Assembly: GCA_008125075.1 (NCBI GenBank)
Contig: VLTH01000003.1
Coordinates: 759,480 to 823,479 of the forward strand
DNA: 64,000 nucleotides
Direction of reading: 5' to 3'
From: Acetivibrio alkalicellulosi
GTDB taxonomy: Bacteria > Bacillota > Clostridia > Acetivibrionales > Acetivibrionaceae
The notes below the pieces were generated by a model that searched no databases, was not told the DNA's origin, and saw only the letters and a list, made by a program, of their open reading frames with translations. The stretch's first letter is position 1. Every line of letters starts with the position of its first letter. Below, piece after piece: positions 1-64,000 of the stretch. The translations under genes and the position numbers were made by a program.

Positions 1-9
1 AATACTAAT

Positions 10-435
10 ATGGGAATTGTTGCAATAATTTTCTTCTCGATACCGTTAGTAATTGCATTACCTTTATTTTTGTGGGATAAAGCGGTATCAATACTATTAT
101 TTTCAACTAACATTTTTGCATTAATCTTAATTACTAACATTTTTTTTAAAACATATTTAATTATTAATAGTAAAGGCGTTGTATATAATTCAAAGTATGC
201 AAAATATAAACTAAATTGGAGTCAAATAAGTGAAGTAGGATTAGTAGATAACTTTAAAAAGCCGACGGAAAAAAATGTTTTTATATATTTTTCTACTAAA
301 ACATATATTTTTTCATATTTAGCAAGCGCATCAGTAAGTAATGAATTTATTGTAGCTAAGTACAGTGAGCCTATTTTAGATGAAGTTAAGAAGTATTGGA
401 AAGAAGAAATAAAGTTTTTAACAAAGTCACTTTAA
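10..435 (+). CDS. Hypothetical small membrane protein (5' end uncertain)
   Basis: I do not recognise a named family with certainty. The 141-residue product has two closely spaced hydrophobic segments (about residues 2-20 and 27-48), followed by a soluble, beta-rich half containing LIINSKGVVYNSKYAKYKLN and a Trp-Ser-Gln-Ile motif. This resembles small PH-like proteins anchored by two N-terminal helices. The reading frame stays open to the window edge and no ribosome binding site is visible before the ATG, so the true start may lie upstream. A hairpin about 50 bases after the stop would end the transcript. Function is unknown; the membrane location is inferred from hydrophobicity. Confidence 0.5.
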   Translation: MGIVAIIFFSIPLVIALPLFLWDKAVSILLFSTNIFALILITNIFFKTYLIINSKGVVYNSKYAKYKLNWSQISEVGLVDNFKKPTEKNVFIYFSTKTYIFSYLASASVSNEFIVAKYSEPILDEVKKYWKEEIKFLTKSL

Positions 436-484
436 TAAGATTCTCTTGAAAGCACAAGGATGTTTTAAATATATAAGTTTCTCG

Positions 485-511
485 AAGGAAGCACGGAGAT
501 CGTGCTTCCTT
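485..511 (+). terminator. Hairpin after the first gene, terminator-like
   Basis: A perfect 11-bp stem (485-495 pairing with 501-511) closes a 5-base loop. It lies 50 bases after the stop at 435. The following bases are AT-rich but lack a clean U tract, so it may be a 3' mRNA structure rather than an efficient intrinsic terminator. Confidence 0.45.
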
Positions 512-848
512 ATATTTAAAACATATGGCAATAGACTTCCGTAGTGCAATTGATTATTCATTTGGCAACATGGATCAAAAAATGAAGGTTAGATATGAAA
601 AGTATAATATCTTATGAGAGAAGGCCTGAAGATCAGAAGTTAAGGGAAATCAAATATTTTCAAAGCCAGTATATAATGATTTTTGTGAATGTTAACACTC
701 ATCGTAGTGAACTATAGGGTTAACTAGCCAATGTTTAAATCTAATGTATTTACCAAATTATGCAAAGCAAATTAACCAACATTGTATCTGAGGAGTAAAA
801 AATCAGATACACAGAATTTACACTCCTATCTAATGTGACTTTTAAAAA
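512..848. other. Non-coding stretch with only short unrecognised ORFs
   Basis: I see no convincing gene here. Two short open frames exist (525-617, 30 codons, and 595-717, 40 codons), but neither has a clear ribosome binding site or a recognised product; they could be decayed coding sequence. A perfect 8-bp stem (784-791 with 803-810) lies just beyond the 3' end of the Rpn gene and may form at the end of its transcript, although no U tract follows it on that strand. Confidence 0.4.
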
Positions 849-1850
849 CTAATTTATTTCATTTTTTAATTTATCAATTTTTTCTTTGCTAAGCTTAGAA
901 TATTTTATTATTTTATCCAATGATTCTCCTTCTATAATCATCTCTTTAGCTATTGCTATTCTCATTTCTTCTATACCTTTTTCTATCCCTTCTTTTCTTC
1001 CTTTTTCCATTGCTTCTTTTTCAATATCATTAAATAATCTTTCAATAGCATAAGTCATTTCTTTTCCCTCCTTCATACTTTTAGTTATTGTATCTTTTAA
1101 TTTACCATCTATACCCTTATTTTTAAACTTTTTACTCAAAACTTCCGTCAACCATTCTATTAGTCTCTCTAGCTTTTCAGGAGCTATTTTATCTTTTAAT
1201 GTTACTATTTTATTCATTCTTCTTATTAAAACTTCTTTTTCTCTTTTAACGATATTCTGATCCATCATTATTATACAAGATATAGCATTTGATATGTTAT
1301 AAAGTTCATCTTCAGTATATGAATTTACATCTATCAGAATATATTTAAAATCTACTAAATACTCTCTGAATCTTTTTTCTTCACTTAATAAGTCTCTAAA
1401 ATTCTTTACGGCACTCCACTTTCCTTCTCCATTATATAAAACCATAGGCACGATTGATGGAAGTTTAAAATCTTTACTTTGTGCCTGCTTATGTTTTACA
1501 TTAAATAATTCATTTTTCCATATCTGTACCATATACATGAGTAACCTATATGGCATTATTCTATCTACTCTTGATTGTAATTCGAATAATATGTAAAATA
1601 TTACATCTAACTCTTTTTTTGTTTCTTCATTTTTTAATTTCATACGGTATACTATATCTGCTTCTTTTTTTCTATAGTCTTGCAATATAAACTCTTTATC
1701 TATCCTCATTAAATCATCTTCATTTATATCCTGTACCCAATCATCTTTTACAAATGTTTGTAAAAACTCTATAAACATATTTTTATCTTCAAATAGTTTT
1801 TTATACCCTTTGTCAATTATTTGATGGACTTTCTCTTCCCCTGATTCCAA
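849..1850 (-). CDS. Rpn family recombination-promoting nuclease / PD-(D/E)XK putative transposase
   Basis: The 333-residue protein matches the Rpn (YhgA-like, Transposase_31) family of PD-(D/E)XK enzymes. In Escherichia coli, family members promote RecA-independent recombination and have DNA endonuclease activity. The N-terminal 100 residues carry the usual pattern: KEADIVYR around residues 62-69 with Asp65, then FYILFELQSRVD with Glu90 and Gln92 in the E-x-Q/K position. The C terminus (about 250-333) is charged and helical, with a low-complexity KGRKEGIEKGIEE stretch typical of the family. The start is TTG at 1848-1850, supported by GGGAGG 8-9 bases upstream. It stands alone on the minus strand. 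Whether it is an active mobile gene is unknown, and no terminal repeats are visible. Confidence 0.85.
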   Translation of the reverse strand: MESGEEKVHQIIDKGYKKLFEDKNMFIEFLQTFVKDDWVQDINEDDLMRIDKEFILQDYRKKEADIVYRMKLKNEETKKELDVIFYILFELQSRVDRIMPYRLLMYMVQIWKNELFNVKHKQAQSKDFKLPSIVPMVLYNGEGKWSAVKNFRDLLSEEKRFREYLVDFKYILIDVNSYTEDELYNISNAISCIIMMDQNIVKREKEVLIRRMNKIVTLKDKIAPEKLERLIEWLTEVLSKKFKNKGIDGKLKDTITKSMKEGKEMTYAIERLFNDIEKEAMEKGRKEGIEKGIEEMRIAIAKEMIIEGESLDKIIKYSKLSKEKIDKLKNEIN

Positions 1851-2056
1851 TTACTTTTCCTCCCACTTGCTATACATCTTATTAATTATAAAGTGTTTTT
1901 TAATTCTAAAAATCACTATTTCATATATTTATTATATCAGAATCTGCTTCTTGTTTCTACTTTAAGCTTTAATTTATAAAAGTATAAAGTGAGAATGTAG
2001 AAACAACCTATTATTTATGTCGATCCAATGTTATATATTCTATAATCAAAATGTTC

Positions 2057-2108
2057 AAATAGTATGATATAATTAGAACAAATAAAAATTAGATAGGAGT
2101 TAAAATGT
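2057..2108 (+). promoter_or_regulatory. Promoter/leader sharing sequence with the leader at 2946
   Basis: A good -10 box (TATAAT, 2068-2073) sits inside CAAATAGTATGATATAAT, and AGGAGT follows just before an overlapping ATGTATG start. The same 18-base string, similar spacing and the same ATGTATG arrangement precede the dockerin gene at 2998. No good -35 hexamer is visible here. Confidence 0.55.
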
Positions 2109-2813
2109 ATGAATTACAAAAAAACAGAATGGTCAATTGGAATTATATTTTCTGTAATTGGACTAACTTTTATTGCAGCAGCAGTGGCTGTTTATATTTC
2201 AAACTCAAATTTTAAGAAAAATGCACAAGAAACTACTGCAACAATTACTGATATATATGTATATGGATCTCGTGGAGATACTGATCATGATGTTTTTGTT
2301 AAATATAATGTAGGTGGAAGAGAATACAACCAATTACTAAATTATTACACATCATCAATGTATGTTGGACAAGAAATAAAAATATACTATGATCTAAACG
2401 AACCTTCAAGAATTCGTGGAGCAAGTATAATGGTAGAAATAATCCTTATTATACTTGGAGCAGTATTCTTTTTAATAGGTTTTTTTGTTATTGTTATAAA
2501 GATTCGCAATATTTCTAAAAAAATAAGATTAATTGAATCGGGATATAAAGTAGATGCAGAATTTCAAGAAGTTATACTCAATACATCTTATTCGGTGAAT
2601 CGTAAAAATCCTTATTTTATTACATGTAAATGGAAAGATCCTTCATCAGGGGAAACCTACATATTTAGGAGTGAGAATATTTGGTATGATCCACAAGACA
2701 TTATAGAAGATTTAAATATTACTAGTTTTCCCGTCTATATAGATCAAAACAACTTTAAAAAATACCATGTATTATTAGAATGTTTAGAAAATAAAATGGT
2801 TCCATCTTACTAA
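2109..2813 (+). CDS. DUF3592-like two-helix membrane protein
   Basis: The 234-residue protein looks like the DUF3592 family, whose function is unknown. It has a membrane helix at about residues 8-30 and a second at about 107-128. Between them lies an extracytoplasmic segment with ETTATITDIYVYGS, the TNAxITD-type start of DUF3592, and a VGQEIKIYYDLNEPSRIRG stretch matching the family's G-x-x-V-x-V-x-Y-x-P-x-x-P pattern. A second, shorter repeat of this module (about 140-220) follows helix 2. An ATG four bases upstream (2105) opens a different frame of 36 codons, so the start at 2109 is chosen from the protein homology. It is monocistronic, with a repeat element after the stop. Confidence 0.65.
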   Translation: MNYKKTEWSIGIIFSVIGLTFIAAAVAVYISNSNFKKNAQETTATITDIYVYGSRGDTDHDVFVKYNVGGREYNQLLNYYTSSMYVGQEIKIYYDLNEPSRIRGASIMVEIILIILGAVFFLIGFFVIVIKIRNISKKIRLIESGYKVDAEFQEVILNTSYSVNRKNPYFITCKWKDPSSGETYIFRSENIWYDPQDIIEDLNITSFPVYIDQNNFKKYHVLLECLENKMVPSY

Positions 2814-2817
2814 CTAA

Positions 2818-2899
2818 CCAATCTTATTCCAAGACTCCACCTTCTATAAGTTGAAGTTGAGCCTCCATCTGAAGCCTTTATGTTTAGCTTTAGCTAAAC
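2818..2899. repeat. Dispersed repeat, family A, copy 1 (inverted relative to 42411-42529)
   Basis: This segment matches the reverse complement of 42411-42529 over most of its length, sharing the blocks CTTATTCCAAGACTCCACC (variant), GAAGTTG, CTGAAG and a terminal GTTTAGCTTTAGCTAAAC palindrome. This copy lacks an internal part. It lies directly after the DUF3592-like gene and may also serve as its 3' structure. Confidence 0.65.
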
Positions 2900-2931
2900 G
2901 AGTTCACTATCAAATATTTATTTCTAAATTA

Positions 2932-2961
2932 TTGTGGCATTGGCAAATAGTATGATATAAT
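2932..2961 (+). promoter_or_regulatory. Promoter of the dockerin gene
   Basis: TTGTGG (2932-2937) and TATAAT (2956-2961) are 18 bases apart, a plausible housekeeping promoter. The leader then runs to a GGGAGTG ribosome binding site and the ATG at 2998. Positions 2945-2961 are identical to the leader of the gene at 2109. Confidence 0.5.
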
Positions 2962-2997
2962 ACAAATAGATAAATATTAGCTAGGGAGTGATAATGT

Positions 2998-4527
2998 ATG
3001 TTAAAAAAGACATTTTTAATGGCTTTAATTGTGTGTGTGTTGCTGGTGAAATTTTCTAGTTTAAGTTTTGCAGCATCTGCAAATCCAACATCTTTTGAAG
3101 AAGCTCAACAATCTGCTGAGAGTTTTATGACAAGTACGGGTGATGATGAATTTTGGAACGATATTACAGCTGAAACATATTATAGAAAACTTAAATTAGG
3201 TGATTTAAACTATGATGGTGTAATTAATTCAACAGATTATGTTTTAGCTAGAAGAACTTTTTTGACAGTTGATAACTTATCTGTTGAAGATCCAAAACTT
3301 TTTAAAATTGTAGATTTAAACGGAGATGGGGATTTTAATACTATTGATCTTGTATTAATGAGAAGATACATATTAGAGATTATTGATGAATTTCCAGGTC
3401 AGGATATTGAGTATTTACTAGGTGATTTGACAGGTGATGGAGAACATACTTGTGAAGATATAAAAATACTTGAAGAAATACTTTCTGAGGGCTCAAACAT
3501 TTCAGGAATGCTTGAGTTAGTTGCAGATGTAAATGAAGATGGAGTAGTCGATGAAAAAGATTTGATATTACTTAGACAAATTGTAAATAAAGATAGTTTA
3601 ATTATTGAAAGAGAACATTGGTATTTGCAAACACGTAGTGATTTAGATGGAGCACCAAGAGTAGCAAAACTATATATTAATGGATATACAGTTGGGGATC
3701 GTGTGACTATAACAACTACATCAATTTCAGATGAAATTGAAGAAATAGAACTATTACTTGACGAAAATCAAGGTTTTGAAGAAACTCTTTCCGTAGCATA
3801 TTTTCATCTGCATCCGGATGTAGAGTTGAGTAATGTTAATACAACCATTACAGCATACAGCGGAAATGAGAAAATTTCTACGCTAGAGCTAAATAGCCCT
3901 GATTTAAGTTATTATGACTACTCAAACAGTGAGGCAGAAGCAAAATTATTAGCTCTAACTGATTCGGATGAGATTTTTCCTCCTGTTAAATTAGTAGATG
4001 AAATTAAAAGCCAACTTTCAACTATAAGATCTATGTATAGTGAATCTGTACCAGAAATTTCAGATATAACATATTATCATCTTAATCGTTATAACAAGGC
4101 TAATCTAGAGATTAGTTTTGATGAAGAAACATTAAAACAAGTGATAGATGGAGAATACTTTGAATGGGATCAATTTAATTATACTTATGGATTAAAAATA
4201 ATGAATATAACTAATACTACCGTTAAATTGTTTTTTGATGATGTATTAAGCAATGAAAAGCTTATGCAAATATACGAAGAACTACCTGGTGTTCAGAGGG
4301 TGATGACTGCATTTATAGCTCCTGCAATACCAGTGTCTACAATAAGTACAAAAATGGTAAATGAAAAAAGGATGTATTTATTTTATGACTATAGTAATTA
4401 TAATGCTTATAGTCATGGCACAATACATGGATTTAAATTTGAAGATGATGTGCCAGAATATCTTGGATATTATGAGAATTTCAATGAAGATATACCAGAA
4501 TGGCTAAGTGAGTATAGAGATCAATAA
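2998..4527 (+). CDS. Secreted protein with two tandem N-terminal dockerin type I modules
   Basis: The 509-residue product begins with a signal peptide (about residues 1-26, ending SFAASA). Four calcium-binding dockerin loops of the form D-x-N-x-D-G-x-x-x-x-x-D follow, at about residues 69-80, 106-117, 143-154 and 177-188, making two dockerin modules in a row. Loop 1 carries Ser-Thr at the recognition positions, as in Clostridium thermocellum type I dockerins; the second module is more diverged (DLTGDGEHTCED). Residues about 205-509 have no domain that I recognise and no glycoside hydrolase signature. Dockerins normally attach an enzyme to a cohesin on a scaffoldin and usually sit at the C terminus, so their N-terminal placement is unusual. 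The gene stands alone with its own promoter. Confidence 0.85.
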   Translation: MLKKTFLMALIVCVLLVKFSSLSFAASANPTSFEEAQQSAESFMTSTGDDEFWNDITAETYYRKLKLGDLNYDGVINSTDYVLARRTFLTVDNLSVEDPKLFKIVDLNGDGDFNTIDLVLMRRYILEIIDEFPGQDIEYLLGDLTGDGEHTCEDIKILEEILSEGSNISGMLELVADVNEDGVVDEKDLILLRQIVNKDSLIIEREHWYLQTRSDLDGAPRVAKLYINGYTVGDRVTITTTSISDEIEEIELLLDENQGFEETLSVAYFHLHPDVELSNVNTTITAYSGNEKISTLELNSPDLSYYDYSNSEAEAKLLALTDSDEIFPPVKLVDEIKSQLSTIRSMYSESVPEISDITYYHLNRYNKANLEISFDEETLKQVIDGEYFEWDQFNYTYGLKIMNITNTTVKLFFDDVLSNEKLMQIYEELPGVQRVMTAFIAPAIPVSTISTKMVNEKRMYLFYDYSNYNAYSHGTIHGFKFEDDVPEYLGYYENFNEDIPEWLSEYRDQ

Positions 4528-4548
4528 TAAGAGACATTCATGATGATA

Positions 4549-4645
4549 AAGCTTGCCAACATAGGATGAAAAGCATAACGTGAAATGATTGTAACTGAGC
4601 CTGTGCATGTTTGAAAAGCAAATGGCACGGCATAGAATCAAAAGT
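4549..4645 (+). repeat. Imperfect direct repeat, unit 1
   Basis: This roughly 95-base unit resembles 4836-4930. Both contain TTGCC-AA-ATAGGATGAAAAG, then GAAATGA, GCATGT and TTTG-AAGCA at matching spacing. It lies after the dockerin gene. I know of no named RNA family that fits. Confidence 0.5.
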
Positions 4646-4679
4646 TAATAATATTTTAGTTAAGAGCATATGATATTAA

Positions 4680-4712
4680 AGAAGAGCTATCGGCAAATTC
4701 GGTAGTTCTTCT
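4680..4712. terminator. Long hairpin between the dockerin gene and the L,D-transpeptidase
   Basis: A 13-bp stem (4680-4692 with 4700-4712, including G-U pairs) closes a 7-base loop. No strong U tract follows on the plus strand, so the terminator role for the gene ending at 4527 is only tentative. Confidence 0.35.
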
Positions 4713-4835
4713 CATTATGTTTGCAGAAGACATGAAAGGGTAAGGATAAACAAAATGCATATAAGATAAAACAAAGGTTTGAAATTGATACGGAAATAAT
4801 GTAAAATCAAAATAAATATCCAGACATTCAAGAGT

Positions 4836-4930
4836 AAAAACCTTGCCCAAATAGGATGAAAAGTATAATGGGAAATGAACGTCGCTGCGCATGTGACTGT
4901 TTGTGAAGCAGAAAAATAGGGTATAAAATT
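4836..4930 (+). repeat. Imperfect direct repeat, unit 2, in the 5' leader region of the L,D-transpeptidase
   Basis: This is the second copy of the unit at 4549-4645, about 290 bases away. It ends some 80 bases before the GTG start at 5009, so it may lie in that gene's leader or promoter region. Confidence 0.5.
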
Positions 4931-5008
4931 AAAGGGCTCTTTTGAAGTTTAATTTTAAGAATAGGTACAAATACTAAGGTTAACATATTATTTAGGGGGA
5001 AATATGCT

Positions 5009-5974
5009 GTGAAGATAACTATAAGAATTTGTTTGTGTGTATGTTTAATTACTGTATTTTCATTTATCGCTAGTGAATGCAAAATATATGCTCAGGAAAC
5101 TAAAGAAAACAACAGTTTAACATTAAATGTTTTTCAGAATGTTTTTGATCCAATCAATAATTTAAGCTGGATAAGTGTCATGAGTCCTGATATGGAAAGT
5201 AAAATTGTTTCTACAAGTGCTTTTTCAAAAGTTTATAAAACACAAAGATTAAACAGACAAGAAGAGAAAGAGGATAAGATAGATGATATAAATGAAATAG
5301 ATGAGACTGAGAGAATATTATCGTTAGTAAAACCTTCTACAATAAATGCTAAAGTTTTAGAACAAACTCATTATTATCAAAATCATGGAATAAAATCTCT
5401 TGGTGTTTTTTCTAAAGGAGATATTGTAGAGATTCTTTATGATTATAATAGGGTTTGGTATAAGGTTAAGTTTGGAGACAAGATTGGATGGGTTAGAAGA
5501 AATGCTTTAGAAATACCTAAAGATCCAGAAACAAATACTCAAGAGATGACAAAAAAGGAAATTGAGTTTTATGTAAATTATTTAGAACTTGAAAGTAGTA
5601 GCTCATATTTGGTATGGGTAGATGTAGACAGGCAGTTGACTCATGTTTTCTTAGGTTCAACTGGAAAATGGAACCTTATTAAAACTTTTAAATGTGCTAC
5701 AGGAAAGAATGATGCACCTACAAAAAGAGGCATGTTTAAAATACAGGATAGAGGCTTGTGGTTTTACTCTCAACGTCTTGGTGGTGGTGCTAAGTACTGG
5801 GTAAGATTTGATGGAGAATACTTATTTCACTCTGTTGCAATGGACATAAATCAGAGAATAAAAGATCCTACACTTGGGAAAAGAGCATCTTCAGGATGTA
5901 TAAGGCTTTCAGTTGAAGATAGTGAGTGGTTTTATAATTATGTGGAAAGAGGAACTACTGTATACATAAATTAG
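5009..5974 (+). CDS. SH3-domain L,D-transpeptidase (YkuD family)
   Basis: The 321-residue exported protein has a signal peptide or anchor at about residues 1-28, a linker, a bacterial SH3 domain (about 110-169, ending in the typical GWVRRNALEI), and a C-terminal YkuD catalytic domain (about 199-321). The catalytic signature is visible: His274 in YLFHSVAMD and the nucleophile Cys297 in SSGCIRL. Such enzymes make 3-3 peptidoglycan cross-links or attach proteins to the wall outside the membrane; SH3 domains bind wall peptides. The start is GTG at 5009, after AGGGGGA. A terminator-like hairpin follows. No partner gene is adjacent. Confidence 0.9.
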   Translation: MKITIRICLCVCLITVFSFIASECKIYAQETKENNSLTLNVFQNVFDPINNLSWISVMSPDMESKIVSTSAFSKVYKTQRLNRQEEKEDKIDDINEIDETERILSLVKPSTINAKVLEQTHYYQNHGIKSLGVFSKGDIVEILYDYNRVWYKVKFGDKIGWVRRNALEIPKDPETNTQEMTKKEIEFYVNYLELESSSSYLVWVDVDRQLTHVFLGSTGKWNLIKTFKCATGKNDAPTKRGMFKIQDRGLWFYSQRLGGGAKYWVRFDGEYLFHSVAMDINQRIKDPTLGKRASSGCIRLSVEDSEWFYNYVERGTTVYIN

Positions 5975-6010
5975 AAGTAAAACTTTTTAGATATGGCTAA
6001 ACATATAAAT

Positions 6011-6048
6011 AAAAGCTTGGGGCATCGAGCCCCTTCGCTTTTAAGTTT
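6011..6048 (+). terminator. Terminator-like hairpin after the L,D-transpeptidase
   Basis: AAAAGC and GGGGC (6011-6025) pair with GCCCC and GCTTTT (6029-6042) around a short bulge, followed by a T-rich stretch. Outer bases GAAGT-AAAACTT just after the stop can extend the stem with AAGTTTTTCACTTC. Confidence 0.6.
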
Positions 6049-6073
6049 TTCACTTCGTTCCAAGTCTTCTAAT

Positions 6074-6102
6074 AAAAAAACTACTAGTTGTACCAGTAGT
6101 TT
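6074..6102 (-). terminator. Intrinsic terminator of tRNA-Leu
   Basis: Read on the minus strand, AAACTACT pairs with AGTAGTTT around a 9-base loop and is followed by a run of T. It starts directly after the encoded CCA of the tRNA. Confidence 0.8.
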
Positions 6103-6185
6103 TGGTGCGGACGGTGGGACTTGAACCCACATGCTCGCGCATACGCCCCTCAAACGTACGTGTCTGCCAGTTCCACCACGACCGC
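6103..6185 (-). tRNA. tRNA-Leu (anticodon GAG)
   Basis: The minus strand reads GCGGTCG for the 5' acceptor strand (6179-6185), a D arm with GTGGAACTGGCAGACAC, anticodon stem TACGT/GCGTA with loop TTGAGGG (anticodon GAG), a long variable arm as in leucine tRNAs, a T arm with GGTTCAAGTCC, and CGTCCGC plus discriminator A. The CCA end is encoded (6103-6105). It decodes CUC/CUU leucine codons. Confidence 0.95.
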
Positions 6186-6271
6186 ATGAACTATTTAATT
6201 AGCATATTAAATTATACTAATATCTATATTGTATGTCAATAGTTTTAATAATAAAATAATAAAAAAACTAT

Positions 6272-6300
6272 TTGACATTTTGGAAAAATGATGTTAAAAT
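6272..6300 (+). promoter_or_regulatory. Promoter of the lysine operon
   Basis: A perfect -35 box TTGACA (6272-6277) is followed after 17 bases by TAAAAT (6295-6300). Transcription would start about 20 bases before the lysine riboswitch. Confidence 0.8.
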
Positions 6301-6325
6301 TATATGAAATTAATATTGATATGTT

Positions 6326-6492
6326 TGATAGAGGTGCAGTTTTTATTAGTAAAGTTTTTGAAAGGTCAGGGCTTTGTTGATAAGATTTGAAAGGAAAAAC
6401 TGCCGAAGGGTGCACTTACCCTTGAAAGTGTATTCTGGTCATATGGTTAATAGCTGTACGACTGTCATCAATTATTTGATGGAGTGCTATCG
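6326..6492 (+). promoter_or_regulatory. Lysine riboswitch (L box)
   Basis: The leader contains the conserved L-box pieces in order: GATAGAGGTGC at the 5' strand of P1, a GAAAGG, CTGCCGAAGG, a CTGG, GACTGTCATC, and TTGATGGAGTGCTATC closing P1. The order and spacing match the lysine riboswitch aptamer upstream of Bacillus subtilis lysC. It precedes asd-dapA-dapB, the expected target. Bound lysine should favour the terminator at 6546-6570 and stop transcription. Confidence 0.93.
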
Positions 6493-6545
6493 GTTCAAAA
6501 TTGAGAAGGTATTATTTAATATCAGAAATCTTGTGAATTTGAACT

Positions 6546-6570
6546 GCTGGTAGCTATACCAGCTTTTTTA
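6546..6570 (+). terminator. Riboswitch-controlled terminator
   Basis: GCTGGTA (6546-6552) pairs with TACCAGC (6557-6563), followed by TTTTTT. It lies between the aptamer and asd and is the expression platform. About 95 bases separate it from the asd start. Confidence 0.88.
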
Positions 6571-6664
6571 TTACATTGAAATCCATATGTTGGTGGAATG
6601 TATCAAGCACTCAATAATACATCAAATAAGAAATCAACACATACAATTTAGGAGGGTATTTATA

Positions 6665-7666
6665 ATGAAAAAAGTAAGCCTGGCAGTTGTTGGTGCAACT
6701 GGAATGGTTGGAAGAACATTTTTAAAAGTACTAGAAGAAAGAAAATTACCATTGGAAAAAATATATTTCTTTTCTTCAAAGAGATCAGCAGGGACAAAAG
6801 TAATTTTTAATGGAGAGGAATATACTGTTGAAGAACTTTCAGAAACTTCTTTTGATAGAGGTATAGATATAGCATTATTTTCTGCAGGTGGAAGTACTAG
6901 TGAAAAATATGCACCTATTGCTTCAGCAAAAGGTTGTGTTGTTATTGACAATAGTAGCTTTTGGAGGATGGACAATAATGTACCTTTAGTAGTACCTGAA
7001 GTTAATGCTAATGACATTTCATGGAACAAAGGTATTATTGCTAATCCAAACTGTTCTACAATTCAAGCTGTTGTGGCTTTAAAACCTTTACATGATAAAT
7101 ATAAGATAAAAAGAATTGTTTATTCCACATATCAGGCAGTATCTGGTGCTGGAATGGGTGGATACTCAGATCTTGAAAGGGGCCTTAAAGGGGAGCCGCC
7201 ACAGAAATTCCCTCATCAAATAGCAGGAAATTGTATACCTCATATTGATGTATTTTTACCTGATGGCTATACAAAAGAAGAGAAAAAAATGATGGATGAA
7301 ACAAGAAAGATTCTAGGAGATAGTAGTTTGAAAATTACAGCAACAACTGTAAGAGTTCCTGTTTTTAATGGTCATAGCGAATCAATTAATGTAGAATTTG
7401 AAAATCAATTTGATTTAGATGAACTAAAGGAAGTTTTAAGAAATGCTCCTGGAGTTGTTGTTGAAGATGATGCATCAAATAATGTATATCCTACAGCATT
7501 AAATACAACAGGAAAAGATGAGACTTTTGTTGGAAGAATACGCAGGGATAAAAGTGTTGAAAGTGGGATAAACTTGTGGGTTGTGGCAGATAATATAAGA
7601 AAGGGAGCAGCTACTAATGCTGTTCAAATAGCAGAAGAATTAATTAAAATGTGGAATCAGGAATAG
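6665..7666 (+). CDS. asd: Aspartate-semialdehyde dehydrogenase
   Basis: The enzyme reduces L-aspartyl-4-phosphate to L-aspartate-4-semialdehyde with NADPH, the branch point to lysine, threonine and methionine. The 333-residue length is normal. An N-terminal Rossmann motif GATGMVG (10-16) and the nucleophilic cysteine in NPNCSTIQ (Cys130) are present. The frame is open 26 codons further upstream, but AGGAGGG at 6651-6657 fixes the ATG at 6665. It is first in the asd-dapA-dapB operon behind the lysine riboswitch, so it is expected to be repressed by lysine. Its stop codon lies within the left end of a palindromic repeat. Confidence 0.97.
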   Translation: MKKVSLAVVGATGMVGRTFLKVLEERKLPLEKIYFFSSKRSAGTKVIFNGEEYTVEELSETSFDRGIDIALFSAGGSTSEKYAPIASAKGCVVIDNSSFWRMDNNVPLVVPEVNANDISWNKGIIANPNCSTIQAVVALKPLHDKYKIKRIVYSTYQAVSGAGMGGYSDLERGLKGEPPQKFPHQIAGNCIPHIDVFLPDGYTKEEKKMMDETRKILGDSSLKITATTVRVPVFNGHSESINVEFENQFDLDELKEVLRNAPGVVVEDDASNNVYPTALNTTGKDETFVGRIRRDKSVESGINLWVVADNIRKGAATNAVQIAEELIKMWNQE

Positions 7667-7763
7667 CTCAAATATACTTCTACCTTTCACGGGGGGCTAT
7701 TTGTCATAAATTAAGGCCTGAAGTGAAATAAGTAGTGGAAGTTATATTTAAAGTATTCCTAAG
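7659..7763. repeat. Palindromic repeat, TTACTTAGGAAT family, copy 1
   Basis: The arms AGGAATAGCTCAAATATACTTC and GAAGTTATATTT-AAGTATTCCTAAG are inverted relative to each other. Related copies lie at 9517, 12524, 35109, 35240 and 38997. The left arm supplies the TAG stop of asd. It separates asd from dapA but has no T run, so the operon can still be read through. Confidence 0.7.
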
Positions 7764-7827
7764 TAATTTTAATAAGTTAATAAAATATGCTGTTTTATTT
7801 ATAGAAAAAAATAGAAAGGGTGTTTTC

Positions 7828-8706
7828 ATGAGAAAACCAATATTTGAAGGTTCAGGAGTAGCAATAATTACTCCATTTAATGACAATGGTGTAGATTTTG
7901 AAAAACTAGGTGAACTCATAGAGTTTCAAATTAAAGAAGGTACTGATGCTCTAATAATCTGTGGAACTACAGGAGAGGCATCAACAATGCCAGATGACGA
8001 GCATAAATCAGTAATCAAGTATGCTGTAGATAAGGTAAATGGAAGAATTCCTGTTATTGCAGGAACAGGAAGTAATGATACTCGACATGCAATAGATCTA
8101 AGTAAATATGCACAAGAAGTAGGTGCAGATGCAATTTTAAGTGTAACGCCTTACTATAATAAAACAAATCAAAAGGGGCTTTACCAACATTTTAAGATGA
8201 TAGCAGAAAGCATTAAAATACCAGTTGTTTTATACAATGTACCTGGTAGAACCAACCTTAATATTGCACCTGAGACAGTAAAGGCACTATCTGAAATAGA
8301 AAATATTGTTGCCATTAAAGAATGTAATATAAATCAGGTTGGAGAAATTATAAACATATGCAAAGATGGCTTTACTGTGTACTCAGGGGATGATAATCTT
8401 GCTGTACCTATGTTATCTTTAGGCGGAAAAGGTGTAATTTCTGTTATGGCAAATATAATACCGGCAACCACTCATGATATGATTGTAAAATATCTTGAGG
8501 GTGATGTAGAAGGAAGTAGAAAAATTCAGCTTAAGTATCTAAGCTTAATAGATGCTCTGTTTTCAGATGTTAGTCCAATACCTTTAAAGGCAGCTATGAA
8601 TCTAATGGGAATGAATGTTGGAAAGTGTCGTTTGCCATTAGTTGAGTTAAGCGAAGATAAATTAAAATCTTTAAAGGATGTACTACAAAATTATAAATTA
8701 ATTTAA
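7828..8706 (+). CDS. dapA: 4-hydroxy-tetrahydrodipicolinate synthase
   Basis: DapA condenses pyruvate with aspartate semialdehyde, the first committed step to diaminopimelate and lysine. The 292-residue TIM-barrel protein shows the Schiff-base lysine (Lys164 in VAIKECN), the catalytic Tyr in VLYNVPGR (Tyr136), and the GTTGE loop with Thr47-Thr48. The ATG at 7828 follows GAAAGGG and gives the usual N terminus; the frame is open further upstream (to 7735), but that part crosses the repeat and is not conserved-looking. It is the second gene of the riboswitch operon. Confidence 0.96.
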   Translation: MRKPIFEGSGVAIITPFNDNGVDFEKLGELIEFQIKEGTDALIICGTTGEASTMPDDEHKSVIKYAVDKVNGRIPVIAGTGSNDTRHAIDLSKYAQEVGADAILSVTPYYNKTNQKGLYQHFKMIAESIKIPVVLYNVPGRTNLNIAPETVKALSEIENIVAIKECNINQVGEIINICKDGFTVYSGDDNLAVPMLSLGGKGVISVMANIIPATTHDMIVKYLEGDVEGSRKIQLKYLSLIDALFSDVSPIPLKAAMNLMGMNVGKCRLPLVELSEDKLKSLKDVLQNYKLI

Positions 8707-8759
8707 AGACATGTAAAATTCTTGTTAATATACTAATGTTAAAAGGAAGTGAAAATCAA

Positions 8760-9518
8760 ATGATAAATATATTGCTTAGTGGTTGTAATGGCAAGATGGG
8801 TCAGGTAATTACAAGACTTGCATCACAAAAAAATGACTTGAAAATTGTTGCAGGCTATGATGCTTATACTTCAATTGAAAATACATATCCTGTATTTAAA
8901 GATTTAAATAAGTGTGATGTAAAAATTGATGTAATTATTGATTTTTCTCATCCAGCAGCACTTGAGAATATTCTTGAGTTTGCTGTTAGTCATAAGATAC
9001 CGTCAGTTATTGCAACTACCGGGCTTAGCAGTACACAAGTTAAGTCACTAGAAGAGGCATCTAAGTATATACCAGTTTTCTTTTCTGCAAATATGTCCAT
9101 TGGTGTTAACTTATTGCTAAACCTAGTTAAAAAAGCATCAAAAGTACTACAGAAAGATTTCGACATAGAAATAGTAGAAAAGCATCATAATTTAAAAATT
9201 GATGCACCTAGTGGTACTGCATTAGCTATTGCAGATGCTGCCAATTCTGTTTTGGATGAACAGCATGAATACATTTTTGACAGGCATTCAAGAAGAAAAA
9301 AGAGGAATAAAAATGAAATAGGTATTCATGCAGTTAGAGGCGGAACAATTGTAGGGGATCATTCAGTTATTTTTGCTGGAAATGATGAAATAATAGAAAT
9401 TAATCATATTGCAATGTCCAAGGATATTTTTGCTGAAGGATCATTAAATGCATCAGTGTTTTTAAGTGGTAAAAGTCCAGGAATGTACAATATGGATAAT
9501 TTAATTCAAAGTAAGTAA
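8760..9518 (+). CDS. dapB: 4-hydroxy-tetrahydrodipicolinate reductase
   Basis: DapB reduces the DapA product with NAD(P)H to tetrahydrodipicolinate. The 252-residue protein has the N-terminal nucleotide-binding loop GCNGKMGQ (8-15) and the catalytic signature EKHHNLKIDAPSGTA with His142, His143 and Lys146. The ATG at 8760 is preferred over the in-frame ATG at 8736 because AGGAAG precedes it and the protein then begins directly with the Rossmann strand. It is the third gene of the lysine operon, 53 bases after dapA, and is followed by a long palindromic repeat. Confidence 0.96.
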   Translation: MINILLSGCNGKMGQVITRLASQKNDLKIVAGYDAYTSIENTYPVFKDLNKCDVKIDVIIDFSHPAALENILEFAVSHKIPSVIATTGLSSTQVKSLEEASKYIPVFFSANMSIGVNLLLNLVKKASKVLQKDFDIEIVEKHHNLKIDAPSGTALAIADAANSVLDEQHEYIFDRHSRRKKRNKNEIGIHAVRGGTIVGDHSVIFAGNDEIIEINHIAMSKDIFAEGSLNASVFLSGKSPGMYNMDNLIQSK

Positions 9519-9620
9519 TGGCTAAGAAATAACATCCAATTCTCATCGTCCAAAACCCGTTAGAACATCGGGATTTTGTCCTTGAGAATATGAAGTTATT
9601 TCTAAGGCATTCCTAAGTAA
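9517..9620. repeat. Palindromic repeat, TTACTTAGGAAT family (long form), copy at dapB
   Basis: A 104-base element almost identical to 12524-12627. It folds into one long hairpin: AGAAATAAC pairs with GTTATTTCT, ATTCTCA with TGAGAAT, and CAAAACCCG with CGGGATTTTG. The right end ATTCCTAAGTAA is shared with the copy at 7659. It starts at the dapB stop codon. Confidence 0.85.
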
Positions 9621-9657
9621 AAGTATATTGCCAAAATGAGAATGGGAGGGATTTATT

Positions 9658-10143
9658 GTGAATAAAAAGCCTGTAACAAGTATTGATGTATCGTATAATG
9701 TTGCATTGATAACTTTAGAAAATCTTCCAGATGATATTAGGATTATCTCTGAAATATTTACTTCTGTATCAAATGAAAACATCAATATTGATATGGTAAG
9801 TAAATCAGCGCCCTTTAAAGGAACAGTAAATATGTCATTTAGCCTTCCGGCAGATGATCTTGTGAGAGTCATTACCCTACTTAATAATTTTAAAGACAAA
9901 GTGGATGATCTGATTGTTGAGGTTGATGCATATAATACAAAAATATCAGTATTTGGAGAAGAAATGAAGCATATACCCGGTGTTGCAGCAAGGCTGTTTT
10001 CTGCATTAGCAAAAAAAGGCATAGAAATAAAATTAGTTACTACTTCAGAAGTAGATATATCATGCCTTATAGTTGAAAGAGATGCAGACAGTGCCGTTAA
10101 CTCAATTAAAGAAGAATTTTCTTTATTGACAGAAGATAATTAA
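9658..10143 (+). CDS. Orphan double-ACT-domain protein, like the regulatory half of aspartokinase
   Basis: The 161-residue protein consists of two ACT domains (about residues 13-80 and 92-155). The pattern resembles the C-terminal regulatory region of aspartate kinase: NINIDMVSKSAPFKGTVNMSFSLP, here shortened as INIDMVSKS, and IPGVAARLFSALAKKGIEIK. There is no kinase domain and no sign of one upstream. ACT domains bind amino acids, and similar free-standing ACT proteins occur in clostridia. The position just after a lysine operon suggests an amino-acid sensor tied to aspartate-family synthesis, which is inference. The start is GTG at 9658 after GGGAGGG. A palindromic repeat separates it from dapB, and a long hairpin follows. 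Confidence 0.8.
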   Translation: MNKKPVTSIDVSYNVALITLENLPDDIRIISEIFTSVSNENINIDMVSKSAPFKGTVNMSFSLPADDLVRVITLLNNFKDKVDDLIVEVDAYNTKISVFGEEMKHIPGVAARLFSALAKKGIEIKLVTTSEVDISCLIVERDADSAVNSIKEEFSLLTEDN

Positions 10144-10150
10144 ATCCTAT

Positions 10151-10207
10151 TACTAGTAGTATTACAGCAAGATTACTTAAAGTAAGATTGCTGTAATACT
10201 ACTAGTA
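10151..10207. terminator. Long inverted repeat between converging genes
   Basis: A perfect 20-bp stem (10151-10170 with 10188-10207), whose loop contains a further TTACTT/AAGTAA pairing. It spans the 3' end of the adenosyltransferase gene on the minus strand and lies 8 bases after the ACT gene. A two-way terminator is likely although the T run is missing. Confidence 0.65.
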
Positions 10208-10741
10208 TTCAATACCTTTTCTTGCTGGTATTCCTTCTTCATAGGGATGCTTTATACTATTTATTTCACATACATAGTTGGCAATGTCTACAATCTCATC
10301 TGGTGCATTTCTACCAGTTAAAATAACTTCCATCTTATAAGGTTTACTTTTTAACATATCAACTACACAGTTAGTACTAATCAAATCATTACTCATAACA
10401 GACATTATTTCATCAAGAATAAGAATGTCACATTGGCATGTAGAAATTGTATTTTTAACAAAGTCAAATGCACTATTTACTTGGGCTTTTAACTGTCTTT
10501 TTTCAGTTTCATCCATATTCCATATAAAGCCTTTTGTTTTTTCAAAGCGAAAAACTTTAAAATCTGGTTCTAGTTTTTTTAATGTTAACAATTCTCCAGT
10601 ATCCTGGCCTTTTAGGAACTGAACCATATATACTTTATTGCCTGTTCCACAGGCTCTTATTCCCTGACCAATGGCTGCAGTTGTTTTGCCTTTTCCATTT
10701 CCAGTATAGACATGTATTAAACCTTTTTCCATATAATTCAC
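10202..10741 (-). CDS. cobO: Cob(I)yrinic acid a,c-diamide / cobalamin adenosyltransferase
   Basis: The 179-residue protein belongs to the CobA/CobO/BtuR family, which transfers adenosyl from ATP to the corrinoid cobalt. The P-loop GNGKGKTT (about residues 14-21) near the N terminus, the VQFLKG motif, and DILILDEI are family hallmarks. The start is GTG at 10741; an internal ATG three codons on is an alternative, as neither has a strong ribosome binding site. No other cobalamin gene is nearby, so it may serve salvage or coenzyme maintenance. It converges on the ACT gene. Confidence 0.93.
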   Translation of the reverse strand: MNYMEKGLIHVYTGNGKGKTTAAIGQGIRACGTGNKVYMVQFLKGQDTGELLTLKKLEPDFKVFRFEKTKGFIWNMDETEKRQLKAQVNSAFDFVKNTISTCQCDILILDEIMSVMSNDLISTNCVVDMLKSKPYKMEVILTGRNAPDEIVDIANYVCEINSIKHPYEEGIPARKGIEY

Positions 10742-10927
10742 ACACTTTTCATATTGTTTTCTTTATTTTAACAGTAGTATTGTTTTTTTTCAATATTTTT
10801 GTTGCTGGTAACAGAGTTTAGTTTTAACAATTGTGTTACATTGAAGGATTTGCATATGTTTTGTCGAATAAATTAAATAAAATAAACAAATTTGTCTACT
10901 TTCAAAAGATGAATCAGGAGGAGAGAT

Positions 10928-12514
10928 ATGTCTCGTGATAATTTGAAAAAAAAAGCTTTAGTATTAGCAATTATACTTGTAATTGTTAATATGAATATTA
11001 TTTTAGGTAAATCAATGAATTTACCTAATGAGGTCAGGATAGGTCTTAATTTTAATGACACCCAGACCAATCAATACACAGCTCTTTCGAGTTTTGAGAT
11101 TGACTGTAAAGAAGGTATGGAACTTGGATATTTTAAGGATAACAAATTCAATTCTTTGTACACTTCAAAAAATACTCTAACAATCAAAAAAGGTGAAAAC
11201 TATCATATTAAAATTGGTGGAAACTATATTGATTACTCTGCTTTAGATATAGAATTACAAGCAATAAAGCAGCAGGGAATAAATGCTTATCCTGTCTATG
11301 CAGATGGATGGCAGATATGGGAAGGATTTTATTCCACCGAGGAAGAGGCTAAGGAGGCTATTTTAAGTTTATCATATGGAAATGGACTTAATGTTGTAGA
11401 GACTTCAACTACAAGAATTATAGCATTGACAGAAAATCAACAGGTAGCACTTGTATTTGACAGTTTAGAAGGTGTGTTTCAAGTACGTCCTAGTACTGAT
11501 AATTCTCCTAGTGTATTTAGAATAAATAGAGATGACAAAAGAAGATACAGGGGAATCCTTGAGGTTAGACGGTTTACAGGAAGTGATATGACCCTAATAA
11601 ATGTTTTATCTTTAGAGCATTATCTATATGGTGTTGTGCCATATGAGATTCAAGCAAGTTCACATCCTGAGGCTCTAAAAGCTCAAGCGGTAGCAGCAAG
11701 AACTTACTCTGTTAGCAATATGCAAAAATACATAAGGCTTAATTTTAATTTATGCACAACAGTTTACTCTCAAGTTTACAGAGGCTATGATGGAGAAGCA
11801 ACGTCAACTAATAAAGCTATTGATGATACAAAGGGCGAGATTGTTACATTTAACGGAAGACCGGCAGCAGTGTTTTATTTCAGTTCAAGTGGTGGTAGAA
11901 CTGAGGATGTAAGAAATGTTTGGGGTAGTGAAAACTTTCCATATCTTATAAGTGTTGAGGATAAATATGAATCAGGTAATTCATGGCGTTATAATTGGAA
12001 AGTATCCTATACTGCTCAAAGAATAAAGGAAATAATGTTGCAAAGAGGATTTGACCTTGGAGATATAATAGGTGTCAATATTACAAAGAGATCTGACGCT
12101 GGAAGGGCCACTGAATTAGTTGTAATGGGAACAAAAGGTGAAAGGGTTTATACAAACAGTGGAACAAGAGCATTTTTAAGTCTTGACAGTCAGTGGTTTG
12201 ATATTAGTACTGATGCTGATATTTTAGTTAAGTTTTCCGATGATACTGTGTCAAAGACACAACTTGCAGGTGCAAAAGTAATGACTGCATCGGGGATTCA
12301 AACAATAGGGTCTGGTAAAAAAGAGATAAATGTTGTAAGTGGTCAAAATAAAAAAAGTACAATACCCCTAGCACCTACAATTTATACTTTTACAGGCAGA
12401 GGATGGGGGCATGGTGTGGGAATGAGTCAGGAGGGAGCTAAAGGTTTAGCTAATGCAGGCTATAAATATAAAGAAATTTTAGAACACTATTTTCCAGGAA
12501 CAAAAGTAGAATAA
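10928..12514 (+). CDS. SpoIID/LytB-domain cell wall protein
   Basis: The 528-residue protein has an N-terminal membrane anchor or signal (about residues 10-27), a poorly conserved region (30-205) and a SpoIID domain (about 207-340). SpoIID is a lytic transglycosylase that cleaves glycan strands lacking stem peptides during engulfment in sporulation. The core is clear: LEHYLYGVVPYEIQAS with Glu240 at the catalytic position, then EALKAQAVAARTY, FYFSSSGGRTE, and a C-terminal GRGWGHGVGMSQEGAKGLA motif. About residues 115-150 look like a SPOR-type peptidoglycan-binding segment. It is longer than SpoIID itself (about 340 residues), so it is likely a paralogue. It is transcribed alone. Confidence 0.9.
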   Translation: MSRDNLKKKALVLAIILVIVNMNIILGKSMNLPNEVRIGLNFNDTQTNQYTALSSFEIDCKEGMELGYFKDNKFNSLYTSKNTLTIKKGENYHIKIGGNYIDYSALDIELQAIKQQGINAYPVYADGWQIWEGFYSTEEEAKEAILSLSYGNGLNVVETSTTRIIALTENQQVALVFDSLEGVFQVRPSTDNSPSVFRINRDDKRRYRGILEVRRFTGSDMTLINVLSLEHYLYGVVPYEIQASSHPEALKAQAVAARTYSVSNMQKYIRLNFNLCTTVYSQVYRGYDGEATSTNKAIDDTKGEIVTFNGRPAAVFYFSSSGGRTEDVRNVWGSENFPYLISVEDKYESGNSWRYNWKVSYTAQRIKEIMLQRGFDLGDIIGVNITKRSDAGRATELVVMGTKGERVYTNSGTRAFLSLDSQWFDISTDADILVKFSDDTVSKTQLAGAKVMTASGIQTIGSGKKEINVVSGQNKKSTIPLAPTIYTFTGRGWGHGVGMSQEGAKGLANAGYKYKEILEHYFPGTKVE

Positions 12515-12523
12515 TGTTTAAAT

Positions 12524-12627
12524 AATGGCTAAGAAATAACATCCAATTCTCATCGTCCAAAACCCGTAAAAACATCGGGATTTTGTACTTGAGAATATGA
12601 AGTTATTTCTAAGGCATTCCTAAATAA
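12524..12627. repeat. Palindromic repeat, TTACTTAGGAAT family (long form), copy after spoIID-like gene
   Basis: This 104-base element differs from 9517-9620 at only a handful of bases and has the same three-part hairpin. It begins 10 bases after the stop codon at 12514, so it probably also shapes the 3' end of that mRNA. Confidence 0.85.
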
Positions 12628-12667
12628 GGAGTAGCTTAAATAGTGTTTTAGACATTCCTTATATGAA

Positions 12668-12730
12668 TTCAGAACTTAGAACTCAGAATATTTAAATTTT
12701 AATATTCTGAAATCTAGGTTCTGAATTTTT
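12668..12730 (+). terminator. Long imperfect hairpin followed by T run
   Basis: About 25 bases (12668-12692) pair imperfectly with 12701-12725 around an 8-base loop, followed by TTTTT. It is the best candidate terminator for the SpoIID-like gene. From here to 13094 (about 365 bases) I see only AT-rich leader sequence and the GAGAGGTGAT ribosome binding site of the next gene. Confidence 0.65.
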
Positions 12731-13094
12731 GTGTTTTGTCCGTTTATATAATTACTTTTTGAAAGTTTGTATAAAGAATCAAAATTATTTGTTATATACT
12801 GACTACTGAATTCATAATGTTTACCCTCAAAATGATATTTTTTAGAAAATTTTATTATAAATTAGAGGATTTTTTTTCTTTGTGTAGAATACATTCTAAT
12901 ATCACTTTTTTTATTGGAATATAATTCCTGTTTGTTTTTTCATGTAATTCAGATCATTAATATTTAATCCTGTTAATATGTTAAAATTTTATAGTTGTAA
13001 TCAGAGTAAGAGTATGTTTGTAAAATATGTATCGCGCCCTAATGATCAAAAAAATAGATTAGCAAGGGATATTAAAAACGAGAGGTGATACACT

Positions 13095-14906
13095 ATGCAA
13101 TTTGAGTTTTCTGATACTATTGCTGGTTATGTAAGGAGTTTTGATGAAAAAAATCGGATGTTTTTAATTGAAACTTCTGATGGTAAAGAGTATTCGGCAA
13201 AATTAACCGACACTACATATGCACGCATGACTAGAAATCTTGATGAACCATATTATGATTGCACAGGACACATTAATGAGCTAATTGTGCCAGGACAGTA
13301 TTTGTTTGCCTATGGAGTTTTTTATCCACAGGGTGGAGGACATTTTTTTGAGGCTAAAGTGATTGACTTCCCAGGAAGAGGAATTGATAAGTATCGATTT
13401 GAAGAACCCGATTGGTGGGTTAATCAGGCAAAGAGCATAGCCAGCTTTTTCATTAATGCTCAATTTGGAGATGGAAATGAAATAGACTACAAAAATTATC
13501 GCACAACATTAGAACTAAGTGGTATGAAAAAGGGAGACTTCCGTCAGGAAACAGACACAATATCACGTCTTGTATATGGATTTGCGTCAACTTTTATGCT
13601 TACAGGAGAAGATATTTTTTTAGAAGCTGCAGAAAAAGGGACAGCTTATTTAAGAGATCATATGAAATTTTATGATACAGATGAAAATATTGTCTATTGG
13701 TATCATGGTATTGATGTTAAAGGTGAAAAAGAGCATAAGGTATTTGCATCAGAATTTGGAGATGACTATGAAGCTATTCCTATGTATGAGCAGATATATG
13801 CTTTGGCAGGACCTACACAGACATACAGGATAAATGGAGATCCTGCAATTATGAAGGATATTAAAATGACAATTGATTTATTTGATAAATTTTTTATTGA
13901 CAGAGAGAGAGAAGGTTACTTTTCACACATTGACCCTATTTCACTTGATCCAAGAAGTGAAAGCCTTGGAAGAAACAGAGCCAGAAAGAACTGGAATTCT
14001 GTTGGCGATCATGCTCCAGCATATCTTATCAATCTTTGGCTTGCTACAGAAGATCCTAAATATAAAGACTTTTTAGAATATACTGCTGATTGTATCGAAA
14101 AATATTTTCCGGACTATGATAACAGCCCCTTTGTTCAGGAAAGATTTCATGAAGATTGGAGCCACGATAAAACATGGGGATGGCAGCAAGATAATGCAGT
14201 TGTAGGTCATAACCTTAAGATTGCATGGAATCTTATGAGGATAAATAGTATTGTTCCTAAAGAAAAGTATGTAAACTTTGCTAAAAAGATTGCCGATATT
14301 ATGCCTAAGGCTGGAATGGATGCTCAAAGAGGAGGATGGTATGATGTAATGTCAAGGACTCTTGGGCAGGGGGAAGAATTTTACAGGTTTACATGGCATG
14401 ATCGTAAGGCTTGGTGGCAGCAAGAACAGGGGATTTTAGCATATCAAATACTATATGGAATACTCAAAAGCCCTGAATATATGAAGTATGCCAGAGAATC
14501 AGCAGCTTTTTATAATGCATTCTTTTTAGATCATGACGATGGAGCAATATACTTTAATGTATTAAACAATGGATTACCATATCTTTTAGGAACAGAGCGT
14601 TTAAAGGGAAGTCATTCAATGAGTGGATACCATTCAATTGAACTTGCATATTTATCTCAAGTGTACACAAATCTATTAAATACAAAAAAACCTTTAGATT
14701 TATATTTTAAACCACTAGAAACAAATTTTCCTGATGGTGTTTTGCGAGTTCAGCCGGATATTTTACCAAAAGGTTCTTGTTATATATCAGATGTATGGAT
14801 TGATGACAAGCCTTGGAACAACTTTGATGCCCAAAAGTTTACTGTTCAGCTTCCACATCTTAATTACAGACCTAAAATAAAGGTTAGAATAGTTCCAAAC
14901 ATATAA
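13095..14906 (+). CDS. AGE-family (N-acylglucosamine 2-epimerase-like) (alpha/alpha)6-barrel protein
   Basis: The 603-residue protein has an N-terminal beta-rich region (about 1-100, OB-like) followed by an (alpha/alpha)6-barrel resembling the AGE superfamily of sugar 2-epimerases and isomerases. Family-like features are the aromatic and histidine-rich stretches DRREGYFSH-like (DREREGYFSHIDP), NSVGDHAPAYLINLW, WGWQQDNAVVGHNLKIAWNL, GGWYDVMSR, AWWQQEQGILAYQIL and GSHSMSGYHSIELAYL. These line the active site in cellobiose 2-epimerase and relatives. There is no signal peptide, so it acts in the cytoplasm. The gene is followed closely by a STAS regulator and a glycogen debranching enzyme, suggesting a role in glucan or oligosaccharide metabolism. 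The exact substrate cannot be read from the sequence. Confidence 0.75.
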   Translation: MQFEFSDTIAGYVRSFDEKNRMFLIETSDGKEYSAKLTDTTYARMTRNLDEPYYDCTGHINELIVPGQYLFAYGVFYPQGGGHFFEAKVIDFPGRGIDKYRFEEPDWWVNQAKSIASFFINAQFGDGNEIDYKNYRTTLELSGMKKGDFRQETDTISRLVYGFASTFMLTGEDIFLEAAEKGTAYLRDHMKFYDTDENIVYWYHGIDVKGEKEHKVFASEFGDDYEAIPMYEQIYALAGPTQTYRINGDPAIMKDIKMTIDLFDKFFIDREREGYFSHIDPISLDPRSESLGRNRARKNWNSVGDHAPAYLINLWLATEDPKYKDFLEYTADCIEKYFPDYDNSPFVQERFHEDWSHDKTWGWQQDNAVVGHNLKIAWNLMRINSIVPKEKYVNFAKKIADIMPKAGMDAQRGGWYDVMSRTLGQGEEFYRFTWHDRKAWWQQEQGILAYQILYGILKSPEYMKYARESAAFYNAFFLDHDDGAIYFNVLNNGLPYLLGTERLKGSHSMSGYHSIELAYLSQVYTNLLNTKKPLDLYFKPLETNFPDGVLRVQPDILPKGSCYISDVWIDDKPWNNFDAQKFTVQLPHLNYRPKIKVRIVPNI

Positions 14907-14928
14907 AAGAATAAGGATGTGCATATTT

Positions 14929-15276
14929 ATGGATATAAAAAAGTACTTAAAAGATAATGTTATGGTATTTGAGCTTAGTGGAAAACTTGATGTAAACACA
15001 TCTCCTGCCGTTCAAGATGAAATTATGGTACAAATTGAGCCTGATTGCAGAATAATAATTGATATGGAAAAATGCGATTATGTCTCAAGTGCAGGTTTAA
15101 GAGTTTTAATGATAATTGCAAAGCAGATGGCAAAAGTAGGAGGTTTTGGTGCATTAGTAGGGCTCCAGGAGGAAATAAAAGATGTTATGGAAATGACTGG
15201 CTTTGATAACTTGTTTATTATCCATGAAAATATAGAACAGGCATTAGTTTCGGTTCACAAGGAGGAAGCAATATGA
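14929..15276 (+). CDS. STAS-domain anti-sigma factor antagonist
   Basis: This 115-residue SpoIIAA/RsbV-like protein is a single STAS domain. The conserved SSAGLRVL holds the serine that is phosphorylated by a partner anti-sigma kinase and dephosphorylated by a PP2C phosphatase. GKLDVNTSPAVQDEI forms the usual first strands. I chose the ATG at 14929, since the in-frame ATG at 14917 overlaps the AAGGA ribosome binding site. It sits between the AGE-like gene and glgX and overlaps glgX by four bases (ATGA), which implies coupled translation. Candidate partners are the kinase at 17828 and the phosphatase at 18569. Confidence 0.93.
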   Translation: MDIKKYLKDNVMVFELSGKLDVNTSPAVQDEIMVQIEPDCRIIIDMEKCDYVSSAGLRVLMIIAKQMAKVGGFGALVGLQEEIKDVMEMTGFDNLFIIHENIEQALVSVHKEEAI

Positions 15277-17378
15277 TACGTGTTGACACCTATCCAACTC
15301 ATAAATATAAGGAGTTTAATTTAAGATCAGGAAAACCTGTACCTTTTGGTGCTACTATTGTTCCTGGTGGAATTAATTTTTCTGTATTTTCTCGTCATGC
15401 TAAAAGCTGTGAACTTGTTTTGTTTAAAAAGTATGAGAAGGAGCCATATGCCAGCATACCTTTTCCAGACGAATTCCGTATTGGGAATGTGTTTACAATG
15501 ATTGTTTTTGATCTTGATTATGAAAACATTGAATATGGCTTTAAAATGGATGGTCCTTTTAATTTCAATGAAGGTCATTGGTTTAACAAGGAGAAAATTT
15601 TACTTGACCCCTATGCTAAAGCAATAGGAGGAAGAGACGAATGGGGAAAAGAGCCTGATTGGAACAATTGTTTTCAATACAGAAGCCGTATTGCATTTGA
15701 TGATTTTGATTGGGAAGATGACAGACCTTTAGAAATTCCTATGAGAGACTTAATTATTTATGAAATGCATGTAAGAGGATTTACAAGGCATTCTTCTTCA
15801 GGTGTTAAGTATCCAGGTACATTTGCTGCAATACGAGAAAAAATACCATATCTAAAAGAGTTAGGTGTAAACTGTGTTGAACTTTTACCCATTTATGAGT
15901 TTGATGAGTTTGAAAACTCCAGGATATCTCCGGTAACAAATGAACGTCTATATAATTATTGGGGTTATAGTACAGTTGGTTTTTTTGCTCCTAAGGCGTC
16001 ATATGCGGCTACAGGCAAATATGGCATGCAAGTTGATGAATTTAAAGCAGTGGTTAAAGATTTTCACAAAAATGGTATAGAAGTTATTTTGGACGTGGTT
16101 TTCAATCATACTGCCGAAGGGAATGAAAATGGTCCCTATATATCATTTAGAGGTATAGATAATAAGACATATTATATGCTTACACCAGAAGGGTATTATT
16201 ACAACTTTAGTGGATGTGGAAACACTCTTAACTGTAATAATCCTGTTGTACGAAATATGATACTTGATTGCCTCAGGTGCTGGGCGGCTGAATATCATAT
16301 AGATGGTTTCAGGTTTGACCTAGCAGCTATTTTAGGACGTAATCAAGATGGCTCTCCTATGCATAATCCTCCTCTCTTAGAAACCCTTGCATTTGACCCT
16401 GTACTTGGTAAATGTAAACTGATAGCGGAGGCATGGGATGCAGGTGGACTTTATCAGGTAGGGGCATTTCCTTCGTGGGGTAGATGGGCTGAGTGGAATG
16501 GCAAGTACAGAGATGATATAAGAAAATTCTTAAAAGGTGATGAGGGATTTAGTGGAGCTGCTGCACAGAGACTTCATGGGTCACCTGATTTGTACAATCG
16601 CCATTACAGAGGCACCTGTGCATCTATAAATTTCATCACATGCCACGATGGTTTTACTTTAAAAGATCTTGTTTCTTATAACTATAAACACAATGAAGCA
16701 AATGATGAAAACAATAATGATGGAAGTAATGACAACTATAGTTGGAACTGTGGTGTTGAAGGAGAAACGGATGATGATGGCATTAATTTTTTAAGAAGAA
16801 AGCAGATAAAAAATGCTATAAGTATTCTTATGTTAAGTCAGGGAGTTCCTATGATGCTTTCGGGAGATGAATTTGGCAATACCCAAAATGGAAATAACAA
16901 TGCCTATTGTCAGGACAATGAAATCTCATGGCTTAATTGGAACCTTTTAAACAAAAACTATGAACTATTCAATTATTTTAAGAAGATAATAGTATTTCGT
17001 AAAAATCATCCTTCAATAAAAAGCAGTGAAGAAGAAGACTATTCAACTCATTTAGATAATGGTTATCCTAAAATATCCTGGCATGGAATAAAAGCCTGGG
17101 AAGCTGATTTTTCTGGAACCAGTCGTCTGTTAGGGATGCTTTGCTGTGGTAAAGGTGAAAATGGTTATGATTTTATCTATACTGCTATGAATATGCATTG
17201 GGAAATGCATGGTTTTGAGCTTCCAAATCTACCAGAAGGATACAAATGGCATGTGTTTGCAAATACAGATGCTAAAGCTCCAAATGATATATGGGAAGCT
17301 GGAAAAGAAGTAATTCTTGAAAATCAAAATCAATTTTTAGTTGGGCCAAGATCGGTAGTAATACTTGTAGGTAAATAA
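15273..17378 (+). CDS. glgX: Glycogen debranching enzyme, GlgX/isoamylase type (GH13)
   Basis: The 701-residue enzyme hydrolyses alpha-1,6 branches in glycogen or limit dextrin in the cytoplasm. It has an N-terminal CBM48-type domain (about 15-130, PFGATIVPGGINFSVFS) and a GH13 barrel. Catalytic residues are visible: the nucleophile Asp349 in DGFRFDLAA, the acid/base Glu386 in LIAEAWD, and the transition-state Asp459 in TCHDGFTLKDLVSYN. DVVFNHTAEG is the second conserved GH13 region. The start overlaps the stop of the STAS gene, and AGGAGG precedes the ATG. Its presence in one unit with a STAS regulator suggests that glycogen breakdown and partner switching are linked here; this is inference. 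Confidence 0.93.
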   Translation: MIRVDTYPTHKYKEFNLRSGKPVPFGATIVPGGINFSVFSRHAKSCELVLFKKYEKEPYASIPFPDEFRIGNVFTMIVFDLDYENIEYGFKMDGPFNFNEGHWFNKEKILLDPYAKAIGGRDEWGKEPDWNNCFQYRSRIAFDDFDWEDDRPLEIPMRDLIIYEMHVRGFTRHSSSGVKYPGTFAAIREKIPYLKELGVNCVELLPIYEFDEFENSRISPVTNERLYNYWGYSTVGFFAPKASYAATGKYGMQVDEFKAVVKDFHKNGIEVILDVVFNHTAEGNENGPYISFRGIDNKTYYMLTPEGYYYNFSGCGNTLNCNNPVVRNMILDCLRCWAAEYHIDGFRFDLAAILGRNQDGSPMHNPPLLETLAFDPVLGKCKLIAEAWDAGGLYQVGAFPSWGRWAEWNGKYRDDIRKFLKGDEGFSGAAAQRLHGSPDLYNRHYRGTCASINFITCHDGFTLKDLVSYNYKHNEANDENNNDGSNDNYSWNCGVEGETDDDGINFLRRKQIKNAISILMLSQGVPMMLSGDEFGNTQNGNNNAYCQDNEISWLNWNLLNKNYELFNYFKKIIVFRKNHPSIKSSEEEDYSTHLDNGYPKISWHGIKAWEADFSGTSRLLGMLCCGKGENGYDFIYTAMNMHWEMHGFELPNLPEGYKWHVFANTDAKAPNDIWEAGKEVILENQNQFLVGPRSVVILVGK

Positions 17379-17421
17379 TACTGTAATGCAAACCGCAAAT
17401 TAAAAGTACTTTCACGGTACA

Positions 17422-17444
17422 TGTAACAAATGTTAAGAATAATA
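17422..17444 (+). repeat. Short TGTAACAAA-type motif
   Basis: TGTAACAAATGTTAAGAATA matches the consensus TGTAACAAAWGTGAAGAAWA also found at 26351 (minus strand), 30872, 32731 and 57408. Here it lies between glgX and the second STAS gene. Function is unknown. Confidence 0.45.
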
Positions 17445-17494
17445 TTAACCTAATAATCAGTTTATAATAAAACAATTATTAAAGGAGAATTTTT

Positions 17495-17812
17495 ATGAGT
17501 GAGAAATTTATCTTTCAAACAGGAAAAATATCAAAAATTAATCTTTCTGGTAAACTTGATGCGGTTAATGCACCTTTATTAATGGAAGAATTAAAAAGTC
17601 TTATTGGACAAGATGTAGACAAAATAGTATTTTACGCAAAAGACTTAGAATACATTTCAAGTGCAGGACTTAGAACTATTATTTTTGCAAAACAAAAGAT
17701 TGGAACAGAAACTTCAATTTACTTTATAGAAGCTCAAGAATCGGTAACTGATGTTATTACAATGAGTGGACTTGACAATTTTCTATATATTCAAGATTCT
17801 TTCGATGAATGA
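17495..17812 (+). CDS. STAS-domain anti-sigma factor antagonist (second copy)
   Basis: A 105-residue SpoIIAA/RsbV-like protein. The phosphoacceptor region SSAGLRTI is intact, and NLSGKLDAVNAPLLMEEL is the typical N-terminal half. AAAGGAG lies before the ATG. The next gene, an anti-sigma kinase, follows after 15 bases, so the two form the usual antagonist-kinase pair. The paralogue at 14929 may compete for the same kinase. Confidence 0.93.
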   Translation: MSEKFIFQTGKISKINLSGKLDAVNAPLLMEELKSLIGQDVDKIVFYAKDLEYISSAGLRTIIFAKQKIGTETSIYFIEAQESVTDVITMSGLDNFLYIQDSFDE

Positions 17813-17827
17813 TTCGGAGGCCTTAAC

Positions 17828-18232
17828 ATGGACAAAATTACAATTCAAGCAGTACTTGAAAACCTTGATGATATGATGGAGTTTTTATTGAATGATTTAA
17901 GCAAAATAATTTCAAATAAAAGCTTAATAAATCAAATTAGGTTATCTTGCGAAGAGGTTCTTGTAAATGTAATAAGTTATGCCTATCTAGAAGAAAAAGG
18001 AAATGTTGAAATAATTCGTGATTTATCTGAGGAAGGAATGTTATTTTATCAATTTATTGATGAAGGAGTTCCTTACAACCCACTTTTAAATACTGATCCT
18101 GATATTAATGCACCTATTGAAGACCGTGGTATTGGAGGTCTTGGTGTATATCTTTACAAATCCATAATGGATGAAGTCAAATATGAAAGAAAAGACAATA
18201 AAAACATACTAACATTTATAAAAAAAATCTAA
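17828..18232 (+). CDS. RsbW-like anti-sigma regulatory factor (serine kinase)
   Basis: The 134-residue protein is a GHKL-type ATPase domain of the RsbW/SpoIIAB kind. The N-box EEVLVNVISYAY, the G1 box DEGVPYNPL and the G2 region RGIGGLGVYL are present. Such proteins bind either a sigma factor or a STAS antagonist and phosphorylate the latter. No sigma factor gene lies nearby, so the controlled target is unknown; it could be an enzyme or a distant sigma factor. It pairs with the STAS gene 15 bases upstream. A nested pair of inverted repeats follows. Confidence 0.92.
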   Translation: MDKITIQAVLENLDDMMEFLLNDLSKIISNKSLINQIRLSCEEVLVNVISYAYLEEKGNVEIIRDLSEEGMLFYQFIDEGVPYNPLLNTDPDINAPIEDRGIGGLGVYLYKSIMDEVKYERKDNKNILTFIKKI

Positions 18233-18233
18233 G

Positions 18234-18436
18234 TGTGAAATAGGTTGCTTTAATAAACTTTTAGAATAAAACCTCCTTATACTATTCTTCTCAAAAAGTT
18301 TGTTTTTTTAGCAAACTTTTTAGAAGATATAGTTCCTCTGTTTATCGCAGCGGAACTTATCTACCATGATTGCAGCTTCCGCTGCGATATGGTTTAATTT
18401 GCATAATTTTTTTATTAAAGCAACCCTATTTTCACA
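18234..18436. repeat. Outer inverted repeat enclosing a 113-bp element
   Basis: TGTGAAATAGGTTGCTTTAA (from 18234) is inverted in TTTATTAAAGCAACCCTATTTTCACA (18411-18436) with one extra base. The arms flank a family D element. The outer repeat may have been the terminator hairpin of the anti-sigma gene before the insertion. Confidence 0.7.
18278..18390. repeat. 113-bp double-hairpin repeat (family D), copy 1
   Basis: This element is nearly identical to 27204-27316 and, inverted, to 39834-39946 and 39944-40056. It forms two hairpins: AAAAAGTTTG with CAAACTTTTT, and ATCGCAGCGGAA with TTCCGCTGCGAT. It codes for nothing and looks like a miniature mobile element or REP-type repeat. Confidence 0.9.
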
Positions 18437-18568
18437 TTTAAGAGCTTTGGATTAAAGTCCTTTTGTTTATGAAATTTTGGTCATATAAACCGAAAGTGAA
18501 GAAAAATATGCAATCTGACATTTTTAAATATTCTATTAAAGCTATTTCAAATATTGGAGTTGATAAAC

Positions 18569-20686
18569 TTGACATTTTATCTAGGAATCAAATGGAAAAT
18601 TCTTATGCTGGTTCTGGGCATATCTCTAGTGGCACTTTCCCTTTCCTTTTATATATCATATAATGGTATGGAAAAACTTGGGAATTATGCTTTAGATTCT
18701 AGTGACCAGCTTGGAAAAAGTGCAGCTAATGATAGTCAAATTGCTTTAGAAAAGCAGACGGGTGAATATCTTTTAAAGGTTGCTATAGATCAGGCTGATA
18801 TAAGCGATAAGATTTTGTCATCAGTTAAAGACAAGGTAGAAATAATGGCAAAATATAGTGAGTTTTTATGGGACAATCCTCAAGGGTTTAATGCTAGTCA
18901 TCCATTATCACCAGAAGAAGCTGTAAATATGACAAGGGTTCCAGTATTTGAATTGGTGGATAGTATTGATAGGGAAGATTTAAAAGAAGAGCTTGATCTT
19001 TTGGGAAATATGAAGTATGTGTTTGAACCTATATTATCTGGTGATTCAAATATTTCTTCAATATTTCTTGGCACACAATCAGGTATTACAATTATGTTTT
19101 CAAATTTTCCACCAGTAAAAAACCCAGGATATGATCCAAGAGTTAGACCATGGTATATTGAGGCGTCTTCTAATAAAGAAGTAATATGGACAGAGACATA
19201 TCAGGATGCTTTTGGAAAAGGATATATGGTGACCTGCGCTAAAGCCTGTTTTGACAAGGATGGTAATTTAAAAGGAGTATTAGGAGCTGATGTTACCTTA
19301 AAGGCATTAAATGATCAAATTATAAGTACTCAAATAGGGGATTTAGGATATGCAGTATTAATTGATGAAATGGGAAAAGTCATTTCTCAGCCAGAGGGTA
19401 ATTTTTTTGATGATATCTTTAATGAAGAAAATATTACTATGACAGCTAATGAAGAGTTTAACAAAATTGTAGACAAAATGATATCTAAAGAAACGGGAGT
19501 CAAAAAGATTTCTATAAATAATGAAGAAAAATATATAGCTTATGCACCTGTAAAGTCAACAAATTGGAGTCTTGCTGTGGTTATGCCCCATGATGAAGTT
19601 GTAAAACCCATAGTAGAGACTAAAGAAAAAATAGAAAGGATTACTTTAGAGACAGAAAACTACATCCGGACTTTCATAGCAAATGTTTTAAAAAGGTTTG
19701 TTATAATATTTGTTATTTTATTTATACTTGTAATTATAATTAGTATAAGTCTTTCTAATAAATTGACAAAACCAATAATTGCATTAAATGAAGGAGTAAG
19801 TATTGTAGGAGAGGGAAATCTAGACTATAACTTTAGTGTAAATACTAGAGATGAAATTGAAGATCTGGCAAATGCATTCAATAAAATGACTTCTGATCTT
19901 AAAACATATATTAATAACTTAAAAGAGACCACAGCTCAAAAAGAAAGAATAGAAAGTGAGCTCAAAATTGCCCATTCAATACAAAATAGCATGCTTCCAA
20001 GAATATTTCCACCATTTCCAGAAAGAAATGAAATTGATATATATGCAAGTATGGAACCTGCAAAGGAAGTAGGAGGAGACTTTTATGACTTCTTTTTCAT
20101 AGATGAAAAAAGACTTTGCTTTATAATGGCTGATGTATCTGGAAAAGGGGTTCCGGCTGCTCTATTTATGGTCATATCAAAGACACTTCTCAAAAATCAA
20201 GCACTTTTGGGATTGCCTCCTGAAGAAATCTTGACTACTGTAAATAACATGTTATGTGAAGATAATGATGAATGTATGTTTGTAACTGCATTTTTAGCAG
20301 TACTTGAAGTAGATACAGGAAAAATGACATATTCAAATGCAGGTCACAATCCACCTCTTTTATATAAAGAAGATGGAGGATTTGATTGGGTAAAAAGCAA
20401 GAAGGGGTTTGTTCTTGCAGGTATGGAAAATATGAAATTTCAAGGTAGCGAAATTACCTTAAATAAAGGTGACAAAGTATTTCTCTATACTGATGGTGTT
20501 ACTGAAGCAATGAATGGGGAAGGAAAACTCTTTTCTGACGAAAGGCTTAAAACCACTCTAAATAAGCTAAAAAATCTTGAAGGAAAAGACATTATTATAG
20601 GGGTAAGAGATGACATTAGAGAGCATGTGAAAGAGGCAGAACAGTCTGATGATATTACAATGATGAGTATTAAGTTTAATGGCTAA
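18569..20686 (+). CDS. Sensor PP2C serine phosphatase (dCache-HAMP-SpoIIE type)
   Basis: The approximately 705-residue membrane protein has a helix near residues 10-32, an extracellular Cache-type sensor (about 35-355, with GYDPRVRPWYIEA and GVLGADVTLKAL), a second helix (about 370-395), a HAMP linker (LTKPIIALNEG to DEIEDLANAFNKM) and a C-terminal PP2C/SpoIIE phosphatase. The catalytic metal-binding pattern is clear: EVGGDFYDFF, ADVSGKGVPAALFM, NAGHNPPLL, YTDGVTEA and QSDDITMM. It should dephosphorylate the STAS proteins encoded upstream in response to an external ligand. The start is unsure: TTG at 18569 follows GGAG, TTG at 18554 is also in frame, and an overlapping frame from 18463 hints at an N-terminal frameshift. 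Confidence 0.92.
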   Translation: MTFYLGIKWKILMLVLGISLVALSLSFYISYNGMEKLGNYALDSSDQLGKSAANDSQIALEKQTGEYLLKVAIDQADISDKILSSVKDKVEIMAKYSEFLWDNPQGFNASHPLSPEEAVNMTRVPVFELVDSIDREDLKEELDLLGNMKYVFEPILSGDSNISSIFLGTQSGITIMFSNFPPVKNPGYDPRVRPWYIEASSNKEVIWTETYQDAFGKGYMVTCAKACFDKDGNLKGVLGADVTLKALNDQIISTQIGDLGYAVLIDEMGKVISQPEGNFFDDIFNEENITMTANEEFNKIVDKMISKETGVKKISINNEEKYIAYAPVKSTNWSLAVVMPHDEVVKPIVETKEKIERITLETENYIRTFIANVLKRFVIIFVILFILVIIISISLSNKLTKPIIALNEGVSIVGEGNLDYNFSVNTRDEIEDLANAFNKMTSDLKTYINNLKETTAQKERIESELKIAHSIQNSMLPRIFPPFPERNEIDIYASMEPAKEVGGDFYDFFFIDEKRLCFIMADVSGKGVPAALFMVISKTLLKNQALLGLPPEEILTTVNNMLCEDNDECMFVTAFLAVLEVDTGKMTYSNAGHNPPLLYKEDGGFDWVKSKKGFVLAGMENMKFQGSEITLNKGDKVFLYTDGVTEAMNGEGKLFSDERLKTTLNKLKNLEGKDIIIGVRDDIREHVKEAEQSDDITMMSIKFNG

Positions 20687-20721
20687 GGAATGAGTCATAA
20701 AAAAATAAATGGGGTGAAAAC

Positions 20722-21291
20722 ATGAGTGAAAAAAAAATATGTATATTAATTGAAAACCGATTTATTGATCATGAAATAATCTATTATTCCAATCGTTTTG
20801 CTGAAGAAGGGATTAATGTGGATTTTATGACTAGACTATGGGGACAGCCAAAGCTTACTTTTAAAGGTTTAGAACTTGGTATGGAATTATCAGTAGATAA
20901 GAGCTTTGAAGATATGGATGATGAGACTTTAGAATCATATTCTGCAATAATTATGCCAGCAGGTTATGTGGCCGACATGCTAAGATACTCACAAAAACCA
21001 GGAGAGCTGTCTCCATGTGTTGAGTTTATGAAAAGGGCTATGGAAAAGAAGCATATTATTAAAGGCGCAATATGTCATTCTTTGTGGATATTTGACCATA
21101 TTCCTGAGGTGATAAGAGGAAGAAAAGTAACCTGCCACAATAATGTAATAGGAAGTGTTAGAAATACTGGTGCCATATACGTTGATCAGGATATTGTAAT
21201 AGATAGAGATTTTATTACAGCAAGAACAGGTGGAATGTTTGCACCATTTGCACGAACAATTATTAATGAAATTACAAATAATAAATCTTGA
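20722..21291 (+). CDS. DJ-1/PfpI family protein (first of two)
   Basis: The 189-residue protein has the flavodoxin-like DJ-1/PfpI fold. The nucleophile-elbow cysteine lies in KGAICHSLWIF. Family members include glyoxalase III-like deglycases, isocyanide hydratases and chaperones, so the activity is not determined by fold alone. It begins 35 bases after the PP2C phosphatase with GGGGTG before the ATG and is probably in the same transcript. A second, longer DJ-1 homologue follows 31 bases later. Confidence 0.85.
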   Translation: MSEKKICILIENRFIDHEIIYYSNRFAEEGINVDFMTRLWGQPKLTFKGLELGMELSVDKSFEDMDDETLESYSAIIMPAGYVADMLRYSQKPGELSPCVEFMKRAMEKKHIIKGAICHSLWIFDHIPEVIRGRKVTCHNNVIGSVRNTGAIYVDQDIVIDRDFITARTGGMFAPFARTIINEITNNKS

Positions 21292-21322
21292 AGTAAAAAT
21301 AAAAAAATAGGAGGACTAGGAA

Positions 21323-22147
21323 ATGAAGAAAAAAATTCTATTTGTACTATCTGAGTATGGTTATTGGGGTGAAGAGTTGGTTGGCCCATTAGAAACTGTT
21401 GAAAAGGCAGGATATGAGGCTGTATTTGCTACGCCAACAGGTAAAAGAGCAAGGGCACTTCCTCCAAGCATGGATGACACATTTATTGATCCACCATTGG
21501 GAAAAACTGTTGTGTCAAAAGAAATGGCTAAACAGGTTAAGGCAATTGAGGATTCTAGTAAACTGGATAATCCAGTTAACCTTTCTGCGTTGCTGCCTGA
21601 AAGACCCTATATGAGTAGTAATACATACCTAAGAGACTTTGAAGAGTACAATGAGGGTGTTGAGAGGGCTGAAGAGGAAATAAAAGGATATGAGGCATTG
21701 GTATTAGTTGGTGGTAGTGGGCCTCTTGTTGATATGGTTAATAATCAAAGGGTTCATGACCTAATACTTTCATTTTATAAGTTGAATAAACCTATTGCAG
21801 CAGAATGTTATGGAGTTGCATGTCTTGCATTTGCAAGAGAATATTGGATAAGAAAGAGTATTATATGGGGCAAACATGTTACAGGTCATCCTCTAGAGTA
21901 TGACTATAAAGATGGAACAGGATTTTTGGGAGTAGACTTTAATATGGGGCCTCCACCATACCCACTTGAGTTTATCTTAAGAGATGCTGTAGGACCAGAA
22001 GGACAGTTTATCGGCAATGTGGGAAGAACAATATCTGCAATTGTTGATTATCCTTTCATTACAGGTAGGTCTACTGCAGATTCTTACAAAACAGGAGAGC
22101 TACTTATAGAAGTATTGGAAAAGGGATTGAAAAGGTACGGATGGTAA
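21323..22147 (+). CDS. DJ-1/PfpI family protein (second, longer)
   Basis: The 274-residue protein resembles the longer Hsp31-like branch of the DJ-1/PfpI superfamily. It starts with ILFVLSEYGYWGEELVGPLE, has the VLVGGSGPLVDM turn, and an elbow cysteine in AAECYGVACLAF. Inserted segments (about residues 60-115) set it apart from the short homologue upstream. AGGAGG precedes the ATG. It lies in a tight series with the ThDP enzyme, 22-25 bases downstream. Possible roles are aldehyde or glyoxal handling; the substrate is unknown. Confidence 0.82.
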   Translation: MKKKILFVLSEYGYWGEELVGPLETVEKAGYEAVFATPTGKRARALPPSMDDTFIDPPLGKTVVSKEMAKQVKAIEDSSKLDNPVNLSALLPERPYMSSNTYLRDFEEYNEGVERAEEEIKGYEALVLVGGSGPLVDMVNNQRVHDLILSFYKLNKPIAAECYGVACLAFAREYWIRKSIIWGKHVTGHPLEYDYKDGTGFLGVDFNMGPPPYPLEFILRDAVGPEGQFIGNVGRTISAIVDYPFITGRSTADSYKTGELLIEVLEKGLKRYGW

Positions 22148-22172
22148 AATCAATTGAACCTGGAGGGAAATG

Positions 22173-23879
22173 ATGAGTATAAAAACAGGAAAACAAGCTA
22201 TAATTGAACAGTTTCTTGCTGATGGAATTACAAAAATGTTTGGTAATCCGGGTACAGTAGAGCAAGGGTTTCTGGATGCATTAGAAGAATACAAAGACTT
22301 TGAGTATATACTGACCCTCCAGGAATCTATTGCTGTTGCAATTGCAGATGGATACGCCAGAAAAACAAAGAAACCATCAGTAGTGCAGCTTCACTCAGGT
22401 GTTGGCCTGGGAAATGGAATTGGCATGATGTATCAGGCAAAAAGAGGACATGCCCCTTTGGTAGTTATTGCAGGTGAAGCCGGTATTAAGTATGATGCTA
22501 TGGATGCCCAGATGGCTGCAGATCTTGTGGAAATGGCAAAACCAGTAACAAAATGGGCTGCAAGAGTTGTTGATTCTGCATCTCTTCTAAGAGTTATTAA
22601 AAGAGCAATAAAAATTGCTGCCACACCTCCAATGGGTCCGGTATTTGTATCCTTGCCAATGGATATTTTAGATGAACCAATTGAAGAAGATATTGTACCT
22701 ACTTCCTTTTTGAATACAAGGGTTTGCCCTGATGATGCAGATTTAATTAAAGCTGCACAGATTTTAGCTAATGCAAAAAGACCATTGATAATAATGGGTG
22801 ACGGTATAGCTTTCTCAAAAGGGCAAGAAGAGTTGGCAAAAGTTGCAGAATTAATTGGTGCAGAAGTCTGGGGAGCCAACTCATCTGAGGTAAATATTAG
22901 TGCCTCACATCCTTTATTTAAAGGACTTTTAGGGCATATGTTCGGAGAGGTGTCACAAGCAGCTGTTAAAAATGCAGATGTTGTTTTAGTAAGTGGCACA
23001 TACCTTTTTCCTGAAGTATTTCCTTTATTAGAGGGTGTATTTTCAAAGGATGCAAAGCTCATTCACATTGAACTTGATTCATATGAAATTGCAAAGAATT
23101 TTCCTGTAGAGATTGGAATGGTTAGTGATCCTAAGGTGACTCTTTCAAAACTTTCAGATATCTTAATGGAAACTATGACGCAAGAGCAAAAGTATAGAGC
23201 AACTTTAAATATTAAAAGGATAACTGGAGAAAAAGAGGAAAGCATGTATGAGGCAAGAAAAAAAGACTTGGCATATATGGATAATGTACCTATATATCCA
23301 GCAAGATTCATGGAGGAGCTTTCAAAGCAGCTTCCTCCTGATGCTATCATATTTGATGAGGCATTGACATGCTCTCCTGAGCTTAACAGGTATATACCAG
23401 CAGATATTCCAGGTAACTTTTTTCAAACAAGAGGAGGTTCATTAGGGGTTGGTATACCTGGAGCTTTAGGTATAAAACTGGCTGATGAAAGTAAAACAGT
23501 GATAGCTTTTACTGGTGATGGTGGAAGTATGTATACAATACAGGCACTTTGGACAGCTGCCCATCATAACATAGATGCAAAATTTGTTATCTGCAATAAT
23601 AAAAGCTATAGGCTTCTAATGTTAAATATTCAGCAATACTGGAAGGAAAGAGACATACCTTTTCATGAATATCCAAAACCTTTTAAGTTAAATGAGCCTT
23701 TGATAAACTTTAGTGAAATGGCCCAAGCTATGGGCGTTCCTGCCATAAAAGTTGAAAGGCCGGAAGATATAGCAAAATCTATTGAAAAAATGCTAAATAC
23801 AAAAGGTCCATTTCTTATAGATCTCATATTGGAAAATAATCCTACAGAGCAAAAAAGCACTTGTAAGTGTGGTCAATAA
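22173..23879 (+). CDS. Thiamine-diphosphate-dependent enzyme (acetolactate synthase / benzoylformate decarboxylase-like)
   Basis: The 568-residue protein has the three-domain layout of the POX/ALS family: pyrimidine-binding N domain (1-170, with the catalytic Glu51 in LTLQESIAVAIADGYAR), a central domain (190-330) and a PP-binding C domain. The metal-diphosphate motif is TGDGGSMYTIQALWTAAHHN to CNNKSYR. Enzymes of this family decarboxylate or carboligate 2-oxo acids. I cannot place it in acetolactate synthase with confidence because no regulatory subunit or ilv gene is near; the surroundings suggest a special catabolic role. GGAGGG favours the ATG at 22173 over the adjacent ATG at 22170. The C terminus has a CKCG pair. 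Confidence 0.88.
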   Translation: MSIKTGKQAIIEQFLADGITKMFGNPGTVEQGFLDALEEYKDFEYILTLQESIAVAIADGYARKTKKPSVVQLHSGVGLGNGIGMMYQAKRGHAPLVVIAGEAGIKYDAMDAQMAADLVEMAKPVTKWAARVVDSASLLRVIKRAIKIAATPPMGPVFVSLPMDILDEPIEEDIVPTSFLNTRVCPDDADLIKAAQILANAKRPLIIMGDGIAFSKGQEELAKVAELIGAEVWGANSSEVNISASHPLFKGLLGHMFGEVSQAAVKNADVVLVSGTYLFPEVFPLLEGVFSKDAKLIHIELDSYEIAKNFPVEIGMVSDPKVTLSKLSDILMETMTQEQKYRATLNIKRITGEKEESMYEARKKDLAYMDNVPIYPARFMEELSKQLPPDAIIFDEALTCSPELNRYIPADIPGNFFQTRGGSLGVGIPGALGIKLADESKTVIAFTGDGGSMYTIQALWTAAHHNIDAKFVICNNKSYRLLMLNIQQYWKERDIPFHEYPKPFKLNEPLINFSEMAQAMGVPAIKVERPEDIAKSIEKMLNTKGPFLIDLILENNPTEQKSTCKCGQ

Positions 23880-23900
23880 TCATTTTAGGAGGTTTATATT

Positions 23901-24338
23901 ATGCTTACACAGTTAACACAACTTGAAGTAAACGAGTTGGTTTTTAAATGGTATAAAAAACTGGATATTCATGCTAATGTAGAAGAGTTATTGCCTATGG
24001 TAATCTCAGAAGGTTTAGAAATGAGGTTTCCTGAAGCTACATTAACAAGCATCGAAGAATTTAAAAATTGGTATGATGTTGTAATAAACAAATTTTTTGA
24101 CGAAATACACACCCTTAGCATGGTTAATATTGAAATTGATGAAGACCAGGCTAAAGTTAAAGTTATAGTTAACTGGCAGGCAAAGGTCTGGAATCCACCT
24201 GATGCAAAGAGTAAGTGGCTTGGATTTGATGCTTATCAGACATGGATAGTAAAAAGAGATCCAATTTCAAAAAAAGCAGTTATTGCTACATATATTGTAG
24301 ATGAATTAGATCCTATGGAGGGATCGGCGCAACTTTGA
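23901..24338 (+). CDS. SnoaL/NTF2-like protein (first)
   Basis: The 145-residue protein appears to have the cone-shaped SnoaL/NTF2-like fold. The N-terminal helices run LEVNELVFKWYKKLDIHA, and the strands contain RFPEATLTSIEEFKNWYD and WQAKVWNPPDAKSKWLGF. The fold serves as a small hydrolase, isomerase or binding protein. AGGAGG lies before the ATG, and it is 21 bases after the ThDP enzyme. It is not close in sequence to the second SnoaL-like gene, so this is not a recent duplication. Confidence 0.65.
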   Translation: MLTQLTQLEVNELVFKWYKKLDIHANVEELLPMVISEGLEMRFPEATLTSIEEFKNWYDVVINKFFDEIHTLSMVNIEIDEDQAKVKVIVNWQAKVWNPPDAKSKWLGFDAYQTWIVKRDPISKKAVIATYIVDELDPMEGSAQL

Positions 24339-24361
24339 GTAATTAAAGGAGGAACAGATTA

Positions 24362-24754
24362 ATGAAAAATGTACCAGATACTAAGATGGGAAAAATGTAT
24401 AAAGAACATATTGAGTATATTATAAATAAAAACATTGAAGCATTATTGGATCAATACACTGACGATTGTTTACTTATAAGCAGTTTTATGAAAGAACCAG
24501 TTTATTATAAAGGAAAAGAACAATTAAGAGAGCATATGAATGGAATTCTTGGAATTGATGGTCTTGAAACAGAAGTTGTTTTCTGGGCAGAATCAGAAGA
24601 TCCTCAAACTCTTATGGTTACCGAGATAATAAAGATGAAGACAAAAGATGGAGAGGCAAATATGAGGTTTGCTGATAGTTGGGTGTTAAGAGATGGCAAA
24701 ATAGCAATTCATTTTGCAGGAATGGTTCAATACCCAGATGGAACACTGGCATAA
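24362..24754 (+). CDS. SnoaL/NTF2-like protein (second)
   Basis: The 130-residue product fits the SnoaL-like family better than its neighbour: YKEHIEYIINKNIEALLDQY is followed by YTDDCLLISSF, then GKEQLREHMNGILG and a final FADSWVLRDGKIAIHFAG. This is the usual pattern of a helical cap and a twisted sheet with the closing WxxRDGKI strand. AAAGGAGG precedes the ATG, 23 bases after the previous gene. Function in this operon is unknown. Confidence 0.75.
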   Translation: MKNVPDTKMGKMYKEHIEYIINKNIEALLDQYTDDCLLISSFMKEPVYYKGKEQLREHMNGILGIDGLETEVVFWAESEDPQTLMVTEIIKMKTKDGEANMRFADSWVLRDGKIAIHFAGMVQYPDGTLA

Positions 24755-24783
24755 AAATAAGAATTATAAGGAGTGAATTAATA

Positions 24784-25605
24784 ATGCACGCATGTGAAAA
24801 AAAAGTAATTAAGAAAGATGGAATAAGTATACACATATTTGTAAGCCCTATTGATGGAGAAATGGTAAATTCAATTATTGTAGAGTCTAAAAATAGCCTT
24901 GTTATAATTGACGTGCCCTTGTTAAGACCTTATTCTTTAGAATTTAGAAATTATGCAGAACAAATAGGAAAACCCATTGACAGAGTTATTGTAACTCATG
25001 CTCATCCAGACCATTGGGCAAGTCTTGAACATTACAAAGATATTCCCATATATTCTACATTAGAAACCAAGAAAGAAATTAAAGAACTAGGTGACTGGAT
25101 GTTAGGATACCATAGGCAGATTCATGGAAGTTTGATTTCAGATGAAAAGGTTGTTCCAGAACATATTATAGATGATGGAAGTTTTACTATTGACGGTGTT
25201 ACATATACTGCAATGAAAGTATTTGATACTGAGTATAAAAGCATGTTAGTGCTTGATATTCCAAAAATAAAAACTCTTATAGCACAGGACATGATATATA
25301 ACAAAGTGTATTTATTTCTTGGAGAAAAAACTTCATCGGGTGAATTGTGCTGTGATAACTGGATAAAAGAAATTGAAAAGTATAAACTAAATAATTATGA
25401 AACTATAATTCCAGGACATGGAGAACCAACTGATGCATCATTACTAGATGAAAACATTAAATATCTTAAAGCTGCAAAAGAAATAATCATATCTTCTAAA
25501 TCTGGAGAAGAATTTAAAACCAAAATAATGGAAGAATATCCTGAATATCGAGTTCCATTTTTGCTTGATATGACTGCATATCTTTTATATGAAGCCAATG
25601 GATAA
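24784..25605 (+). CDS. Metallo-beta-lactamase-fold hydrolase
   Basis: The 273-residue protein has the MBL fold. The metal-binding motif H-x-H-x-D-H is complete in THAHPDHW (His72, His74, Asp76, His77), and IIPGHGEPTD near residue 209 supplies a further ligand. It resembles glyoxalase II-like and SoxH-type thioester or ester hydrolases. The frame is open 35 codons upstream into the previous gene, but AAGGAG at about 24769-24775 selects the ATG at 24784. It is the sixth gene of the DJ-1/ThDP cluster, and no signal peptide is seen. Confidence 0.88.
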   Translation: MHACEKKVIKKDGISIHIFVSPIDGEMVNSIIVESKNSLVIIDVPLLRPYSLEFRNYAEQIGKPIDRVIVTHAHPDHWASLEHYKDIPIYSTLETKKEIKELGDWMLGYHRQIHGSLISDEKVVPEHIIDDGSFTIDGVTYTAMKVFDTEYKSMLVLDIPKIKTLIAQDMIYNKVYLFLGEKTSSGELCCDNWIKEIEKYKLNNYETIIPGHGEPTDASLLDENIKYLKAAKEIIISSKSGEEFKTKIMEEYPEYRVPFLLDMTAYLLYEANG

Positions 25606-25686
25606 TTAATTGTTTAATTCTAAATAAAAAAGGTCGAACAGTGGCAAAAGTTACTGGTTAATCATCATCACACAAGGAGTTTGATT

Positions 25687-26115
25687 ATGGAGGCATTAGC
25701 TGTTTCACATGTGGGAATATCATGTAGTGATCCTATTAATATTGAAAAATTTTATACAAAACACTTTGGATTTAAGCGCTCAAGAGTATATGCACCAGGG
25801 CCTGATCAAGTAGTCATGATAAAGGCGGGCAACACTTACTTAGAACTATTTAAATCTTCTGAAAAATCTCCAGTACCTCTTCCTAAAGGAGCTGGGCAAG
25901 ATTATCCTGGATGGAGACATATTTGTTTTTCTGTGGATAACCTTGATGAGTTTTTGAAAGGTATGGGAAGTGATGCTGTTATAACCCTTGGGCCTTTGGA
26001 TATGAGTGATTTTATTCTAGATATGAAGGTGTGTTGGATTTCTGATCCTGAGGGAAATATTATAGAGCTTAATCAAGGTTATGTAGATGAAGAAGATCCT
26101 CCACAATTAAAGTAG
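25687..26115 (+). CDS. VOC family (glyoxalase/dioxygenase-fold) protein
   Basis: The 142-residue protein is a vicinal-oxygen-chelate protein with two beta-alpha-beta-beta-beta modules. Motifs include VSHVGISCSDPINIEKFY, YLELFKSS, WRHICFSVDNLDEFL and a closing WISDPEGNIIELNQG. Metal ligands could be His8, Glu in YLELF, His in WRHIC and Glu in IIELN, which is the glyoxalase I-like set. AAGGAG places the start at ATG 25687 rather than TTG 25681. A gap of about 80 bases separates it from the MBL gene, so it is the last gene of the cluster or has its own promoter. Confidence 0.88.
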   Translation: MEALAVSHVGISCSDPINIEKFYTKHFGFKRSRVYAPGPDQVVMIKAGNTYLELFKSSEKSPVPLPKGAGQDYPGWRHICFSVDNLDEFLKGMGSDAVITLGPLDMSDFILDMKVCWISDPEGNIIELNQGYVDEEDPPQLK

Positions 26116-26184
26116 TGTATTTCATTTAAAGAGTATATTTTTACACATGGCAGCAGTAGTTAATAACCGCTGCCATAAATAGGG

Positions 26185-26380
26185 TCCATGTTATTTAAGT
26201 GAAGAAAAATATGTAAGAAACATTGTGAAGCAAGTATTAGAGCCTGTTATTGCGACGAGGAAAGGGAGAGCATTGTTTGAGCGCTAGCGAGTTTTGCAAA
26301 GGCCCCGAGGAGTATTTACAGGCTCTAGACTGCGTAACTTAAGTTTCTGGAATATTTTTCTTCACTTTTGTTACACACAC
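26185..26380. repeat. Large palindromic element with TGTAACAAA ends (family E)
   Basis: Outer arms around 26189-26222 and 26343-26376 are inverted (AAGTGAAGAAAAATAT against ATATTTTTCTTCACTT). Inner arms AGAGCCTGT (26239-26247) and ACAGGCTCT (26318-26326) are perfect. The centre has further pairings, such as GCGCTAGCG. One end recurs at 32729-32785. This fills the 341-base gap after the VOC gene; no gene is seen in it. Confidence 0.75.
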
Positions 26381-26456
26381 CCCCATAAATATAGTAAGGA
26401 TGTTTATTTGAGCAATTATAAAAAGAGACTAGAAACAATGATGTGAGGTTTAATAA

Positions 26457-27194
26457 ATGATAATGGGAAAATATACAATTAAGAATGGTCAGGAGATTAT
26501 TGTGAGAAGGGCAAAAAAAGAGGATATTCCTGGTATTTTGAAGTTATATGAATGTGTTAAAATAACACCTGACAATTTAGAGATTAAGCTTAATAAAGAG
26601 GATGAAAACAGCTTTGTAAATAGAGGTGGTTTTTTTGAAATTTTAACTAATAAAGATCTTGAAAAAATAATATATGACGATAGATATATAGTATTAGTAT
26701 CGGTTTTGATAAAAAACAAAGATGAAGAAATTAACAGTTGTTTATATTGCAAACTAGATGTTGAATCAAATTGGAAACAGAAATCTTTTGATATTTTAGA
26801 TATAAAACAAAAGAAGTTTGAAAAGGCACTAATTGAAAACAAAGTATGTACGGCGGTAGAACATGCTATTATTCCATCAGTTCAAAGTAGAGGAGTGGCA
26901 TATCCGGTTATATTTGAGATGTATAGATATCTTATTAATTGTGAGAAATTATTCGTAATGTTACAGATATATACTTTAAAAGGTGTTTTTTTTAGAGGAA
27001 AATACAATTCTATTTATTTACCAAATAAGAGGAGTATAATTTTAAATGAAAAGTTAGGTGCTTATTTTGTGGCATCATATGATATTCCTAAAAAAAGGGT
27101 AGGGGAAAATGAAATTGAGATTAAATCAGATTTATATATATTAGATTTAGAATATGCCATTGGTATTTTGAGAAAGAAGCTAAATATATTATAA
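26457..27194 (+). CDS. Hypothetical protein with weak GNAT resemblance
   Basis: I do not recognise the 245-residue product with confidence. The N terminus (EIIVRRAKKEDIPGILKLYE) resembles the first strand and helix of GNAT acetyltransferases. A segment near residues 130-165 (AIIPSVQSRGVAYPVIFEMY) could correspond to the acetyl-CoA-binding turn. No clear Q/R-x-x-G-x-G/A is present, though QSRGVA is close. There is no signal peptide or membrane helix. GTGAGG lies before the ATG. It is flanked by repeats on both sides and appears to be transcribed alone. Confidence 0.6.
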   Translation: MIMGKYTIKNGQEIIVRRAKKEDIPGILKLYECVKITPDNLEIKLNKEDENSFVNRGGFFEILTNKDLEKIIYDDRYIVLVSVLIKNKDEEINSCLYCKLDVESNWKQKSFDILDIKQKKFEKALIENKVCTAVEHAIIPSVQSRGVAYPVIFEMYRYLINCEKLFVMLQIYTLKGVFFRGKYNSIYLPNKRSIILNEKLGAYFVASYDIPKKRVGENEIEIKSDLYILDLEYAIGILRKKLNIL

Positions 27195-27203
27195 TTTTCA
27201 CTA

Positions 27204-27316
27204 TATACTATTCTTCTCAAAAAGTTTGTTTTTTTAACAAACTTTTTAGAAGATATAGTTCCTCTGTTTATCGCAGCGGAACTTAACTACTATGATTGCA
27301 GCTTCCGCTGCGATAT
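27204..27316. repeat. 113-bp double-hairpin repeat (family D), copy 2
   Basis: This is the same length and nearly the same sequence as 18278-18390, in the same orientation. It starts 9 bases after the stop at 27194. The remaining 27317-27597 contains no gene that I can see, only an AT-rich leader to the ABC operon. Confidence 0.9.
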
Positions 27317-27597
27317 GTAATTTTGAGTACAAGTATTTACAAGATTCTATCTTATTCTAAAAATCCTCATTATATAGGGTGGAGTTCACATATAAAATTC
27401 AGCTGGGAGTTGAGTCTAGGGTAATTTAATGGAGTGTACTGTATTTTTTTTTGTTCAAAAAGATATTACATTTGTCACATAAAATAATTACTCCTGTAAC
27501 TTCTATTTATCATTTTATCTTGTTAAAATTGATTTATAATATAAAAGTTTAATCTACAAAACATTATTACTATAGAATTTTAAATAGGAGGCAAAGC

Positions 27598-28530
27598 ATG
27601 ATTATTAGTGTGAAAAATTTAGTGAAACGATATGGAGACTTATTGGCTTTAGATCATTTGAGCCTTGAAGTAAATGAGGGAGAGATTTATGGATTATTAG
27701 GACCAAACGGATCTGGAAAAACCACTGCTATTAACTGTATTCTGTCATTGTTAGACTATCACAAGGGAGAAATAGAAGTGTTTGGAAAGCCTATGAGCCC
27801 TAATGCCTATGATATTAAGAAAAATATTGGTGTAATTATGCAAAATGTTGCTGTTTTCGAAGAGCTTACTTCTTATGAAAATATTGATTATTTCTGCGGT
27901 CTTTATGTAAATGATAAAGCTTTAAGGAGACAAATGGTAGAAGAGGCAATTGAATTTGTGGGTTTAAATGAATTTAGAAAATTTTATCCTAAAAAATTAA
28001 GTGGTGGTTTGCTAAGGCGTCTAAATATAGCCTGTGGTATTGCTCATAAACCTAAATTAATTATTTTAGATGAACCTACTGTTGCTGTTGATCCACAAAG
28101 TAGAAATAAAATATTAGAGGGAATAGTTGAGTTAAACAGGCAAGGAGCTACTATAGTTTACACATCTCACTATATGGAAGAAGTGGAAAGAATTTGTTCT
28201 AAAATTACCATTTTAGATAAAGGAAAAGTTATTGCAACAGGTACAAAAGATCAATTAAAATCCATGATTACTTTAGGTGAGACCATAACAGTTGAGACAT
28301 ACGATATAACAAAAGACCAGATTGAACTTATTAGAAATCTCCCTCATATGTCACAGGTTGAGTACAAGGATAATTTGCTTATTATAAAATCTGATAAAGG
28401 AAAAAATAATTTGGAAATTATACTGGATTTTATTAAAAAGCAAAATATTAATTTTGGGAAAATATATACTGAATTGCCAACTTTAAATGATGTTTTTCTT
28501 GAGATTACAGGAAAAGAACTAAGAGATTAG
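27598..28530 (+). CDS. ABC-2 type exporter, ATP-binding protein
   Basis: The 310-residue ATPase powers an ABC-2 (CcmA/drug-resistance-like) exporter. Walker A GPNGSGKTT, the signature LSGGLLRRL, Walker B LIILDEPTVAVDP and the H-loop TSHYMEE are complete. A C-terminal extension (about 220-310) is typical of this subfamily. AGGAGG precedes the ATG. Two permease genes follow directly, so one ATPase probably serves a heterodimeric membrane part. A convergent NarL-type two-component system lies beyond them. Confidence 0.95.
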   Translation: MIISVKNLVKRYGDLLALDHLSLEVNEGEIYGLLGPNGSGKTTAINCILSLLDYHKGEIEVFGKPMSPNAYDIKKNIGVIMQNVAVFEELTSYENIDYFCGLYVNDKALRRQMVEEAIEFVGLNEFRKFYPKKLSGGLLRRLNIACGIAHKPKLIILDEPTVAVDPQSRNKILEGIVELNRQGATIVYTSHYMEEVERICSKITILDKGKVIATGTKDQLKSMITLGETITVETYDITKDQIELIRNLPHMSQVEYKDNLLIIKSDKGKNNLEIILDFIKKQNINFGKIYTELPTLNDVFLEITGKELRD

Positions 28531-28540
28531 GGGGGATAAG

Positions 28541-29674
28541 ATGTTTATTCATATTTTTACGTATAGACTAAAATGTTTGTTACGTGACAAGGAAATGATC
28601 TTTTGGACATTGCTCTTTCCTTTGTTATTAGGAACGTTTTTTAAAATGGCTTTAGGAGGTATTCATGACAATAGCTTTGAAACAATAAATATTGCAGTTG
28701 TACAAAGTGATTCCTATAATGTGAGTTCGGATTTTAAAAATGTATTAGAAAGAGTTTCAACCGGAGATAAGCCAATGTTTAATGTGACCGAAACTGACAT
28801 TTTAGGCGCTAGAAAACTAATTGAAGAGAGAAAAGTAATAGCCTATTTAACTGTTGATGATGAAATAAAAGTTTTTGTTCAACAATCAGGACTTGGTCAA
28901 ACAATAGTAAAAATCTTTGTTGAAAATTATCAACAAAGTGCAGCTGCAGTAGAAACCATTTTAATGAAAGACCCTCAGAATATGGACACTATTGGTGGTT
29001 TATTGAGTACTCGTCACAATTATTTAAGTGAGGTACCTATTAGCAATTCTGAACCAAATGGTATTCTCATTGCATTTTATTCCCTTATAGCAATGACCTG
29101 TGTTTTTGGAGCAACTATGGGATTAAAAGAGGTTATGGATATTCAAGCAGATCAAAGTGAACGAGCTGCCCGTTCTAGTTTGGTTCCTGTCAATAAGTTA
29201 AAAAGATACTTATACAGCATGGCAGCATCACTGGTTATTCATTTTGGAGAGGTAGTATTATTAATAGCCTACTTGCACTTTGCATTGGGAGTTGACTTTG
29301 GTGAAAGAACACCTTACATTTTTCTTACAGCTTTGATTGGCTCTGCTACTGGCCTAAGCTTTGGAAGCTTTATAAGCTCTGTTGTTAAAAAAAGTGAAGG
29401 TATAAAGACTGCAATAATGGTTTCTACTACAATGATAGGTTCTTTTTTGGCAGGGATGATGTTTCATCAAATAAAATATATTGTTTCGGAGAATGTACCA
29501 TTTTTAGCAATGATAAATCCAGTAAATATTATAACTGATGCATTTTATAGCCTGTACTATTATGATACTTTAAGAAGGTATTGGTTAAACATGGGACTAG
29601 CAACCATTTTTATAATTATTTTTTCAGTAGGAACATATTTGGTATTAAGGAGGCAAAAATATGCCAGTATTTAA
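28541..29674 (+). CDS. ABC-2 type exporter, permease 1
   Basis: The 377-residue protein has an N-terminal helix (about 20-37), a large extracytoplasmic segment (40-175) and five to six helices in the C-terminal half, the normal ABC-2 permease arrangement (pfam12698-like). The segment EVMDIQADQSERAARSSLVP is in the position of the conserved coupling region after helix 2. GGGGGGA lies before the ATG, 10 bases after the ATPase stop. It overlaps the next permease by 14 bases. Confidence 0.9.
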   Translation: MFIHIFTYRLKCLLRDKEMIFWTLLFPLLLGTFFKMALGGIHDNSFETINIAVVQSDSYNVSSDFKNVLERVSTGDKPMFNVTETDILGARKLIEERKVIAYLTVDDEIKVFVQQSGLGQTIVKIFVENYQQSAAAVETILMKDPQNMDTIGGLLSTRHNYLSEVPISNSEPNGILIAFYSLIAMTCVFGATMGLKEVMDIQADQSERAARSSLVPVNKLKRYLYSMAASLVIHFGEVVLLIAYLHFALGVDFGERTPYIFLTALIGSATGLSFGSFISSVVKKSEGIKTAIMVSTTMIGSFLAGMMFHQIKYIVSENVPFLAMINPVNIITDAFYSLYYYDTLRRYWLNMGLATIFIIIFSVGTYLVLRRQKYASI

Positions 29675-30827
29675 ATTGAGTATTAAAGTTTTACAAAAAA
29701 ATATACCGGGGATGTTGATTTATTTATTTGTATTTATAGTAATTTCACTGCTTTTTGCTGGTTTAATGCCTAAGCAGACTGAAGTTGATTTTAATCAGAG
29801 TAAAGTAAATTTAGTTTTCATATCTCATGATGAAAGCATTTTAATTGATGGATTTAAAGAGAATTTATCAAGATATGCAAAATTTATAGATATTGAAGAT
29901 AACAGGGAAGCATTACAAGATGCAATGTTTTTTGCAAGTGCACAATATATTGTTCGTATTCCTGAAGGATTTACTAAATCTATAATGAATAAAGAGCCCA
30001 TTAATCTTGAAAAAACAACAGTAACAGGTTCAGCTTCAAGTGCATATATAGATACAACAATAAACCAGTTTTTTAATATTGCAAAAATGTATTTAAGTGT
30101 TTTTCCAAATATAACTCAGGAAGAATTAGTTGAACTAGTTAAAGATAATATGGCTAAAGAAGTATCTGTTTCATTTGTGGAAGATGATTATGGAAACAAG
30201 GGACATATGTTTAGACATAGTTACTTTAACTATTTGGCATACTCAATGTTTGCAGTATTGGTTTTAGGTATAGGTTCAGTATTAATTGTACTAAATAAGC
30301 GTGATATAAAAATGAGAAATATGTGTGCACCAGTTTCACAGTTTAAGATTAAGCTACAGTTTTTACTTGCTCACTTGCTTTTTACAGTTATTATCTGGGC
30401 AATTATGATGTTTTTTTACATGATTTTTGACAAAGGAAATTTTGCACAAATAAAGACATTGTATTATATGTTAAATGCCTTTGTATTTGCATTAACAGCA
30501 TCATCTGTAAGCTTCCTGATTGGAAATCTTCTTAAAAATAAAAACACCCTTTCAGCTGTAAGTAATGTAGTGACATTAGGGCCGTCTTTTATTAGTGGTA
30601 TTTTCGTTCCTCAGGAATTTTTAGGATCTACAGTATTAAGAATTGCAAGCTTTACACCAACCTATTGGTATGCAAAAGGTAATGGTATTATAGCAAATAT
30701 TAATGTTTTTAATTTGAACAATTTAAAACCTGTCATATCATCTATGATGGTACAGATAGGATTTGCCATTGTTTTTTTGTCAATATCACTTGTGCTAAGT
30801 AAAAGACGAGAGTTGATCAGTAATTAA
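29661..30827 (+). CDS. ABC-2 type exporter, permease 2
   Basis: The 388-residue protein has the same layout as permease 1: a first helix (about 15-35), an external domain to about residue 190, then six helices. The C-terminal part contains GPSFISGIFVPQEFLG, a common ABC-2 feature near the last helices. The start lies inside the end of permease 1, with AGGAGG seven bases ahead. The two permeases probably pair. The substrate is unknown; antibiotic or peptide export is typical for systems next to NarL-type sensors. Confidence 0.9.
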   Translation: MPVFKLSIKVLQKNIPGMLIYLFVFIVISLLFAGLMPKQTEVDFNQSKVNLVFISHDESILIDGFKENLSRYAKFIDIEDNREALQDAMFFASAQYIVRIPEGFTKSIMNKEPINLEKTTVTGSASSAYIDTTINQFFNIAKMYLSVFPNITQEELVELVKDNMAKEVSVSFVEDDYGNKGHMFRHSYFNYLAYSMFAVLVLGIGSVLIVLNKRDIKMRNMCAPVSQFKIKLQFLLAHLLFTVIIWAIMMFFYMIFDKGNFAQIKTLYYMLNAFVFALTASSVSFLIGNLLKNKNTLSAVSNVVTLGPSFISGIFVPQEFLGSTVLRIASFTPTYWYAKGNGIIANINVFNLNNLKPVISSMMVQIGFAIVFLSISLVLSKRRELISN

Positions 30828-30845
30828 ACATCCTATGATAATAGA

Positions 30846-30919
30846 TTCAGATGGGGTCTAAATCCGAACCTATGTAACAAAAGCGAAGAAAAATATGCAC
30901 CCATAAATCCCCATCTGAA
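30846..30919. terminator. Inverted repeat between the exporter and the response regulator
   Basis: TTCAGATGGGG (30846-30856) pairs perfectly with CCCCATCTGAA (30909-30919). A TGTAACAAA-type motif lies within the loop (30872-30896). The position between converging genes suggests a two-way terminator or an inserted repeat. Confidence 0.55.
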
Positions 30920-30941
30920 ATTCTAATTTAGGCTCACTATA

Positions 30942-31565
30942 TTAAACCATATTTTTGTAATAGAAAATAGCCAGTTGGGTGCGATCTCTCAAATTGAGTT
31001 TTTCTAAAATTATACTGATATAATTTCTTATTGTACCTTCACACAAAAATAGTTTGTCAGAAATCTCTTTGTTTGATAAACCGTTTGCTAAATATTTAAT
31101 GATTTCTAATTCTTTTTCGTTAAGATCAAAGCTTTTAGTAGCTGGTTTTTTATTTGTTTTAAGAAGTGATGGGATTTTGTCAATAATTTCGTCTCCATAT
31201 ACCCTTTGACCAGCATAAACAGTTTTTACTGCTGGAATAATACTTTCAAAATTTTGTTTTAAGATATAACCTTTAGCTCCTATTTGAAAAGCCTTGACGA
31301 TATATTCATCATCTTTAAAGGTTGTTAGAAATAATATTTTTGCATTAGCATCTTTTTTAAGGATTATTTGGGCAGCTTCTATACCTGTCATTTCACCCAT
31401 ACGTATATCCATTAGTAATAGGTCAGGTTTTAATTGCTCATAAAGATTTACAGCTTCTAGTCCGCTTTGTCCAGAGCCTATGATCTGGATGTCTTTATCG
31501 GTGCTAAGTATTGTTTTAAGTGATGTTAAAACTAATTTATCATCATCTACTATTATTACTTTCAA
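30942..31565 (-). CDS. NarL/FixJ-type response regulator
   Basis: The 207-residue regulator has a receiver domain (1-120) with the acidic pair in VIIVDDD, the phosphoacceptor Asp in LLLMDIRMG, and a conserved Lys in GYILKQ. A LuxR-type helix-turn-helix follows (about 145-207, LNEKELEIIKYLANGLSNKEIS). The start is TTG at 31565, fixed by GGAGGGG; the frame open to 31604 lies within the kinase gene and is not needed. It is translated just after the kinase, four bases apart, and probably controls the facing exporter. Confidence 0.93.
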   Translation of the reverse strand: MKVIIVDDDKLVLTSLKTILSTDKDIQIIGSGQSGLEAVNLYEQLKPDLLLMDIRMGEMTGIEAAQIILKKDANAKILFLTTFKDDEYIVKAFQIGAKGYILKQNFESIIPAVKTVYAGQRVYGDEIIDKIPSLLKTNKKPATKSFDLNEKELEIIKYLANGLSNKEISDKLFLCEGTIRNYISIILEKLNLRDRTQLAIFYYKNMV

Positions 31566-31569
31566 TTCG

Positions 31570-32646
31570 TTACCCCTCCTTTGGAATGGAAATAAAAATT
31601 TCAAAACCCTTGTCTACTCGAAAATTGATTATACCCTTTAAAGATTGTACACGATCTATCATATTTGTTAAGCCAATTCCATTTTTAGTATCAACTGATT
31701 TCTTTTTACCATTATCTCTTATAATAAATTGATAAAAAGCAGGGTGCTCTCTTAATTTAATAATAACATGTGTTGCATCAGAGTGTTTTATTATGTTTGA
31801 GAGAGCTTCTTTAATAATAGAAATAATAGCCATGCGAGCAGCTTTTGAAGGCTGAGTATTTAATCCATCATCAAAGTTTATTTCACAAAAAGTGAAGCTG
31901 TTAACTATTGACTTTATTTGCATATGAAGATCTATGGATTTGTCATGTAAATCATGGATACTGTTTCTAATGCTGTTCATAGCTTCTGTTAATGTAACGT
32001 TTACTGTTTTTAAAGGCTCTTTTAAGTTTCCTTCATTACTTACAGTTATCAGTGCTCCGATTTGAAGAATTGCACTAGATAGTTGATGGCCTACATGATC
32101 ATGAATTTCTCTGGCAATACGGTTCCTTTCACTCAAAGTTGCTAAATTAATATCGGTATCGTATTTTTCTAGTAATGCCTTGTTCTGTAATTTTAGCTTT
32201 GTTGACATTTCACGAGCATTATCGGCTAATTTATTATACTGGCTTTTTTGTTTATATAGTGCACTAGATCTATATTTTAATGCAATTGCCATAACACTCA
32301 AACCTATTATTATTCCTATTGTTGTATAAGTGTAATAACTCCAGGAGTTAATAATTGGAAGAGTGAAAAGCAAAACACCTATTTGCTCAATTTTTAGGGA
32401 AATATCATAAAATAATAGTGGTACAAAAATAATGAGTTCTGGAATAAAGAAGCATAATATAAAGAAAGCTATGTATAGAAAACGTTTAACAAGTAGTCTG
32501 TCAAAATAACTTGCAAGACTCCATATAATAATTGAAATTATCAAGGGTAATACTGAAATTTCAATTGTTGTTTGAAGTAAATATACAGACAAACAGGCAA
32601 ATAAAATTATACATTTATCATTTAACTCAGTTGTATAAATTGACAT
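31570..32646 (-). CDS. NarL-family sensor histidine kinase
   Basis: The 358-residue kinase has four to five N-terminal membrane helices (about residues 12-120) with very short loops, so it probably senses within or at the membrane. A short coiled coil follows (about 130-160). The HisKA_3 box SERNRIAREIHDHVGHQL holds the phosphorylated histidine, and the HATPase domain shows IIKEALSNIIKHS and NGIGLTNM. AGGAGG precedes the ATG. Membrane-buried sensors of this kind often respond to cell-envelope stress and regulate ABC exporters; that fits the neighbouring operon but is not proven. Confidence 0.93.
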   Translation of the reverse strand: MSIYTTELNDKCIILFACLSVYLLQTTIEISVLPLIISIIIWSLASYFDRLLVKRFLYIAFFILCFFIPELIIFVPLLFYDISLKIEQIGVLLFTLPIINSWSYYTYTTIGIIIGLSVMAIALKYRSSALYKQKSQYNKLADNAREMSTKLKLQNKALLEKYDTDINLATLSERNRIAREIHDHVGHQLSSAILQIGALITVSNEGNLKEPLKTVNVTLTEAMNSIRNSIHDLHDKSIDLHMQIKSIVNSFTFCEINFDDGLNTQPSKAARMAIISIIKEALSNIIKHSDATHVIIKLREHPAFYQFIIRDNGKKKSVDTKNGIGLTNMIDRVQSLKGIINFRVDKGFEIFISIPKEG

Positions 32647-32728
32647 ATTGCCTCCTTTAGATTAAATAATTCTACGATTATATTGTAAAACAGTATTTTG
32701 TATTATTCAAGAAGTGGTTATAAATAGT

Positions 32729-32785
32729 GTGTGTAACAAAAGTGAAGAAAAATATTCGAAAAACTTAAGTTGCGCAATATAGAGC
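32729..32785. repeat. Family E end fragment
   Basis: About 57 bases starting GTGTGTAACAAAAGTGAAGA match the inverted right end of the large element at 26185-26380 (through AACTTAAGTT and AGAGC). Only one arm is present. It lies between the kinase and queA, which are divergent. Confidence 0.65.
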
Positions 32786-32909
32786 ATGTTAATAATAATT
32801 GCTTTGTGGCTTTTACACAAAAATAAGATTCCGAAATTTACCTTGCGGAATAAATTGTTTTAATGTATTATTCTACATATACTAAAAAAAAATTAAAATG
32901 GTGTGTTAT

Positions 32910-33935
32910 ATGAGAGTTGATGATTTTTTTTATGATTTACCTGAGGAGCTTATTGCTCAGGAACCTTCACCGGACAGGCATATGTCAAGACTACTTATGC
33001 TAAATAAGGATACGGGAAATATTGAACACAAAGTGTTTAAAGATATAATTAATTATTTTAATGAAGGTGACTGTCTTGTATTAAATAATACCAGAGTTAT
33101 TCCAGCAAGGCTTATTGGCCAAAGGGAAGACACTGGAGGAAAAATTGAATTTGTTTTGCTTAATAAAATTAACGGTGATGTATGGGAAGTTATTTTAAAG
33201 CCAGGAAAAAGAGCAAAACCAGGTGCAAGATTTGTTTTTGGAAATGGAGAATTAAAGGCAGAAATATTAGAAGTTATTCAGGAAGGTAATAGATTAGTTA
33301 GGTTTGAATACGATGGTATATTTGAACAGGTACTAGATAAGGTGGGGATAGTTCCACTACCTCCTTATATAACTAAAAGCCTTGATGATAAAGAACGGTA
33401 CCAGACTGTTTACTCAAAACACAGTGGGTCTGCTGCCGCTCCAACTGCTGGACTTCATTTTACAAAAGAGCTATTGGATGAAATAGAAAAAAAAGGCGTT
33501 GATATTGCCTATGTGACTTTACATGTTGGACTTGGTACTTTTAGGCCTGTAAAAGTTGAGGATATTTCACAACATAAAATGCACAGTGAATTTTATTGGA
33601 TAAATAAAGAAGAATGTGATAAAATAAACAGAGCTAAAAAAAATGGCAAAAAGGTAATTGCAATAGGTACTACAAGTTGTAGGGTACTTGAAACTGTTGG
33701 AGATGAAGATGGAATTATGAATCCTCAAAGTGGATGGACAGATATTTATATTTACCCTGGATACAAATTTAAGATTGTGGATTCTATCATTACAAATTTT
33801 CATTTGCCTGGTTCTACTCTTATTATGTTGGTTAGTGCATTTGCAGGGCGTGAAAAAATAATTGCAGCATATGAGGAAGCAGTAAAAGAAAGATACAGGT
33901 TTTTTAGTTTTGGTGATGCTATGTTTATTAAATAG
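32910..33935 (+). CDS. queA: S-adenosylmethionine:tRNA ribosyltransferase-isomerase
   Basis: QueA makes epoxyqueuosine from preQ1-modified tRNA using the ribosyl part of S-adenosylmethionine. The 341-residue length is normal. The N terminus [19 protein letters not shown] and the motifs [14 protein letters not shown] and TTSCRVLE are characteristic. The ATG at 32910 matches the family start; the in-frame ATG at 32898 is less likely, and neither has a strong ribosome binding site. tgt follows 55 bases later, the usual pairing. Confidence 0.97.
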
Positions 33936-33969
33936 ATATTCATAAGCATAAATATAGTGAAAAGTATAG

Positions 33970-35208
<1,239 letters not shown>

Positions 35209-35239
35209 CAATTATTAAATACTGTAAAATAAAATGATT

Positions 35240-35352
35240 TTTACAGCAGCTAAGGAATGTCAGAAATATTCTTCAGATTATCACATTGGACTATTTGCAT
35301 TCAAATAAGGCCTGTTGTGACATAGCGGAAGTTATATTTTTGGTATTCCAAA
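35240..35352. repeat. Palindromic repeat, TTACTTAGGAAT family, copy before yajC
   Basis: CTAAGGAATGTCAGAAATATTC on the left and GAAGTTATATTTTTGGTATTCC on the right are inverted, around GGACTATTTG-CATTCAAATAAGGCCTG, which also occurs in the copies at 7659 and 38997. Two elements thus lie side by side between tgt and yajC. Confidence 0.65.
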
Positions 35353-35380
35353 ATATAAACTAAAATTAGGAGGAGTATTT

Positions 35381-35665
35381 ATGCCAGAAGCTTTTGAAGG
35401 ATTAGGTTTTTTGACGATGCCTATTATTTTTATAGGTGCAATGTATTTTTTTGTTATGATGCCACAGAAAAAAAGGGACAGAAGACACAGAGAAATGATT
35501 GATTCACTTAAAGTAGGAGACAATGTAGTAACCGTTGGAGGAGTAGTAGGAAAGATAATAAATATTAAAGATGATGAATTTGTTGTTGAAACAAGTGTTG
35601 AAAAAACACAGGTAAAAATAAAAAAATGGGCAATTAGAGATGTTGAACAACTAGAACAGGCATAA
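35381..35665 (+). CDS. yajC: Preprotein translocase subunit YajC
   Basis: The 94-residue single-pass membrane protein is the accessory subunit of the Sec translocase. The N-terminal helix (about 10-28) is followed by MMPQKKRDRRHREMIDSLK, then VGDNVVTVGGVVGKI, the characteristic core. AGGAGG precedes the ATG. It follows tgt as in many bacteria, although two repeats now lie in the gap. Confidence 0.95.
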   Translation: MPEAFEGLGFLTMPIIFIGAMYFFVMMPQKKRDRRHREMIDSLKVGDNVVTVGGVVGKIINIKDDEFVVETSVEKTQVKIKKWAIRDVEQLEQA

Positions 35666-35701
35666 AAAAGAATTAACATATCAATAAAGGAGGTTAATAA
35701 A

Positions 35702-36337
35702 ATGATTAGAACTAAAATTGTAGAGTTATCAAAACTACCTGCAGTTGCTTACCGTCAGAAACTTACTTCAGGTGGTTCAGGAGTGACAATTAAACGCTAT
35801 GACAATGGATTAGCAGGAATTGCATCAATTAGTAAAACATCTGGTGAAGCTATAATACCTGCAAATGTAAATGAAGAGTTTTTTCCTAAAGAGGCATTTG
35901 AGGAAGCTATAGAATTAACTGCTGGATTACCATATGCAAAAAGAAGTTCGGTTAACATTGACACTGTAAAAGAACCACAAGAAACTCAAGAGGAAGAAGC
36001 TACAGAAGAGGAAATTGCTACCATTGATAGTGCAGAATATGAAGCTATTGTAAAATCTTACACAAATAAAAAAGGTGAGTTATCATATGATCTTATAAAT
36101 AAGGATTTTATCCAATTTGCCTCGAAAAGTAAAATAGTATCAGAAATGATTGAAAACAAAGCATCAGTTGATGAAATTCGTGACCATATTGTAAAAGTTA
36201 AACTTGAATCATTGACAGGCAATAAGAATCTTACAATAGCTCAGACAAAACTTATTGTAGATATGCTAGATGAAGTAAGTCCAAGAAGCGTGTTTAAAGA
36301 ACTTAATCAAGAAATTAAAAAAATGTTAAGTAAATAA
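35702..36337 (+). CDS. Hypothetical protein downstream of yajC
   Basis: I do not recognise the 211-residue protein. It is soluble and charged, with a beta-like N-terminal part (about 1-85), an acidic linker rich in Glu (about 95-115, QETQEEEATEEEIA) and a helical C-terminal part (about 120-211) containing YEAIVKSYTNKKGELSY and DEIRDHIVKVKLESL. AAGGAGG lies before the ATG, 36 bases after yajC, and a strong terminator follows, so it is the last gene of the transcript. No signal peptide or cysteine motif is seen. Confidence 0.7.
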   Translation: MIRTKIVELSKLPAVAYRQKLTSGGSGVTIKRYDNGLAGIASISKTSGEAIIPANVNEEFFPKEAFEEAIELTAGLPYAKRSSVNIDTVKEPQETQEEEATEEEIATIDSAEYEAIVKSYTNKKGELSYDLINKDFIQFASKSKIVSEMIENKASVDEIRDHIVKVKLESLTGNKNLTIAQTKLIVDMLDEVSPRSVFKELNQEIKKMLSK

Positions 36338-36348
36338 AAGCAGAGTAA

Positions 36349-36405
36349 AGACAAAAATACGGTTCATTTGTGCTCTTTTCACATGAACCGTATTTTTGTC
36401 TTTAA
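36349..36405 (+). terminator. Strong intrinsic terminator
   Basis: A perfect 19-bp stem (36349-36367 with 36383-36401) closes a 15-base loop and ends in TTT. The A-rich 5' and T-rich 3' strands allow it to work in both directions. It closes the queA-tgt-yajC region. Confidence 0.88.
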
Positions 36406-36490
36406 AAAAGATTTAGACATTCATGAGCATAGAGCTCACCAATATTTTCATTCAGTTAAATAACACAGACCCATATTAAAAAAGTTTATG

Positions 36491-36533
36491 TTGACAAAAT
36501 CTCAAAAGGATTATAATATGAGAATTATTCTCA
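36491..36533 (+). promoter_or_regulatory. Promoter with a Fur-type 7-1-7 operator
   Basis: TTGACA (36491-36496) is followed by TATAAT (36512-36517, 15-base spacing) or the overlapping TAATAT at 17. Directly after it lies the perfect palindrome TGAGAATTATTCTCA (36519-36533), a 7-1-7 repeat close to the Fur consensus TGATAATNATTATCA. A repressor bound there would block this promoter. Confidence 0.65.
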
Positions 36534-36555
36534 AAGATGTTTTAGGAGGTTTTAT

Positions 36556-37536
36556 ATGAAAAAAATAATTGTTATGATTGTAGCTGTGTTTATATTAAGT
36601 ATTGCTGCATGCAGTAATGAAACAGGAGTTTCTATTGATAGACAAGATACAAAGAAATCTGTCAAGGTAGCAGTTTTAAATGGTCCTACAGGTATGGGGA
36701 TGGTAAAATTAATGGAGGATCAGGAGGAAGGTAAAACAGAATTAGAGTATGATTTTACTCTAGCTGCAAGTCCAGATGATCTTGTAGGAAAGATTATAAG
36801 TAAAGAAGTAGATATTGCAGCTGTTCCCACTAATCTTGCCATGGTTTTGCACAATCGTACAGAAGGGCAGATTCAATTGGCAGCGGTTAATACTTTAGGA
36901 GTACTATATGTTTTAGAAAAGGGTGATACCATTTCTTCAATACAAGACCTAGAAGGTAAAACAGTTAATTTAAGCGGAAAAGGGTCAATGCCAGAATATA
37001 TATTTAATTACCTTCTAGATAAAAATGGTGTTGAAGATGTTATAGTAGATTATAGTTTACAACATGCAGATTTAGCTGCTGCTGTGGCAGCAGGAGATAT
37101 AGATGTTGCATTGCTGCCACAACCACATGTAAGTTCAGCTTTAATGAGGAATGAAGATGTAAGAATTGCTCTGGATATGACACAGGAGTGGAAAAAAATA
37201 TCTGACTTAGGTGAATTATCGATGGGAGTAATTATTGTACAAAAAGAATTTGCACAAAAACACAAGGATTCTTTAAATGTGTTTTTAGATGAATATAAAA
37301 AGTCTGTGGAATTTGTGAATCAAGATATTGATGTGGCGGCTCATCTAATTGAGAAGTATAAAGTTTTACCAAATGCAGAAATTGCAAAAAGAGCAATACC
37401 ATACTCCAACATTGTATATATAGATGCCAAGGAAGCAAGAGGCTCTTTAAATGAGTTATATGAAATATTGTATAGTTTTGAACCTAAATCTGTTGGAGGA
37501 AAATTAGCTGATGAAGGATTCTACTATAAAAAATAA
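36556..37536 (+). CDS. ABC importer substrate-binding lipoprotein (NMT1/SsuA-like)
   Basis: The 326-residue lipoprotein has a type II signal peptide with the lipobox SIAAC near residues 17-21. The mature part resembles the NMT1/ThiY/SsuA group of periplasmic-type binding proteins: KVAVLNGPTGMGMVKLM, DLVGKIISKEVDIAAVPTNLA, and DLEGKTVNLSGKGSMPEYIF. AGGAGG precedes the ATG. Permease and ATPase genes follow immediately. The family takes up sulfonates, nitrate, thiamine precursors and similar compounds. A Fur-type operator upstream points instead to iron-linked control, so the ligand could be metal-related. Confidence 0.9.
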   Translation: MKKIIVMIVAVFILSIAACSNETGVSIDRQDTKKSVKVAVLNGPTGMGMVKLMEDQEEGKTELEYDFTLAASPDDLVGKIISKEVDIAAVPTNLAMVLHNRTEGQIQLAAVNTLGVLYVLEKGDTISSIQDLEGKTVNLSGKGSMPEYIFNYLLDKNGVEDVIVDYSLQHADLAAAVAAGDIDVALLPQPHVSSALMRNEDVRIALDMTQEWKKISDLGELSMGVIIVQKEFAQKHKDSLNVFLDEYKKSVEFVNQDIDVAAHLIEKYKVLPNAEIAKRAIPYSNIVYIDAKEARGSLNELYEILYSFEPKSVGGKLADEGFYYKK

Positions 37537-38287
37537 AAAGCCTTTAAATAAGATATTTATATTTGCATTTTGGATTGCTATATGGCAGCTTGTCTATTTT
37601 ATTGTAAGACAAGACATATATGTTCCATCTCCTATTAGTGTTTTTATTAGAATAAGAGAACTAGTAGTTCTTACTGCTTTTTGGAGATCAGTATCATATT
37701 CTATCTATAGAGTAATGGCAGGCATTTTCCTTTCGATAGTCATAGGATTAATTACTGCCGTTATTTCTAGTATTAATAGATATTTTCATGACTTAATACA
37801 GCCTTTGATGACAGCAATTAAATCTACACCTGTTTTATCCTTTATTATACTTGCTTTGATTTGGTTTAATTCATCTAACGTACCAATATTTATATGTTTT
37901 CTTATGTGTTATCCAGTAATATGGACAAACCTTTTAACAGCAATTCATAATGTTGATAAAAAGCTTTTAGAAATGGCTAAAGTATATAAAGTAAATAGAT
38001 TAATTGTATTTAAAAAAATATATCTTCCATCTGTATTGCCATATTTTACAGCAGCTTGTATAACTTGCCTTGGGTTGGGGTGGAAAGTAAGTGTTGCGGC
38101 AGAGGTGCTAAGTCATCCAAGAAATGCAATTGGAAGTAATCTTTATAGTGCAAAGGTTTATCTAGATTCGGCTGAATTGTTTGCATGGACATTAGTAGTT
38201 ATACTTCTAAGCTTTTTGTTTGAACTACTATTTGCAAAAATAATTAAAAAACTATCTGTAAGAAAAACATTTAGAGGAAAATTATAG
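37511..38287 (+). CDS. ABC importer permease (SsuC/TauC-like)
   Basis: The 258-residue protein has six membrane helices and the permease EAA loop, AKVYKVNRLIVFKKIYLPSVL, here about residues 158-178. The following GLGWKVSVAAEVLSHPRNAIG is characteristic of SsuC/TauC/NrtB-type subunits. The gene starts 26 bases inside the end of the binding-protein gene, with GGAGG 11 bases ahead. The ATPase gene follows after 14 bases. Confidence 0.92.
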   Translation: MKDSTIKNKKPLNKIFIFAFWIAIWQLVYFIVRQDIYVPSPISVFIRIRELVVLTAFWRSVSYSIYRVMAGIFLSIVIGLITAVISSINRYFHDLIQPLMTAIKSTPVLSFIILALIWFNSSNVPIFICFLMCYPVIWTNLLTAIHNVDKKLLEMAKVYKVNRLIVFKKIYLPSVLPYFTAACITCLGLGWKVSVAAEVLSHPRNAIGSNLYSAKVYLDSAELFAWTLVVILLSFLFELLFAKIIKKLSVRKTFRGKL

Positions 38288-38301
38288 ACGGAGGATAATG
38301 A

Positions 38302-38994
38302 ATGCTTGAAATTAGTAATCTGTATAAAAGCTTTGGAAATTTGAAGGTTATTGATAATTTAAATATAAGTTTTTCATCAAATAAAATTCACTGTATATTT
38401 GGTCCTTCTGGGTGTGGAAAAAGTACACTGGTAAACATTATTGCAGGCACTATGGATTATGACAAGGGCAGTATCAATGGAATGGTGGGGAAAAGAATTT
38501 CTTATGTCTTTCAGGAAGACCGTCTGCTTCCATGGGCAACAATAGATGAGAATATGATGTTTGTTTTAGAGAGTGGCTTTGAAAAATCTAGGGGACAACA
38601 GACTATAGACAAATACCTGTCATTAGTTGACTTATTGAAGTTTAAAAACCATTATCCAGAAGAGTTAAGTGGAGGAATGAAACAGAGAGTTTCTATAGCA
38701 AGGGCTTTTGCATTTAGAGGAGATATTCTTGTTATGGATGAACCTTTTAAGGGTCTTCATTTAGAGATTAAAAAAGATATTATGGATTATATTCTTAAAG
38801 AGTGGAATAAAGATGATAAGATTATTTTTTTTATAACTCATGATATGGAGGAAGCTCTATATTTATCAGACTATATATACATATTTAATGGTCCTCCCCT
38901 AAAGTTAAAAAGAAAGATTGATATAGATATTCCTCATTTAGAGAGAGAGGAAAGCAAGGTAAAGCTAAGGGCAAAAGTTAATGACTACATTTAG
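38302..38994 (+). CDS. ABC importer ATP-binding protein (SsuB/TauB-like)
   Basis: The 230-residue ATPase contains Walker A GPSGCGKST, a Q-loop VFQEDRLLPWAT of the nitrate/sulfonate type, the signature LSGGMKQRVSIARAF, Walker B ILVMDEPFKGL and the H-loop ITHDMEEA. ACGGAGG precedes the ATG. It completes the binding protein-permease-ATPase set that starts at the Fur-type operator. Confidence 0.94.
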   Translation: MLEISNLYKSFGNLKVIDNLNISFSSNKIHCIFGPSGCGKSTLVNIIAGTMDYDKGSINGMVGKRISYVFQEDRLLPWATIDENMMFVLESGFEKSRGQQTIDKYLSLVDLLKFKNHYPEELSGGMKQRVSIARAFAFRGDILVMDEPFKGLHLEIKKDIMDYILKEWNKDDKIIFFITHDMEEALYLSDYIYIFNGPPLKLKRKIDIDIPHLEREESKVKLRAKVNDYI

Positions 38995-38996
38995 TT

Positions 38997-39085
38997 TACA
39001 AGAAGGAACGCTGAAAATATAAATTCACAATAGGCCTTACTTGATGGCAAATAGACCCCTTTGAAAAGTGGAAGTAAATCCCTTA
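38997..39085. repeat. Palindromic repeat, TTACTTAGGAAT family, inverted copy
   Basis: Read on the minus strand, this segment has ACTTCCACTTTT-CAAAGGGG-TCTATTTG, AAGTAAGGCCT and TTTATATTTTCAGCGTTCC, matching the copies at 7659, 35109 and 35240. It starts directly after the ATPase stop and ends before trmB. Confidence 0.6.
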
Positions 39086-39129
39086 ACAAGGGGGTTAATA
39101 GACAGCATCTTTTTAGAATATAGATGAAC

Positions 39130-39786
39130 TTATATTTTTTCTGCAATTAGAAACATTATTTTACAGCCCTCTTCTAAAAACATCTTTTCGTGTTCTGTTT
39201 CTATGTTTTTTTCATAACCACTGGTTTGAAGATCCCAGGTCAAGTAATTTATTTTAAAACCTGATTGCTCAAAATATTTGATTGAATCATTAAATAGTGG
39301 AGCATCATCTGTTTTAAATAAAATCTCTCCATTAAGGCTTAAAAACTTCTTATATTGGTTTAGCTGATTTGGATGTGTTAGACGTCTTGCCTTGTGATGA
39401 TTTTTATACCATGGATTACAAAAATTAATATAAATTTTATTTATTCTGTCATATTGGTTAAATATTTTGTTAATGAGCATGATTTCAAATGCCATCAGCT
39501 TTATATTAGTTGGTTTTCTATTTTTTAGAGAGTATTCTTGTTCAATTTTTTCCTTTGCTAAAATCAAAACTTCATCTTTAATATCTATAGCAATAAAATT
39601 TATATCTGGTTTTGAGGAAGCAAGTTTTGATATAAATCCACCTTTACCACATCCTAGCTCTAAATGAATTTCATTGGAATTATCAAATACTTTATTCCAA
39701 TTACCTATATATTCTTGTGTATTTATAACAAAAAAGTCACATGACTCAAGAGTGGGCCTTGCCCAAGGTTTTTTTCTTAAACGCAT
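39130..39786 (-). CDS. trmB: tRNA (guanine-N7-)-methyltransferase
   Basis: TrmB methylates G46 of tRNA with S-adenosylmethionine. The 218-residue protein starts with MRLRKKPWARPTLE, has the SAM loop IHLELGCGKGGFI, and the signature NFCNPWYKNHHKARRLTHP. The last position is usually NFSDPWPKKRH, so Cys-Asn replaces Ser-Asp here; LFKTDDAPLF matches the later motif. It is a lone gene on the minus strand, converging with the ABC importer, with family D repeats upstream. Confidence 0.92.
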   Translation of the reverse strand: MRLRKKPWARPTLESCDFFVINTQEYIGNWNKVFDNSNEIHLELGCGKGGFISKLASSKPDINFIAIDIKDEVLILAKEKIEQEYSLKNRKPTNIKLMAFEIMLINKIFNQYDRINKIYINFCNPWYKNHHKARRLTHPNQLNQYKKFLSLNGEILFKTDDAPLFNDSIKYFEQSGFKINYLTWDLQTSGYEKNIETEHEKMFLEEGCKIMFLIAEKI

Positions 39787-39833
39787 AAATTATAACACCT
39801 CTTACCTTTTAAAAATGCAAATATGATTATAGC

Positions 39834-39946
39834 ATATCGCAGCGGAAGCTGCAATCATAGTAGTTAAGTTCCGCTGCGATAAACAGAGGAACTATATCTT
39901 CTAAAAAGTTTGTTAAAAAAACAAACTTTTTGAGAAGAATAGTATA
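39834..39946. repeat. 113-bp double-hairpin repeat (family D), inverted copy 3
   Basis: The reverse complement is nearly identical to 18278-18390. It shares its last bases (ATA) with the next copy, so the two stand in tandem upstream of trmB. Confidence 0.9.
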
Positions 39947-40056
39947 TCGCAGCGGAAGCTGCAATCATGGTAGATAAGTTACGCTGCGATAAACAGAGGA
40001 ACTATATCTTCTAAAAAGTTTGCTAAAAAAACAAACTTTTTGAGAAGAATAGTATA
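39944..40056. repeat. 113-bp double-hairpin repeat (family D), inverted copy 4
   Basis: This is a second copy directly adjoining copy 3, with one stem mismatch (AGTTACGCTGCGAT in place of AGTTCCGCTGCGAT). A decayed third unit begins at 40054 (ATATCCTAGTTGAAGCTGCA) and fades out near 40100. Confidence 0.88.
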
Positions 40057-40144
40057 TCCTAGTTGAAGCTGCAATCATGGTAGGTAGGCTGATAAGCTTG
40101 GTAACTTTGTTGTGAATTTCCCTTTTGTAGAGGCATTTTTTAAA

Positions 40145-40174
40145 TAAAAAAAAGGGGGTAGTCATTGACTACCC
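40145..40174 (-). terminator. Terminator of the CBM25-like gene
   Basis: On the minus strand GGGTAGT pairs with ACTACCC (40156-40162 with 40168-40174), followed by a run of T. The stem includes the bases next to the stop codon. Confidence 0.85.
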
Positions 40175-40641
40175 TAATGGACGTAATTAATAAAGCTATA
40201 ATTATGGCCTAAATTGTTATCCCAGTTATCAAGTTCATCTTTAAAAGCAATATTAATGTTTCCTGATCTTTTAATGGTTAACAATAGTTCATATTTATTA
40301 TCTTCTCTTTTAAACATTGGATATTCACGTACGTCTTCCCAATCAAGGTTGTTACCATAGCCTACAACTGCATATATTTCATTTGCCCCATTTTGTGATA
40401 AAACACCATTATATAAAAGTCTAAAAGTATCTTGAGCATTTGAAAATTCTACTCCATTATTAGAGTAAGAATAGTTGTCGTTAAATGCTTGTGCATCTTG
40501 CATATCTGTGGCTAATGAATCTGAAAACTCTTCATTTACTCCAATTAGATTTGTAGGGACTATATCTATTGGTTCAATCTGATTATTATCTGTAGTGTCT
40601 TTTTTATCGTCATTATTAAAGAGAAAATCAAAAAATCTCAT
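40174..40641 (-). CDS. Small intracellular protein with a CBM25-like starch-binding domain
   Basis: The 155-residue protein has a short N-terminal part rich in Asp and Asn and a C-terminal domain (about 75-155) resembling the CBM25/CBM53-type carbohydrate-binding module. The pattern is VLSQNGANEIYAVVGYGN, then WEDVREYPMFKRE, YELLLTIKRSGNINIAF and a final WDNNLGHNYSF, the usual W-D-N-N-x-x-x-N-Y ending. There is no signal peptide or catalytic domain, so it may bind glycogen or starch in the cytoplasm, which is inference. AGGAGG precedes the ATG. It is transcribed alone with a terminator at the stop. Confidence 0.75.
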   Translation of the reverse strand: MRFFDFLFNNDDKKDTTDNNQIEPIDIVPTNLIGVNEEFSDSLATDMQDAQAFNDNYSYSNNGVEFSNAQDTFRLLYNGVLSQNGANEIYAVVGYGNNLDWEDVREYPMFKREDNKYELLLTIKRSGNINIAFKDELDNWDNNLGHNYSFINYVH

Positions 40642-40933
40642 AATTGAACCTCCTGATTTTTAATTCATAAATAACTAAATATCCAATGCAAATTAATAGT
40701 ACATTGTTATTTTAAACTTTTATAAGGAATAATATTTTATTAATTAATAGATAAAAATCTTATTTTTAGGAATTAACCTATTATAATATTAAAATGGTAA
40801 AAGTAACAATTAAAGAATGTTATTTGAGATTAAATAGAGTGTTTATAAAGTAATTTTAAGCAAATTATGTGGTTCTAAATTTGGTAAAAAAGAAATAAAT
40901 TATTATTAACTGATATTTAATTGGGGGATTAAA

Positions 40934-41377
40934 ATGATTAATAAAACGGGCCAAACAGCAAAAAACATTATTAGTGAACATGCAAATAAATGGGGAGTTG
41001 CTAAAGGAATTATTGTATCGTATCTTATTACTATGCCTATATTTTTAATATTTGCATATGTCTTAACATTTACTGACTTTCCTCAAAAATACATACCTTT
41101 ATTTGTTATTATTACAACACTTATTAGTATTGCACTGGCAGGATGGGTTTCAACAAAAAATGTAAGAAGTAGAGGATGGCTAAATGGAGGAATTGTTGGA
41201 TTTATTTACATGTTGGTTTTATTTATACTAAGTAGTATCACTTTTGAAACATTTGCAATAAACAAGCATGTGGTTAGTATGTTTGTTATTGGAATATTGA
41301 CAGGTAGTATAGGTGGAATACTTGGTATTAATTTTAAAAAAGACTCTAGAATAAAGGTTAAAAAGAAAAATTTCTAA
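40934..41377 (+). CDS. TIGR04086-like four-helix membrane protein
   Basis: The 147-residue protein has four hydrophobic helices (about 25-45, 54-70, 83-102, 112-130) separated by short loops, with a WLNGGIVGFIYM segment leading into helix 3. Its size and helix pattern fit the TIGR04086 family of Firmicutes membrane proteins, which commonly lies near yajC; here it is 5 kb away. TTGGGGGAT precedes the ATG. Function is unknown. It is upstream of the pyrimidine operon, which has its own promoter. Confidence 0.65.
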   Translation: MINKTGQTAKNIISEHANKWGVAKGIIVSYLITMPIFLIFAYVLTFTDFPQKYIPLFVIITTLISIALAGWVSTKNVRSRGWLNGGIVGFIYMLVLFILSSITFETFAINKHVVSMFVIGILTGSIGGILGINFKKDSRIKVKKKNF

Positions 41378-41384
41378 ATAAATA

Positions 41385-41413
41385 TAGACAATGCAATTAC
41401 ATCTGTGTTATCA
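41385..41413 (+). promoter_or_regulatory. Candidate promoter of the pyr operon
   Basis: TAGACA (41385-41390) and TTATCA (41408-41413) are 17 bases apart. Transcription would start shortly before the PyrR-binding loop. Confidence 0.5.
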
Positions 41414-41432
41414 TTAACTAAAGATAAATAGC

Positions 41433-41465
41433 AACCTTTAATTAGTCCAGAGAGGCTCAAAGGTT
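41433..41465 (+). promoter_or_regulatory. PyrR-binding RNA hairpin (anti-antiterminator)
   Basis: The loop sequence TCCAGAGAGGCT is the conserved PyrR site. It is closed by AACCTTT pairing with AAAGGTT. With UMP-bound PyrR attached, this hairpin stays folded and the terminator at 41510 can form. Confidence 0.9.
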
Positions 41466-41509
41466 AGAGTATTAAGTCAAACATAGTGTAATATTGCTTT
41501 GTGCTTTAG

Positions 41510-41537
41510 CTTCTTGCCTTCTGGTAAGAAGTTTTTT
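41510..41537 (+). terminator. PyrR-controlled attenuator terminator
   Basis: CTTCTTGCC (41510-41518) pairs with GGTAAGAAG (41523-41531), followed by TTTTTT. It lies 54 bases before pyrR. Confidence 0.9.
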
Positions 41538-41590
41538 AGTTATATGGATTGGAACTAAGTGAAAGACTAAAATGTATCGGGGTGTGAAAA

Positions 41591-42145
41591 ATGGCGGAGA
41601 AAGCTTTGATAATGGACGAAAGTGGAATAATAAGAGCAGTAACAAGAATATCACATGAGATTATTGAGAAAAATAAGGGAGTAGAAGATTTAGTTTTAAT
41701 AGGAATACAACGTAGAGGAGTACCCCTAGCAAAAATGATTGCTGAAAAGATTAAGGGAGTAGAAGGTAAAGAGGTTCCTACAGGGATATTAGACATAACA
41801 CTTTACAGAGATGACTTAAGTCTTTTAGCTGAGCACCCTATAATAAACGGTACAGAAATTAATTTTCAAATCAATGGCAAAAAAATTGTTTTAATAGATG
41901 ATGTTATATATACAGGAAGGACAGTTAGAGCTGCAATTGATGCTTTAATAGATATTGGAAGACCTAAAATGATACAACTTGCGGTGTTAATTGACAGAGG
42001 ACATAGAGAGTTACCAATACGTGCTGACTACGTAGGTAAAAATGTTCCTACATCTAAGTTTGAGGTAGTAAATGTTAAACTGTACGAAGTAGATAGAGTA
42101 AATTCAGTTACAATAAGCGATATGGAAAAGGGTATCAGTCACTAA
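41591..42145 (+). CDS. pyrR: Bifunctional PyrR: pyr operon attenuation regulator / uracil phosphoribosyltransferase
   Basis: PyrR senses UMP/UTP against PRPP and binds pyr mRNA to promote termination; many homologues also convert uracil to UMP. The 184-residue length is normal. The PRPP-binding motif [16 protein letters not shown] is complete, and [14 protein letters not shown] forms the first loop. It follows its own target hairpin, giving autoregulation. GGGGTG precedes the ATG. The next operon genes are reached only through a second terminator at 42354. Confidence 0.97.
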
Positions 42146-42174
42146 TAATTTATTTAAGAAAAGAAGGGATTTAA

Positions 42175-42399
42175 ATGAGATTTTTATTAGAAGTCTTAGA
42201 ACAAAGAGAAAGACTTAAAAGCGAAGAGAATCAATGGGTCAAGCTTTTATTAAATAAGCAAAAATTAAAATATTTTATTTGGGAATGTACTGGTATTCTT
42301 TTATTTGAAAAAGTAGGTTTATTAATTGCTTTTATTAACAATATAAGTGTTTTAAAAAATAGTAAGGGGATACCCCTTACTATTTTTTTAAATGTCTAA
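42175..42399 (+). CDS. 74-codon ORF spanning a terminator, candidate pyrL-like leader peptide
   Basis: The open frame starts at an ATG with AGAAGGG seven bases ahead, 30 bases after pyrR. It encodes MRFLLEVLEQRERLKSEE, then a hydrophobic stretch and ends LTIFLNV. The final 15 codons are the two arms of the strong terminator at 42354-42389, and the stop codon lies eight bases after the U tract. I recognise no protein family. Translation close behind RNA polymerase would disrupt the hairpin, as in the pyrL-pyrBI attenuator of enterobacteria. The alternative is a fortuitous ORF. Confidence 0.5.
   Translation: MRFLLEVLEQRERLKSEENQWVKLLLNKQKLKYFIWECTGILLFEKVGLLIAFINNISVLKNSKGIPLTIFLNV
42354..42390 (+). 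terminator. Strong intrinsic terminator between pyrR and pyrB
   Basis: A perfect 16-bp stem (42354-42369 with 42373-42388) closes a 3-base loop and ends in TTTTTTT. It would separate pyrR from the rest of the pathway unless termination is conditional. No PyrR-binding loop precedes it. Confidence 0.9.
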
Positions 42400-42410
42400 A
42401 ATAGTTAACT

Positions 42411-42529
42411 GGTTTAGCTAAAGCTAAACATGGGCGCTTCAGGTAGAAACCCAACTTCACCTGAAGATTATAAGAGGGGCGCGATCTTAATAGAAGGTGA
42501 AGTCTTAGAATAAGATCAATTGGATAGCT
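42411..42529. repeat. Dispersed repeat, family A, copy 2
   Basis: The reverse complement matches 2818-2899 with extra internal sequence. It contains the TTTAGCTAAAGCTAAAC palindrome and a hairpin ACTTCACCT/AGGTGAAGT. It occupies most of the gap between the terminator and pyrB. Confidence 0.65.
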
Positions 42530-42587
42530 AAAAGTTTATAAAGACCAAATATTTATATAAAAAGTTTAATAGAAGTGAGGTGTAAAA

Positions 42588-43526
42588 ATGGCTTTAAAGT
42601 CAAAAGATCTTCTAGGATTAAAAGATCTTTCAGTAGAGGAAATTGAATATATCTTGAGTAATGCAAAAACAATGAAACTTATATTAAAATCCAAAAACAA
42701 AAAAACCCCTCATTTGCAGGGGAAATCAATCATTACTCTATTTTATGAAAACAGCACAAGGACAAGATTGTCTTTTGAGCTTGCTGCTAAGTATATGAGC
42801 TCTAGTGCTGCTAATGTATCGGCTTCAGGAAGTAGTGTGTCAAAGGGTGAATCTTTAATTGACACAGGTAAAACTATTGATATGATGGGGGCAGATGTTA
42901 TTATTTTAAGACATCCAATGTCAGGTGCACCACATCTTCTTGCAAAAAATTCAAATGCTTCAATCATTAATGCAGGAGATGGTATGAATGAGCATCCGAC
43001 TCAAGCACTTTTGGACATGCTTACCATTATAGAAAAAAAGGGAAGCTTAAAAGACTTAAAAATTGCAATAATAGGGGATATATATCATAGCAGAGTAGCA
43101 AGGAGCAACATATGGGGAATGACAAAACTTGGAGCTAAAGTGTGTGTGGCAGCTCCTACAACATTAATGCCTCCCGAAATGGAAAAAACGGGTGTTAAGG
43201 TTTTTAATACAGTACAGGAAGCCCTTTTAGATGCAGATGTAGTAATGGGACTTCGTATTCAAAATGAAAGACAGAAGAAGGGATTGCTACCTGGAGTGCG
43301 AGAGTATGCTAGATTTTTTGGACTTGATGAAAAAAGACTTAAAATGGCTAAGGAAGATGCACTCATATTACATCCAGGACCTGTAAATAGAGGAGTTGAG
43401 TTAACTACATCGGTAGTAGAAAATGAAAAATCGCTTATAAATGAGCAGGTAACAAACGGTGTTGCCGTAAGAATGGCACTTCTCTACCTGTTAACAAGGA
43501 GGGATATAAATGAAAATACTTATTAA
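42588..43526 (+). CDS. pyrB: Aspartate carbamoyltransferase catalytic subunit
   Basis: PyrB joins carbamoyl phosphate and aspartate, the committed pyrimidine step. The 312-residue protein carries the carbamoyl-phosphate loop ENSTRTRLSFE (Ser56 to Arg60), the DGMNEHPTQALLDM motif, and LHPGPVNRGVE near the C terminus. No regulatory pyrI is present, as usual in Firmicutes. GTGAGGTG precedes the ATG. The 3' end overlaps pyrC by 17 bases. Confidence 0.97.
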   Translation: MALKSKDLLGLKDLSVEEIEYILSNAKTMKLILKSKNKKTPHLQGKSIITLFYENSTRTRLSFELAAKYMSSSAANVSASGSSVSKGESLIDTGKTIDMMGADVIILRHPMSGAPHLLAKNSNASIINAGDGMNEHPTQALLDMLTIIEKKGSLKDLKIAIIGDIYHSRVARSNIWGMTKLGAKVCVAAPTTLMPPEMEKTGVKVFNTVQEALLDADVVMGLRIQNERQKKGLLPGVREYARFFGLDEKRLKMAKEDALILHPGPVNRGVELTTSVVENEKSLINEQVTNGVAVRMALLYLLTRRDINENTY

Positions 43527-44796
43527 AGGTGGTCATGTTGTAGATATTAAGATGGGATTAGATAAGCCTATAGATATTTTAATAGAAAATGGTAAGATTT
43601 CAGAAATAGGTGACAATTTAGAGCTTTCTAGTGGAGATATAATAGATGCTAGTGGAAAGTATGTTCTTCCAGGTTTGGTGGATGCTCATTGCCACTTAAG
43701 AGATCCAGGATTTGAGTATAAGGAAGACATTGAAAGCGGAACAAAAAGTGCAGCAGCAGGAGGATTTACATCTATAGCATGTATGCCAAACACAAGTCCT
43801 GTAATTGACAATCAATCAATTGTAAAGTACATCATAAACAAAGCAAAGCAGGAAGGTGTTGTAAATGTTTACCCTATAGGTTCAATTTCTAAGGGACTTA
43901 AGGGAGAAGAACTTTCAGAAATAGGAGAACTCAAATTTGCAGGAGCAGTGGCCCTTTCAGATGATGGAAAACCTTTAAAGAGTTCCTCACTTATGAAAAA
44001 AGCCCTTGAGTACTCATCAATGTTTGATATTACCATGATATCTCACTGCGAGGACTTAGAACTAGCAGATGAAGGAGTAATGAATGAGGGATATCAGTCT
44101 ACAATATTAGGACTAAAAGGGATACCTTCGGCATCGGAAGAAATAATGGTGGCAAGGGACATTATATTATCTGAGTATACAAAGGTACCTATTCATATAG
44201 CTCATGTCAGTACTGAACTATCTGTCGATCTTATAAGGTTTGCAAAAAAAAGAGGTGTTAAAGTTACATGTGAGACATGCCCACACTATTTTGTATTAAC
44301 AGATGAAGCCTGTGATGAATTTAATACTTATGCAAAAGTAAATCCTCCTTTAAGAACTAAAAAGGATGTTAAGGCAATAATAGAAGGATTAAAAGACGGA
44401 ACAATTGATATAATAGCTACTGATCACGCACCACATCATATTGACGAAAAAAATGTTGAGTTTGATAATGCTGCAAATGGAATGGTAGGGTTTGAAACAG
44501 CATTTCCTTTAGCTATAACTTATCTTGTGAAACCAGGACATATTTCAATAAAGGATTTGGTTGAAAAGATGTGTGTAAATCCTTCTAAAATACTCGGACT
44601 TAACAAGGGCACTTTAGAAATCGGAAATAGTGCAGACATAGTAATTGTTGATGTGGATGAAGAGTTTACCGTTGATATAGAAAAGTTTCAATCTAAAAGT
44701 AAAAATTCACCTTTTAATGGTTTTAGTTTAAAGGGTTCTATATATTATACAATAGTTAATGGCAAAATTTTAGTACGTGAAAAGGTAATGTTATAA
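43510..44796 (+). CDS. pyrC: Dihydroorotase
   Basis: PyrC cyclises carbamoyl aspartate to dihydroorotate. The 428-residue enzyme is the long class I type. Zinc ligands are visible: His60 and His62 in DAHCHLRDPG, a histidine in TMISHCEDLEL, one in IHIAHVSTE, and the catalytic Asp in ATDHAPHH. The ATG lies inside the end of pyrB with AAGGAGG before it, so translation is coupled. A 136-base gap leads to pyrF. Confidence 0.97.
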   Translation: MKILIKGGHVVDIKMGLDKPIDILIENGKISEIGDNLELSSGDIIDASGKYVLPGLVDAHCHLRDPGFEYKEDIESGTKSAAAGGFTSIACMPNTSPVIDNQSIVKYIINKAKQEGVVNVYPIGSISKGLKGEELSEIGELKFAGAVALSDDGKPLKSSSLMKKALEYSSMFDITMISHCEDLELADEGVMNEGYQSTILGLKGIPSASEEIMVARDIILSEYTKVPIHIAHVSTELSVDLIRFAKKRGVKVTCETCPHYFVLTDEACDEFNTYAKVNPPLRTKKDVKAIIEGLKDGTIDIIATDHAPHHIDEKNVEFDNAANGMVGFETAFPLAITYLVKPGHISIKDLVEKMCVNPSKILGLNKGTLEIGNSADIVIVDVDEEFTVDIEKFQSKSKNSPFNGFSLKGSIYYTIVNGKILVREKVML

Positions 44797-44932
44797 AGGA
44801 TTTTAAATAAATAACTGGTCAACAGGTGTTTCAAAAAATATGATCTAATGGGGAGTATGGCATAATAAATTGCACAAGGAATTTTTTGAAAGGCACTAAA
44901 TAGAATTATTTTTATAAAAGGAGAGTTAATAA

Positions 44933-45865
44933 ATGTTTGTTGATGTACTAATAGAAAAAATAAAAGAAAAAAATAACCCTTCAGTAATAGGATTAGACGC
45001 TAAAATTGAATATGTTCCCTCTTTTATTAGGGAAGAAGCTTATGAAAAATATGGAAAAAACATTAAGGGAGTTGCAAAAGCAATCCTGACTTTTAATAAA
45101 TACATTATTGATGCAGTTTATGATGTTGTACCAGCTGTAAAACCTCAACTTGCATATTATGAAATGTATGGGCTTGAGGGATTACAAACCTTTTATGAGA
45201 CATGCAGGTATGCAAAAGAAAAGGGACTTATTATTATTGCAGATGGTAAAAGAAATGACATTGGTTCTACAGCACAGAGTTATTCTACTGCATTTTTAGG
45301 TAAAACTGAAATTGACGAAAGTACAAAAGAAGCTACGTTTGATACAGATGCGCTAACTGTTAATCCATACTTTGGTGTTGACGGAATTAAGCCATTTATT
45401 GAAGACTGCAAAAAATACAACAAGGGTATATTTGTCCTTGTAAAAACCTCAAACAATTCATCAGGTCAGATACAGGACATGGTAACTCAGGGAGGAAAAA
45501 GTATATACGAAATTGTTGCAGAATATGTTGAGGACTGGGGACAATCTCTTAAAGGAAAATATGGATACAGCAGTGTAGGAGCGGTGGTTGGAGCTACTTA
45601 TCCTAATCAAGCCAAAATAATCAGAAAAATACTAAAGAGTGGTTATATTTTAGTTCCTGGCTATGGTGCACAAGGTGGAACAGCAAGAGATGTAGCACAT
45701 TCTTTTAACTCTGATGGTTTGGGTGCTATTGTTAATGCATCAAGGAGTATTATGTGTGCCTATCAATCAGATATGTGGAAAGGTCAATACTCAGAAGAGA
45801 AGTTTTATGAAGCTTCAAGAGCTGAGGCACTGAGGATGAAAGATGATATTAATAGTGTTTTGTAA
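44933..45865 (+). CDS. pyrF: Orotidine 5'-phosphate decarboxylase (long form)
   Basis: PyrF converts OMP to UMP. The 310-residue protein is the longer type 2 form, compared with about 240 residues in Bacillus subtilis. The catalytic charged set lies in IADGKRNDIGSTAQ, preceded by VIGLDAKIEYVP, and the phosphate-binding end is VPGYGAQGGTARD. AAAGGAGAG precedes the ATG. Its place between pyrC and carA is a common clostridial order. Confidence 0.96.
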   Translation: MFVDVLIEKIKEKNNPSVIGLDAKIEYVPSFIREEAYEKYGKNIKGVAKAILTFNKYIIDAVYDVVPAVKPQLAYYEMYGLEGLQTFYETCRYAKEKGLIIIADGKRNDIGSTAQSYSTAFLGKTEIDESTKEATFDTDALTVNPYFGVDGIKPFIEDCKKYNKGIFVLVKTSNNSSGQIQDMVTQGGKSIYEIVAEYVEDWGQSLKGKYGYSSVGAVVGATYPNQAKIIRKILKSGYILVPGYGAQGGTARDVAHSFNSDGLGAIVNASRSIMCAYQSDMWKGQYSEEKFYEASRAEALRMKDDINSVL

Positions 45866-45895
45866 AAACTATTTTAAAGTTAAGGTGGGAATGAT

Positions 45896-47017
45896 ATGAA
45901 AGCTATATTGGCACTAGAGGATGGTACAATTTTTAACGGAGAGAGTTTTGGAATTGAAGGTGAGGTTTTAGGTGAAATAGTTTTTAATACTGGTATGACA
46001 GGATATCAGGAAGTATTAACAGATCCTTCTTATTGTGGTCAAGTTGTAACGATGACATATCCTCTTATCGGGAATTATGGTGTTAATATTGATGATTTAG
46101 AATCAGCAAAACCCCATGTAAAAGGTTTTGTTGTAAGAGAGTTATGTGACAATCCTAGTAACTGGAGATCAGTAGAAACCCTAAATGAATACTTAAAAAG
46201 AAACAATATAATAGGTATTCAGGGGATTGATACTAGAGCATTGACAAGAATATTAAGAGATAAAGGTACTATGAAGTGCATTATTACTACAGAATTAGAT
46301 TTTTGTTTTGATGAAAAAATCGATGAAATTAAGGCTTATCAAATAAAAGATCCAGTTGCATGTGTTACAACAAATGAAGTTGTGCACTATAAAGGGGATG
46401 GGTATAAAATTGCACTGTTGGATTTAGGTATTAAGAAAAATATTGTAAGATCACTTTTAAAAAGAGACTGTGATGTCTATGTTTTCCCATCAAATGCAAA
46501 AGTAGAAGAAATACATGCAATAAATCCTGATGGAATAATGCTTTCAAATGGCCCGGGTGATCCAAAAGACTGTATAAAAGAAATAGGTACTATTAAAGAG
46601 CTATTTGGTAAAAAACCAATCTTTGGAATATGCCTTGGTCATCAGCTTACTGCTTTAGCAAATGGTGCAAACACAGAAAAACTTAAATTTGGACATAGAG
46701 GATGTAATCATCCAGTTAAAGATGTTGTGAAAGATATGACATATATTACATCTCAGAATCATGGTTATACAATTGTAGAAGAATCAATAGATAAATCAAG
46801 AATGGAAGTTAGTCACAGAAATATGAACGATGGAACTATAGAGGGTATTAAGTATAAAGATGTGCCAGTATTTACAGTACAGTTTCATCCAGAAGCATCT
46901 CCAGGGCCAACAGATACAGGATATCTTTTTGATGAGTTTTTGGAAATGATTAAAAAGCACAAATCAGATTTTGAAGGTGATAATTCCAATGAAGATCATG
47001 GGAATAATAAAAAATAA
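45896..47017 (+). CDS. carA: Carbamoyl-phosphate synthase small subunit (glutaminase)
   Basis: CarA hydrolyses glutamine and passes ammonia to CarB. The 373-residue protein has an N-terminal domain with GYQEVLTDPSYCGQ and a class I glutamine amidotransferase domain: FGICLGHQLTALA with the catalytic Cys, and the His-Glu pair in VQFHPEASPGP. The last 20 residues are Asn- and Asp-rich and probably disordered. AAGGTGGG precedes the ATG, and carB follows after 23 bases. Confidence 0.97.
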   Translation: MKAILALEDGTIFNGESFGIEGEVLGEIVFNTGMTGYQEVLTDPSYCGQVVTMTYPLIGNYGVNIDDLESAKPHVKGFVVRELCDNPSNWRSVETLNEYLKRNNIIGIQGIDTRALTRILRDKGTMKCIITTELDFCFDEKIDEIKAYQIKDPVACVTTNEVVHYKGDGYKIALLDLGIKKNIVRSLLKRDCDVYVFPSNAKVEEIHAINPDGIMLSNGPGDPKDCIKEIGTIKELFGKKPIFGICLGHQLTALANGANTEKLKFGHRGCNHPVKDVVKDMTYITSQNHGYTIVEESIDKSRMEVSHRNMNDGTIEGIKYKDVPVFTVQFHPEASPGPTDTGYLFDEFLEMIKKHKSDFEGDNSNEDHGNNKK

Positions 47018-47040
47018 TAGTGGTATAAGGGGGGATATTA

Positions 47041-50000
47041 ATGCCTAGAAGGAATGATGTTAATAAAGTTTTGGTTATTGGTTCAGGTCCTATAATAATA
47101 GGACAGGCAGCAGAATTTGATTATGCAGGTACACAGGCTTGTAGGGCTTTAAAAGAAGAAAACATAGAAGTGGTACTTGTTAACAGCAATCCAGCTACAA
47201 TAATGACTGACACTAATATTGCAGATAAGGTTTATATAGAACCTCTTACTGTAGCTGCTGTTAAAAATATAATTAAGCTTGAAAAGCCTGATAGTATACT
47301 GCCTACTTTAGGAGGACAAACAGGTTTAAATCTTGCAATGGAACTTGCTGAGACTGGATTTTTAGAAGAAAATGGCGTAAAACTTCTTGGAACTGCAACT
47401 GCGGCAATTAAAATGGCAGAAGATAGACAGGAATTTAAAGATACAATGGAAAGTATAGGAGAGCCATGTATAGCAAGTAAGGTAGTTAATACAATTGAAG
47501 ATGCTATTATGTTTGCAAATGAGATAGAATATCCTGTAGTTGTAAGACCTGCCTATACTATGGGAGGAGCTGGCGGAGGTATTGCTTACACTGAAGCACA
47601 GTTAAGAGAAATAGCAAGCACAGGACTAAGACTTAGCAGAGTAAATCAAGTTCTTATTGAAAAGTGCATTTCTGGATGGAAGGAAATTGAATATGAAGTT
47701 ATGCGTGACAGCAAAGGAAATGTAATAACTGTGTGTAATATGGAAAACATTGATCCTGTTGGTGTTCATACAGGTGACAGTATTGTTGTAGCACCTTCTC
47801 AGACTCTTTCTGATAAAGAGTATCAGATGCTAAGGACAGCTTCTTTAAAAATTATTTCTACTCTTGGGATTGAAGGAGGCTGTAATGTTCAGTTTGCACT
47901 TCATCCAACAAGCTTTGAATATGCAGTAATTGAAGTGAATCCAAGGGTTAGTAGATCTTCAGCCCTTGCTTCAAAAGCTACTGGTTATCCAATTGCAAAG
48001 GTTGCGTCTAAAATAGCGATAGGATATGGATTAGATGAAATAAAAAATGCTGTAACACAAAAGACTCTGGCGTGTTTTGAACCAACACTTGACTATGTTG
48101 TTGTAAAAATTCCCAAGTGGCCTTTTGACAAATTTGTTAAGGCCAAAAGAACACTTGGTACTCAGATGAAGGCTACAGGAGAAGTAATGTCTATTAGTAC
48201 TTCTTTGCAGGGAGCATTGATGAAAGCATTGAGATCTCTAGAACTTGGAGTATTTACATTAGAACAGGAAGTTTACAAGAAATTTAGTGATGAAGAAATA
48301 AGGCAAAAAGTCAGTGATGTTGATGATGAGAGAATTTTTGTTATTGCAGAAGCAATAAGGAGAGGCATTACTATTGAAGATATAAACCAAATTACTAAAA
48401 TTGATTTATTTTTCTTAAATAAAATAAAAGAACTTGTTCAAACAGAAGAAATGCTTAAAAAAATGAAACTTGAAAACTTTACTCTAGATATAATGAAAAA
48501 GATTAAAAAAATGGGCTTTACAGATGCGGTTATTGCAAAATTTGTTGGATGTGACAAAAAAGAAATAGCTCAATTGAGAAAAGATTTAGGAATATGTCCT
48601 GTTTATAAAATGGTTGACACATGTGCAGCAGAATTTGAAGCAATGACACCATACTATTACTCAACTTATGATGAATACTGTGAAACAAGAGAATCAAAGA
48701 ATAAGAAAGTTTTAGTAATTGGGTCAGGACCTATAAGAATTGGACAGGGTATAGAGTTTGATTATTGTTCGGTACATTCAATATGGGGACTTAAAGATGA
48801 AGGATATGAGACAATAATTGCAAACAACAATCCAGAAACAGTAAGTACAGATTTTGATACAGCAGACAGACTTTACTTTGAGCCTTTGACCCCTGAGGAT
48901 GTTGAAAACATTGTTGAAGTAGAAAAGGTTGATGGTGCAATAGTTCAATTTGGAGGACAGACAGCTATAAAGCTTACGAGGACTTTAGATGAGTTGGGAG
49001 TAAAAATATTGGGTACTCAGCCTAAATATATTGATGCATCAGAGGATAGGGAAAAGTTTGATGCAATACTAGAAGAGATTGGAATTCCTAGACCGAAGGG
49101 TAAGACAGTCTTTACTTTAGAAGAGGCACTAAAGGTAGCTAATGACCTTAAATATCCAGTATTAGTAAGACCTTCTTATGTACTGGGTGGGCAGGGTATG
49201 GAGATTGCTTACAGTGATAAAGACATTGTTGAATTTATGGAAGTTATAAATAGGGTTAAGCAAGAACACCCAATACTTATAGATAAGTATATGATGGGTA
49301 AAGAAATTGAAGTTGATGCAATATGTGATGGAGAAGAGATTCTTATCCCAGGAATTATGGAGCATCTTGAAAGGGCAGGAGTACATTCTGGCGACAGTAT
49401 ATCCGTTTATCCTGTTCAGACAATTAATGAAGGTGTACAAGAAAAAGTAGTTGAATATACAAGAAAGCTTGCAAAAGCTCTTAATGTTGTGGGATTAGTT
49501 AATATTCAATATGTATACTATGACAATGAAGTTTATGTAATAGAGGTTAATCCACGTTCAAGCAGAACTGTGCCCTATATAAGCAAGGTGACAGGAATAC
49601 CAATGGTTAATATTGCTACAAGAATTATGACAGGCAAAAAGCTTTCAGATTTTAAATATGGTACTGGATTATACAAGCAATCAGAATATATTGCAGTAAA
49701 AGCTCCTGTGTTTTCCTTTGAAAAGCTTCATGATGTGGATATAAGTTTAGGACCAGAAATGAAATCAACAGGTGAAGTGTTAGGAATAGCACGAACTTTG
49801 CCAGAAGCTTTATACAAAGCAATTATTTCATCAGGAATCAAGATACCTAAAAAGGGTGGTGGTATCTTAATGACAGTTCGTGACACAGATAAGTCTGAAC
49901 TTATATCGATTGCAGAAGATTTTGAAAAGCTAGGCTTTGAACTTTATGCAACTGGCAGAACGGCTAATATGCTTAATAATGAGGGAATTGCAACAAATGC

Positions 50001-50259
50001 AGTGAGAAAGATTGGTGAAGGTGAACCAAATATTTTAGATATAATACAGTCAGGTAAAATAGACCTTGTTATTAATACTCCTACAAAGGGGAGAAAAACT
50101 GACAGAGATGGATTTAAGATAAGAAGAAAAGCTGTTGAAATGTCTATACCATGCCTTACTTCCCTTGATACTGCAAAGGCTGTAGTTGATTGTATTAAAC
50201 TAGGTAGGGATGAAAAAGATTTTGAAGTAATAAACTTGAGGATGCTTGGAAATAGCTAA
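47041..50259 (+). CDS. carB: Carbamoyl-phosphate synthase large subunit
   Basis: CarB makes carbamoyl phosphate from ammonia, bicarbonate and two ATP. The 1072-residue length is standard. The two homologous halves are evident: [20 protein letters not shown] near residue 10 and [19 protein letters not shown] near 560, each followed by an ATP-grasp domain ([30 protein letters not shown]). The C terminus (about 940-1072) is the MGS-like regulatory domain. AAGGGGGGA precedes the ATG. Its end lies just ahead of pyrK. Confidence 0.98.
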
Positions 50260-50275
50260 AAATTTGGAGGATGAA

Positions 50276-51061
50276 ATGTCAAAAGTTTTAAAAGAAAAAG
50301 TTGAAAGAGTTGAAAAACTTGCTGAGTCAATTTATAAAATGACTATAAAGTCAGAATATATAACCCAAAAAGCAGTTCCAGGACAGTTTGTAAACGTGAA
50401 ATGTAGTGAAGGAATAAATGCTTTATTAAGAAGGCCTATAAGCATATGTAATGTAGATGTAAAAAATGAAACACTTGATATAGTATTTCAGATAAAGGGG
50501 ATTGGAACAGAGTATTTGTCCCAAAAAAGGATTGGAAGCCAAGTGGATTTAATAGCACCCTTAGGAAAACCCTTTGACACATCAGATAATTATAAAAACA
50601 TAGCAGTTGTTGGTGGAGGAATAGGAGTTTTTCCCTTACTATATCTTTTAAATAAGATGAATACTGCAAAAAAATCTACTTTCTTAGGCTTTAGAAATAG
50701 TAATTATGCAGTGCTCCAAGATGAATTTAAAGAAGCATCAGACAAACTTTTTATCTCAACAGATGATGGTAGTGAAGGTTATAAGGGACTTATAACCGAT
50801 ATTTTAGAAAAAGAACTTGAAAGTATAAAATATGATATTATTTATACTTGTGGACCAACGCCAATGATAAAAAAAGTTGTGGATATAGCAAAGAAGAATA
50901 ATATAAAGTGTCAGGTATCTCTAGAACAGAGAATGGGTTGTGGCATAGGAGCATGTCTTGTTTGTGCATGTAAAACAGGCAATAATGAAAACTGGAAATA
51001 CAGCCATGTATGCAAAGACGGACCTGTCTTTTGGAGTAGTGAGGTGATTTTTGATGATTGA
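50276..51061 (+). CDS. pyrK: Dihydroorotate dehydrogenase electron transfer subunit
   Basis: PyrK carries FAD and a 2Fe-2S cluster and links PyrD to NAD+. The 261-residue protein has the flavin-binding RRPISICNV, the NAD-binding VGGGIGVFPLLYL, and the cluster cysteines in GCGIGACLVCACKTG and HVCKDGPVF. TTGGAGG fixes the start at ATG 50276; the frame is open to 50246 inside carB. It overlaps pyrD by eight bases, so PyrK and PyrD form the type 1B enzyme. Confidence 0.96.
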   Translation: MSKVLKEKVERVEKLAESIYKMTIKSEYITQKAVPGQFVNVKCSEGINALLRRPISICNVDVKNETLDIVFQIKGIGTEYLSQKRIGSQVDLIAPLGKPFDTSDNYKNIAVVGGGIGVFPLLYLLNKMNTAKKSTFLGFRNSNYAVLQDEFKEASDKLFISTDDGSEGYKGLITDILEKELESIKYDIIYTCGPTPMIKKVVDIAKKNNIKCQVSLEQRMGCGIGACLVCACKTGNNENWKYSHVCKDGPVFWSSEVIFDD

Positions 51062-51965
51062 TTTAAGTGTTGATATTAAAGGTTTGAAGTTAAAAAATCC
51101 TGTAATTGCTGCCTCTGGAACCTTTGGATTTGGAAGAGAGTTTAAGGAATATACCAATCTTGACATGATTGGAGGTATATCGGTAAAAGGCCTCACATTA
51201 GAAGAAAGACAGGGAAATAAACCGCCTAGAATTGCAGAAACACCTGCTGGAATACTAAATAGTGTGGGACTTCAAAATCCAGGAGTTAAAGCTTTTGTAA
51301 AGAATGAAATTCCATTTTTAAGAAAGCATGACACGAAAATCATAGCAAATATAGCAGGAAATACAATAGAAGACTATTGTAAAATGGCTGAGATATTATC
51401 TGATTCAGATATTGATGGTATTGAGCTGAATGTATCATGTCCTAATGTAAAAAAGGGATGTGTTGCTTTTGGAAATACTGTGGCAGGAATAAGTGATATA
51501 ACTAAAAAAGTGAGAAGTTTTTGTAAAAAGCCCCTGATTGTAAAACTTACTCCAAATGTAACAGACATAAAAGAAGTTGCTATGGCAGCAGAGTCAGAAG
51601 GTGCAGATGCCATATCTCTAATAAATACCATACTAGGCATGGCAATTGATATACACAGGAGAAAGCCTATACTTGCAAATAATATGGGAGGACTTTCAGG
51701 ACCTGCAGTAAAGCCAGTAGCAGTCAGAATGGTATATGAAGTATCAAAATCTGTTAGTATACCTGTTATTGGCATGGGGGGGATTTCTAACGGTGATGAT
51801 GCAATAGAGTTTATGTTAGCAGGTGCAAGTGCTGTAATGGTTGGAACTGCAAATTTCATAAATCCATCTGCATGTGTTGATACTGCAGAGGGCATTAAAA
51901 ATTATATGAAAATGCATGGTTTTAATAATGTATATGACCTAATTGGAAGTCTTGAACTAAATTAG
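51054..51965 (+). CDS. pyrD: Dihydroorotate dehydrogenase (class 1B) catalytic subunit
   Basis: PyrD oxidises dihydroorotate to orotate with FMN. The 303-residue barrel starts DLSVDIKGLKLKNPVIAASG, has the active-site cysteine in ELNVSCPNVKKGC, as in class 1B, and the FMN-phosphate loop GMGGISNGDDAIEFMLAGA. GAGGTG lies seven bases before the ATG at 51054; the TTG at 51051 is less likely. It ends the operon, and a strong terminator follows. pyrE is not in this window. Confidence 0.97.
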   Translation: MIDLSVDIKGLKLKNPVIAASGTFGFGREFKEYTNLDMIGGISVKGLTLEERQGNKPPRIAETPAGILNSVGLQNPGVKAFVKNEIPFLRKHDTKIIANIAGNTIEDYCKMAEILSDSDIDGIELNVSCPNVKKGCVAFGNTVAGISDITKKVRSFCKKPLIVKLTPNVTDIKEVAMAAESEGADAISLINTILGMAIDIHRRKPILANNMGGLSGPAVKPVAVRMVYEVSKSVSIPVIGMGGISNGDDAIEFMLAGASAVMVGTANFINPSACVDTAEGIKNYMKMHGFNNVYDLIGSLELN

Positions 51966-52017
51966 ATGCATAATTATTTTCTAAAATTTTGTGAAATGTT
52001 TGATTCTATAAAAGTAA

Positions 52018-52054
52018 CAAGTGGGCTAAGGTGACTTGGCCCACTTGCTTTTTT
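52018..52054 (+). terminator. Terminator of the pyr operon
   Basis: CAAGTGGGC (52018-52026) pairs with GCCCACTTG (52039-52047), followed by CTTTTTTAT. It lies about 50 bases after pyrD. Confidence 0.92.
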
Positions 52055-52119
52055 ATATGTTTTGAAAAAATAAACTTATATTTGCAAAAAGGAGCAAAAT
52101 AACCGTCCCTGTGTACCGG

Positions 52120-54033
52120 TTATTGGAATCTGTAGCTACCGTCTAAAATAAATCTTTTTAGTAAAACTAAATCAGTTGAATCTATTTTACCGTCACCATT
52201 AAAATCTCCTACTTCACCAGGAAGCTCAGTTGTTATTTCTAATATGTATCTTGTTAAAATAACTACGTCTGTTGAATTTACATCGCCATCTCCATTTACA
52301 TCATAAAGTTCTACAGTTGGTGGTTCATATCCAACAACCCAAACCTCAAAGTCCCTAGGGCCACCTCTATAACCTTCAAAGAAAACTTTAAAAGTGGTCT
52401 TTAATACAGCGTCAGGTGTTTCAGAATTGTTAACAGGATTATTATCTAGGTTTAAATAATTAAGTGAAAGATTGCTAAGAGAAGATATATCGCTAATGTT
52501 GTTATTTCCCATATACAAATAAACTAAATATTCAAGGTCTTTTAATACACTTATGTCACTTATTTCGTTATAACCTATAAATAGCCAATTTAAACGTGGG
52601 AAGTTTTTAAGTACAGAGATATCACTTATTTTGTTATATCCTATTAGCAAACTAGTTAAATTAGTAAGATCACTAAGACATGAAATATCACTTATATTAT
52701 TGTTTTCAAGACTTAAGTGGGTTATACCAGTAAAATTATTAAGTACTGATATATCGGATATATTATTACCTGTCAGTAATACTCTAGTTAAACTAGTAAG
52801 ATTACTTAAATTAGAAATGTCGCTTATATTTTGTCTGTTGATATCAAGTATAGTTAATGTAGTAAGGTCTTTAAGAGTTAAGTGTTCTATGTTGTTATAA
52901 GCTAATTGTAACTGAATTAAACTTGGAAGATTAACAAGTGATAGTGTATCTAATTTGTTAGAACCTATATATAGCTCAAATAAAAACTCAAGATCTTCAA
53001 GATCTACTTTTGTTAATTTATTGCCTCTCATATCTAATCGAATTATTTTTTTTAGGTAGTTTATATAAGATGCATCTTCTATTTGATTGTATTGTATGTA
53101 TAGGTTAGTTAAGTTTGTAAGACTACTTACAGTTGATATATCGGTTATTTGATTAAATTGCAACATAAGTCTAGTTAATGAAGGAATGTTGCTAAGTGTT
53201 GAAATATCACTTATTTGGTTATATTGTAAATCTAATGTAGTTAGTTTATCAAGTCCACTAAATTCAATAGTTTTTACTTTTTGTCTTGAAACATCTAACG
53301 TAGCTAGTTCAGGAAGGTTATCTAATGAAATACTTTCTATTTGGTTGTTTTCTAGATATAATCTATTAAGACTTGTTAGATTGCTAAGTGAAACATTAGT
53401 TAGGCCGTTGTTAACTAAATATAATGTAGTTAATTTAGTGAGGTTGCTAATAGGAGAAACATCTTTTATTTTGTTATTACTTAAAACCAAATTTGTTAAA
53501 TTTGTAAGAGTACTGATTTCTGATATTTCTTCAAGGCCAATGTCGTTTAATGATAAATCTGTCAAATTAGTTAGGCTAGTAAGTGGTGTTAAGTCGATTG
53601 TTGGAGTATTTCTAATATGTAAGGTGGTTAAGCCTGTAAGATTACTAATAGGTAAGATATCAGTTATTGTACAGTCATCTAATGATAAAAAAGTAAGGTT
53701 GGTAAAGTAGATAAGTGAAGATATGTCTGTAACTGATTGTAAACTTAGGGATTTAATTCCTGAAATGTCACTCATTAAAATGTCTCCAGTTGGTTTTGCA
53801 ATCTCTGAGCGAATTGTCTTTTCAAAATTCTCACAGGGAAAAACTACAGGATCATCTTCAACAACTTCAAGTACTTGAACTACATTACCTTGCAGTTTAT
53901 CAATCACTTGATTTGTATCAAGAGAATTCACCAATAAATCCTCAGTTGATTGTGCAAATGCATTTCCTACTCCTGCCAATACTAGTGTTGAAAAACCAAC
54001 AGTTAGTATTAATGAAATTAATTTTTTTGTCAA
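52120..54033 (-). CDS. Secreted leucine-rich-repeat protein with a C-terminal dockerin
   Basis: The 637-residue protein has a signal peptide (about 1-28, ending AFAQS), a leader region to about 90, then around 20 internalin-type leucine-rich repeats of 20-22 residues (L-x-x-L-x-L-x-x-N-x-I-x-D-I-S-x-L) to about residue 545, a short spacer and a C-terminal type I dockerin (about 577-637). The dockerin loops DVNGDGDVNSTD and DFNGDGKIDSTD both carry Ser-Thr at the recognition positions. It should be displayed on a cellulosome-like scaffold as a binding, non-catalytic part. It is a lone gene with AGGAGG before the ATG, converging on the pyr operon. Confidence 0.93.
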   Translation of the reverse strand: MTKKLISLILTVGFSTLVLAGVGNAFAQSTEDLLVNSLDTNQVIDKLQGNVVQVLEVVEDDPVVFPCENFEKTIRSEIAKPTGDILMSDISGIKSLSLQSVTDISSLIYFTNLTFLSLDDCTITDILPISNLTGLTTLHIRNTPTIDLTPLTSLTNLTDLSLNDIGLEEISEISTLTNLTNLVLSNNKIKDVSPISNLTKLTTLYLVNNGLTNVSLSNLTSLNRLYLENNQIESISLDNLPELATLDVSRQKVKTIEFSGLDKLTTLDLQYNQISDISTLSNIPSLTRLMLQFNQITDISTVSSLTNLTNLYIQYNQIEDASYINYLKKIIRLDMRGNKLTKVDLEDLEFLFELYIGSNKLDTLSLVNLPSLIQLQLAYNNIEHLTLKDLTTLTILDINRQNISDISNLSNLTSLTRVLLTGNNISDISVLNNFTGITHLSLENNNISDISCLSDLTNLTSLLIGYNKISDISVLKNFPRLNWLFIGYNEISDISVLKDLEYLVYLYMGNNNISDISSLSNLSLNYLNLDNNPVNNSETPDAVLKTTFKVFFEGYRGGPRDFEVWVVGYEPPTVELYDVNGDGDVNSTDVVILTRYILEITTELPGEVGDFNGDGKIDSTDLVLLKRFILDGSYRFQ

Positions 54034-54252
54034 ATTAACTCCTCCTTTATAATATTTATGATTCTTATTATATCACTGGATATCCAAAAAGTCACCGAAA
54101 AACACCGAAAAAATACAACAGTAAAACAAAGTATTTTAAAAAATACAAAAGTTGTGTTGTAGAACTGAAAAAAAAACTTGAAAGTGAAGCATAATAAATA
54201 TAGACTTATAGTTGAATATTATTATTCTCAAAGATAAAAGGAGTTATATATA

Positions 54253-54948
54253 ATGAAAACAAAACTTATTTTTGTTCGCCATGCAGAAGCTGAGGGGAAT
54301 TTAAAGAGGATTTTTCATGGGTGGACTGATGGAGATATAACAGAAAAAGGACATGTTCAAGCAAAACTTGTTGCTGAGAGACTAAAAGATTTTCAAATAG
54401 ACCTGCTTTATTCAAGTAGTATGAAAAGGACAATTAGTACTGCAAAATATATTAGTGATATAAAAAATATACCAATTATAAGGACTGATAAATTAAAAGA
54501 AATAAACGGTGGGGACTGGGAAGGCAAAAATTGGGACCAACTACCCCATTTGTGGCCTGAGGAATATGGAACATGGGAAAACAGTCCTCATAAACATAGA
54601 ATGCCTAATGGAGAAACTATGGAAGACTTTCAAAAAAGGCTAATTGGTGAAATAGATTATATTATTGGCAATAATAAAGGTAGAAATATATGCATAGTGA
54701 CTCATGGTACTGCAATTAGAAGTTTGATGTGTTATTTTCTTCACTGTGACCTTGATGAAATGATAAAGATTAAGTGGTATGACAATACTTCTATTACAAT
54801 AATTGAACATGAAAAAGATAGGTTTAATATTCTTTTAGAAGGAGACGCTTCACATCTTGGGAAAGAATATAGTACAATTGAAAATCAAGAGTGGTGGGAT
54901 GAGTACATTAAAAAATATGACAATATTAATGGAAAGAGAGAAGCATAA
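54253..54948 (+). CDS. Histidine phosphatase family protein
   Basis: The 231-residue protein belongs to the phosphoglycerate mutase-like histidine phosphatases. The phosphohistidine motif FVRHAEAEGN is at residues 6-15, FHGWTD follows, and the second histidine is in IVTHGTAIRSL. Members include alpha-ribazole phosphatase and broad-range phosphatases; the substrate cannot be decided here. AAAGGAG precedes the ATG. It is the first gene of a unit with two nuclease-type genes, the next start being one base after the stop. Confidence 0.88.
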   Translation: MKTKLIFVRHAEAEGNLKRIFHGWTDGDITEKGHVQAKLVAERLKDFQIDLLYSSSMKRTISTAKYISDIKNIPIIRTDKLKEINGGDWEGKNWDQLPHLWPEEYGTWENSPHKHRMPNGETMEDFQKRLIGEIDYIIGNNKGRNICIVTHGTAIRSLMCYFLHCDLDEMIKIKWYDNTSITIIEHEKDRFNILLEGDASHLGKEYSTIENQEWWDEYIKKYDNINGKREA

Positions 54949-54949
54949 A

Positions 54950-55936
54950 ATGAAGTTTCTTTTTTTTACAGATTCCCATATTAGAGGAACTAATCCTAAA
55001 AACAGAAAAGATAATTTTTATGAGACACTAAAAAAGAAGTTCTTTGAAATAATAGAGATTTCTAATCAATTAAAAGTTGACTATATATTACATGGAGGAG
55101 ATTGGTTTGATAGACCTGACATCTCACCTTCAATAGTCAGAGAGTTTGCAATTATTATAAAAAAGTTTGCAAAACCTATTTACACTATTGCTGGTAATCA
55201 TGATGTTTATGGACACAATCCAGAAACCATAAGTAGAACAATGTTAGGGCTTTTAGAAGGTACGGGAATAATTCAATTATTAAATTATAATGAAGAAATT
55301 ATTCTTAAGAAAAATGGTAGAATAGTTCAACTTATGGGAAATTCATATAATTATGATATTGATAGTGAATATTTTAAAAAGTATTATATTGTAAAAAAAC
55401 GTAAAGATGTGGATTATGTTGTTAACATTATTCATGGAATGCTTTTGTCAAAACCTTTTTTTGAGGGAATAGAATATACCTTGGTTTCAGACTTATACCA
55501 TACAGAGGCAGATATAACACTTGCAGGTCATTATCATAGTGGGTTTGGAATAAAAAAAGAAAATGATAAATATTTTATTAACCCAGGAAGTATTGTTAGA
55601 ATATCAAATAGTTTGGCTGAAATTAATAGGATGCCTAAGGTTGTGTATATTGAACTTGGTGAAAAAATACATCTAGAAGAGATAGAGTTAAAATGTGCTT
55701 TACCTGGTGAAGAAGTATTAGATCGGGAAAAGATTGAAATATCAAAAGATAGAAATTTAAAACTCCATCAGTTTTATAAATCAGTCTCCTCTAAAAATGA
55801 ATACCAAAAGATAGATCTTTTAAAGATTATTGACGAAATAGCCTCAAATCAAGAAATAAGTCGAGAAGTGAAGGAAGAGGCTTTAAGGAGAATAGGGATT
55901 GCAAGGGAAAGTTTTTCAAAAGGGGATGAATACTAG
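54950..55936 (+). CDS. SbcD/Mre11-like metallophosphoesterase
   Basis: The 328-residue protein contains all phosphoesterase motifs of the Mre11/SbcD nucleases: FFTDSHIRG (Asp8, His10), HGGDWFDRPD, IAGNHDVYG and LAGHYHSGFG. Enzymes of this kind process DNA ends with an SMC-like ATPase. The frame is open 31 codons upstream inside the previous gene, but the ATG at 54950 gives the correct N terminus. It overlaps the next gene, an SbcC-like ATPase, by one base, which supports a two-part complex. It is shorter than SbcD (about 400 residues), lacking most of the C-terminal capping region. Confidence 0.85.
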   Translation: MKFLFFTDSHIRGTNPKNRKDNFYETLKKKFFEIIEISNQLKVDYILHGGDWFDRPDISPSIVREFAIIIKKFAKPIYTIAGNHDVYGHNPETISRTMLGLLEGTGIIQLLNYNEEIILKKNGRIVQLMGNSYNYDIDSEYFKKYYIVKKRKDVDYVVNIIHGMLLSKPFFEGIEYTLVSDLYHTEADITLAGHYHSGFGIKKENDKYFINPGSIVRISNSLAEINRMPKVVYIELGEKIHLEEIELKCALPGEEVLDREKIEISKDRNLKLHQFYKSVSSKNEYQKIDLLKIIDEIASNQEISREVKEEALRRIGIARESFSKGDEY

Positions 55937-57381
55937 TGATAAGAATTGATAGAGTTAGAATTGAAAACTTCCAATCTCATGAGGATACGTCAATTTCATT
56001 TTCAGATGGACTTAACGTTATTGTGGGATCTTCAGATCACGGAAAGTCAGCTATTGTAAGAGCTATTAAATGGGTTCTTTACAATGAGCCTAGAGGAAAT
56101 GACTATATAAGACAGGGAGCTAACTTTGCAAGGGTAACACTAGATATTAGTAATGGATATATAATTACAAGGGAGAGAGGACCCTCAAAAAACAGATATA
56201 TACTAAAAAATCCAGAAGGAAACTCATCTGTATTTGAAGGATTTGGAAATGAAATCCCCCTTGAGGTTGTTGCAGCACATGGAATTCCTAAAGTAATACT
56301 TGATGCAGATAAAAATTCAATTTTAAATATTGGAGGACAACTTGAAGGGCCTTTTCTTATTTCTGAAACTGGTTCTTTTCGTGCAAAAGCTATTGGAAAG
56401 ATGACAGGGTTGCACATACTTGACAAGTCAATAAAAGACAGTGTAACTGATTTGAGAAGAGAAAACCAAACAAAGGAAAGAATTGGTGTAGAAATAAAAG
56501 ATGTAGAGGATAAACTTTTAGAATTTAAAGATATTGAGGTTCTAAAAGAAAAATTGGATATATCAGTTGGCATTATAGCAAGGTTGGAAGATTATATCAA
56601 AAGAATTGAAGCCCTTGAAAAGAAAAGATTTGAATTAAATGAAATATATAAAAAACGAGAACAGGTAAAAGAAGCTTTAAAAAGCCTTGACAAACTTAAT
56701 GAGTGTGAAATAAATTTAAAAAGTATTCAATTAGCTCAAACAAGGCTCAGTGTTGCTAAAGGTATCCAAAAAAGACTATTTGAAGTAATGCAAATAATAA
56801 AGGATATGAATAGAGTGCTATATGAAACAGAAAAAGTTAGTGAAGGAATAAGTTGCATAAAAGTAGTATATGAAAAGGCATTAAAATATGAGAAAATAAA
56901 AAATCTTAATTTTTCACTAAAGGCCATATTAAAAGATATTTCAATTGCTCAAAAAGTACTTGAAAATACAGACAGTGCAAAAGAAGTAGAAGTAATGGTA
57001 AAAAAAATTGAAAATAGTTGTATGAATGTGGACAAACTTTCTGTTAGTTTAGAGAGATATTTAACATGTAGCAAAGAAATTAAAACTATTGAAATGCAAC
57101 TTAATGCATGTAATAATGTTAATGAAACAGAAAACATAGTTAATAAAATTGTTAAAGTAGGAGAGTTGTCAGAAAAATTAAATAATTTAAATAAAATATT
57201 TAATTCAAATGTTAAGAGTATACAAGAAGGTATGTCTTTTCTTGAAAAAAACAAGAGAGATATGGAAATAATGTTAAGTGACTATATTGAAATGCTAAGG
57301 GAGAAAGGCACGTGTCCTTTGTGTGATAGTTTAATTGGAGATGATATGATAAATAATATTAAAAATTATTATAATTATTAA
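55936..57381 (+). CDS. Half-length SbcC/Rad50-like ATPase ending at a CPLC hook
   Basis: The 481-residue protein has the N-terminal Rad50/SbcC ATPase half: IDRVRIENFQSHEDTSISF, Walker A VGSSDHGKSAI (about 30-40) and a Q-loop region. A coiled coil follows from about residue 165 to 450, then a Rad50-type hook GTCPLCDSL with Cys460 and Cys463, only 18 residues before the stop. The second coiled coil and the C-terminal ATPase half (signature, Walker B) found in SbcC (about 1000 residues) are absent, and no such gene follows. It starts with GTG, overlapping the SbcD-like stop. Phage-type recombination ATPases offer a parallel, but this layout is unusual. Confidence 0.8.
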   Translation: MIRIDRVRIENFQSHEDTSISFSDGLNVIVGSSDHGKSAIVRAIKWVLYNEPRGNDYIRQGANFARVTLDISNGYIITRERGPSKNRYILKNPEGNSSVFEGFGNEIPLEVVAAHGIPKVILDADKNSILNIGGQLEGPFLISETGSFRAKAIGKMTGLHILDKSIKDSVTDLRRENQTKERIGVEIKDVEDKLLEFKDIEVLKEKLDISVGIIARLEDYIKRIEALEKKRFELNEIYKKREQVKEALKSLDKLNECEINLKSIQLAQTRLSVAKGIQKRLFEVMQIIKDMNRVLYETEKVSEGISCIKVVYEKALKYEKIKNLNFSLKAILKDISIAQKVLENTDSAKEVEVMVKKIENSCMNVDKLSVSLERYLTCSKEIKTIEMQLNACNNVNETENIVNKIVKVGELSEKLNNLNKIFNSNVKSIQEGMSFLEKNKRDMEIMLSDYIEMLREKGTCPLCDSLIGDDMINNIKNYYNY

Positions 57382-57407
57382 AGTTTTTCTAAATATAAGG
57401 GTGCCGT

Positions 57408-57432
57408 ATGTAACAAATGTGAAGAATAACAT
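57408..57432 (+). repeat. TGTAACAAA-type motif between the SbcC-like and coiled-coil genes
   Basis: ATGTAACAAATGTGAAGAAT is flanked by GTATGT on the left and ACATAC on the right, forming a small palindrome. It matches the motif at 17422, 30872 and 32731. Confidence 0.5.
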
Positions 57433-57457
57433 ACGCCCCATACAAGGAGGAGAAATT

Positions 57458-57709
57458 GTGTCTGAATACGATAAAAAAATTAATACAATTAAAGAAAACC
57501 TTGATAAGGCAAAAAATTTGAGAATTAGAGCAGAAGCTAGGCTAGAAGACCTTAACAAACAAAAGGAAGAAATATTAGGTGAGTTAAATGAACTTGGAAT
57601 AGAACCTGATAGACTGGAATCTGAAATAAGCAAACTAAAATTGGAAATAGAGGAATTAATCGATAGGGCAGAAAAACTTATTCCTCAAGATCTTATAAAA
57701 AGTAATTGA
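57458..57709 (+). CDS. Small coiled-coil protein
   Basis: The 83-residue protein is almost entirely predicted coiled coil: NTIKENLDKAKNLRIRAEAR is followed by LEDLNKQKEEILGELNEL and ESEISKLKLEIEELIDRAEK. The start is GTG at 57458, after AAGGAGG; the frame is open to 57401 but without a ribosome binding site. It follows the half-length SbcC-like gene after 76 bases and could be a partner that completes or caps its coiled coil, which is inference. No known family is recognised. Confidence 0.75.
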   Translation: MSEYDKKINTIKENLDKAKNLRIRAEARLEDLNKQKEEILGELNELGIEPDRLESEISKLKLEIEELIDRAEKLIPQDLIKSN

Positions 57710-57767
57710 CATTTTCTCTTAGAGAGTAAATAATGTAATTGATTAATAATGTTTAGAGGTGCACAAT

Positions 57768-59111
57768 TTGAAAAAAAGAATTGGTCTTGTTTCGCTGGGA
57801 TGTCCTAAAAATTTAGTAGATAGTGAAGTAATGTTAGGACTTTTAAAGAAAGATAATTATGAAATAACATCAGATGAAAAAAAAGCACATGTTATAATTG
57901 TTAATACATGTGGTTTTATTGATAGTGCAAAGGAAGAGTCAATTAATACTATTTTAGAAATGTCTCAGCTTAAAAAAAATAGTTGTGAAGTATTAATTGT
58001 CACTGGTTGTATGGCTCAAAGATATGAAGATGAAATTATGAAGGAAATTCCTGAAGTTGATGCAGTTGTTGGTACTGGTGGATATGGAAAGATAGCAGAA
58101 GTTATACAAAACATATATAAAGGAAATACTGCCTATAGCGTGCTAGATGACATTGATAATATTGAGTATTTAAACAATGAGCGATTATTGTCAGGCAAAA
58201 GTGGTTTTGCCTATTTAAAGATAGCGGAAGGTTGTGACAATTGTTGTACATACTGTGTTATTCCATCTTTAAGAGGTGCTTATAAAAGCAGAAAAATTGA
58301 AGATATTATTAATGAGGCAAGGTATCTTGCAAAAGGTGGAGTGAAGGAAATAATTTTAGTAGCTCAAGATGTTACAAGCTATGGTAAGGACATATACAAC
58401 AAAAGAAAGCTGGTAGAGTTATTACGAGAAATAAGTCTTATTGAAGAATTAGATTGGATAAGACTTTTATACTGTTATCCCGAAGAAATTGATGATGATT
58501 TAATTAAAGAAATTGCGGACAATAAAAAAGTGTTGAAATACTTGGATATTCCTATACAGCATGCCAGTGATAAAGTATTAAAAGCAATGGGACGAAGAGG
58601 AAAAAGTGATGAGATCAATTATTTATTGAAAAAGCTTAAATCTAACATTCCTCAAATTGTCTTGCGAACTTCCCTAATTGTAGGATTTCCAGGTGAAGAT
58701 GATAAGGATTTTAAAATTCTATACAACTTTGTACGAGAACAGGAATTCGATAGGCTTGGAGTATTTACCTATTCAAAAGAAGAGGGAACCCCTGCTTATG
58801 GGTTTAAGTCTCAAGTTAAAAAAAGTGTTAAGGATTCTAGGAAAAATGATATAATGCAACTACAGAAGGAAATAGTTCAAAAAAAGAGTTTAAAAAGATT
58901 AGATAAAGTGTATAAAACATTAGTAGAAGGAGTATCCGAAGACGGAATATTTTATTATGGAAGAACTTATGGAGAAGCTCCTGATATCGATGGCTTTGTA
59001 TATTTTACCAGCATAGAGCCTCTTGAGGCAGGAAAATTTGTAAATGTAAAAATACTTAATGTTCAACAATATGATTTAATAGGAGAGGTTGTAAATGAAT
59101 CTTCCCAATAA
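57768..59111 (+). CDS. rimO: Ribosomal protein uS12 methylthiotransferase
   Basis: RimO adds a methylthio group to an aspartate of ribosomal protein S12. The 447-residue radical SAM enzyme has the N-terminal UPF0004 domain (VSLGCPKNLVDSE, NTCGFID, VTGCMAQRY), the radical SAM cluster C-x3-C-x2-C at Cys156, Cys160 and Cys163 in GCDNCCTYCVIPSLRG, and a C-terminal TRAM domain (about 380-447). The TTG at 57768 is chosen because AGAGGTG lies six bases ahead; the GTG at 57759 is part of that site. pgsA overlaps its end by 17 bases. Confidence 0.95.
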   Translation: MKKRIGLVSLGCPKNLVDSEVMLGLLKKDNYEITSDEKKAHVIIVNTCGFIDSAKEESINTILEMSQLKKNSCEVLIVTGCMAQRYEDEIMKEIPEVDAVVGTGGYGKIAEVIQNIYKGNTAYSVLDDIDNIEYLNNERLLSGKSGFAYLKIAEGCDNCCTYCVIPSLRGAYKSRKIEDIINEARYLAKGGVKEIILVAQDVTSYGKDIYNKRKLVELLREISLIEELDWIRLLYCYPEEIDDDLIKEIADNKKVLKYLDIPIQHASDKVLKAMGRRGKSDEINYLLKKLKSNIPQIVLRTSLIVGFPGEDDKDFKILYNFVREQEFDRLGVFTYSKEEGTPAYGFKSQVKKSVKDSRKNDIMQLQKEIVQKKSLKRLDKVYKTLVEGVSEDGIFYYGRTYGEAPDIDGFVYFTSIEPLEAGKFVNVKILNVQQYDLIGEVVNESSQ

Positions 59112-59715
59112 ACTGACTTTGTCAAGAATACTAATGGTGCCTATTTTTATGCTTATTATAATTCCAATACCAGATTGGATGTTTGAAAGCAGTACATTGA
59201 GTTTTATACATCCTCAATTAAGTGCTGTAAACGATTACATATTAAATTATGGAAATTATCTAGCTGCTTTTCTTTTTCTTATTGCTGCTAGTACTGATGG
59301 TTTAGATGGATATATAGCAAGAAAAAGAAAACAAATAACAAGGTTTGGGAAATTTTTAGATCCTATTGCTGACAAACTTTTAGTTACTGCGGCACTAATT
59401 GCCCTTGTAGAAAGAAATGATCTTACGTCTTGGGCAGCAACCGTTATAATAGGACGTGAGTTTATTATTACAGGATTAAGGCTGGTTGCAGCAAGTGATG
59501 GAATTGTTATTGCAGCAAGTAAATGGGGGAAAATAAAAACAATTACTCAGATTGTTGCCATAATAGCAACTCTTTTAAAAAACTATCCTATTACAATCAT
59601 ATGGCCTGAATTTCCCCTAGACAGGTACTTAATGGTTATTGCTGTTATAGCAACTATTTATTCAGCGTATGATTATATTATGAAAAACTCAAATGTCATT
59701 GATTTTAATAAGTGA
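59095..59715 (+). CDS. pgsA: CDP-diacylglycerol-glycerol-3-phosphate 3-phosphatidyltransferase
   Basis: PgsA makes phosphatidylglycerol phosphate in the membrane. The 206-residue protein has several membrane helices and the CDP-alcohol phosphotransferase motif D-G-x2-A-R-x8-G-x3-D-x3-D, seen in DGLDGYIARKRK and RFGKFLDPIADKLL. AGGAGAGG lies before the ATG inside the rimO end, implying translational coupling. It is a little longer than usual because of an insertion near residues 20-45. Confidence 0.96.
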   Translation: MNLPNKLTLSRILMVPIFMLIIIPIPDWMFESSTLSFIHPQLSAVNDYILNYGNYLAAFLFLIAASTDGLDGYIARKRKQITRFGKFLDPIADKLLVTAALIALVERNDLTSWAATVIIGREFIITGLRLVAASDGIVIAASKWGKIKTITQIVAIIATLLKNYPITIIWPEFPLDRYLMVIAVIATIYSAYDYIMKNSNVIDFNK

Positions 59716-59732
59716 AGTGAAACTTTTTGTTT

Positions 59733-59789
59733 AATTATGCAATAAGGTCAGAATACTAAAAGTTTTTTTAAGGAAATTATTGCGCAATT
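59733..59789. repeat. Inverted repeat after pgsA
   Basis: AATTATGCAATAA (59733-59745) is inverted, with one or two mismatches, in TTATTGCGCAATT (59777-59789). It may end the rimO-pgsA transcript. A TATAAT box follows at about 59799, probably the fapR promoter. Confidence 0.45.
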
Positions 59790-59907
59790 AAAAAAAATAT
59801 AATATACTTTTAATATCAATAGATATTAGCAGGTAATAATTAAAGCTAATAATTAATATATTATAGTATTGGTATTTGTTTTGTTCACAAATTAAAGAGG
59901 TGATTTT

Positions 59908-60477
59908 ATGAGCAGGCCATCATCTGTAAAAAAGGAAAGGCAGTGTGTTCTTTTAGAAAAACTATCTCAGGATCCTTTTCTAACGGATGAAGAATTATCA
60001 GAGATTTTCAATGTGAGCATACCTACAATAAGGCTAGACAGACTTGAATTGGGAATCCCTGAGCTTAGGGAGAGAATTAAAAACGTAGCAGAAAAAAATT
60101 ACGGCAAGGTAAAATCCCTTAAAAGCAAGGAAATAGTTGGTGAACTATTAGATATATCATTAGGTGTAGGTGGTATATCTATACTTGAAACAAATGATGG
60201 TATGTCATTTGAAAAGACTAAAATTATTAGAGGACACTATATTTATTCACTTGCAGAGTCTTTGGCTATTGCAGTAATTGATGCCCATGTGGCACTAGTT
60301 GGTGTTGCCAATATAAAATACAAAACACCAGTGTATTCTGGAAGCAAGCTTTTAGCAAAGGCTGAAGTAAAAAAAGTTAAAGACAATAAATATATTGTAT
60401 GGGTAAATATTTTATATAAGCAAGCTGAAGTTTTTAGAGGGAAATTTATTTTAGTTTCTCTTGAAAAAAAATCTTGA
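59908..60477 (+). CDS. fapR: Fatty acid biosynthesis repressor FapR
   Basis: FapR represses fatty acid and phospholipid genes and releases DNA when malonyl-CoA binds. The 189-residue length matches. The N-terminal helix-turn-helix (about 5-60) reads [20 protein letters not shown] and [23 protein letters not shown], which is diagnostic. The C-terminal hot-dog effector domain (about 75-185) includes [26 protein letters not shown] precedes the ATG. It heads fapR-plsX-fabH-fabD-fabG, the genes it is known to control. A TTAGCAGGTAATAA stretch near 59827 is only a weak match to the FapR operator. Confidence 0.96.
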
Positions 60478-60535
60478 ATACAAAGATTTTTAAGTGTAAT
60501 ATTAGTATGATTAATTTTTCCGGGAGTGAAGGTTT

Positions 60536-61555
60536 TTGATTATTTTGGTTGATGCAATGGGTGGAGACAATGCACCGGAATCGGTTGTTAATGGATGTGT
60601 TGATGCTATTAATGAAGCTGACGGGTTTGAGGTATTACTATTAGGAGATGAAAATAGAATTTTAGAAATACTTAAAGGTAAAACATATAGCGGTGAACGT
60701 ATAAAAATACATCACACAACTGAAGTTATAACAGTTGATGATATACCTACTAAAGCAATAAGGAGTAAAAAAGATTCTTCAATGGCTGTAGGTTTTAAAA
60801 TGCTTAAGGAAAATAAAGGGGATATCTTTTTATCCTGTGGAAATAGTGGTGCATTAATGGCAGGTGCATTGTTTATTTTAGGGAGAATAAAAGGTGTTGA
60901 CAGACCATCTCTTGCTGCAATGATACCTACTAAGTCTGGAAGAGCGCTAATTATTGATGCAGGGCTTAATACGGGATGTAAACCCATAAACTATCATCAA
61001 TTTGGAATTATGGGGTCAATTTATACTAAAGAAATGCTAGGAACTAAAAAGCCAAGAGTTGGGCTAATAAATATAGGATCAGAGGTTGGAAAGGGTAATG
61101 AAGCATTGAGGCAGGCATATAACATGCTCTCAAGTGCAAATATAGATTTTGTTGGTAATGTTGAAGGTAATGATATACTTATGGGAAAAGTTGATGTTGT
61201 TGTATGTGATGGTTTCACTGGAAATGTGCTTCTAAAATTTCTTGAGGGTGCAGCATCATATTTTTTAGGTTCATTAAAAAGTATATTTAATAAAGATATA
61301 ATGACAAAAATTTCAGGTTTATTAATAAAAAAACATATTAGTGAATTTAAAAAGGGTGTAGATGCTGATGAACACGGAGGAGCTCCAATACTTGGTGTTA
61401 ATGGGCTTGTTTTAAAAAGTCATGGTAATTCCAATGCAAAAACTGTTAAAAATGTAGTAATAAAAGCAAGCAGATTTGCCAGAACAAGTGTGTTGGATAA
61501 CATTAAGGGAGAATTTGTAAATATGGAGGTTGAGGATATTGAGCAGGATATATAG
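60536..61555 (+). CDS. plsX: Phosphate acyltransferase PlsX
   Basis: PlsX converts acyl-ACP to acyl phosphate, the substrate of PlsY in phospholipid synthesis. The 339-residue protein starts MIILVDAMGGDNAPE, the family hallmark, and has DKDSSMAVG-like KKDSSMAVGFKMLK, SCGNSGALMAGA and VCDGFTGNVLLKF. The start is TTG at 60536, with GGGAGTGAAGG ahead. A TTAGTA half-site of FapR type lies at about 60501-60506. The end overlaps fabH. Confidence 0.96.
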   Translation: MIILVDAMGGDNAPESVVNGCVDAINEADGFEVLLLGDENRILEILKGKTYSGERIKIHHTTEVITVDDIPTKAIRSKKDSSMAVGFKMLKENKGDIFLSCGNSGALMAGALFILGRIKGVDRPSLAAMIPTKSGRALIIDAGLNTGCKPINYHQFGIMGSIYTKEMLGTKKPRVGLINIGSEVGKGNEALRQAYNMLSSANIDFVGNVEGNDILMGKVDVVVCDGFTGNVLLKFLEGAASYFLGSLKSIFNKDIMTKISGLLIKKHISEFKKGVDADEHGGAPILGVNGLVLKSHGNSNAKTVKNVVIKASRFARTSVLDNIKGEFVNMEVEDIEQDI

Positions 61556-62534
61556 TTGTGGAATATTAGGGTTGGGAAGTAGTTTGCCAGAGAAGGTTTT
61601 GACAAACTTTGATTTAGAAAAGATGGTAGACACAACAAATGAGTGGATTATGAAAAGAACTGGAATATCCGAGAGAAGGATTTTAGAAAAAGATGTGCCT
61701 GCCCATGAGCTAGGTGTTGACGCTGCTAATAAAGCATTAAAAGATGCTGGCATATCTGCTGAGGATTTAGACTTAATAATTGTAGCTACAGAGACTCCTG
61801 ATTATCTGACACCATCCACATCATGTCTTATCCAAAGTAGGATTAATGCTAAGAAGGCTGCAGCTTTTGACTTAAATGCAGCGTGTTCAGGATTTATATA
61901 TGGTTTAACTGTTGCAGATCAATTTATAAAAAGTGGTTATTATAAATATGTATTGTTAATTGGATGCGAGGGCCTTTCTAAAATAACCGATTGGGAAGAT
62001 AGGAATACATGTGTTTTATTTGGTGACGCAGCAGGAGCTGCGGTTTTAGGCAGAGTTGAAGATGGATATGGTATTATGTCCACATACATTGGGGCCGATG
62101 GAGATTTAGGAAAAAATATTACAGCACCGTGTTGTTATTTAAGTTGCGAAGATATAGAAGTAAGAACTAGAGATAATAAGAGAGTTTTATGGATGGACGG
62201 AGGAGAGGTATTTAAATTTGCAGTAAAAGTAATGGAGCATGGGACAAACAAGGTTTTAGAGCAATCAAATCTCACACTTGAAGACCTCAAACTAATTGTT
62301 CCTCATCAAGCAAATATCAGAATATTAGATGGAGCAGCTAAACGTCTTGGTGTATCTAAGGATAAAATCTTTATCAACCTTCACAAGTATGGTAATATTT
62401 CTTCTGCATCTATACCCGTCGGTTTAAATGAGGCCTATGAGGGAAAAATGTTTACAAAAGGAGACAACCTTGTTTTGGTAGGTTTTGGTGGAGGACTTAC
62501 ATGGGGTTCTGCTTTGGTCAGATGGAGCAAATAA
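61539..62534 (+). CDS. fabH: Beta-ketoacyl-ACP synthase III
   Basis: FabH starts fatty acid synthesis by condensing acetyl-CoA (or a branched acyl-CoA) with malonyl-ACP. The 331-residue protein has the catalytic triad: Cys116 in LNAACSGFIYG, His in VPHQANIRI and Asn in KYGNISSASIP. TTNEWIMKRTGISERR is characteristic. The TTG at 61539 is preferred since GGAGG lies nine bases ahead; the frame is also open to TTG 61530. It overlaps plsX by 17 bases. Confidence 0.96.
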   Translation: MSRIYSCGILGLGSSLPEKVLTNFDLEKMVDTTNEWIMKRTGISERRILEKDVPAHELGVDAANKALKDAGISAEDLDLIIVATETPDYLTPSTSCLIQSRINAKKAAAFDLNAACSGFIYGLTVADQFIKSGYYKYVLLIGCEGLSKITDWEDRNTCVLFGDAAGAAVLGRVEDGYGIMSTYIGADGDLGKNITAPCCYLSCEDIEVRTRDNKRVLWMDGGEVFKFAVKVMEHGTNKVLEQSNLTLEDLKLIVPHQANIRILDGAAKRLGVSKDKIFINLHKYGNISSASIPVGLNEAYEGKMFTKGDNLVLVGFGGGLTWGSALVRWSK

Positions 62535-62572
62535 CTAATATTAATTAAAAGTACTTTATAAGGGAGGTAGTC

Positions 62573-63508
62573 ATGAGTAATATTGCATTTTTGTTTTCAG
62601 GTCAAGGTGCCCAGTATGTAGGTATGGGAAAAGAAATTGCCAGCCAATTCAAGTGTTCAGATATAATATATGATAAAGCATCAGAGGTTTTAGGCTTTGA
62701 TGTAAGAAAAATGATTTTTGAAAGTAATGATGAAACTCTTAAGATAACTGAAAACACACAACCGGCTATTTTGATAACAAGTATTGCATGTATGCAGCCC
62801 CTTCTTGAAAAAGATATAAGACCTAAGGCTTTGGCAGGACTAAGTTTAGGTGAATACTCAGCTCATGTTGCAGCAGGCACAATGAATTTTGAAGATGCTG
62901 TATCATTAGTTAAAAAGAGGGGAAGATTTATGCAAGAGGCTGTGCCAATCGGAGTAGGCACAATGGCAGCAGTTTTAGGTCTTGATAAGGAAAGTGTTTT
63001 AAGTAGTTGTAAAGAGGCAAGTGAAATTGGAGTAGTTGAACCGGCAAATTTTAACTGCCCAGGACAGATTGTTATAGCAGGTGAGGTAAAAGCTGTTGAA
63101 AGAGCGTTAGAAATTGCAAAGTACAAAGGAGCAAGAAGGGCAATGCTACTTCCTGTTAGTGCGCCTTTTCACTGTAGCATGTTGAAGGGAGCAGGTGAAA
63201 AACTTAAAGAAGAGCTTGATAAAATAAACTTAAGTGATATTAAAATTCCTGTGGTAACTAATGTAACTTCTGAATATATTTTAGATAAATCCGTAGTAAA
63301 GGATTTGTTAGTAAAACAGGTTAGTAGTCCTGTTCTATTTGAAGATTCTATAAATAGAATGATAAATAAGGGTATTGATACTTTTATTGAAATAGGACCA
63401 GGTAAAGTTTTGTGTGGCTTTGTAAAAAAGATAAATAGTGAAGTTAAAATTTTAAATATTGAAGATATTGAGTCTTTAAACAAGACCTTGCAAGAAGTGA
63501 ATTATTAA
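62573..63508 (+). CDS. fabD: Malonyl-CoA:ACP transacylase
   Basis: FabD moves malonyl from CoA to ACP. The 311-residue protein has the oxyanion loop FLFSGQGAQYVGMGK, the serine nucleophile Ser91 in AGLSLGEYSAH and the catalytic His200 in VSAPFHCSML. GGGAGG precedes the ATG. It lies 38 bases after fabH in the FapR cluster. Confidence 0.97.
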   Translation: MSNIAFLFSGQGAQYVGMGKEIASQFKCSDIIYDKASEVLGFDVRKMIFESNDETLKITENTQPAILITSIACMQPLLEKDIRPKALAGLSLGEYSAHVAAGTMNFEDAVSLVKKRGRFMQEAVPIGVGTMAAVLGLDKESVLSSCKEASEIGVVEPANFNCPGQIVIAGEVKAVERALEIAKYKGARRAMLLPVSAPFHCSMLKGAGEKLKEELDKINLSDIKIPVVTNVTSEYILDKSVVKDLLVKQVSSPVLFEDSINRMINKGIDTFIEIGPGKVLCGFVKKINSEVKILNIEDIESLNKTLQEVNY

Positions 63509-63544
63509 ATGTATGGTAACATGAGAAAGGAGAGAATGCATATT

Positions 63545-64000
63545 ATGCAATTAAAGGGGAAAACTGCAGTTGTAACAGGTTCGGGCAGAGGTTTAGGAAA
63601 ATCTATTGCTTTAAAACTTGGAGAAATGGGAGCTAATATTGTTTTAAATGATATTTCTGCTTCTGATAGTGTTGAGGCTACTGCTGAGGAGTTTAAAGCT
63701 CTTGGAATTAATGTAGTTGTAACAAAAGGTGATGTAAGAAGTATGGATGATGTTAAGTCAATGATTAAGACTTCTGTTGACACATTTGGAAGTGTTGATA
63801 TATTGGTTAATAATGCAGGTATAACTAAGGATACAATTATTTTTAAAATGTCTGAACAAGACTGGGATGATGTTTTGGACATAAATTTAAAAGGTGCTTT
63901 CTTATGCACTAAAGCAGTTGCTAAGACTATGATGAAAAAGAGAGCAGGTAAAATTATTAATATTTCTTCTGTTGCAGGAGTTATGGGGAATATTGGTCAA
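63545..64000 (+). CDS. fabG: 3-oxoacyl-ACP reductase, 3' end cut by the window
   Basis: FabG reduces beta-ketoacyl-ACP with NADPH. The 152 visible residues show the SDR cofactor loop TGSGRGLGKS (11-20), VNNAGITKD, and the catalytic-serine region IINISSVAG; the Tyr-x-x-x-Lys lies just past the edge. The ATG at 63545 gives the usual MQLKGKTAVVTG start. An in-frame ATG at 63536 is only three bases from AAGGAG, so it is less likely, but the matter is open. It is the fifth gene of the FapR cluster. Confidence 0.95.
   Translation, partial: MQLKGKTAVVTGSGRGLGKSIALKLGEMGANIVLNDISASDSVEATAEEFKALGINVVVTKGDVRSMDDVKSMIKTSVDTFGSVDILVNNAGITKDTIIFKMSEQDWDDVLDINLKGAFLCTKAVAKTMMKKRAGKIINISSVAGVMGNIGQ

Follow-up and report, generated by a model that had tools for sequence, protein, structure and literature searches.

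The icfG operon has been tied to the carbon and glucose metabolism of Synechocystis since the 1990s. In Synechocystis sp. PCC 6803, this operon (slr1852-slr1862) encodes an AGE-type epimerase (slr1855), a STAS protein (slr1856), GlgX (slr1857), a second STAS protein (slr1859), the PP2C phosphatase IcfG (slr1860) and an RsbW-like kinase/anti-SigC (slr1861); a DJ-1/PfpI protein is also a member of icfG-type operons. The operon ties carbon and glycogen metabolism to sigma-factor partner switching (PMC12329169, PMC8670252), and descriptions of such a signal-controlled glycogen-breakdown operon have so far been confined to cyanobacteria. No account of the role of the AGE epimerase and DJ-1 proteins of the icfG operon was found in open-access text.

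The window analyzed here is a stretch of 64,000 nucleotides from Acetivibrio alkalicellulosi, and all positions refer to it. Positions 13095-20686 hold, on one strand, the genes AGE-STAS-GlgX-STAS followed by RsbW and PP2C (Table 1); judged from the predicted proteins, these genes match the cyanobacterial icfG operon in both content and order. By comparison with Synechocystis, the host is a dockerin-bearing firmicute, RsbW lies ahead of PP2C, a dCache sensor forms part of the phosphatase, the DJ-1 protein is of another subtype and a ThiJ-ThDP-SnoaL-MBL-VOC cassette is added. The dCache-HAMP-SpoIIE phosphatase is a possible sensor. Both STAS proteins carry an SSAG motif (residue 57 in STAS 1 and residue 55 in STAS 2), the RsbW-like kinase has N-box, DEGxP and GIGGLG motifs, and the metal (Asp) motifs of the phosphatase are intact; phosphorylation and dephosphorylation of the STAS proteins by this kinase and phosphatase are predicted from these motifs. 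A stand-alone DJ1-AGE-STAS-GlgX-STAS-RsbW/PP2C operon was found in ThDP-less cyanobacteria (L104-L112) and matches the published icfG operon (PMC12329169, PMC8670252).

Table 1. Genes of the thirteen-gene unit, with window positions and basis of assignment.
Feature	Position	Strand	Basis
AGE-family sugar 2-epimerase/isomerase-like protein, 603 aa	13095..14906	+	AF2 model and Foldseek
STAS anti-sigma-factor antagonist 1, Slr1856-like position	14917..15276	+	Pfam STAS 76 bits; TIGR00377 85.6 bits, above cut-off
GlgX glycogen debranching enzyme	15273..17378	+	TIGR02100 701.6 bits vs cut-off 640.9
STAS anti-sigma-factor antagonist 2, Slr1859-like position	17495..17812	+	TIGR00377 63.5 bits, above cut-off
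RsbW/SpoIIAB-like anti-sigma kinase (HATPase_c_2)	17828..18232	+	Pfam 71 bits
dCache-HAMP-SpoIIE PP2C phosphatase, IcfG-like position	18554..20686	+	SpoIIE 173, dCache_1 96, HAMP 38.5 bits
DJ-1/PfpI protein, cassette subtype	20722..21291	+	Pfam DJ-1_PfpI 81 bits
ThiJ-like (PF17124) DJ-1 superfamily protein	21323..22147	+	Pfam ThiJ_like 64 bits
ThDP-dependent lyase/carboligase, BFD-like	22170..23879	+	Pfam TPP_N/M/C 95/93/110 bits
SnoaL/NTF2-like protein A	23901..24338	+	SnoaL_4 24.5 bits vs cut-off 24
SnoaL/NTF2-like protein B	24362..24754	+	SnoaL_2 34 bits
Metallo-beta-lactamase-fold (MBL) hydrolase	24784..25605	+	Lactamase_B 48 bits; HAHPDH motif
VOC-fold protein	25687..26115	+	Glyoxalase 37 bits

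The seven distal ORFs (20722-26115) were the subject of an earlier note, which listed their folds and proposed a link to the preceding Cache-PP2C partner-switching genes. All seven are present on the + strand, Pfam agreed with each fold at or over its cut-off, and the link is real and conserved in other loci. The first gene starts 35 bp past the PP2C stop codon, the gaps that follow are 31, 22, 21, 23, 29 and 81 bp, and a purine-rich ribosome-binding site precedes every ATG; for the MBL gene, the ATG with such a site at 24784 was taken as the start, an alternative TTG at 24679 overlapping the preceding gene. The boundaries of the note proved too narrow. The conserved unit starts at 13095, ∼7.6 kb upstream, and the AGE epimerase, two STAS proteins, GlgX, RsbW and PP2C had not been recognized as members of one unit; glycogen, the strongest metabolic clue, was missed for this reason. 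Promoter and terminator scans gave nothing better than shuffles, and operon boundaries are therefore not claimed from them. Two junctions, 321 bp ahead of PP2C and 81 bp ahead of VOC, could hold promoters, and Rfam detected no RNA between 10 and 31 kb of the window. At roughly even odds, we read the seven genes as the distal part of one 13-gene unit, gated by carbon status or stress, and the cassette they form as a dedicated sugar-to-carbonyl pathway as opposed to a collection of general glyoxalases.

No ThDP orthologue was found elsewhere in the order (58 genomes) or class (391 genomes) of the window, and comparison loci were therefore drawn from plasmids and GTDB contigs instead of close relatives. 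Neighborhood tables were rebuilt with HMMs on stop-to-stop ORFs, and the frequent families f9, f20, f21 and f36 were discarded because they proved to be antisense ORFs of high-GC genomes. In 87 of 91 loci, drawn from about ten phyla, relatives of the ThDP enzyme adjoined the ThiJ-like DJ-1 protein. Genes for DJ-1, SnoaL, VOC, AGE and GlgX also lay close to these relatives over that range, often on plasmids. Among the 52 loci whose flanks both extended for 8 kb or more, ThiJ was present in 49, DJ-1 in 36, SnoaL A in 32, AGE in 29, VOC and GMC in 26 each, and GlgX in 19; other loci add further glycogen/alpha-glucan genes (maltokinase, amylase/GlgE-type, MalQ and glycogen synthase). In Cyanobacteriales, ThiJ and ThDP occurred in exactly the same 17 of 148 genomes (Fisher p 1e-22), and AGE was found in 16 of these 17 compared with 22 of the 131 others (p 3e-10). 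Similarly, AGE and a full-score ThDP enzyme shared the identical 17 of 148 Streptomycetales genomes, and 19 of the 20 ThDP-carrying genomes from a mix of phyla contained AGE.

The 91 loci and the two 148-genome orders thus bear out the suggestion that these genes travel together. The recurrence of the gene set is far beyond chance, and the ThiJ-like protein is an obligate partner of the ThDP enzyme. Because the set recurs in about ten phyla, the cassette probably does one specific job. By sequence comparison, an icfG-type operon is followed, 35 bp on, by a horizontally spread cassette of DJ-1, ThiJ, ThDP, SnoaL, SnoaL, MBL and VOC genes, and the same operon-cassette association appears in about ten phyla; the catalytic motifs are intact. 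These data also bear on the idea of a stress island, in which independent stress genes with no shared pathway gathered beside a partner-switching operon and were useful under one sigma factor. Gene order is indeed variable between loci, several members are optional, and LtrA and aquaporin neighbors occur at some loci; nevertheless, the near-constant pairing of ThiJ with ThDP and the identical presence/absence sets in two phyla are far tighter than co-regulation alone gives, making such an island very unlikely. As the earlier note had stated, no pathway with this gene combination was found described, here in open-access text. An assumed link to the Streptomyces arsI/prsI regulators was considered and was not established from the literature found.

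The ThDP enzyme reached no curated NCBIfam cut-off. Its best family and PDB match was benzoylformate decarboxylase (BFD, MdlC; NF005485, 328.9 bits against a cut-off of 493; PDB 1bfd, 6a50). Acetolactate synthase, which the earlier note had named as an example of an identity that would speak against its proposal, was rejected (TIGR00118, 267 vs. 538; all listed models for that enzyme far under cut-off). In the tree, ThDP paralogues from the same genome, serving as outgroup, were set apart from the clade of the window enzyme by a very long branch. The enzyme is BFD-like, in a clade of its own. A GDGG...NN motif is present, together with Glu52, Thr29 and His75. The active-site residues of the P. 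putida enzyme are Ser26, Glu47, His70 and His281; Glu52 and His75 align with Glu47 and His70, and Thr29 with Ser26, giving a partly BFD-like active site in which Ser is replaced by Thr. The His281 stretch reads PEVF, which is invariant, with no equivalent of that histidine, which 6a50 itself lacks. Unlike the case of MdlC, no mandelate-pathway genes lie near the window gene.

Since acyloin formation is possible for BFD-like ThDP enzymes, the cassette might instead make a natural product for export, derived from an acyloin or a sugar (a signal, pigment or antimicrobial), with the glycogen genes merely supplying carbon. The plasmid location of loci, the lineage-specific tailoring genes (GMC, EthD, SDR, AKR, alpha/beta hydrolase and SnoaL arrays) and the Nif11/NHLP leader peptides at some cyanobacterial loci would suit such a cluster. 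However, carrier-protein, NRPS/PKS or dedicated exporter genes are not conserved, and a typical natural-product cluster would not be tied so constantly, from phylum to phylum, to AGE, GlgX and partner switching; this explanation is considered decidedly unlikely.

The reading as a sugar-to-carbonyl pathway draws on the AGE-type protein, for which Pfam gave no match. Its AF2 model (pLDDT 89.8) comprised an N-terminal beta domain, an (alpha/alpha)6 barrel and a C-terminal beta part, and the best Foldseek matches were glucose 2-epimerase (8h1l, E 1e-19) and cellobiose 2-epimerase (3wkf, TMt 0.83). The invariant residues His306, His372 and His513 align with the catalytic histidines of known AGE enzymes. 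Model, Foldseek and alignment thus agree on the barrel and three histidines of the AGE superfamily; compared with 8h1k-n and 3wkf, the protein has an extra N-terminal beta domain and 13-20% identity. Identity to most orthologues of other phyla is 59-66%. The Glu of the GHxxE motif is absent, the sequence reading GHNLK, and Lys375, invariant in 21 orthologues, occupies the position of the Glu that comes after the catalytic His in AGE enzymes of solved structure. Given this replacement of a conserved residue, the AGE-type activity may differ.

The DJ-1/PfpI protein conserves Cys118-His119 and Glu18 and has mostly 48-55% identity to other cassette DJ-1 proteins, compared with 32-33% to those of ThDP-less icfG-type operons. 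The ThiJ-like protein (57-77% identity across phyla) has Cys162 and Glu18, with Tyr163 at the place beside Cys that is occupied by His in many DJ-1 proteins. Both share the fold, nucleophilic Cys and partner Glu of the Hsp31/HchA and YhbO/PfpI branches but score far under the curated glyoxalase III and deglycase PfpI cut-offs. The glyoxalase I, II and III labels of the earlier note were not sustained, and canonical glyoxalases were ruled out on curated cut-offs: DJ-1 did not exceed that for glyoxalase III (TIGR01383, 32.5 vs. 131) nor ThiJ that for HchA (NF003168, 20.2 vs. 365), VOC stayed below glyoxalase I (TIGR00068, 17.6 vs. 120) and methylmalonyl-CoA epimerase (TIGR03081, 36.5 vs. 115), and the 17 NCBIfam matches of MBL included no hydroxyacylglutathione hydrolase (glyoxalase II) model, the best being TIGR04558 (85 vs. 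300). The VOC protein has the full His/Glu/His/Glu metal-binding pattern. An MBL orthologue occurs in locus L053 (45% identity), with a weaker match in L006 (24%), and MBL is an optional cassette member. SnoaL A (AF2 pLDDT 96.9) has a conserved FFDExH motif; it was given no function because its Foldseek matches, to NTF2-like dehydratases/isomerases, were broad. SnoaL B is the best conserved of the products, with identities of 77-78% to its Desulfuromonadaceae and Runella counterparts, and had no PDB match by sequence.

The conserved Cys, His and Glu of DJ-1/PfpI and the complete VOC metal site are also compatible with carbonyl-stress defense, in which DJ-1, ThiJ, VOC and MBL would act, by detoxification or repair, on the methylglyoxal-type 2-oxo aldehydes and the glycation that rise with glycogen mobilization under stress, and the ThDP enzyme would remove the resulting 2-oxo acid or aldehyde. 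Stress regulons typically use partner switching, and butanol induces Synechocystis slr1854, which carries the annotation general stress protein. Against this stand the glyoxalase cut-offs, reached by no protein, the inseparability of ThiJ and ThDP, unlike generic detoxification genes, and the presence of AGE, GlgX, GMC oxidase, EthD and SnoaL arrays with as many as nine paralogues, all superfluous for detoxification. Carbonyl-stress defense is accordingly thought unlikely.

On the best reading, the cassette turns sugar derived from glycogen into a 2-oxo compound, or passes it through one, and is controlled by partner switching; anatomy and co-inheritance are seen in the sequences, whereas both substrate and product are inferred. 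The dCache domain would sense an extracellular small molecule, upon which PP2C would dephosphorylate a STAS antagonist, which in turn would bind the RsbW kinase and so release a sigma factor. Glycogen would be debranched by GlgX to linear maltodextrin, and a reducing sugar or derived acid would be epimerized or isomerized by the AGE-type enzyme. SnoaL and VOC proteins, joined in many other hosts by a GMC flavin oxidase, may then carry out dehydration, isomerization or oxidation to a 2-oxo compound, to be cleaved or ligated by the ThDP enzyme via an enamine (acyl-anion) intermediate, while the ThiJ/DJ-1 cysteine may deal with a reactive aldehyde or hemithioacetal alongside it. Against this reading stand the non-universal MBL, GMC, VOC and one SnoaL, Lys375 in AGE, the two possible promoter gaps, and the versatility of the SnoaL, VOC, DJ-1 and MBL folds, which say little about chemistry. 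It is only tentatively proposed, beyond this, that the ThiJ-ThDP-DJ-1-SnoaL-VOC cassette catalyzes a new bacterial pathway that starts from a sugar derived from glycogen and ends in a carbonyl product made by the ThDP enzyme, and that it moves between phyla with its own carbon-sensing partner-switching operon, icfG operons being the regulatory and glycogen core beneath.

The thirteen-gene unit joins a known icfG-type glycogen operon to an undescribed carbonyl-handling enzyme set, within which a single ThDP enzyme and a single ThiJ protein are almost always co-inherited. Its distribution suggests horizontal movement, in many cases on plasmids, of a glycogen operon that brings its own sigma-factor switch. 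The occurrence of this operon in a clostridial-type genome and about ten phyla, with co-inherited ThDP and ThiJ, makes the role of its AGE and DJ-1 proteins a matter of testable enzymology.

Seven open reading frames in the window, each preceded by a ribosome-binding site, form a same-strand cassette with intergenic gaps of 31, 22, 21, 23, 29, and 81 bp. Folds were assigned by Pfam as DJ-1_PfpI, ThiJ_like (PF17124, ThiJ), three TPP-enzyme domains (the ThDP enzyme), SnoaL_4 and SnoaL_2 (SnoaA and SnoaB), Lactamase_B (MBL), and Glyoxalase/VOC. The first gene starts 35 bp 3′ of the stop codon of a dCache-HAMP-SpoIIE phosphatase (dCache-PP2C). These data agree with the earlier note, which described seven same-strand genes with such folds following a Cache-PP2C. 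The unit is nevertheless larger than seven genes; six more lie directly upstream on the same strand.

Coordinates of the unit and of other features in the window
Feature	Position	Strand	Remark
AGE-type (sugar 2-) epimerase	13095-14906	+	
STAS (first)	14917-15276	+	
GlgX	15273-17378	+	TIGR02100, 701.6 bits, above cut-off
STAS (second)	17495-17812	+	
RsbW-like kinase	17828-18232	+	
dCache-PP2C	18554-20686	+	
Seven-gene cassette	20722-26115	+	corrected starts: MBL, ATG 24784; VOC, ATG 25687
MITE-like element	26180-26385		about 200 bp, 40-nt inverted ends
Dispersed repeat, about 115 bp	18278-18391, 27204-27317, 39829-40048		
Repeat pair, 109 bp	9512-9620, 12519-12627		95% identity
Large leucine-rich-repeat protein	52120-54033	-	
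Further protein with dockerin-like repeats	2998-4527	+	

The regulatory and glycogen half is of an already known type, icfG. In ThDP-less cyanobacteria (L104-L112), AGE lies within a stand-alone DJ1-AGE-STAS-GlgX-STAS operon with RsbW and PP2C, a gene set matching the Synechocystis icfG operon. There, publications designate Slr1855 an N-acetylglucosamine 2-epimerase, Slr1857 GlgX, Slr1856 and Slr1859 antagonists, Slr1860 the IcfG phosphatase, and Slr1861 a kinase and anti-SigC factor; an icfG mutant does not grow at low carbon with glucose (PMC12329169, PMC8670252). Butanol induces slr1854, whose annotation is general stress protein (PMC3726282). The window AGE and GlgX are 63-72% identical to their cyanobacterial counterparts, whereas STAS, RsbW, and PP2C reach only about 24-46%; such conservation of enzymes and divergence of the switch would fit each host using its own sigma factor. 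The window DJ-1 belongs to the cassette subtype: it mostly shares 48-55% identity with cassette DJ-1s and 32-33% with those from the ThDP-less operons.

One copy of the about-115-bp repeat lies inside the 321-bp RsbW-PP2C gap; it may therefore keep the switch genes apart or regulate them. The second 109-bp copy is upstream of AGE, near the start of the unit. The MITE-like element, directly downstream of the VOC gene, has about 40 copies in the host genome, mostly at 81-93% identity. The large leucine-rich-repeat protein and a further protein with dockerin-like calcium-binding repeats, as judged by eye, suggest a cellulosome-type host.

ThDP homologues of 50-65% identity were found among related genes on Nostoc, Deinococcus, Streptomyces, Runella, and Gemmobacter plasmids. 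The Runella rosea row reads glycogen synthase, ThiJ, ThDP, GMC, SnoaL array, DJ-1, VOC, AGE, STAS, GlgX, STAS, RsbW-like; that of Streptomyces NBC_01766 reads ThiJ, ThDP, DJ-1, AGE, STAS, GlgX, STAS, anti-sigma factor, SpoIIE phosphatase. A search of about 85,000 genomes by means of ThDP alignment A1 gave 327 confirmed relatives; the best 80, taken as loci, belong to Cyanobacteriota, Chloroflexota, Actinomycetota, Deinococcota, Planctomycetota, Myxococcota, Thermodesulfobacteriota, Acidobacteriota, Pseudomonadota, and Bacillota; the Runella plasmid adds Bacteroidota. Neighbors were detected by iterated HMMs on stop-to-stop ORFs. The search for the gene set in other genomes, proposed in the earlier note, returned ThiJ and ThDP as recurrent companions (87 versus 91 loci). 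Restricting the count to the 52 loci flanked by at least 8 kb on each side gave ThiJ (49), DJ-1 (36), SnoaA (32), AGE (29), VOC (26), GMC oxidoreductase (26), SnoaB (20), and GlgX (19). When outside the ThDP flank, AGE was usually elsewhere in the same genome; it was present in 19 of 20 ThDP genomes, most picked for its absence from the flank.

Four loci (L035, L069, L084, L095) carry four to nine arrayed SnoaL-type paralogues beside the ThDP gene, a lineage-specific expansion. Paired Nif11-domain leader-peptide-like genes occur by EthD, often with GMC, in the cassettes of L007, L011, L038, L040, L046, and L052; no RiPP-modifying enzyme was found among the annotated neighbors of these loci.

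Among 148 Cyanobacteriales genomes, ThDP occurred in 17 and ThiJ in the identical 17 (Fisher p 1.2e-22), and AGE in 16 of these 17 versus 22 of 131 others (p 3e-10), the genomes not being truly independent in either comparison. In Streptomycetales (n = 148), AGE and full-score ThDP orthologues shared an identical set of 17 genomes and mostly lay 0.6-18 kb from each other; two weaker ThDP matches occurred without AGE. Since searches of the host's class found no further carrier of ThDP (391 genomes) or AGE (245 genomes), the unit was likely gained by horizontal transfer. The tree agrees: well-supported branches split Chloroflexota and likewise Deinococcota, and the partner of the window is a single Bacillota MAG.

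The ThDP enzyme retains invariant FGNPGT, Glu52, His75, and GDG...NN, and its Thr29, Glu52, and His75 align with the Ser, Glu, and His of benzoylformate decarboxylase (BFD); its scores stay under the cut-offs for all the curated ThDP families listed (the best, for BFD, being 329 versus 493). DJ-1 has Cys118, His119, and Glu18; ThiJ has Cys162, adjoined by Tyr163, and Glu18. VOC carries a His/Glu/His/Glu pattern and MBL an HAHPDH motif. The AGE AF2 model (pLDDT 89.8) matched glucose and cellobiose 2-epimerases in Foldseek; His306, His372, and His513 are invariant, but the Glu of the GHxxE of AGE enzymes is replaced by Lys375. SnoaA (AF2 pLDDT 96.9) has an NTF2-like fold; its best match, ahead of putative dehydratases, is PDB 2rgq (Npun_R3134), a Nostoc punctiforme structural-genomics protein of unknown function that may itself have its origin in a cluster of this kind. 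With 77-78% identity to Desulfuromonadaceae and Runella, SnoaB is the best-conserved product.

Alongside the observed gene content, gene order, co-inheritance, and intact motifs, the following scheme is proposed. A dCache signal would set PP2C activity, and partner switching via STAS/RsbW would release a sigma factor. GlgX would release linear maltodextrin; AGE, SnoaL, and VOC, with GMC in many other hosts, would convert sugar to a 2-oxo compound, on which the ThDP enzyme with ThiJ/DJ-1 would perform C-C chemistry. A generic detoxification role, in defense against carbonyl stress, is less likely, since the tailoring genes vary across loci (GMC, EthD, SDR, AKR, SnoaL arrays), which argues for a dedicated pathway instead. 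That the cassette makes a specialized metabolite, as a natural-product cluster, is also less likely. No description of an icfG half fused with a ThiJ-ThDP cassette, or of its occurrence across about ten phyla, was encountered in the open-access text that was searched; within this fusion there is possibly a new pathway.
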